DNA from: Hyphomonadaceae bacterium
GTDB taxonomy: Bacteria; Pseudomonadota; Alphaproteobacteria; Caulobacterales; Aquidulcibacteraceae
DNA length: 34,149 nucleotides
Direction: 5' to 3'
Assembly: GCA_016791365.1 (NCBI GenBank)
Contig: JAEUMT010000065.1
Coordinates: forward strand, 1-34,149
A program made the position numbers and the translations under genes. Below the pieces are notes generated by a model. That model did not search any database. It saw only the letters and a program-made list of their open reading frames with translations, and was not told where the DNA came from. Shown piece by piece: positions 1 to 34,149 of the stretch; positions within the stretch are counted from its first letter, which is position 1, and each line of letters opens with the position of its first letter.

Positions 1-717
1 ATGATCCCGATCGGCCATCAGCCGATCCTTTGGCATGTGATGAATTACTACAGCCAATACGGGCACAAGGATTTCGTGCTCTGCCTCGGCTACAAGGCCA
101 ACACGGTTAAGGAGTTTTTCCTTAACTATAAGACCCAGACCTACGGCGATGTGATCGTCGAAGGCTCGAAAGTCGAACTGCTTGGCCCGCGCGAAGAAGA
201 TTGGCGCGTGGCGATGATCGATACGGGCGTCTGGCGCAACATCGGCAGCCGTCTCTGGGCTGTGCGCGATCACGTTAAGAACGAAGAGATGTTCTGCGCC
301 AACTACAGCGACGGCCTCTCTGACGTGAACCTCGACGACATGATCGAGAAGTTCAAAAAGTCCGACAAGATCGCTTGTTTCCTCGCCGTGCACCCGCCGG
401 TGACCTACCACCTCGCCGACATCGCCGAAGACGGCAAGGTCAACGCGTTCATTACGTCGGATCGCTCGGAGATCTGGATCAATGGCGGCTTCTTCCTGCT
501 GAAGCCAGAGATCTTCGACTACATGAGCGACGGCGAAGAACTTGTGGTCGAGCCGTTCGCGCGGCTGATTGCCGAGAACAAGCTGATGGCCTATCGCCAC
601 ACCGGCTTCTGGCGCTCGATGGACACGCTGCGTGACCGCCAAGTGCTGGAAGAGATGATGGAGAAGGGCGAGATGCCCTGGAAGGTCAACGGCAACGGCA
701 AGAAGCCGAAAGCCTAA
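1..717 (+). CDS. rfbF: Glucose-1-phosphate cytidylyltransferase (5' end cut off by window)
   Basis: Nucleotidyltransferase expected to make CDP-glucose from CTP and glucose-1-phosphate, the entry step to CDP-linked deoxysugars for surface polysaccharide. The visible 238 residues begin at the segment PIGHQPILWHVMNYYSQYG, which in the family lies about 25-30 residues from the true N-terminus. The nucleotide-binding loop (GGxGTR) is therefore outside the window, and the ATG at base 1 is probably an internal methionine. Family hallmarks present are the WINGGFFLLKPEIFDY core and the C-terminal FWRSMDTLRDRQVLEEM segment. The stop is one base before the ATG of the next gene, so the two are almost certainly translated from one message. 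Seen: the motifs and truncation. Inferred: substrate, since related glucose-1-phosphate nucleotidyltransferases look similar, although the MDTLRD ending favours the cytidylyltransferase. Confidence 0.88.
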   Translation: MIPIGHQPILWHVMNYYSQYGHKDFVLCLGYKANTVKEFFLNYKTQTYGDVIVEGSKVELLGPREEDWRVAMIDTGVWRNIGSRLWAVRDHVKNEEMFCANYSDGLSDVNLDDMIEKFKKSDKIACFLAVHPPVTYHLADIAEDGKVNAFITSDRSEIWINGGFFLLKPEIFDYMSDGEELVVEPFARLIAENKLMAYRHTGFWRSMDTLRDRQVLEEMMEKGEMPWKVNGNGKKPKA

Positions 718-718
718 G

Positions 719-1366
719 ATGCTGGCGCTCGACCTCGCACGGCCGGGCAAGACGCTGCGCGTATTGGCGCTCGGCGCGCATTCGGATGACATTGAGATTG
801 GCGCGGGCGGCGCGATCCTGTCGTGGATCGCTTCAGGAGCGGAAGTGTCGATCGATTGGTGCGCGCTTTCGGCGCCAGGCGAACGTGCTGACGAAGCGCG
901 CGCGAGCGCTATGGAATTTCTCGCTGGCGCCAAGCGCGCTGACATTCATCTCGGTGAGTTTCGTGATGGCTACTTTCCAGCCGAACGCACGGCGGTGAAG
1001 GATTGGGTGGAAGGGCTGAAACGGCTCGAGAAGCCGGACGTCGTGCTCTGCCATCAGCGTTACGATGCGCACCAAGATCATCGCATGGTCTGCGAACTGG
1101 CCTGGAACACGTTTCGCGATCACCTGATCCTCGAATACGAAATTCCGAAGTGGGATGGTGATCTCGGGCAGCCGAACATCTATGTACCGCTGAGCGAAGA
1201 GGTGCTCGCGCGCAAGATTGAGCTTTTGCACAAGCACTTCGGCACGCAGCGCTCGAAAGCCTGGTTCGATGACGAGACGTTCCGTGGGCTCGCGCGCTTG
1301 CGGGGCGTTGAGTGCCGCGAGCGTTATGCGGAAGCGTTTTTCGCGCGCAAATTGCTTTTGAAATAG
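719..1366 (+). CDS. PIG-L (LmbE-like) family deacetylase
   Basis: A 215-residue PIG-L/LmbE-type zinc hydrolase, a family that removes N-acetyl groups from sugars. The N-terminal metal motif is AHSDDIEIGAGG (residues 20-31, with His21 and Asp23/Asp24) and the second ligand block is HQDH (118-121). The usual family motif is AHPDD; here Pro is replaced by Ser, which occurs in some members. No signal peptide is visible, so it is cytoplasmic and probably acts on a nucleotide-sugar or a sugar precursor. It starts one base after the stop of the cytidylyltransferase and is followed after about 10 bases by an aminotransferase. The three look like one sugar-modification operon, and a deacetylase next to an aminotransferase suggests an amino sugar. 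The exact substrate cannot be read from sequence. Confidence 0.85.
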   Translation: MLALDLARPGKTLRVLALGAHSDDIEIGAGGAILSWIASGAEVSIDWCALSAPGERADEARASAMEFLAGAKRADIHLGEFRDGYFPAERTAVKDWVEGLKRLEKPDVVLCHQRYDAHQDHRMVCELAWNTFRDHLILEYEIPKWDGDLGQPNIYVPLSEEVLARKIELLHKHFGTQRSKAWFDDETFRGLARLRGVECRERYAEAFFARKLLLK

Positions 1367-1376
1367 GACGACGACG

Positions 1377-2726
1377 ATGGCTCACGCCGGCTTTGAGAAA
1401 TCCAACGTGCTGCGCGCGAAGGGCCAGCGGCTTATTCCTGGTGGCGCGCATACGTATGCGAAGGGCGATGACCAGTATCCGCAGCTGGCGCCGGGGCATA
1501 TCGTGCGCGGCAAGGGCTGCCGTGCGTGGGACGCCGACGGCAACGAATACATCGAGTACGGCATGGGTAACCGCGCCGTCACGCTCGGCCACGCTTACGA
1601 GCCGGTGCTCGCGGCTGTGCGCGCGGAGCTGGAAAACGGCGTGAACTTCACGCGTCCGGCAGCGATCGAAGTCGCGGCGGCGGAGAAGTTTCTGTCGATG
1701 ATCCCGAACGCCGAGATGGTGAAGTTCTCGAAGGACGGTTCGGACGCCACCTCGGGCGCGGTGAAAATCGCGCGCGCCTATACTGGGCGTGACATTATCG
1801 CGATCTGCGGCGACCACCCGTTCTTTGCGGTCGATGATTGGTTCATCGGCACCACGCCGATCAATGGCGGCGTGCCGCAGGCGGTTACCGATCTGACGGT
1901 GAAGTTCAAATACAACGACATCGACAGCGTCAAAGCGCTGCTGGCGAAGCACCCGAAACAGATCGCCGGCTTTATCCTCGAGCCGACGCGCGGCGCCGAT
2001 CCGAAGGACAGCTTCCTGCACGAACTGAAGCGCCTCGCCCACGAGGACGGCGCGCTCTTCATTCTGGACGAGATGATTTCCGGCTTCCGCCTGCACAATT
2101 ACGGCGCGCAGCACATGTATGACATCGACCCGGACCTCTCGACCTGGGGCAAAGCCATCGCCAACGGCTTTTCGGTGTCAGCGCTCGTCGGCAAGCGCGA
2201 GTTCATGCGCCTGGGCGATCTGGAGCAGTGGGACAAACCCCGCGTGTTCCTCATGTCCACCACCCACGGCGGCGAAACCCACGGCCTCGCGGCGATGATG
2301 GCGACGATGGACGTCTATAAAAATGAGCCGGTGATCGAGCACATGGTCCGCGCCGGTAAGCGTCTGATGACGGGCATCGAGCAGGCGGCGCGCAACCGCG
2401 GCGTGCATGAACACATCACTGTCATGGGCATGCCGTCGAATGCGGTGTTCGGCACGACGGACCCGGGCAAGAAGCCGAGCCAAGCCTATCGCTGCGTGCT
2501 GCTGCAGGAACTGATCAAGCGTGGCGTCATCGCCCCGTCGATCGTGGTTTCCTATGCTCATAAGGATTCCGACATCGATCAAACCATCGAAGCCTTCGAT
2601 GGCGCGATGGAGGTTTATGCGCGTGCGCTCAGCGACGGCGCGGAGAAATTCCTGGTGGGGCCGCCGTCGGAGATGGTGTACCGCGCGTACAACAAGAAGC
2701 CGGAAAATGCCGCCTCGGCGGCCTAA
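1377..2726 (+). CDS. Class-III aminotransferase, glutamate-1-semialdehyde aminomutase-like
   Basis: A 449-residue PLP enzyme of fold type I, class III. Cofactor residues are visible: GSDATSGAVK (121-130, phosphate binding), DEMISGFR (231-238, with Asp231 to the pyridine nitrogen) and STWGKAIANG with the Schiff-base Lys259. It resembles HemL (glutamate-1-semialdehyde 2,1-aminomutase). The position directly after a CDP-glucose synthase and a PIG-L deacetylase argues for a sugar or surface-polysaccharide aminotransferase rather than tetrapyrrole synthesis. The start ATG at 1377 has AGGA about 10 bases upstream. The C-terminal tail after residue 430 is extended and rich in Ala and Lys. The class assignment is firm, the substrate is inferred. 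Confidence 0.85.
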   Translation: MAHAGFEKSNVLRAKGQRLIPGGAHTYAKGDDQYPQLAPGHIVRGKGCRAWDADGNEYIEYGMGNRAVTLGHAYEPVLAAVRAELENGVNFTRPAAIEVAAAEKFLSMIPNAEMVKFSKDGSDATSGAVKIARAYTGRDIIAICGDHPFFAVDDWFIGTTPINGGVPQAVTDLTVKFKYNDIDSVKALLAKHPKQIAGFILEPTRGADPKDSFLHELKRLAHEDGALFILDEMISGFRLHNYGAQHMYDIDPDLSTWGKAIANGFSVSALVGKREFMRLGDLEQWDKPRVFLMSTTHGGETHGLAAMMATMDVYKNEPVIEHMVRAGKRLMTGIEQAARNRGVHEHITVMGMPSNAVFGTTDPGKKPSQAYRCVLLQELIKRGVIAPSIVVSYAHKDSDIDQTIEAFDGAMEVYARALSDGAEKFLVGPPSEMVYRAYNKKPENAASAA

Positions 2727-3010
2727 GACGCGACGCCTCTGAAATTCGCAGACTTTACAAGCGTCTCGTTCTCCCGCGCCGGTTGCGTTCGGTTAACCAT
2801 GGTTCGGCACTCTGCGCTCCAAAATCACCGCTCCCGCCGGTGACAATGGAGCCGAAAATGACCGCCCATAACCAGCGCGTTAATCAGTCGGAGGCGCAAA
2901 TTCCCGCTGCTGGCGCAATCCGTTGCGATCTGGGCCAGTCGCGCCAAATCCTTTGCCGTTCACTCTTATCATCTGGATTTCCAGGTGTGCCTGACGGCTT
3001 GGGGGAAACC
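2727..3010. other. Leader region upstream of the beta-barrel gene
   Basis: No credible gene. The region holds a perfect 10-base palindrome AACCATGGTT (2795-2804) preceded by TT, giving a TTAACC half-site (2793-2798) of the kind recognised by CtrA in Caulobacterales. A second TTAA of matching spacing is not present. In-frame ATGs at 2846 and 2858 could extend the downstream gene but would bury its signal peptide. I see no confident sigma-70 promoter. Confidence 0.35.
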
Positions 3011-4240
3011 TTGCGTATTAATCCATTCGCTTCGCTCTTTGCGGCGTCGCTCATCATTCTGGCGCCCGTCCACGCGGCTGCTCAGACCCAACAAACCCAA
3101 GGCGCCGCGCGCCAAGAAAGCGTGTCGGTGCGCGACCGCGATCGTCCGGAGTATGATGCTCTGGGCCGTCGTCTCGGCGTGTTCAATCTGAACGCCTCGC
3201 TCGATCTTGCCGTGACCAGCACGGACAATTTGTTCGCCGCGCCGGATGGTGCGCCGAGCGATGTCGACGATATCATTTACGGTGTCACGCCGAATGTGGC
3301 GTTGTCGTCCGATTGGTCGCGCCACGCTGTCGCGTTCGACGCCGGCGCCACCTTCCGCAGCCATGAGGATTTCTCGAGCGAAGACGCCGATACGCACTAT
3401 GTGCGCGCCACCGGCCGCTTCGACATCGGCGAGAACACGGCGATCCGCGGCTCGGCCCGCTCGTCGCACGAAGTTTCGCCGCGCACGGACCCGGACTCAC
3501 CGTTCATCGGCGCGCCGGTTGAGTACGACCGCATGGATACCGGCATCGGCATCTCGCATCGCTTCGCGCGGTTCACCGCGAGCCTCGACGCCACCAGCAG
3601 CGATTACGACTACGACGGCCTGCAGTCGTTCCGCGACAACGAAGAGAGCGCCATCCGCGGCCGCATCGAGGCTGAACTCAGCCCTCGTATCGGCCTTCTG
3701 CTCTCCGCCGTTGTCGATGAACGCGACTACGACAACTCACCGCAATTCAACTCGGACGGCCAAGCCTACATGGTCGGGGTTTCGCTGAACACCGACCTGA
3801 TGCGTGGCGAGGTGCAAGTCGGCCAGTTTGAGCGTGACTACGCCGGCGTCGCCGGCACGTTCGACGGCGTTGCGATCGCCGGCAATGTCGAGTGGTACGC
3901 CACTCAGCTGACGACTGTCACACTGAGCGCGCGCCGCGACGCGGACGATCAGATCGGCGCCTTCTCTGGTGAGCCTTATGTCACTGAGGAATATGGCCTT
4001 CGCGTCGACCACGAACTGCTCCGTAACGTCATCCTGACCGGCGCCGTGCGCTTCGGCAATCGCGACTACGAGACCATCGTCCGTGAGGACGAATACAACG
4101 AGTGGGAATTGGGCGCTGACTACATGCTCAACCGCAACGCCGCCGTGCGCTTCCGCTACGAGCACGACGAAGTTGATTCCCCGGCGTACCGCGATTACGA
4201 GGTCAATCAGGCGACGCTTGGCCTGACGCTGCGTCTGTAA
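3011..4240 (+). CDS. Outer-membrane beta-barrel protein of exopolysaccharide loci (BBP2-like, Wzp-like candidate)
   Basis: About 409 residues from a TTG start at 3011, chosen because it gives a clean signal peptide (Arg2, then a hydrophobic core LFAASLIILAP and an AHAAAQ-like cleavage region, residues 14-25) and has GGGGGAA just upstream. Longer in-frame starts at 2846 or 2858 would put over 50 hydrophilic residues before the signal. The mature part alternates polar and hydrophobic residues in repeated strands. It has many Asp/Tyr/Arg turn residues and ends TLGLTLRL, a typical beta-barrel C-terminus with alternating hydrophobics. It resembles PF10082-type putative beta-barrel proteins found beside exopolysaccharide genes. 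In the absence of a Wza-like translocation pore in this locus (see the OPX protein at 10381), it is a good candidate for the polysaccharide exit porin. Barrel nature is strong, function is inferred. Confidence 0.75.
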   Translation: MRINPFASLFAASLIILAPVHAAAQTQQTQGAARQESVSVRDRDRPEYDALGRRLGVFNLNASLDLAVTSTDNLFAAPDGAPSDVDDIIYGVTPNVALSSDWSRHAVAFDAGATFRSHEDFSSEDADTHYVRATGRFDIGENTAIRGSARSSHEVSPRTDPDSPFIGAPVEYDRMDTGIGISHRFARFTASLDATSSDYDYDGLQSFRDNEESAIRGRIEAELSPRIGLLLSAVVDERDYDNSPQFNSDGQAYMVGVSLNTDLMRGEVQVGQFERDYAGVAGTFDGVAIAGNVEWYATQLTTVTLSARRDADDQIGAFSGEPYVTEEYGLRVDHELLRNVILTGAVRFGNRDYETIVREDEYNEWELGADYMLNRNAAVRFRYEHDEVDSPAYRDYEVNQATLGLTLRL

Positions 4241-4265
4241 GCAGCCGACGCGGGCGTCCCAAGCA

Positions 4266-4712
4266 GTGAGCACGGGCATGCCCGCGGGGGAAGCAAAGTC
4301 TAAACGTCCCAAGGCAGGGACCGCGAAAAAAAGCGCCGCGCGGAAACGCGCGGCGCAGCGCGTTTCGCTGACCGACGCCCTGGCCGAGGCGGCTTGGAGC
4401 GAGGCTGACGCCGCGCTCGCGCAGGCGCTGGCCGATTTCGATGAATCCGAGACCGCTGCCAGCAAAGCGGCCCGCAAGGATGCGCGGGAGCGCCTTGGTC
4501 AATCGCTTTCGCGGGCGGCCCGCAAGCGCGGGCTTTCGCGCACCGGCGAATTGGACGAGCGCGTCACCTTCAATGCCGGTGAGCACGACCTGAACGCGGC
4601 GGTCGCGAAAACGCCGAAGACGGTCCGTATTCAGGCGCGCGGCGTAACGCGGGGAGGTGAGGTCTTGGCCAAGCCGCGCGTCGCGCCGGTGGAGCGCAAG
4701 AAGCGGACATGA
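4266..4712 (+). CDS. GrpE-like small protein paired with an Hsp70-like gene
   Basis: A 148-residue protein with a GTG start at 4266 (an ATG at 4278 is an alternative). Residues 1-32 are Lys/Arg/Ala-rich and disordered-looking. Residues 35-90 form an Ala/Glu/Arg-rich helix likely to be a coiled coil. Residues 95-143 look like a small beta domain (RVTFNAGEHDL ... VRIQARGV ... VLAKPRVAPVE). This helix-plus-beta layout resembles the short GrpE-like nucleotide exchange factors that partner non-canonical Hsp70 proteins. The next gene is such an Hsp70-like ATPase, and the two overlap by four bases (ATGA at 4709-4712), which implies translational coupling. I therefore propose a dedicated cochaperone. 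The similarity is at layout and short-motif level only, so a simple unknown protein remains possible. Confidence 0.5.
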   Translation: MSTGMPAGEAKSKRPKAGTAKKSAARKRAAQRVSLTDALAEAAWSEADAALAQALADFDESETAASKAARKDARERLGQSLSRAARKRGLSRTGELDERVTFNAGEHDLNAAVAKTPKTVRIQARGVTRGGEVLAKPRVAPVERKKRT

Positions 4713-6088
4713 GCGATTGGACGCTCTGTATCGATTTCGGCACGGCCTTTTCAAAGGCCGCCGTCGCGCCCACCGGGGCGTGGACGCATTTTGACCCCGC
4801 CACCATTCGTCCGCTGATGTTGAGCGCCGAGGGTCAAAATACGTTTTTGCTCGATAGCGCGATCTTCGTCGATGAAGACCGGGTGCTGTTCGGCTGTGCG
4901 GCTCTGAATGAAGCCGATGCTCAGGCTGATGCGAAGCGCGCGGCGCTGAGGTCGTTCAAGACGCTTCTGAGCGTCAGCGATCTTGAGCGCGCGCTGAACA
5001 CAAATGCGCCGGCGACCATTGATCCGCACCGCATCTTTCAGATGCGGGATCTGATCGTGCTGTATCTGGCGTACCTGCTGGCGACGATTGACCGGGCGCT
5101 GCTGGCGGATCCGGTCTTGGCGCAAGGCGGCGTCTTGCGTCGCCGTTATGCCGCGCCGGCGTGGCGCAGCGGCGATAGCGCCGGGATGCACAATGTCGTG
5201 GTGCGCCTGTTCGCCGAAGCCGAGGCGTTTCGCGCCAGCGTTGGCAAGCGGTTACTATCGCCGGATGGGCTGTCGCTGCGGACAATCAGCGATGCGTTGC
5301 CGAAGGCAATGGCGAACGCCGAAGCGCTTGAGATGGGGCTGGTGTTCGAGGCGACGGCCGCCGCCGCCTACACGTCTGCCGGGCTTGAAGGCTCAGGCTC
5401 GCATCTGATCGTTGTCGATATGGGCGCGGGCACCACGGATATCGCGGCGCTTGCCCGGATCGGCGCGCGCACGCTTGAGCTCCCGGAAGCGCGCGTGACG
5501 CTGAAACAGGCGGGCGACTTCCTCGACCGCGTCATCGCCAATCGTGTGCTTGAGAGCGCCAGATGGGCCAGGCGCGCGGATGAGCGCGCTGAGTTGTGGT
5601 CGGTGCTGATGCGGCAGATGGCGGACATCAAGGAAGCGATCATGGCCGACGGCCGCGCGACGTTGCGCAATCAAGGGCGCAGCATCGCGCTCTCATTGCG
5701 TGACGTCGAGAAGGACGAGGACTTTCGGGAGTTTCAGAAAAGTCTGCAGCAGGCCTACGATCACGCTCTGGCGATCGTCCGTGACGACGCGCGTGCCCGC
5801 GGGCGCTCCGAGGTGCAGGCGATCGCGGTCGGAGGCGGCGCGTCGACGCCGCTCATTCAAGATCTCATTCGCCGAAAAATGGAGTCCACGCGCCCGCGGG
5901 TCGTCCCGCGTCCGGCCACGCCGGATTGGGCGCATGCGCGTGAGTTCAGAGGCAATTTGGCGCCGGTCTTTCCACAACTCGCGATCGCGATTGGTGGGGC
6001 GCTGGCGCCTGACAGCATGCTGGCGGCGCGCGGCGGGATTACTCCCCCCGCAAACGACCAAAGCGATATTCCGGTGGGACGCGATTGA
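4709..6088 (+). CDS. Hsp70-family (actin-like ATPase fold) protein without substrate-binding domain
   Basis: A 459-residue protein with the Hsp70/actin ATPase signatures in order: phosphate-1 loop IDFGTAFSKA (8-17), connect region EATAAAAY (214-221), phosphate-2 loop VVDMGAGTTDIA (235-246) and adenosine motif VGGGAST (374-380). DnaK is about 640 residues with a beta-sandwich substrate domain and helical lid. Here the protein stops shortly after the ATPase domain, so the standard peptide-binding module is missing. It is translationally coupled to the upstream GrpE-like gene and lies between a beta-barrel gene and polysaccharide kinases. A role in assembling or regulating the export machinery is plausible but inferred. 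Its last 50 bases overlap the 3' end of the convergent gene on the other strand. No signal peptide, so cytoplasmic. Confidence 0.8.
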   Translation: MSDWTLCIDFGTAFSKAAVAPTGAWTHFDPATIRPLMLSAEGQNTFLLDSAIFVDEDRVLFGCAALNEADAQADAKRAALRSFKTLLSVSDLERALNTNAPATIDPHRIFQMRDLIVLYLAYLLATIDRALLADPVLAQGGVLRRRYAAPAWRSGDSAGMHNVVVRLFAEAEAFRASVGKRLLSPDGLSLRTISDALPKAMANAEALEMGLVFEATAAAAYTSAGLEGSGSHLIVVDMGAGTTDIAALARIGARTLELPEARVTLKQAGDFLDRVIANRVLESARWARRADERAELWSVLMRQMADIKEAIMADGRATLRNQGRSIALSLRDVEKDEDFREFQKSLQQAYDHALAIVRDDARARGRSEVQAIAVGGGASTPLIQDLIRRKMESTRPRVVPRPATPDWAHAREFRGNLAPVFPQLAIAIGGALAPDSMLAARGGITPPANDQSDIPVGRD

Positions 6089-7073
6089 CGTAAACCGCCG
6101 TCTCGGCGCGCGGCCGGCGTTGCAGTACGCCCATGGCGCGGCGCACGGCGGTGATGGGCGTACGGTCCCAGGCGGTCACCAGCACGCAGCGATCAGCCGC
6201 GGCGGCGATGGCCGCGCCTTCGGCGCCGACAAGCAGGGGCGGGCAGTCGAGCACGATCAGTTCGTAGTGCTGGCGCAGGCGCAGGATCAGTTCCTTGAAG
6301 CCTTGCGGCGGCACGTCGCGCCAGGCGTTGCGATGTCGCGACGCGGGAATGAAGTGCAGGCCGATTTCATCTTCCTCGCCGACGAAGTTTTGCCATTGGC
6401 TCGGTTCTTCGCAGGCGTCGGCGAGGCCTTCGTCCGGATCGAAGCCAAGCGTGCGTGTCAGCGAGCGGCGGCGTAGGTCGCAATCAATGACGACAACGCT
6501 GCGGCCCTGCTGAGAGGCGGCGATAGCCGTGCAAAGCGCCGTGGTCGTCGCGCCCTCGTTGGGGATGGCGCCGGCGAAGGCGACGACGCCGTCGGTTGAG
6601 ATCGCGCTCTGGAGGTCGCGAAAGGCGGTGGCGAACGCGGACGAGGGCTGGAAGGCGAGGCAATCGAGCGGCGTGCGCTTGTCCGGCGGGAGCTGGCGCA
6701 GCGCTCGCGGCGTAAGCTCCGGCGCGGCGCCCAGAATGGCGTAGCCGCGTGTCTTGCCGAAACTGGAAAGCGACGTGACGGTGTTGCGGCTGAGCTCGCG
6801 AACGAATGTGACAACCAGGCCGGCGGCGATGCCGAGGGGCGCCCAGAAGACTAGCGCGCTAAGGATCGGCACCTGCCCGCTGAGATCGTAGCCGACTCCA
6901 GCGCCAGTCACGATGAAACTGATGATCAAAAACAGCGGCCACTGGCGCTGAAATCCGCGGCGCAGACGTCCGAGCGCGAGCGACTTTGACGGCGGCCTGC
7001 GCGAACGCAGCGTCGCTGTCCGCGTACCCGGTTCTTGATACCGGGAACGGTCGCCTGTCAGCGGTGACGTCAA
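6039..7073 (-). CDS. CpsD/CapB-like polysaccharide kinase homologue with degenerate P-loop
   Basis: A 344-residue protein related to bacterial tyrosine kinases of capsule systems. It has a basic N-terminus, two hydrophobic segments (about 46-62 and 68-90) and then an ATPase-like domain. The Walker A segment is AGAIPNEGATTT (167-178): Ala175 replaces the invariant Lys. Walker A' VVVIDCD (193-199) and Walker B LIVLDCPP (272-279) are kept. There is no C-terminal tyrosine cluster. It may therefore be catalytically weak or a regulatory pseudo-kinase for the full kinase at 8117-10213, as in split Wzc or HfsA/HfsB-type pairs. The start is a TTG at 7073 supported by GAGGAG seven bases upstream. The gene is divergent from the sugar transferase and convergent with the Hsp70-like gene, overlapping it by 50 bases. 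Confidence 0.8.
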   Translation of the reverse strand: MTSPLTGDRSRYQEPGTRTATLRSRRPPSKSLALGRLRRGFQRQWPLFLIISFIVTGAGVGYDLSGQVPILSALVFWAPLGIAAGLVVTFVRELSRNTVTSLSSFGKTRGYAILGAAPELTPRALRQLPPDKRTPLDCLAFQPSSAFATAFRDLQSAISTDGVVAFAGAIPNEGATTTALCTAIAASQQGRSVVVIDCDLRRRSLTRTLGFDPDEGLADACEEPSQWQNFVGEEDEIGLHFIPASRHRNAWRDVPPQGFKELILRLRQHYELIVLDCPPLLVGAEGAAIAAAADRCVLVTAWDRTPITAVRRAMGVLQRRPRAETAVYVNRVPPEYRFGRLRGE

Positions 7074-7131
7074 TCAGCACTCCTCGCGGGTCTCCGCCCA
7101 ACGCAGCGCGGTCAAAACCCGTTCCCCTCAG

Positions 7132-7205
7132 CTATCCACAGCCTATAGCCAAAACTCGGGCGAATTCGAGGGCAATTGTTAGTCGCGGCGGCGAAGTTAT
7201 CCACA
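7132..7205. promoter_or_regulatory. Two DnaA-box-like sites in a divergent promoter region
   Basis: TTATCCACA at 7197-7205 is a perfect match to the consensus DnaA box. CTATCCACA at 7132-7140, same orientation, differs at one base. The sites are 65 bases apart in the 283-base region between the divergent starts of the pseudo-kinase (7073) and the sugar transferase (7357). A single GANTC methylation site (GATTC) lies at 7255-7259. In Caulobacterales DnaA also works as a transcription factor and CcrM methylates GANTC, so cell-cycle control of these genes is possible. I see no strong sigma-70 hexamers. There are no other origin features such as repeated boxes with an AT-rich unwinding element, so a replication origin is unlikely. 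Confidence 0.45.
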
Positions 7206-7356
7206 ATGCGGTTGGGCGGGCCCGTCTTTTCGCTGGCAACGCGCGACCGGTGGCGATTCCAACTAAACGGGGAAAAATAACCAAGAGCGCGCGTAGGGGA
7301 GTTGCAGTTTCTCGCGGGAGGCTCTTAATCCGGGGAGCGACTAGTCAGGAAAAACC

Positions 7357-8115
7357 ATGCTCATCCAGTTGCCCAGCGGGTCGTCGGACCAGCCGGGTCC
7401 GCAGAATGCGGAAGACACGACGACAACCTTCGAAGCGGGACTTCGCCGCGATCTCGCGAGTTCTCCGATCGTCTCGTACGACTCGATGTTGGGCGGTTGG
7501 ACGAAGCGCGCGATTGAACTCACGCTGACAATTCTGACGGCGCCGGTCTGGGCGCCTTTGATGCTGGTTTCCGCCGGCGTTGCGAAGGTGCGCAACGGCG
7601 CCTCGGCGTTCGTTTCGCAAGAGCGCATCGGCTATGGCGGGCGCGCCTTCAATTGCTATTCGCTTCAAATCTCGCGCCCGTCGCGCGAAGGCGCCGCGGA
7701 TGAAGCGCCCGTCGCGAATGATGCGAGTGGAAAGGCGGCGCGTCGCGGAAAATGGCGTCGCGCATTTGAGCGCTTGCCGCAGCTCTTGAACGTTATCCGC
7801 GGCGAGATGGCTTTGGTTGGGCCTGCGCCGCTCGCTCGCGGGCAGCTTGAGCCAATGCGGTCCGCGCGCCGCTATTATCTGAGCGCGCGCCCCGGCGTCA
7901 TCGATACCAGCACCATCATTGGCGGCAGCGATGATCCCAGCCAGTACAAGATTTATGCGATGTCGTGGGCGCTCACGACGGACGTGCTGATTTTCTGGGA
8001 CGCGCTGCGCTCATTGTTCGATCGCAGCGAAGATCTTTGGAAGCCAAGCTTCAAGCGCGCCGAGCCTGGTCAGAGCACCAGCGGAATCGTCGTCCGCCGG
8101 CGCTCAAACCAGTAA
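7357..8115 (+). CDS. Sugar-transferase-like protein (PHPT fold) with altered active site
   Basis: A 252-residue relative of bacterial sugar transferases (PF02397), which attach the first sugar-phosphate to undecaprenyl phosphate. The fold marks are a basic-hydrophobic membrane segment (KR at 50-51 followed by about 20 hydrophobic residues), QERIGYGGRAF (88-98), LPQLLNVIRGEMALVGP (140-156) and RPGV (178-181). Key catalytic parts are changed. The Asp-Glu pair just before LPQL is Glu138-Arg139, the KFRTM block reads YSLQIS, VGPRP reads VGPAP, and the RPGITG block is not kept. The enzyme may be inactive or specialised. The ATG at 7357 has AGGA about six bases upstream. The gene ends one base before the converging Wzc-like gene on the other strand. 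Family placement is good, activity is doubtful. Confidence 0.75.
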   Translation: MLIQLPSGSSDQPGPQNAEDTTTTFEAGLRRDLASSPIVSYDSMLGGWTKRAIELTLTILTAPVWAPLMLVSAGVAKVRNGASAFVSQERIGYGGRAFNCYSLQISRPSREGAADEAPVANDASGKAARRGKWRRAFERLPQLLNVIRGEMALVGPAPLARGQLEPMRSARRYYLSARPGVIDTSTIIGGSDDPSQYKIYAMSWALTTDVLIFWDALRSLFDRSEDLWKPSFKRAEPGQSTSGIVVRRRSNQ

Positions 8116-8116
8116 C

Positions 8117-10213
8117 TTACGAAATGCTGTAATAGGACTTCGACTCGTTGAAATAGAGTGAGTCCGTGTACGATTGCCAACGCGGCAGGACGTAGTTCAG
8201 CGCAATGCCCAGGATGTTGCCGCCGGCGGCTTCGGTTTGCGCCACGGCCGCGCGCATGGCGCCGATGTGTGTTCGCCCGGCGCGCGCGATCAAAACGGTT
8301 GTATCGGCGCGGCCGACAACGATGCGGGTTTCCGCAACAGCCAGGATCGGCGCGCAATCCAGGATCACGAGGTCGTAGTGGGCGCGCAGATCCTCGATCA
8401 GCGTGCCCATGGCGTCTGAGCCGAAAACGTCGCGCGGGGTGAAGCCCGAGGCCGCGATCGGCAGGACGTGCGCTTCCGAATTCGGGTCGCGTACGATGGC
8501 CGAGCGCCACGGCGCCTCGCCGGCAAGCACCTGCAGAATGCCGACATCGGTTTCGATGTCGATGACGTCGTTGATCGATTGCTTGCGCAGATCGCAATCG
8601 ACGACGCAGACCTTTTGACCCGACATCGCGGCGACGCGCGCGAGGCACATCGAGATTGTGGTCTTGCCTTCGTCAGGGAGCGCCGATGTGACCGCGACGA
8701 CCTTGGAAGAGAGATCGAGCTTTGAATAGACGATCACCGTGCGCAGGACGCGCAGCGATTCCGTGAACGCGGACATCGGGCGCCCGACAAGATAGCCCGA
8801 CGGATGACGTTCGGCCGGCGGCATCTGGCGCATCATGCGCTTCGAGATCGTCGGGATCGAGGAGATCGCCGGCACGCCCACCTTCGCTTCGAGATCGTCG
8901 GCGTTCTTCACTGATTGGTCGAACAGCTCGGCAATGAGGCCGGCGATGACGCCGACCAGCAATCCGGCCGCCAACATCATCAGCAGCGCAAAGCGCAGTT
9001 GAGGGGATGACGGTTGGCCCGGGAGCGCGGCCCCCGACAACAGGCGCGCAGTCGGCGCGCTCAGCTGTGACTGATCGGCTGAGTTCTGGTAGCGCTGCAG
9101 GAAGGTTTCATAGAGCGCGCGCGCCTCGCGCGCTTGTTCTTCAAGATCGCGGGCGCGTTGTTGCGCGGAGGCATTGTTAGCGGCGGGCGTCGCCGCCGGC
9201 GCGCTGGCGCGGCGGGCCTGTTGCAGCGCCTGGACGCGCGAACGGGCGCGCGACACGTCGCCTTCCATATTGCCTTGGATGCGTTGCACTTCCCGCTGAA
9301 TTTGCGAGTCCAGATCGCGGCGTTCCTGCTGAACGGCTTGCACGGCCGGGTGTGTCGGCAGGTAGCGGTTTTCGAGATCTTGCTGGCGGCGGTTAATGTC
9401 GGCTTCGCGCTCGCGCAGCGAGTTGATCGCGGCGGAATTGGCGACATTCGCCACCGCATCAATCGACGCGCCGGAAGAGCGCAGATCCGTGAACTGACGC
9501 AGGCGCGCTTCGCGCTCGGCAAGTTCGCCCTGTGCGGCGGCCAGCTGGCCCGCGATGTTCTCGCCTTGCGGCTCAACGGCGGCCGGATCGTCCGGCGAGG
9601 CGATGCCCGCTTCGAGGCGATAGGCGTTAAGAGCGTCCTCTTTGGTTTGAACGTCTTCGCGGAGTTCAGCCAAGCGGCGCGACAGCCACGAGTTCTCACT
9701 CATGGCGTCGCTGGCGCTCATGTTGAGTTGGCTGGCGAGGTAAACGTCGGCGTAGGTGTTGGCGATCAGCTGAGCGCGCTGCGCCGTCGAGGAGCGCGCT
9801 TGGATTTCGATGATGCCCGTCGCCTGCGGCTCAACCGTGATGGCGCGCGCCAAATCTTCGGTGAGGCCGGGCGTCTCGCGGCCGTTTTGCATGCCGAGGG
9901 CCGAAGCCAATTCGCCCATCAGCGCCGGTGAGCGCAGCAGCGCGACTTCAGCGTCGATGGGTGAAATTTGTTGTGCGCCGGCTGTGACCGCGGGCTGGTT
10001 CATCATCAGCATCGCGGTCGCGGTATAGGTCCGCGGCTGCAGCATGATGATCGCAAACGTCAGCACGGCGGCGACCGTCGCGCTGATCGTGATGAGCCAC
10101 ATCCGACGGCGGAACATGTTCTTCGCCGCCGTGAGGCCGATCATGTCGGCGAGGCCGCGCGGCGCTTCCTTACGCGTCGGATCTACGGCCGGCTCTTTAT
10201 TGACCATGTTCAT
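8117..10213 (-). CDS. Wzc-type polysaccharide co-polymerase / tyrosine autokinase
   Basis: About 698 residues from the ATG at 10213 (a TTG at 10255 would add 14 residues; neither has a strong ribosome site). Order: Wzz-like N-terminal domain with membrane helix 1 (about 38-58), a long periplasmic coiled-coil region (about 180-380), membrane helix 2 (about 407-428), then a complete BY-kinase domain. The kinase domain has Walker A SALPDEGKTT (510-519), Walker A' VCVVDCD (535-541), Walker B LVILDCAP (615-622) and a C-terminal tyrosine cluster (Tyr674, 682, 687, 694, 695). In the family this inner-membrane protein controls chain length and export by cycles of Tyr autophosphorylation and oligomerisation. 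It lies downstream of the Wza-like gene on the same strand, the common wza-wzc order. It is the intact counterpart of the degenerate kinase at 6039. Confidence 0.92.
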   Translation of the reverse strand: MNMVNKEPAVDPTRKEAPRGLADMIGLTAAKNMFRRRMWLITISATVAAVLTFAIIMLQPRTYTATAMLMMNQPAVTAGAQQISPIDAEVALLRSPALMGELASALGMQNGRETPGLTEDLARAITVEPQATGIIEIQARSSTAQRAQLIANTYADVYLASQLNMSASDAMSENSWLSRRLAELREDVQTKEDALNAYRLEAGIASPDDPAAVEPQGENIAGQLAAAQGELAEREARLRQFTDLRSSGASIDAVANVANSAAINSLREREADINRRQQDLENRYLPTHPAVQAVQQERRDLDSQIQREVQRIQGNMEGDVSRARSRVQALQQARRASAPAATPAANNASAQQRARDLEEQAREARALYETFLQRYQNSADQSQLSAPTARLLSGAALPGQPSSPQLRFALLMMLAAGLLVGVIAGLIAELFDQSVKNADDLEAKVGVPAISSIPTISKRMMRQMPPAERHPSGYLVGRPMSAFTESLRVLRTVIVYSKLDLSSKVVAVTSALPDEGKTTISMCLARVAAMSGQKVCVVDCDLRKQSINDVIDIETDVGILQVLAGEAPWRSAIVRDPNSEAHVLPIAASGFTPRDVFGSDAMGTLIEDLRAHYDLVILDCAPILAVAETRIVVGRADTTVLIARAGRTHIGAMRAAVAQTEAAGGNILGIALNYVLPRWQSYTDSLYFNESKSYYSIS

Positions 10214-10380
10214 ATGGTTCACGCGCAGCCCACTTCTTGGCGCCCGAGTTTGCAACGGAAGACGGCACTAAGCTTAGCATCGTGGCAAAGCCAATGTCGT
10301 CCTCAGCGTGAGGCCATGCATGCTTCGCGCCGCGAGAACGTGTTGAAAAAGGCGCGCTGCGTTCGCGCCGGCGTTCAGCT

Positions 10381-10959
10381 TTAGAACAGGCGTTCGCCGA
10401 TCCGCACGGTGTCGCCAGGCAGAACCGGGGTGGCGACCGTGAGCGGGTAGGCGCGCTCCACGCTCTCATTCGCGTGACGGATGAAAACCCGGGACTGGTT
10501 CGCGCGATAGGTGAATCCGCCTGCCGTTGCGACAGCGTTCGGAACGGTCAAGCTGGCCGAGTAGGGGTAGGTGCCGGGACGGGTCACTTCACCCAGGATG
10601 AAGAACGGCCGGTAGTTGGTGACTTCGACCGCCACGCTGGGGCTGCGAACATAGGTGCTGAGCGCGGTTTGTAGCGCCGTCGTGAATTCCGCGACGGTAA
10701 GGCCGCCCGCGCGGATCGTGCCGACGAGCGGGTAGGCGATGTTGCCTTGCGCACCAACCGTGAACGGGCCGGTGAGGTCCGGTTCGTTGAAAACCGTAAT
10801 GCGAATCTGGTCGCCGGCGCCGAGCTTGTACTCGACGGGTTCGATCATCTCTTGGGTCGACGGCGCCATGGTGGCGCAAGCGCCAAGCGCGCCCGCGCCG
10901 GCAGTCAAAACAAAGCTACGCAGGAAGCCCCGCCGGGTGTGCCAGATTGGCGATGTCAT
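10381..10959 (-). CDS. Short polysaccharide export lipoprotein (OPX, Wza/GumB-like)
   Basis: A 192-residue lipoprotein, start ATG at 10959 with GAGGA eight to nine bases upstream. The N-terminus has a twin-arginine-like motif (TRRGFLR, 8-14), a hydrophobic stretch and a lipobox ending at Cys28 (ALGAC). The polysaccharide-export domain follows (YKLGAGDQIRITVF, PLVGTIRAGGLT), then a single SLBB-like segment (FFILGEVTRPGTYPY, GGFTYRA). The protein ends right after LPGDTVRIGERLF. Wza is about 380 residues and spans the outer membrane with a C-terminal helix; this protein has none. It therefore belongs with the short OPX proteins that cannot form the outer-membrane pore alone and are thought to work with a beta-barrel partner. 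The gene precedes the Wzc-like kinase on the same strand, separated by about 170 bases. Confidence 0.88.
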   Translation of the reverse strand: MTSPIWHTRRGFLRSFVLTAGAGALGACATMAPSTQEMIEPVEYKLGAGDQIRITVFNEPDLTGPFTVGAQGNIAYPLVGTIRAGGLTVAEFTTALQTALSTYVRSPSVAVEVTNYRPFFILGEVTRPGTYPYSASLTVPNAVATAGGFTYRANQSRVFIRHANESVERAYPLTVATPVLPGDTVRIGERLF

Positions 10960-11181
10960 GAAACTCAGTCCTCGCCGCGTTCCTACGCTATCGGCATTTG
11001 GAAGCAAAGGCGGGGCCAACGTTCACCCCACAACCGCGACAATTTTCCCGCGTTCGCCGGCATGGTTAGCAATGCTCGAATTGTACGAAATCGGCGTGCG
11101 CGATTAAGGCTGCTTTGCACCCTGAGAGCGCAAAACGGGAACTCTGTTGCGGGCGCTAAGACCCGGTGATGTGATCCCCGC

Positions 11182-12006
11182 GTGAGCGTGATGCGTCTCT
11201 TCCAACGGTCAAAATCGCCTGTTGCGAGATTTCTCGAAGGACGGGTTGGCTACGCCGTTGGCGACATTCACGGCCGTTCGGACCTCCTGGCCGACATGCT
11301 TGCATTGCTGGAAAAACGGTCCGTCGAGGACACACGGCTTGCCGGCCCGCCGATCGCGATTTTTCTGGGTGACTACATAGATCGCGGCCATGACAGCGCC
11401 GGCGTTATTGGGTTGCTGGCGTCGGGCCGGCCGCGTCATTGCGAGTGTCGCTATCTGCGTGGCAATCACGAGCAGTCGCTGATGGCCTTTCTCGAAAACC
11501 CGACCGCTCAACGGGGTTGGATGCTGCAGGGCGGGGCCGAGACCTTGATGTCCTACGGCGTGCGTCCGCCGCCGTTCGACGGCTCGAAGGAGAGTTGGCA
11601 GCAGGCTGCGGATGAGCTTCGCCGGCGCATGCCGGCGCCGCATCTCGAATTTCTGAACGCGCTGGAACGCTATGTTGAACTTGGCGACTATGCGTTCGTG
11701 CACGCCGGGGTCGATGACACCCGCGCGCTGGCCGACCAGACGGACGAGGCGCTCTATTGGAGCCGAGGCAATTTTACCGACTCCAAGCGGCCGTTCACGC
11801 ATCGGGTTGTTCATGGCCATACGCCGGTGGACCAGCCCTTCGCCGACGCCCGCCGGGTCGCTGTGGATACCGGCGCCTACGCCTCGGGGACCCTGACGGC
11901 GGCCCGGTTCGAGGGTGAGACGGTGACATTCCTGACGGCCCGCCGGCCAAACGTGACCGTTTCGACGCCGTCCCGAACCGTTCTGGCCGCCGACGTCAAC
12001 TGGTAG
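11182..12006 (+). CDS. Metallophosphoesterase, PPP-type serine/threonine phosphatase-like
   Basis: A 274-residue calcineurin-like phosphoesterase with the full metal-binding motif set: GDIHGR (27-32), GDYIDRG (63-69), GNHEQ (94-98), then HAGVDDT and HGHTP near the C-terminus. These coordinate a binuclear metal centre. The GDIHG/GDYIDRG/GNHE combination is that of the PPP protein phosphatases, including bacterial PrpA-like enzymes. The start is a GTG at 11182; no strong ribosome site is visible. It is divergent from the short export lipoprotein across a 222-base region. Position next to a tyrosine-kinase export system suggests, without proof, a phosphorylation-control or polysaccharide-related role. 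No signal peptide, so cytoplasmic. Confidence 0.85.
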   Translation: MSVMRLFQRSKSPVARFLEGRVGYAVGDIHGRSDLLADMLALLEKRSVEDTRLAGPPIAIFLGDYIDRGHDSAGVIGLLASGRPRHCECRYLRGNHEQSLMAFLENPTAQRGWMLQGGAETLMSYGVRPPPFDGSKESWQQAADELRRRMPAPHLEFLNALERYVELGDYAFVHAGVDDTRALADQTDEALYWSRGNFTDSKRPFTHRVVHGHTPVDQPFADARRVAVDTGAYASGTLTAARFEGETVTFLTARRPNVTVSTPSRTVLAADVNW

Positions 12007-12080
12007 GGCGCGGCGCGAGGTCCGCTTGTTCGAGTACGCGGCGCGGTTTACACCCCGCTCACCGAACAGGAGATCGCGGC

Positions 12081-12377
12081 ATGGCGCAAAGTGGCGCTCA
12101 CGGAAACATGGACATCACGGACCAGAAGGCCACCTTCCACGGCTTCATGTCGGCGACGGTGTGGACCTGCGGTTTGCTTGCGCAAGTTGTCGCTCTGCTG
12201 ACCCTGGCGTTTGCTATCGGCGCTGGCTGGTGGGCGGGCTTCGTCGCCTTCGTGCTGATTGGCGTGGCGATTGGCGCTTCGTTCAAGTTGTCCGGCGTTT
12301 ACTGGGCGATGCAGGTGGCGCTCTGGGTGTTGTTGACGCTCGGCGGCCTCATCGTTCCCGCGCTGACAGCGGGCTGA
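12081..12377 (+). CDS. aa3-type cytochrome c oxidase subunit IV-like membrane protein
   Basis: A 98-residue protein with a soluble N-terminus containing the segment HGNMDITDQKATFHGFM (7-23), followed by about three hydrophobic helices (29-50, 52-68, 72-95). The M-D-x-x-x-x-x-x-T-F-x-G-F pattern just before the first helix matches the small bacterial aa3 oxidase subunit IV family (PF07835), known in alphaproteobacteria such as Rhodobacter and Paracoccus. The ATG has AGGAG seven to eight bases upstream. It is three bases upstream of the TTG start of pntAA and probably co-transcribed, so it may be a small membrane partner of energy metabolism rather than strictly an oxidase subunit. The longer tail than the classic 50-residue family is unusual. 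Confidence 0.6.
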   Translation: MAQSGAHGNMDITDQKATFHGFMSATVWTCGLLAQVVALLTLAFAIGAGWWAGFVAFVLIGVAIGASFKLSGVYWAMQVALWVLLTLGGLIVPALTAG

Positions 12378-12380
12378 TCG

Positions 12381-13517
12381 TTGAAAATCTCCGTCCTCAA
12401 GGAAACAGCGCCTGGGGAGACCCGGGTCGCCGCCACGCCGGAGACAGTCAAGAAGATCGTGGGGCTCGGCCACACGGTGACGGTAGAGACCGGCGCCGGG
12501 GCGAGCGCGAGTTTCCCCGATGAACAATTCAAAGCCGCTGGCGCCGAGATACTCGCTGACGGCGGCATCGGCGCGGCTGACCTCGTCGTCAAAGTGCGCC
12601 GCCCGTCCGATGCGGAGATCGGGAAGATCAAGGTGGGGTCTGGCTTCGTGTCGTTGCTGGAGCCTTACGGCGATAAGGCGACGATCGATGCCTTGGCAAA
12701 AGCAAAAGTTGATGCGCTGGCGATGGAGTTCATTCCACGCATCAGCCGCGCGCAATCGATGGACGCGCTGAGTTCGCAAGCGAACCTGGCGGGCTATCGC
12801 GCGGTGATCGAGGCGTCGGCGCTGTTTGGGCGCGCGTTTCCAATGATGATGACGGCCGCCGGCACGATCGCCGCCGCCAAGGTTTTCATCATGGGCGTTG
12901 GCGTTGCGGGCCTGCAAGCCATTGCGACGGCGCGCCGCTTGGGCGCTGTTGTGAGCGCCACGGATGTCCGGCCGGCCACGAAAGAACAGGTCGCTTCACT
13001 TGGCGGCAAGTTCGTTGCCGTGGAAGACGAAGAGTTCAAGCAAGCGGAGACGACTGCCGGCTACGCCAAGCCGATGAGCGCTGAGTATCAAGCCAAGCAG
13101 GCGGCGCTCGTGACAGAGCACATCGCCAAGCAGGATATCGTCATCACCACGGCGCTGATCCCTGGCCGTGCGGCGCCGGTGCTGGTGACCGAAGCGCAAG
13201 CCAGGTCGATGCGCCCGGGCTCGGTGATTATCGACCTTGCGGTTGCGCAGGGCGGCAATTGTCCGCTCTCGAAGCCGGATCAATTGGTCGACGCGAACGG
13301 CGTGAAGATCATGGGCTTCACCAACCTGCCCGCGCGCCTCGCTTCGGATTCCTCTTCGCTCTACGCCAAGAACTTTCTCGCGCTGCTGCCGCTGCTGACC
13401 GACAAGGGCAGCAAGGCCTTCGCGCCCGCCTGGGATGACGAAATCATCAAGGGCGCTATGTTGAGTAAGGGCGGTGCGCTTGTGCATCCGCACTTTGCTC
13501 CGAAGACCGCCGCATGA
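12381..13517 (+). CDS. pntAA: NAD(P) transhydrogenase subunit alpha part 1 (NAD-binding domain I)
   Basis: A 378-residue soluble NAD(H)-binding component of the proton-translocating transhydrogenase, which makes NADPH from NADH using the proton gradient. The N-terminus KISVLKETAPGETRVAATP matches alanine dehydrogenase/PntA from the first residue, so the TTG at 12381 is the likely start despite a weak ribosome site; its place three bases after the preceding stop suggests coupling. The Rossmann motif MGVGVAGLQA is present in the middle, and the RQD-type loop and the DLAVAQGGNCPLS segment follow later. The length fits the split alphaproteobacterial form in which alpha is two genes. It overlaps the next gene by four bases (ATGA). 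Confidence 0.93.
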   Translation: MKISVLKETAPGETRVAATPETVKKIVGLGHTVTVETGAGASASFPDEQFKAAGAEILADGGIGAADLVVKVRRPSDAEIGKIKVGSGFVSLLEPYGDKATIDALAKAKVDALAMEFIPRISRAQSMDALSSQANLAGYRAVIEASALFGRAFPMMMTAAGTIAAAKVFIMGVGVAGLQAIATARRLGAVVSATDVRPATKEQVASLGGKFVAVEDEEFKQAETTAGYAKPMSAEYQAKQAALVTEHIAKQDIVITTALIPGRAAPVLVTEAQARSMRPGSVIIDLAVAQGGNCPLSKPDQLVDANGVKIMGFTNLPARLASDSSSLYAKNFLALLPLLTDKGSKAFAPAWDDEIIKGAMLSKGGALVHPHFAPKTAA

Positions 13518-13864
13518 ACGACGTCGAATTCGCCAAGCGCTATTACGAAGCATGGAACAAGCGCGATCTTGACGCGATTTGCGCGCTCTATGCCGATGAT
13601 ATCGAGTTTTCGTCGCCTTATATCGCCGCGCTCGGTTTTTCTCCGGACGGCGTGATCCACGGCAAGGATTTACTGCGTCTCTATTTCGAGAAGGCGCTTG
13701 AGCGCGCGCCGCAACTCACGTTCACACCGGAAGATTTGCTCGTCGGCGCGCGTGGGCACACATTAGTTTATCGCAACCATCGCGGTGAACGCGCTGCTGA
13801 AACTCACGAAACGGATGGCGTTGGCCTCGTCATCCGCGCGGACGCGACCTACAGTACCGAGTAA
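13514..13864 (+). CDS. NTF2-like (SnoaL-type) domain protein
   Basis: A 116-residue small protein. The pattern FAKRYYEAWNKRDLDAICAL followed by YADDIEF is typical of the NTF2-like/SnoaL superfamily, whose cone-shaped fold serves as a small-molecule pocket in enzymes or as a binding domain. The start ATG overlaps the pntAA stop (ATGA, 13514-13517), so it is expressed with the transhydrogenase. No signal peptide or membrane segment. The C-terminus (DGVGLVIRADATYSTE) looks complete. Specific function unknown. Such genes are not part of the enzyme complex in known systems, so its place between pntAA and pntAB is odd. Confidence 0.7.
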   Translation: MNDVEFAKRYYEAWNKRDLDAICALYADDIEFSSPYIAALGFSPDGVIHGKDLLRLYFEKALERAPQLTFTPEDLLVGARGHTLVYRNHRGERAAETHETDGVGLVIRADATYSTE

Positions 13865-13883
13865 AGGTATGAAGGAGACGCGC

Positions 13884-14228
13884 ATGGCCGGTTTTGCCCG
13901 CAACATGGTGGTCGCGGCGTTCGCCGCCGCAATGTTGTCTGTCGCGCCAGCGCAAGCGCAGAGCGGAAGCTCCGCGCAGGACCTCAGCTATTGTGCGGGG
14001 GCGATCGCCGCGCACGGCAATCTCGATGTCTTGACGTATCCTCAAGGCGCGACCGGCGAGTGGGCGCCGGCGCTGGGGCGCATCCTCGAGGCGCTCAACC
14101 GCGAAGAGGGCGTTGAGGGCATGACCGGGCGTTACGCCGCCAGTGCGGCGAAGGGCTATTGGCTGGAGCAACCGGCCCGTGCGCGCGCCGCGGCCGCGAA
14201 TGAGTGTCGCGCTCGTTTCGGCGGCTAA
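13884..14228 (+). CDS. Small secreted protein of unknown function
   Basis: A 114-residue predicted exported protein. The start at 13884 is chosen because GGAG lies six bases upstream and the protein then begins with a signal peptide: MAGFARNMVV, hydrophobic VVAAFAAAMLSV and an APAQAQS cleavage site near residue 25. An in-frame ATG at 13869 is an alternative. The mature part is about 90 residues with two cysteines (DLSYCAGAI and ANECRARFG) that could form a disulfide in the periplasm. I do not recognise the family. The stop codon overlaps the stop of the opposite-strand gene at 14225 (shared CTAA). Confidence 0.65.
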   Translation: MAGFARNMVVAAFAAAMLSVAPAQAQSGSSAQDLSYCAGAIAAHGNLDVLTYPQGATGEWAPALGRILEALNREEGVEGMTGRYAASAAKGYWLEQPARARAAAANECRARFGG

Positions 14229-14752
14229 CGAAAGCGTGCATGTAACGCGCTCAGCTGCGCGTGTCCGTCTTCGAGTGTGACGTCAGCCATCTGCGGCTTG
14301 ATTGTTAGTTCGGGGGCGTTTGCGTCATGCGGCCGCACGAGGATTTGGCGCACGAGATGGTCGCGGCGTCCGATGCGCCTGGTGCGTTCAATCTCGATCG
14401 TATCGATGTCCTGCCAGGCGATAGCTCGGATCGGTTTGAACATGCGCACCTGTAGTCCGTAGCGGTCAGCGCGCAGGATCGGTGCGCGATCGAACAGCAG
14501 GCGAACATAGGTAAGAACTCCGCTCATGACCGCCAGCGTCAGCGCGCCCAAAACCAGCGTCGCGAGAGCGCCGAGGGAAAAGAGGTAGGCCTGCGACGTG
14601 CCGACCGGCGCACTGGCGATTTCCGCCGCCGCGAGCCAGGCGCCTAGTGCGAGAAACGGCAGGGCGACGAGCACTAGCAACGATAGCCATTGCAATGCCC
14701 ATCCGGGCGATGCGCGCCACTCAATCACTCCCTCCGTTTCGTTTCCGGTCAT
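14225..14752 (-). CDS. Two-helix membrane protein with PH-like cytoplasmic domain
   Basis: A 175-residue protein with start ATG at 14752 supported by AGGA about nine bases upstream. The longer open frame running to 14938 would cover the start of pntAB and is not needed. Two hydrophobic helices (about 20-43 and 52-80) are followed by a beta-rich domain: RYGLQVRMFKPIRAIAWQD, IDTIEIERTRR, LVRQILVRP. This layout, with a W-x-D-I-x-x-I-E pattern, is like bacterial PH-type membrane proteins (YdbT/STM3941-like). It lies antisense between pntAA and pntAB and breaks the transhydrogenase operon. Its 3' end meets the small secreted gene's stop. Function unknown. Confidence 0.6.
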   Translation of the reverse strand: MTGNETEGVIEWRASPGWALQWLSLLVLVALPFLALGAWLAAAEIASAPVGTSQAYLFSLGALATLVLGALTLAVMSGVLTYVRLLFDRAPILRADRYGLQVRMFKPIRAIAWQDIDTIEIERTRRIGRRDHLVRQILVRPHDANAPELTIKPQMADVTLEDGHAQLSALHARFR

Positions 14753-14839
14753 GACGCGTTCCTGGCGACGACTATAGGTTGACCCGGCGCAAAATCCGCC
14801 TCTTAGTCCCTCGCGACGAGTCCGTATCCGAGGGGCCAC

Positions 14840-15148
14840 ATGGAAGCGGTTGATCCGTTCGTATTCTATCTCGCCATCTTCGTGCTGGCGATTTTCGTAG
14901 GCTATTACGTTGTGTGGTCCGTCACCCCGGCGCTCCATACGCCGCTCATGGCCGTCACCAACGCCATCTCATCCGTGATCATCGTCGGTGCGCTCATCGC
15001 CGCCGGCGCGAGCGCGATGACGGATGGCGGCTGGATCGCCAAGGGCGCGGGCGGCCTGGCGGCGGGCCTCGCGGCGGTGAACATCTTCGGCGGCTTCCTT
15101 GTGACCCAGCGCATGCTGGCGATGTACAAGAAGAAAGAGAAGAAGTGA
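14840..15148 (+). CDS. pntAB: NAD(P) transhydrogenase subunit alpha part 2 (membrane domain)
   Basis: A 102-residue hydrophobic protein with about four segments: FVFYLAIFVLAIFVGYYVVW, a helix after TPLMAVTNAISSVIIVGAL, the glycine/alanine-rich AGGLAAGLAAVNIFGGF and the Lys-rich end MYKKKEKK. The sequence HTPLMAVTNAISSVIIVGAL is a strong signature of the PntAB membrane part, which with PntB forms the proton channel. It has its own weak candidate promoter (TTGACC at 14779-14784 with an 18-base spacer to TTAGTC), which would be needed because the opposite-strand gene separates it from pntAA. A long palindromic element follows its stop codon. Confidence 0.92.
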   Translation: MEAVDPFVFYLAIFVLAIFVGYYVVWSVTPALHTPLMAVTNAISSVIIVGALIAAGASAMTDGGWIAKGAGGLAAGLAAVNIFGGFLVTQRMLAMYKKKEKK

Positions 15149-15160
15149 CGTGCGCGGCAG

Positions 15161-15289
15161 TTCTCGCCCTCTCCCTTGCGGAGAGGGTCGCCGCGAAGCG
15201 GCGGGGTGAGGGGCGTTCAACCGCCCCGGCGCCTGATCGCTTGAACGCCCCTCATCCCCCAACCCCTTCTCCGCAAGGGAGAAGGGGAG
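15161..15289. repeat. Composite intergenic palindrome (REP/BIME-like)
   Basis: A nested palindrome between pntAB and the next gene. The inner arms GAGGGGCGTTCAA (15208-15220) and TTGAACGCCCCTC (15241-15253) match over 13 bases. Each outer arm is itself a hairpin: CCTCTCC...GGAGAGG (about 15169-15187) and CCTTCTCC...GGGAGAAGG (15265-15285). A mini-hairpin CGCCGC-GAA-GCGGCG lies at 15189-15203. Similar composite elements are scattered between genes in many alphaproteobacteria. Possible effects are mRNA end protection, attenuation of downstream expression or a mobile REP-type origin. Confidence 0.85.
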
Positions 15290-15301
15290 TCGGACGGCGC
15301 C

Positions 15302-15928
15302 ATGTCGCCGAGTGATTGGCGCGCACTGATCGAAGCTTACCTCGACGGGCGTCTCTCCGCCGAGGCGTTCATGCGCCGCTTTGTCGATGGCTGGCGTGCT
15401 GGCGGCGCCGCCGCGCCGCGCGCGATCGCGGCGATGCAGGCGACAGTCGAGGCGTTTGAAGCGGAAGTGCTTGAAGCGGGCGAAGAGGGCGAGGTCAGCG
15501 ACGATGAATTGCGCCAAGCCGCGCAACGCGCGCTCGCCAATCTGAGTGAAGAGCCGACAGTCACCCCGCACACTTTCGACCGCACGCGCGCCCGCGAGGA
15601 TATGCGCCGGTTTCAAATCCAGATGCGCGGTTGCGCGGGGCTTGGTTGCCTGATCGCGCTGGCGTGGGTGGGGCTTTGCTTCCTGCAAGTGTTCGTCGTT
15701 ATCGAATGGGTGCAGCGGAGCTTTGATTGGCCGGCGCTGCCTTCCACCATAGTGGGCGCCGTGCTCGCTTTCGTGCCGATTGTCGGCAACGTGCTCGCCT
15801 TTCTGGGGGCGACTGAAATTTGGAGCTGGCCGGCGTGGCTTGCGGCTCTCGTCTTCTTCGCCGCGCCTGCGGTGACCATTTTCTCCGGCTGGTCGCGCTA
15901 TCGCCAGTTCGGGCCACCTAGGGGCTGA
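15302..15928 (+). CDS. Membrane protein of unknown function between pntAB and pntB
   Basis: A 208-residue protein with an acidic, helical N-terminal half (DWRALIEAYLDGRLSAEAFM, then many Glu/Ala residues to about 100) and three hydrophobic helices at about 113-137, 148-170 and 175-195. It ends in a short basic tail. The N-terminal pattern LIEAYLDGRLSAEAFxRRF resembles the beginning of small colicin-immunity-like proteins, but similarity is too short to assign a function. The start ATG is 12 bases after the palindromic element, whose arm supplies a GGGGAG that could act as a weak ribosome site. The stop is one base before pntB, implying co-transcription with it. This is not a known transhydrogenase subunit. 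Confidence 0.65.
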   Translation: MSPSDWRALIEAYLDGRLSAEAFMRRFVDGWRAGGAAAPRAIAAMQATVEAFEAEVLEAGEEGEVSDDELRQAAQRALANLSEEPTVTPHTFDRTRAREDMRRFQIQMRGCAGLGCLIALAWVGLCFLQVFVVIEWVQRSFDWPALPSTIVGAVLAFVPIVGNVLAFLGATEIWSWPAWLAALVFFAAPAVTIFSGWSRYRQFGPPRG

Positions 15929-15929
15929 C

Positions 15930-17354
15930 ATGAACGCTGATCTTGCGGCATTGCTGTATCTCGTCTCCGGCGTGCTTTTCATTTTGGCGCTGCGCGGATT
16001 GTCGAGCCCGGAGACGAGCCGTCAGGGCAACAATTTCGGCATGTTCGGGATGGCGATCGCCATCGTGACGACGTTGTGGCTGATTGGTCCTGACACCACG
16101 ACCTGGATCGTCATTGTCGGGGCGATCGCGATCGGCGGCGGCATCGGCGCGTATATCGCGCGTTCGATCAAGATGACGGCGATGCCGCAGCTTGTGGCCG
16201 CGTTTCACTCGCTCGTCGGTTTGGCGGCGGTCGCGGTTGCAGCGGCGGCGTTTTATGCGCCGGAGAGTTTCCACATCGCCGAGCCCGGCGTCGGCGCGTA
16301 CCTCGTGCGTACGCCGATCCACATGCAGTCGCTGATCGAGCTTTCGCTCGGCACCGCGATTGGCGCCATTACGTTCACAGGCTCAGTGATCGCGTTCGCG
16401 AAGCTGAACGGCAATATGTCGGGCGCGCCGATCATGCTGCCGGCGCGTCACGCGATCAATATCGGCATCGCGGCGCTGATCGGTTTGCTGATCGTGATGA
16501 TGGCGCAGTCGCACGGCACTGTTGAGTGGCATTTCTGGGCGATTGCCGGGCTTTCGTTCCTGATCGGCGTGCTGCTGATCATCCCGATCGGCGGCGCCGA
16601 CATGCCGGTCGTCGTCTCGATGCTGAATTCGTACTCAGGATGGGCGGCCGCGGCGCTTGGCTTCACGCTTGAGAATGTCGCGCTGATCATCACCGGCGCG
16701 CTTGTTGGTTCGTCCGGCGCGATCCTCAGCTACATCATGTGCAAAGCGATGAACCGCAGCTTCATCAGCGTCATCCTTGGCGGCTTCGGCACGGCCGATG
16801 GCGGCGCGGGCGCAGGTCAAGTTGAAACGCGGCCGGTGAAGCAGGGCAGCGCCGACGATGCGGCTTTCATCATGAAGAACGCCAGCAAGGTGATCATCGT
16901 GCCGGGGTACGGCATGGCCGTTGCGCAGGCGCAGCACAGCGTGCGCGAATTGGCTGACATGTTGAAGAAGGAAGGCGTCGAGGTGAAGTACGCCATCCAC
17001 CCCGTCGCCGGTCGTATGCCGGGGCACATGAACGTGCTGCTCGCCGAAGCGAACGTGCCCTATGATGAAGTGTTCGAGCTTGAGGACATCAATAGCGAGT
17101 TCAGCCAAGCCGATGTCGCTTACGTCATCGGCGCCAACGACGTGACCAACCCAAGCGCGAAGACCGATCCGAAAAGCCCGATCTACGGCATGCCCATTCT
17201 GGACGTGGAGAAGGCCAAGACCGTGCTCTTCATCAAGCGCGGCATGGGCTCAGGCTATGCGGGCGTCGAGAACGAGCTCTTCTTCCGTGACAACACGATG
17301 ATGCTCTTTGGCGACGCAAAGAAGATGACGGATGAGATCTTGAAGGGGCTTTGA
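15930..17354 (+). CDS. pntB: NAD(P) transhydrogenase subunit beta
   Basis: A 474-residue Re/Si-specific transhydrogenase subunit. The N-terminal about 270 residues hold many membrane helices that form the proton path. The C-terminal domain III binds NADP(H), seen as the VPGYGMAVAQAQ loop, GRMPGHMNVLLAEA and the GANDVTNPSAKTDPKSPIYG block. Length and motif order match intact PntB. With PntAA and PntAB it completes a three-gene enzyme, although two unrelated genes, a PH-like gene on the other strand, a palindrome and a membrane protein gene lie between the subunits. The N-terminal MNADLAALLYLVSG fits the family start. Confidence 0.95.
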   Translation: MNADLAALLYLVSGVLFILALRGLSSPETSRQGNNFGMFGMAIAIVTTLWLIGPDTTTWIVIVGAIAIGGGIGAYIARSIKMTAMPQLVAAFHSLVGLAAVAVAAAAFYAPESFHIAEPGVGAYLVRTPIHMQSLIELSLGTAIGAITFTGSVIAFAKLNGNMSGAPIMLPARHAINIGIAALIGLLIVMMAQSHGTVEWHFWAIAGLSFLIGVLLIIPIGGADMPVVVSMLNSYSGWAAAALGFTLENVALIITGALVGSSGAILSYIMCKAMNRSFISVILGGFGTADGGAGAGQVETRPVKQGSADDAAFIMKNASKVIIVPGYGMAVAQAQHSVRELADMLKKEGVEVKYAIHPVAGRMPGHMNVLLAEANVPYDEVFELEDINSEFSQADVAYVIGANDVTNPSAKTDPKSPIYGMPILDVEKAKTVLFIKRGMGSGYAGVENELFFRDNTMMLFGDAKKMTDEILKGL

Positions 17355-17358
17355 GGCG

Positions 17359-17445
17359 ATGCCTACAATCCTCCGTTGGAACGGCTACCGCTTCTACTTC
17401 TTCTCCAACGAAGGTGCTGAGCCCCCGCGTGTCCATTTCGGCTGA
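17359..17445 (+). pseudogene. DUF4160 fragment, 5' part only
   Basis: An ATG at 17359, four bases after the pntB stop, opens a 28-codon frame beginning MPTILRWNGYRFYFFSNEG, followed by AEPPRVH and then a stop. This is the recognisable N-terminal third of DUF4160, a family of about 80 residues normally found directly upstream of DUF2442. The remaining part is absent: the frame ends in TGA at 17443-17445, inside the start of the DUF2442 gene. An internal deletion of about 50 codons would explain it. Calling it a remnant is an inference from length; a functional micro-protein is not excluded. Confidence 0.7.
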
Positions 17446-17677
17446 GCTAGACGATCGGGTCGCGGACGTGCGTGTCACGGATCACGCGCTCGAAGTGCGT
17501 CTCCGTGACGGCCGCATGATTTCCGCGCCGCTTGTTTGGTTTCCACGGCTCGTTGCTGCCAGCGCGTCGCAGCGCGCGCATTGGGAGGTCGCCGCTGCCG
17601 GGCACGGCATTCACTGGCCTGAGATCGATGAAGACTTGAGCGTCGCTGGATTGTTGCGCACCAGCGCGGCAGCTTAG
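17429..17677 (+). CDS. DUF2442-domain protein
   Basis: An 82-residue protein. The body VADVRVTDHALEVRLRDGR, then PLVWFPRLVAAS, QRAHWEVAAAGHGIHWPEID and EDLSVAGLL, matches DUF2442 closely. The start at GTG 17429 gives the usual length; GTG 17414 or a TTG at 17351 overlapping the pntB stop are alternatives. DUF2442 genes commonly follow DUF4160 genes, and the pair has been likened to toxin-antitoxin modules; here the partner is reduced to a fragment. No signal or membrane segment. Function unknown. Confidence 0.75.
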   Translation: MSISAELDDRVADVRVTDHALEVRLRDGRMISAPLVWFPRLVAASASQRAHWEVAAAGHGIHWPEIDEDLSVAGLLRTSAAA

Positions 17678-17754
17678 GCCTGAGCGTCTAACCAGCTTTT
17701 CAGGTTCCCGGCGCCGTCAGCTCGGTTAGAAGCGCTCGTCGCGGAGCGAACCAC

Positions 17755-18120
17755 ATGGCTGACGTCTTCATTTCCTACAAAAAATCGGATGCGGATCGTG
17801 TGCGCCCGCTCGTGGAGCATCTGCGCGCCGCTGGTCTCGATGTTTGGTGGGACGAGGGTATTCAGCCTTCTACGTCGTGGCGCGCCGAAATTGCTAAGCA
17901 ACTCGCTGAGGCGAAGTGCGTGGTCGCGGTCTGGACTAATGACAGCGTCGATCACGAGCAGGGCTCTTGGGTGATGGAGGAGGCGACGCACGGCCAGGCG
18001 CGCAAGATCCTGGCGCCTGTGCGCCTCGATATGGTCGCGCCGCCGCTTTTTATTTTCGATGGGAAACATGGCTTGCAGCCAAGGCAACGCGCCTGCCGCG
18101 GTCTGCAACGCGCTCAATAG
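17755..18120 (+). CDS. TIR-domain protein, probably truncated by a frameshift
   Basis: A 121-residue protein starting MADVFISYKKSDADRV, a classic bacterial TIR opening (xxDVFISYxxxD). VWWDEGI (beta-strand box 2 region, about 30-37), CVVAVWTNDSVD and the SWVMEEATHGQA segment with the candidate catalytic Glu follow, so the domain is nearly whole up to ILAPVRLD. After residue about 98 the sequence turns basic and unlike TIR proteins. Another frame reads QGNAPAAVCNALNSMTGR up to a stop at 18134-18136, directly before the next gene's ATG. A one-base shift near the T-rich stretch at 18047-18056 is the likely cause. TIR proteins of this kind are NAD-cleaving enzymes in defence systems or multi-domain sensors. 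GGAG lies about eight bases before the ATG. Confidence 0.65.
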   Translation: MADVFISYKKSDADRVRPLVEHLRAAGLDVWWDEGIQPSTSWRAEIAKQLAEAKCVVAVWTNDSVDHEQGSWVMEEATHGQARKILAPVRLDMVAPPLFIFDGKHGLQPRQRACRGLQRAQ

Positions 18121-18136
18121 CATGACAGGACGATAG

Positions 18137-18538
18137 ATGGCCGAACCGAAAACCCAGCGCACAAAAGCTTCTGTCGCCGCGTTCATTGCAGCTGTTGAGG
18201 ACGACACGCGCCGTAAGGACGCGAAGGCAGTCGATAAAATGATGCGCGCCGTAACGGGCGAGAAGCCGGTGATGTGGGGGCCGTCAATCATTGGTTATGG
18301 CGAGTGGAAGACGCCGTCGGGCCTGTGGCCGCGCATCGGGTTTTCGCCGCGCAAGGCTAATCTCGTTCTTTACGTGATAGGCGACTTTAAAAGCTGCGGG
18401 CCGCTCTTGAAGAAGTTGGGCAAGCACAAGACTGGCAAGTCTTGCCTCTACATCAACAAGCTCGCGGAGATCGATGAAGCCGTGCTTCATGATTTGACCC
18501 AGGCAAGCTGGGACCACATGAACGCGAAGTACGCCTAG
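18137..18538 (+). CDS. DUF1801 (YdhG-like) domain protein
   Basis: A 133-residue protein with the DUF1801 layout: KASVAAFIAAVEDDTRRKDA, MMRAVTGEKPVMWGPSIIGY, PRIGFSPRKANLVLYVI and a C-terminal LGKHKTGKSCLYINKL block. The family is widespread and of unknown function, with a compact fold distantly like iron-sulphur scaffold/frataxin-type proteins. The ATG follows the out-of-frame stop in the TIR region and has AGGA six bases upstream. The stop is seven bases from the converging M13 peptidase gene, with no terminator visible between them. Confidence 0.82.
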   Translation: MAEPKTQRTKASVAAFIAAVEDDTRRKDAKAVDKMMRAVTGEKPVMWGPSIIGYGEWKTPSGLWPRIGFSPRKANLVLYVIGDFKSCGPLLKKLGKHKTGKSCLYINKLAEIDEAVLHDLTQASWDHMNAKYA

Positions 18539-18545
18539 GCGCGTC

Positions 18546-20606
18546 CTACCAAATCGTGACGCGATCCGCCGGCGGCAGGTAAAGCGCCGCATCCGGCTGC
18601 ACGTTAAATGCCTCGTACCAGGTGTCCATGTTGTGCACGACGCCGTTGACGCGGAATTGCGGCGGCGAATGCGGGTTGGTCATCACCATGTTGCGCAGCG
18701 CTTCCTCGCGATATTTCGAACGCCACGCCTGCGCCCAGCCAAGGAAAAAGCGTTGTTTGCCGGTGAGGCCGGCGCGCACTGGCGCTTCGCGTGCGCCAAG
18801 TGAAAGCTCATAGGCGCGCAGCGCGACTTGCAATCCGCCATTGTCGCCAATGTTCTCGCCGAGCGTGAGGCGCCCGTTCACGTTCAGGCCGGGCAGCGCT
18901 TCAAAGCCGTCATACTGCGCGGCCAGGCGTCCGGTGACTTCCGAGAATGCGGCGACGTCCTGCGGGCTCCACCAATCGCGCAGTATGCCTTGGGCGTCGG
19001 ATTTCGCGCCCTGGTCATCGAAGCCGTGGCCCATTTCGTGGCCGATGACGCCGCCAATGGCGCCGTAATTCACGGCGGCGTCGGCGTTTGGGTCGAAGAA
19101 CGGCGGTTGCAAGATCGCGGCGGGGAAGGTGATGACGTTGAGTACGGAATTGTACGACGCATTCACGGTTTGCGGGGTCATATTCCATTCGCCGCGATCG
19201 ACGGGACGCCAGAGGCGCGCCGTGGCCCAATCGCCGTTGAATTTGTTGGCTCGCTTGAAATTGCCGTAAGCGTCATCAGCGCTGGCCTCGAGCCCGGTGA
19301 AGTCGCGCCAGCGGTCCGGGTAGCCGATGCGCGGCACGAAGGCCGCGAGTTTTTGTTGCGCGACGACTTTGGTTTCAGCTGTCATCCACGGTGATTGATC
19401 GATGCGCTGGGCGTAGGCGCGGCGCAGGTTCTCGACCAGTTCAAGCATTTGCGCCTTGGCTTGCGGCGGGAAGTGGCGCTGCACATAGAGCTGGCCGACC
19501 GCTTCGCCCATCACGTTGTCGATGGTGTCGACCGCACGCTTCCAGCGTTCTTGTTGCTCCGGCTGGCCGTTCAGCGTTCGACCGTAAAAATCGAAGTTCG
19601 CGTCGTCGATCGCGCTCGGCAGCACATCGGCGCTGCCGCTGATGAGATTGTAGGTGAGATAGTCGCGCCAGGTCGCGACGGGTGTTGCGAGGAAGAGTTG
19701 CGCGAGCGGGGCCATGGCGCTGAGTTCACGCACGACGACTTCCGTCGCTTGCCCCATGCCCGCGGCTTCAAGCCCCGCGTCCCACGGGAAGTTTGGCGCA
19801 ATGGCGCGCAACTCGGCGCGGGTTTTGAGATTGTAGGTGCGGTCACGCTGGCGGCGATCGGCGACCGGCCAATGGAGTTCCGCGATCTGCGTCTCAAGCG
19901 CCATGATCGCGCGTGCTTTAGCGGCGCCGTTCGCTTGTCCGCCAAGCGTCAAGACGCGTTCAATATAGGCGACATACGCGGCGCGATTGGCTTCGCCATC
20001 GGCGCGCCGGTAGTATTCGCGCTCTGGCAAACCAAGCCCTGCGTGCGTAAAGCTGACGATGTAACGCTGCGGGTTGCGCGCATCGAGGCCGGCGAAGGCG
20101 ACGATCGGCCCATTGGTCGGGATGTCGTTGCGCGCCATCAGACGGATGACGTCTTCGTGCGTTTGCAGAGCGGCGATGCTCGCGAGGTCCGGCTGTAGCG
20201 GCGCGAGGCCGCGAGCGTTGATTGCGTCAGTGTTGAGATATGCGTTGTAGCTCGCGGCGATCTTCTGCTGGACCGAACCCGGCGCGCCGCCGGCGAGCGC
20301 GACTTCTTCGATAATGGCGCGCTGATCGCGGCTGGCCTTCTCGCCGAGAATGACAAACGTGCCCCAGCTGCGTTGATCGCTCGGGATGTCGGTCGTGTCG
20401 AGCCAGCGGTCGTTGGCATAGCGGAAGAAATCATCGCCGGGGCGCACGCTCGTGTCGCCCGCGGTGAGATCCAGGCCGAACTCGCCGATGGCGGCACTGC
20501 CGCTGCTGCTTGCGCCGCTGCTGCTGTCGCCGCCGGAATTGGTCGCGCAACCTGCCGCGAGCGCGAGTGTGGAAACGCCGAAGGCGCGGCGGCTGAAGTT
20601 CAACAT
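18546..20606 (-). CDS. M13-family zinc metallopeptidase lipoprotein (neprilysin-like), copy 1
   Basis: A 686-residue M13 endopeptidase. The ATG at 20606 has GGAGGG about six bases upstream; a longer open frame to 20657 adds an unlikely basic leader. The N-terminus carries SRRAF, a hydrophobic core and a lipobox at Cys20 (ALAAGC), followed by a Ser/Gly linker. The zinc site is HEMGH (523-527) with the third ligand Glu in ENIGDNGG about 60 residues later, and the family segments VNASYNSVLNVITFPAAIL and GAIGGVIGHEMGHGFDD are present. It should act as a periplasmic or membrane-anchored peptidase. It is a tandem paralogue of the gene at 20767 but separated from it by an intrinsic terminator, so probably transcribed independently. 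Confidence 0.92.
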   Translation of the reverse strand: MLNFSRRAFGVSTLALAAGCATNSGGDSSSGASSSGSAAIGEFGLDLTAGDTSVRPGDDFFRYANDRWLDTTDIPSDQRSWGTFVILGEKASRDQRAIIEEVALAGGAPGSVQQKIAASYNAYLNTDAINARGLAPLQPDLASIAALQTHEDVIRLMARNDIPTNGPIVAFAGLDARNPQRYIVSFTHAGLGLPEREYYRRADGEANRAAYVAYIERVLTLGGQANGAAKARAIMALETQIAELHWPVADRRQRDRTYNLKTRAELRAIAPNFPWDAGLEAAGMGQATEVVVRELSAMAPLAQLFLATPVATWRDYLTYNLISGSADVLPSAIDDANFDFYGRTLNGQPEQQERWKRAVDTIDNVMGEAVGQLYVQRHFPPQAKAQMLELVENLRRAYAQRIDQSPWMTAETKVVAQQKLAAFVPRIGYPDRWRDFTGLEASADDAYGNFKRANKFNGDWATARLWRPVDRGEWNMTPQTVNASYNSVLNVITFPAAILQPPFFDPNADAAVNYGAIGGVIGHEMGHGFDDQGAKSDAQGILRDWWSPQDVAAFSEVTGRLAAQYDGFEALPGLNVNGRLTLGENIGDNGGLQVALRAYELSLGAREAPVRAGLTGKQRFFLGWAQAWRSKYREEALRNMVMTNPHSPPQFRVNGVVHNMDTWYEAFNVQPDAALYLPPADRVTIW

Positions 20607-20712
20607 GAGGACCCTCCGATTGCGGCGGATCATCCGGGCGCCGAGGCGCCGCGACAAGTCCGTTGCAGGCCGTCAGCCGATGTTATCTGCGCCTTGATCG
20701 CAAACCGGCCAT

Positions 20713-20741
20713 GAAAAAGGGGGAGCCCATAGGCTCCCCCT
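20713..20741 (-). terminator. Intrinsic terminator after the second M13 gene
   Basis: A perfect nine-base stem GGGGGAGCC (20719-20727) and GGCTCCCCC (20732-20740) with a CATA loop, followed in minus-strand reading by TTTTT (20718 to 20714). It sits 26 bases beyond the stop of the M13 gene at 20767 and probably ends the efflux/peptidase transcript. Confidence 0.9.
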
Positions 20742-20766
20742 CGATCAGATCAGCTCTGTCGTGCGC

Positions 20767-22833
20767 TTACCAGATCGTGACGCGATCGGCTGGCGCGAGA
20801 TAGAGCGCATCGCCCGGCTGGACGTTGAACGCGGCGTACCAGCTGTCCATGTTCCGCACGGTGCCGTTGCAGCGATAGACGGACGGTGAGTGCGGGTCGG
20901 TCAGGATTTGATTGCGCAGCGCCGCGTCGCGGATGAGCGCACGCCAGGCTTGCGCCCAGCCCAGGAAGAAGCGCTGATCGCCGGTGATGCCGTCGATCGT
21001 CGGCGCCGGCTGGCCGTTGAGCGAAAGCTGATAGGCGTGACGCGAGACTTGCAGGCCGCCATTGTCGCCAATGTTTTCGCCGAGCGTGAGGCGGCCATTG
21101 ACGTTGATGCCCTCGAGCGGCGTGAACGCGTCGTACTGCGCGACCAGGCGATCCGTCACTTGCGTGAAGGCGGCGACGTCGTTGGCGTTCCACCAATCGC
21201 GCAGCACGCCCTGTGCGTCTGACTTCGCACCTTGATCGTCGAAGCCGTGGCCCATTTCGTGGCCGATGACGCCGCCGATGGCGCCATAGTTCACGGCTGG
21301 GTCAGCGTTCGCATCGAAGAACGGCGCTTGCAGGATCGCGGCCGGGAAGACGATCTCGTTGAACGTCGGATTGTAATAGGCGTTCACCGTTTGCGGCGTC
21401 ATGAACCACTCGTCCTTATCGGTCGGGCGGGCGAGACGGGCGAGGTCGAAGTTCCAGTCGAAGATGCCCTGGCGCTTGGCGTTGCCGAATGCGTCGTTGG
21501 CGCGAACTTCGAGACCCGAATAGTCACGCCAGCGATCCGGATAGCCGATCTTGGGACGGAAGGTCGCGAGCTTTTCGCGGGCGGCGACTTTCGTCTCCGC
21601 CGACATCCAGCTCAGCGCGTCGATACGCTGGCCGTAGGCGGTGCGCAGATTCTCGACGAGGTCGGTCATCTGTTGCTTCGCGGCCGGTGGGAAGTGGCGC
21701 TGCACGTAGATCTGGCCGATGGCTTCACCCATGGCGCCGTTGACCGCCTGCACGGCGCGCTTCCAGCGTTCGCGCTGCTGCGGCTGACCAGACAGCGTGG
21801 TGCCGTAGAAGGCGAACACTTCCGCGTCGACGTTGCTCGGCAGCACTGGCGCGTTGTTACGGACGAGGTGGTAGGTGAGGTAGGACTTCCAGGTGGAAAC
21901 CGGCGTCGCCATGAACAGATTGGCGAGCGGACCCATCGCCGAAAGTTCGGAAATGACGACTTCCTGCACGCCGCCGAGGCCGGCCGCTTCGAATGAGGCG
22001 TCCCACGGGAAGTTCGGCGCGAGGGCGCGAATTTCCGCGCGAGTCTTTAGATTGTAGGTGCGATCACGGTCGCGGCGATCGGCGATCGGCCAGTGACGCT
22101 CGGCGATTTGCGTTTCCAGAGCGACGATGCGGCGTGCTTGAGCGCCGGCATTGCTTTGGCCCGCGAGCGTGAGCAGACGCGTGATGTGCGCTTCGTATTC
22201 GCGGCGAATGTTCGGGAATTCGCCATCGGTGCGGCGATAATATTCACGCTCCGGCAGGCCGAGGCCCGCGTGCAGCATGTTGCAGATGTAGCGGTTCGGA
22301 TTGCGGTCATCAAGACCGACGAAGATAGCGATCGGTGAATTCACCGCGACGCCAGGCTGCGCGATGAAACGGATCGTTTCTTCGTGCGTGCGAAGCGCTT
22401 GGATCGCGGCGAGTTCCGATTGCAGCGGCGTGAGGCCGGCGGCGTCGATCGCCTGCTGGTTCAAGAACGAATTGTAGAAGTCGGCGATCTTCTGCTGGTT
22501 CGTGCCTGGCGCACCGCCGGCGAGCGCGACTTCCTCGATGATGACACGCGCATCGTTGTCGGCCTTTTCACGCAGGATGTCGAACGTGCCCCAGCGCGTA
22601 CGATCGGCGGGGATCTGTGTGTTCGTGAGCCATGTGCCGTTTGCATAACGGAAAAAATCGTCGCCTGGCTTGACGTTGAGGTCGCGCGCCGTGAGGTCGA
22701 CGCCCCAGGCGCCGATGGCTGCGGGATCACGTGGCGGCGATGTCGCTTCTTGCGTCGTGGCAGTTCCAGTTGCGCAGCCGGCAAGCAGCGCGACTGACGA
22801 CGCGCCAATCGCGCGACGGGTCAACATCATCAT
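20767..22833 (-). CDS. M13-family zinc metallopeptidase lipoprotein (neprilysin-like), copy 2
   Basis: A 688-residue paralogue of the neighbouring M13 peptidase. It starts at the first of three ATG codons with GGAGG seven bases upstream. LTRRAIG and a lipobox with Cys20 (ALLAGC) give a lipoprotein. The active site is HEMGH (525-529) with Glu586 in ENIGDNGG, the same spacing as in neprilysin. The two copies share long blocks such as IGHEMGHGFDDQGAKSDAQG and GVDLTA/GLDLTA plus the C-terminal LxPADRVTIW. The start lies only 27 bases after the efflux permease stop on the same strand and the transcript ends at the terminator beyond it, so it likely belongs to the efflux operon. Substrates unknown. 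Confidence 0.92.
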   Translation of the reverse strand: MMMLTRRAIGASSVALLAGCATGTATTQEATSPPRDPAAIGAWGVDLTARDLNVKPGDDFFRYANGTWLTNTQIPADRTRWGTFDILREKADNDARVIIEEVALAGGAPGTNQQKIADFYNSFLNQQAIDAAGLTPLQSELAAIQALRTHEETIRFIAQPGVAVNSPIAIFVGLDDRNPNRYICNMLHAGLGLPEREYYRRTDGEFPNIRREYEAHITRLLTLAGQSNAGAQARRIVALETQIAERHWPIADRRDRDRTYNLKTRAEIRALAPNFPWDASFEAAGLGGVQEVVISELSAMGPLANLFMATPVSTWKSYLTYHLVRNNAPVLPSNVDAEVFAFYGTTLSGQPQQRERWKRAVQAVNGAMGEAIGQIYVQRHFPPAAKQQMTDLVENLRTAYGQRIDALSWMSAETKVAAREKLATFRPKIGYPDRWRDYSGLEVRANDAFGNAKRQGIFDWNFDLARLARPTDKDEWFMTPQTVNAYYNPTFNEIVFPAAILQAPFFDANADPAVNYGAIGGVIGHEMGHGFDDQGAKSDAQGVLRDWWNANDVAAFTQVTDRLVAQYDAFTPLEGINVNGRLTLGENIGDNGGLQVSRHAYQLSLNGQPAPTIDGITGDQRFFLGWAQAWRALIRDAALRNQILTDPHSPSVYRCNGTVRNMDSWYAAFNVQPGDALYLAPADRVTIW

Positions 22834-22860
22834 TTAAGAACCTCCGAAATGTTTGGTCGT

Positions 22861-25800
22861 TTATTCCGCAGCAGCGAGTTTTCGGCGACCGCCATAGAGG
22901 CGCCCATAGAAGCCAAAAAGCCCGCCAAAGAAGCGTTTGATATCGAGCCCGATCATGTAGAAAACGGGCGTCAGGATCAAGGTCGCCGGCATACAGATCA
23001 GGACGCCGAACGCCAAGCTGATGACCATCGGTTTCAAGAATTGAACGATGGCGGCATTCTCCAGGATCATTGGCGAGGTGCCGACAAATTCGGTCACTGA
23101 CGTCAGGAAGATCTGGCGGAAGCGCGAGACCGAGGCCTCTGTGATGCCAACCTCGGCCTTCACGCGCATGACCTGGAAGCCCATCTCAACCAGCTCTTGC
23201 GCCCGTTCGCGGTATTCCGGGCCGTCCTTCATTTCAGTCGGCGTCTTGAGTTCGATCGGGCCGCGCTGAAAGCCGGACTGCGCGCCTTCGATGATCATCT
23301 CCTCGTGCGGCTCCAGGTCGGGCGCGATGCCGACATACTCGACCACCTGACCGTTGGGCAGGACGATCTCATGAGGCTCCCATCCGCCTTCTTCCGGCAA
23401 AGCCTGGCCGGAGCCTTTCAGGCGAAGCGCGAAATATCCGCGGATCTGGTTGCAGCGATCGACGAGCACGACGTTGTCGTTCACGACGACGCCGATGGCC
23501 GCGATCATGCCGAGCCATGAGAAGAGCGCGAAGCTGATCCCAAACATCAGGTGGCCCAAAAGCGCCCCGACGATCGAGAAGGGGATGACGCAGAGGATCA
23601 TCAGCGGCTGCGCGTACGAGCGGAACGTCACCGCCAGCAGGAAGTAGATCGCGGCGAATGCCAGCGACATCAGCATCAGGAATTCCTGCATGAATTCCTG
23701 TTCGCCTTCGGCTTCGCCGATAGCGCGCCGCGATACGGTCGTGAACCGGGCCTCGAAGTTCGGCCAGTATTCTTCATCGAGCGTGCGCATGATCTCCTGG
23801 CGCCCTTCGGCGTTGACGAGATCGGCGGTCACCAGGATCGAGCTTTGACGTTGACGGCGGTCGAGACCGGTCACGCCGGGCGCGAATTCCCAAGTCGCCA
23901 CGTTCGCGAGAGGCACTTCGCGGCCATCGGCCGTGCGAACGCGGAAGGAGCCAAGGCTTTCCAACGTACGGCGATCGTCGCGTGGGTAGCGGATATAGAC
24001 ACGCACGTCGTCGCCGTCGCGCGGCAGGCGCTGGGCTTCTTCGCCGAAATAGGCCTGGCGCACCTGGCGCGTCACGTCGACCAGCGTGATGCCGAGTTGT
24101 TCGGCGCCCGGCAGCAGCGTGAAGCGCAATTCTTCATTGGCGGCGTCCTGGCTGTCACGAACGCTGGTGACGCCCTCGAACTGCAGCAGACGGGCCTTCA
24201 GTTCCTCGACCGCGATCTCAAGGTCTTCCTTGTTGTCGCTGATCAGAGCGAGATCGATCGACGGCGAGCCGGAGCCCGAGAGCGAGAAGCTCACCTGGTC
24301 GGCGTCCGGCACTTCGCCGAGCAATTGTTCGAGGCGCTCGGTGATGCGGCGCGAACGCATTTCCGGGCGCGTCTCGGGCGGCGTCAGGCCGACATAGGCC
24401 TGGATGGTGTTCTCGTCGATGAATTGGCTCCACGAGCGCACGACGCCGCGCGAATTCTCGCTGGTGAGCGGATCGACATAGGCATGCTCCGCCGTTTCCT
24501 CTTCGAGTGCGCGGCGAGCGGCGTCGAGTTGGGCGCTGACCTGCTCCATGCGCGAGAACGGGGTCGTCTGCGGCAGCGTGATGTTCGCGACCATGAAGTC
24601 GCCTTCGACTTCCGGCATGAAGGTTTGCTTCACACGGCCGGAAATCATCAGGCCGACGCCAAGGATCATGATGACGAGGAAAATCGCCCACGTCAGATAG
24701 CGCAGCTTCACCGCCTGGCGAACGAGAGGCGCGTGCAGGTTGTTGGCCACCCACAGCACAGAGTGTGCGCACTTTTGTTGGAGCCGCATCAAGCGGTCCA
24801 TCAGGCCGTTGCCGGTTGGGTTGGGCTTGGTGACATGCGCCAAGTGCGCGGGGAGAATGATCAAGCTCTCGATCAGTGAGAAGATCAGCGTCGAGATCAC
24901 GACCATCGAGATCGCGCTGGTGAACTGGCGGACCTCGCCCGAGAACAGCATCATCGGGCTGAAGGCGATCATGGTCACGAACACCGAAGCGACCAGTGGC
25001 TTCAGCACCATCTGCGTGGCGAGGATCGCGGAATCGGCGCCGTGGTGGCCCTTTTCCGCGCGCTCATAGACGGCCTCGCCGACGATGATGGCGTCGTCGA
25101 CCATGATGCCGAGCACGAGCAGGAAGCCGAAGACGCTCATGAAGTTGAGCGAGATGTTCAGATACGGAAGGATAAAGAACGAGCCGGCAAACGCGGTCAT
25201 GACGCCGAGCGTCGACCAGAACGCCACTTTCGGGTGCAGCGTCAGCAGCAGCAGGAAGAAGATGAGGAAGAAACCCTGCGCCGCGTTCTGGAAGAGCAGG
25301 CCCAGCAATTCGTTGTAGCCTTCGGACTCGTCGTTCACCATCGTGAGCTGCAAGCCTTGCGGCAATGTCGTGCGGAACTGCGTAAGCAATTCGTCAAGCG
25401 CCGTCTTGGTGTCCCAGATGTTGAACTGGTCGGCGGTCTGGAGCGCCACCAGCATCGCCGGCTCGCCGTTCATGCGTGAGTAGAGATTGGTGTCGACGAA
25501 GCCGTCACTTACCGTGCCGACGTCGCCCACACGCACGATGCCGCCATCCGGCGTTTGCCGGATGATGATGTTCTCGAAGTCGAGTTCGGTATCGGCGAGA
25601 TTGCGCGCTTGCAGTTGGAAGTTGCCGTCCGCCGTGCGCACAGCGCCCGCGCCCGCATTGACCGAGCTTGAACGCACCGCGCGCGCAACGTCATCGAATG
25701 TCAGCCCGAACGCCTGTAGCGAAGCTTCCGAGACCTCGATTGAAACTTCGGGCGGACGCGCGCCCCACACGTCGGTATTGGCGCCGCCAGGCAGCAATGA

Positions 25801-26289
25801 AACCTGGTCGCGCAGCCGTTCGGCCGTGTCGCGCAGCGTGCGCTCGTCGACGTTGCCGTGCAGACCGATGATGAAGGACGGATTGCGGCCGACCTGCCTG
25901 GTCACGCGGATCGGATCCATGCCGGCGGGAAGGCCGGAGATCGATTCCACGCGCGAGCGCACTTCCTGGGTCATGGCGTCGATATCGGCGCCTGACTCGG
26001 ATTGAATGCTGACCCAACCGAAGCCTTCGCCCGAGCGCGAACGCACCCAGTCGACTCCGTCAAGCCCCGCTGTCGCTTCCTCGATGCGAACAACGATCTG
26101 GCTTTCCATGTCCTCGGGGCTCGCGCCTGGCCATGAGGCCTGCACGTAAACGCTATTGTCCTTTCCCGGCGGCCAGAATTCCTTCTCCATCTTGTTGAAG
26201 GAGAAGACACCCGCGATGACGCAGAAGATCATCAGCAGATTGCCGGCAACGGGGTTGCGCGCCCACCAGGCGACGAGGCCCTTCAGCAT
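22861..26289 (-). CDS. RND-family efflux permease with enlarged cytoplasmic loop
   Basis: A 1142-residue inner-membrane RND transporter of the AcrB/HAE type, driven by protons and pairing with the adaptor and outer-membrane factor encoded upstream. The proton-relay aspartates are visible in GIMVDDAIIVGEAV (Asp398-Asp399, equal to AcrB 407/408), and the second repeat contains the IGVVVNDNVVLVDR helix. Typical porter segments (ASWPGASPEDMESQIV, SGLPAGMDPIRVTRQ) are present. Usual length is about 1030-1050. The excess is mainly a stretch of about 100 residues at 947-1047 between the VDRCN helix and GITEASVSRFRQIFLT, where normal transporters have only about 15-20. The ATG at 26289 has AGGA upstream. 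It is 45 bases after the adaptor gene. Confidence 0.93.
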   Translation of the reverse strand: MLKGLVAWWARNPVAGNLLMIFCVIAGVFSFNKMEKEFWPPGKDNSVYVQASWPGASPEDMESQIVVRIEEATAGLDGVDWVRSRSGEGFGWVSIQSESGADIDAMTQEVRSRVESISGLPAGMDPIRVTRQVGRNPSFIIGLHGNVDERTLRDTAERLRDQVSLLPGGANTDVWGARPPEVSIEVSEASLQAFGLTFDDVARAVRSSSVNAGAGAVRTADGNFQLQARNLADTELDFENIIIRQTPDGGIVRVGDVGTVSDGFVDTNLYSRMNGEPAMLVALQTADQFNIWDTKTALDELLTQFRTTLPQGLQLTMVNDESEGYNELLGLLFQNAAQGFFLIFFLLLLTLHPKVAFWSTLGVMTAFAGSFFILPYLNISLNFMSVFGFLLVLGIMVDDAIIVGEAVYERAEKGHHGADSAILATQMVLKPLVASVFVTMIAFSPMMLFSGEVRQFTSAISMVVISTLIFSLIESLIILPAHLAHVTKPNPTGNGLMDRLMRLQQKCAHSVLWVANNLHAPLVRQAVKLRYLTWAIFLVIMILGVGLMISGRVKQTFMPEVEGDFMVANITLPQTTPFSRMEQVSAQLDAARRALEEETAEHAYVDPLTSENSRGVVRSWSQFIDENTIQAYVGLTPPETRPEMRSRRITERLEQLLGEVPDADQVSFSLSGSGSPSIDLALISDNKEDLEIAVEELKARLLQFEGVTSVRDSQDAANEELRFTLLPGAEQLGITLVDVTRQVRQAYFGEEAQRLPRDGDDVRVYIRYPRDDRRTLESLGSFRVRTADGREVPLANVATWEFAPGVTGLDRRQRQSSILVTADLVNAEGRQEIMRTLDEEYWPNFEARFTTVSRRAIGEAEGEQEFMQEFLMLMSLAFAAIYFLLAVTFRSYAQPLMILCVIPFSIVGALLGHLMFGISFALFSWLGMIAAIGVVVNDNVVLVDRCNQIRGYFALRLKGSGQALPEEGGWEPHEIVLPNGQVVEYVGIAPDLEPHEEMIIEGAQSGFQRGPIELKTPTEMKDGPEYRERAQELVEMGFQVMRVKAEVGITEASVSRFRQIFLTSVTEFVGTSPMILENAAIVQFLKPMVISLAFGVLICMPATLILTPVFYMIGLDIKRFFGGLFGFYGRLYGGRRKLAAAE

Positions 26290-26334
26290 AGGATCAGTCC
26301 TTCAATCCCCGCGCCAGCGCGAGGCCGAGTTTCG

Positions 26335-27630
26335 TTAGCGACGAATGTCGAGGTCTTGTTGTGCAGGTTGTTCCGCGGCGGCCGGCGCGGTGACAGCGCC
26401 ACCGTCACGGTCGATGGGAGTTACTTCCATGCCTTCACGCGGCGAGGTGAGAACCGAAACGACGACGCGGTCGCCATCGGCAACGCCTTCGCGGAAGAGC
26501 ACTTCGTCGGCGGTCGTTTGCGCTGCGCGCACGCGGCGCACTTCGATCGTGTTGTTCGCGGTGACGACATAGACGAATTCGTTGCGCTTCAGCGCGCTGC
26601 GCGGCGCAGCCACCAGGGTTTCGCGGTTGGAGCCCTCAAGGCGGGTCTGGACGAACATGCCTGGCGCGAGCGGCGCCGCATGGCGGGCGCCAAACGGATC
26701 GCGCACTTCGACCACGCCGTAAACGAGGCGCGTGCGCGCGTCGACCGAGGCTTCGGTGCGCACGAGGCGCCCTTCCCAGGTCAGGATACGCCCGCCGGTC
26801 ACGCTGGTGACGTGCGCCGCTGGTCCGGGATTGGCGGTTGATGCGTTGAAGCCGACCGGCAGGCGCATGGAAGCCAAATCCGCATCCGTCAACGGAACGC
26901 GAATCTCCATCGTCTCCGTCGCAAACATCACCGCGACCGGTGAGCCGGGGCCGACATAATCGCCGACATTGGCGCGGCGTTCGCGGACGCGGCCCGTGAA
27001 CGGGGCGCGGATCGAAGCGCGGTTGAGATCAAGTTCGGCCGAGCGCAGCCCCGCTTCCGCTGACGCCAGTTGCGCGCGCGCTTGCGCCAATTGCGGTTCA
27101 CGCACCGCCAGCGGCGGCGCTTCGCCGCGACCGAGCGCCTGCCAATCCTGGCGCGCCAATTCGCCTTCCGCTTCTTCACGCGTCAGAGCTTCCTGCGCTT
27201 GCGCGACTTGAGCGCGGGCGCGGACGACCGCGAGCTGATAGTCGGCGGCGTCGATGCGCGCCATGACTTCGCCTTCGGTGAACGAGCCGCCTTCGGCAAA
27301 TTTTGGGCTTGCCCATACGACGCGGCCGGCGACCTGCGCGGCCAGAGTCGCTTCCGTGCGCGGACGCGCTTCGCCTTGCACGTTGACGGACACGGTTGTC
27401 GGGCGTGCGTGCGCGACAGCGAATTGCACCGCTGGCGCGTGTGGCGGTTCGCCCTTTTCCTTCGCCTTCGGGCCCGTTGCGATCATCACCGCGAGCAGGA
27501 GCCCGCCGCCAATGATGACGACGAGAGGCGCCGCGAAGATAGCGATCTGCTTGACGCGCCCCAAGAAACTCTTGGGCTTGTCCTCGTCAGGCGCTGTTTG
27601 CGTCATCATGGTGAGGTCCATCTTGTTCAT
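26335..27630 (-). CDS. RND efflux periplasmic adaptor (membrane fusion protein)
   Basis: A 431-residue adaptor. A membrane helix at about 28-51 anchors it. The lipoyl half-motif (VNVQGEARPRTEATLAAQVAGRVV), a short alpha-hairpin rich in Ala/Glu/Arg (about 115-215), the second lipoyl half with RAPFTGRVRERRANVGDYV and then beta-barrel and membrane-proximal domains follow in the standard order. The TPIDRDGG-rich C-terminus is disordered. It bridges the RND permease and the outer-membrane factor. The ATG at 27630 overlaps the stop of the outer-membrane factor gene by four bases (ATGA), so the two are translationally coupled. Confidence 0.92.
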   Translation of the reverse strand: MNKMDLTMMTQTAPDEDKPKSFLGRVKQIAIFAAPLVVIIGGGLLLAVMIATGPKAKEKGEPPHAPAVQFAVAHARPTTVSVNVQGEARPRTEATLAAQVAGRVVWASPKFAEGGSFTEGEVMARIDAADYQLAVVRARAQVAQAQEALTREEAEGELARQDWQALGRGEAPPLAVREPQLAQARAQLASAEAGLRSAELDLNRASIRAPFTGRVRERRANVGDYVGPGSPVAVMFATETMEIRVPLTDADLASMRLPVGFNASTANPGPAAHVTSVTGGRILTWEGRLVRTEASVDARTRLVYGVVEVRDPFGARHAAPLAPGMFVQTRLEGSNRETLVAAPRSALKRNEFVYVVTANNTIEVRRVRAAQTTADEVLFREGVADGDRVVVSVLTSPREGMEVTPIDRDGGAVTAPAAAEQPAQQDLDIRR

Positions 27631-29048
27631 GGCGTGATTTCCCGGTCTTCATCGATCCCGCCAGTGCGGGCGCCGCCGCCGAGGGCGACGTGGTAGGCGA
27701 TACGGTTAGAGACGCGCGCCGATCGCGCGGTGATGAGGCCGCGCTCGGCGTCGATGCGGCGTGTGTAGGCGTCGATCAGTTCGAACAATGTCGCGACGCC
27801 ACGGCCGTACTCGCGTTCGGCAAGTTCCTGGGCCTCGCGCGCCTCGTTGGCGGCGATGGCGAATTGCTCCTCGCGCACTTGCAGGGATTGGTCGGCGCTG
27901 ATCGTGCCTTCGACTTCGCGCCACGCGGCGATCGAAACACGCACATAGTCCGCCGCCGCCGCGCGGCGGTCGGCGACGGTGGCGCGCGATTCCGAGATCA
28001 GGGCGCCGCCACTGAAGATCGGCATCGTTAGACCGGCGACGAGGTTGGACACCATGTTCACGCTGTCGTCGATGTCGGTGATGCCCTGGCCGGTGTTGCC
28101 GGCGCTCGCACGCAAGGTCAGGCGCGGCAGCATCGCCGCGCGCGCTTCGTGGATGCGAAAGCCGGCGGCGCGCATGCGATTTTCGGATGCGAGCACGTCG
28201 GGACGGCGCTCAAGCAGATCGGCCGGCGCGCCGCTTGCGGCAAGCAGTCCCAAGTGCGGGAGATCGCCTTCGGCGCGCAGCGCACCATCGGGATAGCGGC
28301 CCATGATTTCCTGCAAGCGCCGCGACGACACCAGCAGTGCGTCCTGCGCTTGCGCTTGGAAGCCGCGCGCTGACGCGACCTGGCTGCGCGCTGTGCGTAG
28401 GGCGAGCGACGTTGCGATGCCCGCGTCGTAGCGGCGTTGGGTGAGGTCGAGCGCGCGTTCGCGCGTTTGCAGATCTTCCTGCGCGAGGGCGAGCAATTGT
28501 TGTGCTTCAATAAGATCAACCCACGCGCTTGCGGATTGACCGGCGACGGAGAGGCGCGCGTCGTTCAGATCTTCTTCGGCGGCGTCGGCGCTGAGATCCG
28601 ACGCGAGCGTGCGCGCGGTGAGGCGGCCCCAAAGATCGATTTCCCAATTCGCAACGACGCTTGAGGTCATGAACTCAGTGCGGATGCGTTCTTCCGTGCC
28701 GGTCGGTGTCTCGGTGCGCGTGCCGTCGACACCGACGCCAAGACTTGGAAGCAAATTGCCGCCGAACGCGCCGCGCGCGCGCCAGCGGGCGGCGCGGTAG
28801 CGTGCTTCGACGATTTGAAGTTCGGGGCTGCCCGCGAGCGCTTCGCGCGTCAGCGACGACATTTCTGTCGAGTTGAGGTCATCAAGCCATGTTGCCGCAG
28901 GGGAAGCGGCGAGATCGGCTGCGCGCTCGGCGCCAATCGCGTCGGCGGCGACGTATGAGTCCGGCTCCGGCGGGAGATTGCGTCCTGCGCACGATCCGGC
29001 CAGGGCCATCAACCCTGCGCCGACCAACAGTCGAACTCCGTATTTCAT
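27627..29048 (-). CDS. Efflux outer-membrane factor (NodT family lipoprotein)
   Basis: A 473-residue TolC-type outer-membrane channel of the NodT lipoprotein class. The signal peptide has its lipobox at Cys20 (ALAGSC). Two repeats of the long helical barrel are visible (WEIDLWGRLTARTLASDL, QRRYDAGIATSLALRTARSQ; then RRPDVLASENRMRAAGFRIHEARA, FELIDAYTRRIDAERGLI), including the family ERRPDV block. The ATG has GAGGGG four bases upstream. It is the first gene of the minus-strand operon outer-membrane factor, adaptor, permease, M13 peptidase. A predicted promoter lies 20-50 bases upstream. Confidence 0.92.
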   Translation of the reverse strand: MKYGVRLLVGAGLMALAGSCAGRNLPPEPDSYVAADAIGAERAADLAASPAATWLDDLNSTEMSSLTREALAGSPELQIVEARYRAARWRARGAFGGNLLPSLGVGVDGTRTETPTGTEERIRTEFMTSSVVANWEIDLWGRLTARTLASDLSADAAEEDLNDARLSVAGQSASAWVDLIEAQQLLALAQEDLQTRERALDLTQRRYDAGIATSLALRTARSQVASARGFQAQAQDALLVSSRRLQEIMGRYPDGALRAEGDLPHLGLLAASGAPADLLERRPDVLASENRMRAAGFRIHEARAAMLPRLTLRASAGNTGQGITDIDDSVNMVSNLVAGLTMPIFSGGALISESRATVADRRAAAADYVRVSIAAWREVEGTISADQSLQVREEQFAIAANEAREAQELAEREYGRGVATLFELIDAYTRRIDAERGLITARSARVSNRIAYHVALGGGARTGGIDEDREITP

Positions 29049-29066
29049 TTTCCCCTCACGGCACCG

Positions 29067-29095
29067 GCTTTAGCGATCGTCCTCTCGAAAGTCAA
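29067..29095 (-). promoter_or_regulatory. Predicted promoter of the efflux operon
   Basis: Minus-strand reading gives -35 TTGACT (29095-29090), a 17-base spacer and -10 TAAAGC (29072-29067). Transcription would begin near 29060, leaving a leader of about 12 bases that includes the GAGGGG ribosome site. The -35 is strong, the -10 moderate. Confidence 0.55.
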
Positions 29096-29109
29096 TAAAA
29101 CTGTATTGA
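29092..29109. promoter_or_regulatory. Inverted repeat, candidate repressor operator
   Basis: TCAATAAAACTGTATTGA has six-base inverted arms (TCAATA and TATTGA) around a six-base centre. It overlaps the -35 hexamer of the efflux promoter, the usual place for a TetR- or MarR-type repressor site. No regulator gene is next to it in this window. Confidence 0.45.
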
Positions 29110-29348
29110 AAAACGATAAGGAATTGGCGCGACGACCGCTATGGCCACCTCTCCCGTCAACCTTCAGATGCCGGCGCCCCCAGATTTGGATGCGTCGCAC
29201 TGCGCGGCACGACGAAGGGCCTGGTTTTGTCGACCAATGGCGCCCGTCACGACTGGCATCGCGCGCAGCCAGTTTGATGACGTTTGAGCGCGCCGCACGC
29301 CGACAGGTTTGCTTGCGCGACTCCGGGCGCGGGTCCTAAGCCGGGGCG
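29110..29348. other. Divergent intergenic region between efflux operon and phoR
   Basis: About 240 bases, AT-rich near 29110-29125, then G+C-rich. A 48-codon frame opens at ATG 29141, but its ribosome site is poor and the peptide is not recognisable, so I do not call it. I see no convincing Pho box or sigma-70 site for phoR. Confidence 0.3.
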
Positions 29349-30686
29349 ATGGCCATGAACCGCCTTTCGCCGCAGCGCCTGCGGCTGGACCGCCTGCCGG
29401 CGGCGGCCTGGGCCGCGGCCGCGTTGGCGGTGCTTGCGGCGATCTTGGCGTTCTCGACCAATCTTGGCGCGGCGGTGTTGATGGTTCTCGCCGCCGCGGC
29501 CGGCTACTGGGCGATGCGCGAAGGCGAGCGCTTCGTGATTTCCTCGACCAGTGACAGTCGTGCTGAACTTGTTGGTCTTGGCGAACTCGCGCCGTTGCTG
29601 GAAGCGTTGCCTGATCCGGCGCTGCTTATTGATGCGGAAGGACGCATCGTGAGCTCTAACGCCGCGGCGCGCCGCCAGATGCACTTCGAAGCGCGCGGGC
29701 AGTTTCTGACCTCCATCTTGCGTCACCCTGATGTGCTTGAAGCGGTGCAGGGGGCCGTTCGCGACGGCGAAACGCGCGCGGTCGAATATCAAATGCCCGC
29801 GCAAGTTGACCGCCATACGCGCTGCTATGTGGCGCCCGTGACGTGGGGCGCCGATCGCGCCGCAATGCTGGTTTTTCATGATCAAACCGCGAAAATCAGC
29901 ACGGAACGCATGCGGGCTGATTTTCTTGCCAACGCAAGCCATGAGCTCCGGACGCCGCTCGCGTCGTTGACGTTGCTGATCGAAACGCTGATGGGTCCGG
30001 CGCGCGACAACGGCGCTGACCGCGACCGCTTTCTTGGCATGATGCAGGTCCAGGCGGATCGCATGCGGCGTCTGCTTGATGACTTGCTCTCGCTCTCGCG
30101 CATCGAGCTTGATGAACACGTGCCGCCTTCGGATCGGGCGGACCTGGCCTCGGTCGCGCGCGAAGTCGTGGACTCGCTGTTGCCCTTGCTGAAGGAGCGC
30201 AATGTTACGCTCGACTTGAAGATGCCGGCTGAACCGGTGCCTGTCGTGGGAGAGCGTTTTCAACTTGCCCAGATCGTTCAGAACCTCATCGACAATGCCG
30301 TGAAATACACGCCGGACGGCGGCGCCGTCCGGGTCGAGGTCGCGGCGTCGGGCGATCGCGAAGAGGTTTCCGCGCTTGCGGGGCGGCGTTGGGAAGAGGC
30401 CAGCCGCGTGGCGTTGCTGACGCCTGCCGCGGCCGCGAACCGGTCCTACGCCTATGTGCGTGTCGAAGACTCCGGCCCCGGCATCTCCAAGCGCTTCCTG
30501 CCGCGCCTGGGCGAGCGCTTTTTCCGGGTTGAGCGTGAGATGGGCGCCGAGCGCGGCGGCACCGGCCTTGGCCTTGCCATCGTAAAGCATATCGTGAACC
30601 GGCACCGCGGCGGCTTCCTGGTGGAAAGCCAACCCGGACGCGGCTCCGCGTTCGCGGCCTATGTGGAATTGGCGGAGGAGGCCTGA
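29349..30686 (+). CDS. phoR: Phosphate regulon sensor histidine kinase
   Basis: A 445-residue membrane histidine kinase. Two adjacent hydrophobic helices (about 18-36 and 40-54) have almost no periplasmic loop, the usual PhoR arrangement. A PAS-like domain (LLEALPDPALLIDAEGRIVSSN, 83-104) is followed by the HisKA box ASHELRTPL (His198), N-box QNLIDNAVKY, G1 DSGPGI and G2 GGTGLGLAI. PhoR senses phosphate indirectly through the Pst system and PhoU and phosphorylates PhoB. The identification rests on architecture and on the pstB-phoU-phoB genes that follow. The ATG at 29349 or 29355 could be the start. An inner segment (DREEVSALAGRRWEEASRVALLTPAAAA) between N-box and G1 is longer than usual. Confidence 0.88.
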   Translation: MAMNRLSPQRLRLDRLPAAAWAAAALAVLAAILAFSTNLGAAVLMVLAAAAGYWAMREGERFVISSTSDSRAELVGLGELAPLLEALPDPALLIDAEGRIVSSNAAARRQMHFEARGQFLTSILRHPDVLEAVQGAVRDGETRAVEYQMPAQVDRHTRCYVAPVTWGADRAAMLVFHDQTAKISTERMRADFLANASHELRTPLASLTLLIETLMGPARDNGADRDRFLGMMQVQADRMRRLLDDLLSLSRIELDEHVPPSDRADLASVAREVVDSLLPLLKERNVTLDLKMPAEPVPVVGERFQLAQIVQNLIDNAVKYTPDGGAVRVEVAASGDREEVSALAGRRWEEASRVALLTPAAAANRSYAYVRVEDSGPGISKRFLPRLGERFFRVEREMGAERGGTGLGLAIVKHIVNRHRGGFLVESQPGRGSAFAAYVELAEEA

Positions 30687-30798
30687 TGAAACGCGGGGGC
30701 CATTTCACATCAGTGTCACGTAACGCCCCTACATACGGCCTGGATTGGGCCGGGGCTGAGTCTCCGCGCCTGGCGGCTGGGCTAAGGGGTCAAATAGT

Positions 30799-31653
30799 AT
30801 GGAATTTTCTTCCGTGGGCTCCGAGCGTTCCATGAGCAACGGCCCCGCCATGATCGCCCCGACCGTTCGCGCCGCCGCCGGTGCGCTGAGCGGCGCGCCG
30901 ACCAAGATCTCGGCCCGCGACGTCAATGTCTTCTACGGCGACAAGCAGGCGCTCTTCGATGTCTCGATGGACATTCCTGATCGCGCCGTGACGGCTTTCA
31001 TCGGGCCGTCGGGCTGCGGCAAGACCACGTTCCTGCGCTGCTTCAACCGCATGAACGATACGATCGATGGCTGCAAAGTTTCTGGCACGCTGCAGATCGA
31101 AGGCAAGGACGCTTACGGCAAGAACGTCGATCCGGTCGTGCTGCGCACGCGCGTCGGCATGGTCTTCCAAAAGCCGAACCCGTTTCCCAAGTCGATCTAC
31201 GACAACGTCGCCTACGGCCCCCGCATCCACGGCATGGCCAAGAGCAAGGCCGACATGGATGGCATTGTAGAGAAATCGCTGCGCCGCGCTGGTCTTTGGG
31301 AAGAGGTGAAGGATCGCCTCGCGCAGCCTGGCACCGGCCTTTCCGGCGGTCAGCAGCAGCGTCTGGTCATCGCCCGCACGGTGGCGGTGAATCCTGATAT
31401 CATTCTGATGGACGAGCCGTGTTCGGCTCTCGATCCGATCGCGACCGCCAAGATCGAAGAACTGATCGATGAGATGCGCGAAAATTATTGCATCGTCATT
31501 GTCACGCACTCGATGGCGCAAGCAGCGCGCGTGTCGCAGAAAACCGCGTTCTTCCACCTGGGCAAGCTGGTAGAAACCGGCGCAACCGAGGAAATCTTCA
31601 CCAATCCTCGTGACACCCGCACGCAGGACTACATCACCGGCCGCTTCGGCTAA
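30799..31653 (+). CDS. pstB: Phosphate ABC transporter ATP-binding protein
   Basis: A 284-residue ATPase. Walker [10 protein letters not shown] (69-77), Q-loop VFQKPNPFP (122-130), signature LSGGQQQR (181-188), Walker B IILMDEP (201-207) and H-loop THSMAQA are intact, and the [20 protein letters not shown] block is specific to PstB. The ATG at 30799 has AAGGGG nine bases upstream; an ATG at 30832 would remove an 11-residue lead and is a possible start. In known systems PstB powers high-affinity phosphate uptake through PstC and PstA with PstS, and signals via PhoU to PhoR. The membrane genes are not here: phoR directly precedes pstB. Confidence 0.95.
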
Positions 31654-31697
31654 CGCTCGAGGCGATCACGCCGCACCGGCGCGGCGAGAAGGCGACC

Positions 31698-32384
31698 ATG
31701 GCTGAGCATACAGTTAAAGCGTTTTCCGAAGAGCTTGACGCGATCACCCAGGAAGTGGCGCGCATGGGCGGTCTCGCCGAGACCGCCATCAATGATGCGC
31801 TGGCCGCCGTCGCCCGCCGTGACACCGAGCTCGCGCAGGTTGTCATTCAGCGCGATCCCAAGATCGACGCCGCGCAGCGTGAGATCGAAAAGCGTGCGAT
31901 CAAATTGTTTGCGCTTCGTCAGCCGATGGCGAGCGATCTGCGCGTGGTGCTCACCGCCTGGCGCATCGCCGGCGAGCTTGAACGCGTTGGCGATCTCGCC
32001 AAGAACATCGCCAAGCGCGCGCTCATCCTGAACCAGGACGAGCCGATCCAGCTGACGCGTTCGGTTGAGCGCATGGGCAAGATCGCCAGCGCGCACTTGA
32101 AGCAGGTGCTCGACGCTTACGCCAACAAGGATGTGCAGGCGGCGATCAATGTCTGGAACGCCGACGACAACATCGACGCGCACTACAACTCGCTCTTTCG
32201 TGAGTTGCTGACCTACATGATCGAGGACCCGCGCATGATCTCTTCGTGCGCGCACTTGCTCTTTATCGCCAAAAACCTTGAGCGCGTCGGCGACCACGGC
32301 ACCAACATCGCCGAGTACATTCACTTCCTCGTCACGGGCGAGGATATCACGACGCAGCGGCCGCGGGCCGACGCGGCGGAATAA
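31698..32384 (+). CDS. phoU: Phosphate transport system regulator
   Basis: A 228-residue all-helical protein with the two PhoU repeats: residues in the first half (EELDAITQEVARMGGLAETAINDALAA) and second half (RMGKIASAHLKQVLDAYANKD), each with a E/D-x-x-x-D metal-type pattern such as DRDPKIDAAQ-like IQRDPKID and WNADDNID. The MASDLRVVLTAWRIAGELERVGDLAKNI block is a family hallmark. PhoU couples the Pst transporter state to PhoR and represses the regulon when phosphate is sufficient. The ATG has AGAAGG upstream; it is 44 bases after pstB and 12 bases before phoB. Confidence 0.94.
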   Translation: MAEHTVKAFSEELDAITQEVARMGGLAETAINDALAAVARRDTELAQVVIQRDPKIDAAQREIEKRAIKLFALRQPMASDLRVVLTAWRIAGELERVGDLAKNIAKRALILNQDEPIQLTRSVERMGKIASAHLKQVLDAYANKDVQAAINVWNADDNIDAHYNSLFRELLTYMIEDPRMISSCAHLLFIAKNLERVGDHGTNIAEYIHFLVTGEDITTQRPRADAAE

Positions 32385-32396
32385 GGCAAGCATCTC

Positions 32397-33095
32397 ATGG
32401 CCAAGGCAACACACGTGCTGGTCGTCGAAGACGAAGCGGCCTTGGCGGACTTGCTCAAGTACAATCTTGAGAAGGAAGGCTATCGCGTCTCCGTCGCCAA
32501 CGATGGTGAGGAAGCGTTGGTGGTGGCCGATGAGAGCGCGCCGGACCTGGTGGTGCTGGACTGGATGCTGCCGAAGGCGCCGGGTATTGAGGTTTGCCGC
32601 CGTCTGCGCGCGCGCCAGGACACGCGCAACACGCCGATCGTGATGCTGACGGCGCGCACCGAAGAGAGCGACCGCATTCGCGGGCTTGATGTCGGCGCCG
32701 ACGATTATCTCACCAAGCCGTTCTCGATGAACGAATTGCTGGCGCGCTTGCGCGCCGTGATGCGCCGCATTCGTCCGGGTTTGGCTGACGATAAGATCGT
32801 CATTGGCGACATCACGATGGATCGCGTTTCACATCGCGTGAAGCGCGGCGAGCGTGACGTGCATCTGGGGCCGACGGAATTTCGCATTCTCGATCATTTG
32901 ATGCAGCACCCGGGCCGCGTGTTCAGCCGCGAACAATTGTTGGACGCGGTTTGGGGCTCTGACGTGTACGTCGAGGCGCGGACAGTGGACGTGCATATCG
33001 GCCGTTTGCGCAAAGCGCTGATGGTCGGCACTGAGAGTGATCCGATCCGTACCGTCCGCAGCGCCGGCTATGCGCTGGATATGGACGCTGCTTAG
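32397..33095 (+). CDS. phoB: Phosphate regulon response regulator
   Basis: A 232-residue OmpR/PhoB-type regulator. The receiver domain has Glu11-Asp12, phosphorylated Asp55 (VVLDWMLP), Thr85 and Lys107 (TKPFS). The C-terminal winged helix (about 130-228) shows LGPTEFRILDHLMQHPGRVFSREQLLDAVWG and RTVDVHIGRLRKAL. It is activated by PhoR under low phosphate and binds Pho boxes. It is the last gene of the phoR-pstB-phoU-phoB run. A long palindromic element follows the stop. Confidence 0.95.
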   Translation: MAKATHVLVVEDEAALADLLKYNLEKEGYRVSVANDGEEALVVADESAPDLVVLDWMLPKAPGIEVCRRLRARQDTRNTPIVMLTARTEESDRIRGLDVGADDYLTKPFSMNELLARLRAVMRRIRPGLADDKIVIGDITMDRVSHRVKRGERDVHLGPTEFRILDHLMQHPGRVFSREQLLDAVWGSDVYVEARTVDVHIGRLRKALMVGTESDPIRTVRSAGYALDMDAA

Positions 33096-33103
33096 GTTCT
33101 CTG

Positions 33104-33224
33104 CTCGCCCTTGATGGGCGAGCTGTCAGCGCGCGTAAGCGCGATGACTGAGTGGGTGGCTCCTCAGGCCTGTGCTGCCACCCACTCCGGCCGCTACGCG
33201 GCCACCTCGCCCATCGAGGGCGAG
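33104..33224. repeat. Composite palindromic element between phoB and hslO
   Basis: Several stacked inverted repeats: CTCGCCC-TTGAT-GGGCGAG (33104-33122), GAGTGGGTGGC (33150-33160) with GCCACCCACTC (33177-33187), GGCCGC-TAC-GCGGCC (33189-33203) and CTCGCCC-ATCGA-GGGCGAG (33206-33224). The outer hairpins are near copies of each other. The layout of hairpin, trinucleotide mini-hairpin and G-rich stem parallels the element at 15161-15289 with different bases. It lies between convergent genes and could end both transcripts. Confidence 0.85.
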
Positions 33225-33230
33225 GAGGAG

Positions 33231-34124
33231 TCAAGCTGCTCCGACATTCGCGGGATCGATCATGTATTCACGCGCGCAGAATTGGCAGCGGGCGTGGAGT
33301 TTGCCGTCCGGCTCGATGAGATCGGCGATCTCGCCTTTCGGAAATGTCTTCATCACCTTGGTCAGCCGCTCTTCGCTGCAGGTGCAGCGATCGTCCAGCT
33401 GCACGATGTCGCCCATGCGTACGCCTTCCTCATGGAACAGCCGATAGAGCACGCGGTCGGCGGGCAATGCAGGGTCAATCAGTTCTTCATCGGTGAGCGT
33501 GTTGAAGAGGATCGAGGCGCGGCGCCAATCTTCTTCGGTTTCGCCGCGCGCCTGGTCGCTGGCGAGACGTTGCATCAGTATGCCGCCGGCGCGCCATTGC
33601 GAGGGGTTTTCGCCGTTGACGATTTCGCCAACGGCGAGGCGGATGCCGGTGTCGGTTTGCTCGCTGACGCGGAAATAGTTCTCGGCGCATTCCGCCAAAG
33701 TTGCGCCTTCGAGCGTGACCACGCCTTGGAATGGCGTCGTGTGCTCACCGAGGTCGAGCGTGAGGATGAGGCTGCCCGCGCCCAGCAATTCGGCGGGCGG
33801 CATGCGGTGTGCGCCGGCAAGCTGTTCAGCCGCGCCTTCGGCAAGCCGCGCATAGCCGCGAACGCCGCCGTCGAGGTGTTCGGCGACGAGCAGCGGCACG
33901 GGACCTTCGCCTTGAGCTTGGATGACAAGCCGGCCGTCCGTTTTCAGCAGCGAGCCAATGAGCGCGGCGAGGGCAAGCGCTTCGCCGAGCAACAACGCAA
34001 CAGGGCGCGGATAGTCGTGCCGGTGCAGGATCGGATCGAGCGCGCCCTCGGCGAGGCGCGCGATGCGGCCGCGCACGGGCGCGTTGTCGAGGCTGAATGG
34101 CGCGATGATGTCGTCGTGTTTCAT
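33231..34124 (-). CDS. hslO: Hsp33 redox-regulated chaperone
   Basis: A 297-residue Hsp33 protein. The start ATG at 34124 is preceded by GGGGGAGGAAA, a near-ideal ribosome site; a longer frame to 34139 would run through that site. The N-terminal part includes RGRIARLAEGALDPILHRHDYP and LLGEALALAALIGSLLKTDG. The C-terminal zinc switch has CTC (Cys247, Cys249) and CQFC (Cys280, Cys283), the four cysteines that bind zinc in the reduced state and form disulfides on oxidation to activate holdase activity. It converges on phoB across the palindromic element. Confidence 0.93.
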   Translation of the reverse strand: MKHDDIIAPFSLDNAPVRGRIARLAEGALDPILHRHDYPRPVALLLGEALALAALIGSLLKTDGRLVIQAQGEGPVPLLVAEHLDGGVRGYARLAEGAAEQLAGAHRMPPAELLGAGSLILTLDLGEHTTPFQGVVTLEGATLAECAENYFRVSEQTDTGIRLAVGEIVNGENPSQWRAGGILMQRLASDQARGETEEDWRRASILFNTLTDEELIDPALPADRVLYRLFHEEGVRMGDIVQLDDRCTCSEERLTKVMKTFPKGEIADLIEPDGKLHARCQFCAREYMIDPANVGAA

Positions 34125-34127
34125 TTT

Positions 34128-34149
34128 CCTCCCCCGCAAGCGGGGGAGG
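34128..34149. repeat. Palindrome at window edge containing the hslO ribosome site
   Basis: CCTCCCCCGC-AA-GCGGGGGAGG is a perfect ten-base inverted repeat ending at the window limit; it may extend further. Read on the minus strand its second arm, GCGGGGGAGG, is the Shine-Dalgarno region of hslO. Confidence 0.75.

Follow-up and report, generated by a model that had tools for sequence, protein, structure and literature searches.

The window analysed here, a stretch of 34,149 nucleotides, comes from a Hyphomonadaceae genome of 3.46 Mb assembled in 65 contigs (contig C51) and carries a polysaccharide export locus. The genes follow one another in the order BBP2_2 barrel, small gene, Hsp70-like gene, convergent kinase-like ATPase, sugar transferase, Wzc, short OPX and phosphatase. 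The BBP2_2-type outer-membrane beta-barrel (PF10082, Pfam E 5.5e-76) is encoded at 2783..4240 on the forward strand, where translation may alternatively start at 2987, and its end lies 25 bases from the start of the small gene (4266..4712, forward strand, GTG start, 148 residues). The last four bases of the latter, 4709-4712, overlap the Hsp70-like gene (4709..6088, forward strand, ATG start, 459 residues), which converges with a stand-alone gene for a BY-kinase-like ATPase (6039..7073, reverse strand). A sugar-phosphate transferase (7357..8115, forward strand; PF02397, E 1.3e-21) is followed on the reverse strand by a Wzc-like polysaccharide co-polymerase (8117..10255; TIGR01005, 4.8e-66), whose kinase P-loop (EGKTT) is intact and whose tail contains tyrosine, and by a short OPX protein of 212 residues (10381..11019) consisting of Poly_export and SLBB domains (Pfam E 6.8e-24 and 5.4e-11). 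NAD(P) transhydrogenase genes (12381-17354, forward strand) adjoin the polysaccharide locus, and two tandem M13 family peptidases (18546-22833, reverse strand) and an RND efflux set (22861-29048) lie further along the window.

An earlier note on this DNA had described a helix-plus-beta protein of 148 residues, possibly related to GrpE, whose gene overlaps by four bases that of an Hsp70-family ATPase with ATP motifs and no substrate-binding domain, the two lying in a polysaccharide locus. The reading frames, the overlap and the surrounding barrel, sugar transferase, co-polymerase and OPX genes were all as described, and the predicted fold, the family assignment of the ATPase and the GrpE relation were borne out by the analyses reported below. 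The ratio dN/dS, calculated against three relatives, was 0.14-0.18 for the small gene and 0.06-0.14 for the large one; as these values are well below 1, both members of the pair look like real genes. Residue M5 of the small protein is invariant in all 14 rows of its alignment, so that translation more likely starts at ATG 4278 than at GTG 4266.

The predicted model of the small protein showed a mean pLDDT of 79, with 78 of the 148 residues at 90 or above and block means of 86-95 across residues 41-140. Two helices (35-63 and 67-87) are followed by a beta domain (90-141), a helix pair plus beta domain as in GrpE, while the N-terminus (1-32) is basic and modelled with low confidence. The long N-terminal dimerisation helix of GrpE is absent from the model, in which residues 7-32 have pLDDT values below 50 and the first helix is the one at 35-63. 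When the model was searched with Foldseek, ranks 1-10 were all GrpE (E 5.9e-5 to 0.17) and the next match had an E value of 1.8. In hhalign the profile of the small protein matched a profile of 28 GrpE sequences with a score of 41.1 (E 8.8e-6; E 1e-5 with the 14-row alignment alone), compared with at most 20.3 for 100 reordered GrpE alignments (99 shuffled and 1 reversed) and at most 25.4 for 36 other families from the fetched loci. The aligned stretch, residues 70-140, corresponds to the C-terminal helix plus beta domain of GrpE, and the FDPxxH regions are in register. No Pfam or NCBIfam family matched the small protein above cut-off, and the small-protein family did not reach the cut-off of PF01025 (GrpE), one of its 27 members being listed with GrpE at E 0.18. 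Judged from profile comparison and the predicted model, the small protein is a remote relative of GrpE. Since the genome encodes a full GrpE and a DnaK on contig C49, the pair is additional to the housekeeping set.

The large protein passed the Pfam HSP70 cut-off (22.1 versus 20.6 bits), and a profile search against solved structures returned BiP as the best match (1.5e-6). Residues D9, T12, K84, E214, D237, T242 and D244 were kept in 14/14 orthologues and in 8/8 further copies, and the equivalent of DnaK K70 is among the invariant catalytic residues. The protein aligns with DnaK along the ATPase domain and only 25 residues remain past the position of DnaK residue 383, thus leaving no room for a substrate-binding domain; a hydrophobic linker of the DVLLLDV type was not found in these 25 residues.

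The convergent gene product matched VpsO (3.9e-16), Wzc (5.4e-11) and TIGR03018 (1.3e-21) and has two N-terminal hydrophobic segments. Alanine (residue 175) takes the place of the Walker A lysine in the window, and the lysine is lost in 29/29 readable stand-alone copies, those of three other genera included (alanine in 28 and threonine in one); the thirtieth sequence compared, which has the lysine, is the full-length Wzc of locus L076, whose stand-alone gene is broken. Full-length Wzc kept the lysine in 21/21 loci with a copy that was read; nine entries recorded as Wzc and bearing alanine in fact belong to the stand-alone gene. In the relatives that were read, the Walker A' and B-like motifs were mostly kept. 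By its sequence the stand-alone gene looks like a BY pseudokinase, whose product is probably inactive.

The gene neighbourhood was surveyed in the window and in 28 loci carrying a close ATPase copy (group A), 13 of them related loci and 15 from whole genomes, with no genome counted twice; these 29 loci are not independent, as 28 belong to one genus and the remaining one is from G029. The small gene was present in 29/29 loci, a convergent kinase-like gene stood beside the pair in 27/29 and a barrel gene lay upstream on the same strand in 26/29. The four-base overlap recurred in at least 18/29 loci (the window and 17 others), as judged from the start of the Hsp70-like gene placed by tblastn, which is less exactly placed elsewhere. 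A barrel match was not found beside the pair in L043, L072 and L073. The kinase-like match of L043 was absent from the stretch examined and a different contig of the same genome (G049) carries one, while the kinase-like gene of L076 is in two pieces and the stretch of L078 ends inside the ATPase gene. The ATPase copies of L079 (G040, 6153-7153) and L062 (G045, 7334-8624) were each recovered as two tblastn pieces, reflecting either decay or assembly errors.

Outside this genus, three loci from three other genera (L053, L056 and L061) keep the pair with the kinase-like gene upstream, and neither barrel nor OPX matches were found beside it; the gene that most constantly accompanies the pair from genus to genus is the kinase-like one rather than the barrel. 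In L055 (7148-9300) a divergent pair comprises a small protein of 261 residues with an extra N-terminal part, which matched the small-gene profile at E 6.1e-11 when this locus was left out of profile building, next to an Hsp70-like gene; it lies outside any export locus, with neither a barrel or OPX gene nor a kinase-like gene beside it. The recurrence of the pair next to barrel, OPX or kinase genes, which the earlier note had named as support, is upheld within the genus and for the kinase-like gene in the three other genera, but not for the barrel and OPX genes there, nor for L055. Of the two outcomes that the note would have taken as refutation, a small protein unrelated to GrpE and a pair located mostly away from polysaccharide genes, neither was obtained.

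Co-inheritance of the pair with the pseudokinase gene was also observed across 60 genomes of the family. The small gene occurred in 32 of them, one copy per genome, and a kinase-like match of stand-alone length (an open frame no longer than 450 residues, counted at E<=1e-8) was found in the same 32/32 genomes and in 0/28 of those lacking the small gene, a co-occurrence that spans about five lineages only. In these 28 genomes the kinase-like matches all lay in frames of at least 730 residues, or there were none at E<=1e-8. The kinase-like gene of G053 is split into two pieces, each of about 230 residues, and in G049 and G044 the match is on a different contig from the small gene. G052, which has the small gene, contains a second short kinase-like match away from the pair (G052:C1:797610-798173, 41% over query positions 135-314, in a 320-residue frame). 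The ATPase is more widespread than the small gene, being found in 39/60 genomes.

These results define a conserved, coupled GrpE-like/Hsp70-type pair within a polysaccharide export locus, a new assembly from known kinds of parts. GrpE opens the ATPase domain of Hsp70, leading to ADP release. With somewhat less than even confidence, we propose that the pair serves as a switch, driven by ATP, for the pseudokinase/co-polymerase of the exporter. The two proteins would make up a translationally coupled, dedicated nucleotide-exchange unit in which the GrpE-like protein, cut down to a helix pair and a beta domain, would bind the Hsp70-type ATPase and reset it by exchange. As the ATPase has no substrate-binding domain, it would not perform the usual client folding and might act as a switch that changes conformation between ATP and ADP. 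Most likely it would target the cytoplasmic face of the exporter, namely the two-TM BY pseudokinase and, via the latter, the Wzc-like co-polymerase. The switch would then drive or license binding and unbinding, and hence assembly and disassembly, of the export complex, resulting in the control or powering of export via the short-OPX/barrel route. If so, the pair would be an unusual Hsp70 system made of a switch and a reset factor without a client-binding domain, and possibly a hitherto unnoticed means by which some Caulobacter-related bacteria power or control polymer export.

According to the excerpted text of PMC12004946, tyrosine kinases are believed to control the cycling of polysaccharide co-polymerases between oligomeric states. 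The Hsp70/GrpE-type ATP engine might replace or supplement the tyrosine phosphorylation cycle in co-polymerase assembly and disassembly, energy entering via the chaperone-derived switch and not via autophosphorylation because the kinase-like P-loop is dead; we regard this as rather unlikely. The pair, inherited together with a kinase that looks dead, provides a concrete and testable candidate for the driver of the co-polymerase cycle where the kinase is dead, as in EcpK and HfsB.

The ATPase also has paralogues away from the pair. The second ATPase of the same genome, 34% identical (L045, 7008-8375, contig C8), sits between an EnvZ-like two-component system, whose response-regulator-like gene was called by eye, and a QueE-like gene, and no GrpE-like gene was found within the 16 kb examined. 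Paralogues 32-36% identical lie near two-component cluster genes in eight loci, own genome included, the histidine kinase being identified by profile in the own genome only. In 6/24 further loci (L046, L047, L048, L050, L059 and L082) paralogues occur in a second polysaccharide locus that has OPX, barrel or Wzc matches, with one on each side in L050. In a 51-row tree of the ATPase a branch (99/96) separates the group A copies from all others; the second-locus copies are not separated in this way. A family-less gene of about 160-210 residues (cluster c47; the L082 copy was checked) lies downstream of the paralogues in L046, L050 (twice) and L082.

The paralogues near two-component genes are consistent with a regulatory Hsp70, in which case the pair would control polysaccharide production at the level of expression or signalling and not the export machine, as StkA and SglK do in Myxococcus xanthus. 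In Myxococcus a GrpE-like protein, GrpS, presumably adjoins SglK. StkA acts negatively and SglK positively on Myxococcus exopolysaccharide, of which an sglK mutant makes none, as stated in the portion of PMC4319316 available to us. According to the same portion, StkA is 540 residues long, hence longer than the 459-residue ATPase, and is found with stkB and stkC outside an export locus. The pair described here, in contrast, sits amid exporter genes and tracks a membrane pseudokinase rather than a regulator, and we therefore consider a regulatory role unlikely. The earlier note had held such a pair foreign to standard export descriptions. The open-licence literature searched yielded no description of an export locus with a GrpE-like/Hsp70 pair or of a connection between such a pair and a BY pseudokinase, but the link of the chaperone family to exopolysaccharide is less foreign than first thought because, from the available part of that paper, Myxococcus Hsp70s were already known to control it. 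Overall, the earlier interpretation is partly supported.

A role as a defence module, with the pair protecting against phage as a relative of PDC-M61 and the polysaccharide locus merely its site, is a good deal less probable, the anti-phage role itself being putative. The ATPase matched the PADLOC profile PDC-M61B nearly full length (E 1.3e-52 over 430 residues), and the ATPase of the L055 pair, outside any export locus, matched this profile with 3.5e-65. PDC-M61A was matched at E<=1 by 9/27 small-protein members (best 3.1e-7), and its C-terminus fits the small protein, although the window protein covers only positions 410-480 of 482 (E 0.0025) and is far shorter, with 148 residues; the small protein of L055 had no match in PADLOC. 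These matches suggest that the pair belongs to a more widespread GrpE-like/Hsp70 module that has here been incorporated into an export locus. The genus-wide synteny and the single small-gene copy per genome are unlike a mobile defence island, no relative was found at E<=1e-5 in plasmid and phage collections, and PDC-M61 is itself only a candidate system that is not named in the open-licence literature searched.

An actin-like role, in which the ATPase would form filaments as MreB or MamK do and position the exporter at a site in the cell, is equally hard to credit. MamK was the best NCBIfam match of the ATPase (28 bits), MreB was tied in VIA-align, and MreB outscored HSP70 for the copies in L056 and L061. 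However, 49 of the 50 Foldseek rows listed were named Hsp70/Hsp110 entries, a GrpE-like partner, which to our knowledge is not known for actin-like proteins, is encoded beside the ATPase, and the invariant K70 equivalent is, as far as we know, absent from MreB. Finally, that the pair is a dedicated chaperone holding the neighbouring barrel or another export protein before secretion would agree with its place downstream of the barrel gene in most surveyed loci, but has little probability given the missing substrate-binding domain and the persistence of the triad without a barrel match in three other genera.

Compared with known systems, the switch that we propose resembles GrpE-DnaK (1dkg, 4ani, 8gb3) in its helix pair plus beta domain and in an Hsp70 ATPase domain whose catalytic residues are conserved, and differs from it in having neither the long N-terminal dimerisation helix, as judged from the model, nor the substrate-binding domain. 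The presence of a short OPX protein and an outer-membrane barrel in one locus recalls the composite EpsX/EpsY translocon. Short OPX proteins work with separate barrels, as the excerpts of PMC9601211 and PMC9603273 report, and the main text of the EpsX/EpsY paper (PMC9601211) does not mention Hsp70 or a chaperone. The pseudokinases EcpK and HfsB are required for the synthesis of polysaccharide, and their binding and unbinding have been proposed to guide co-polymerase cycles, according to the excerpted PMC12004946; its main text makes no mention of Hsp70, chaperone or DnaK. As far as these excerpts describe them, they share with the protein encoded here the character of a kinase-like partner of a polysaccharide co-polymerase without catalytic residues. 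The latter differs in its two hydrophobic segments and in the mostly kept Walker A' and B-like motifs, and its locus keeps a Wzc with its own kinase domain and EGKTT motif.
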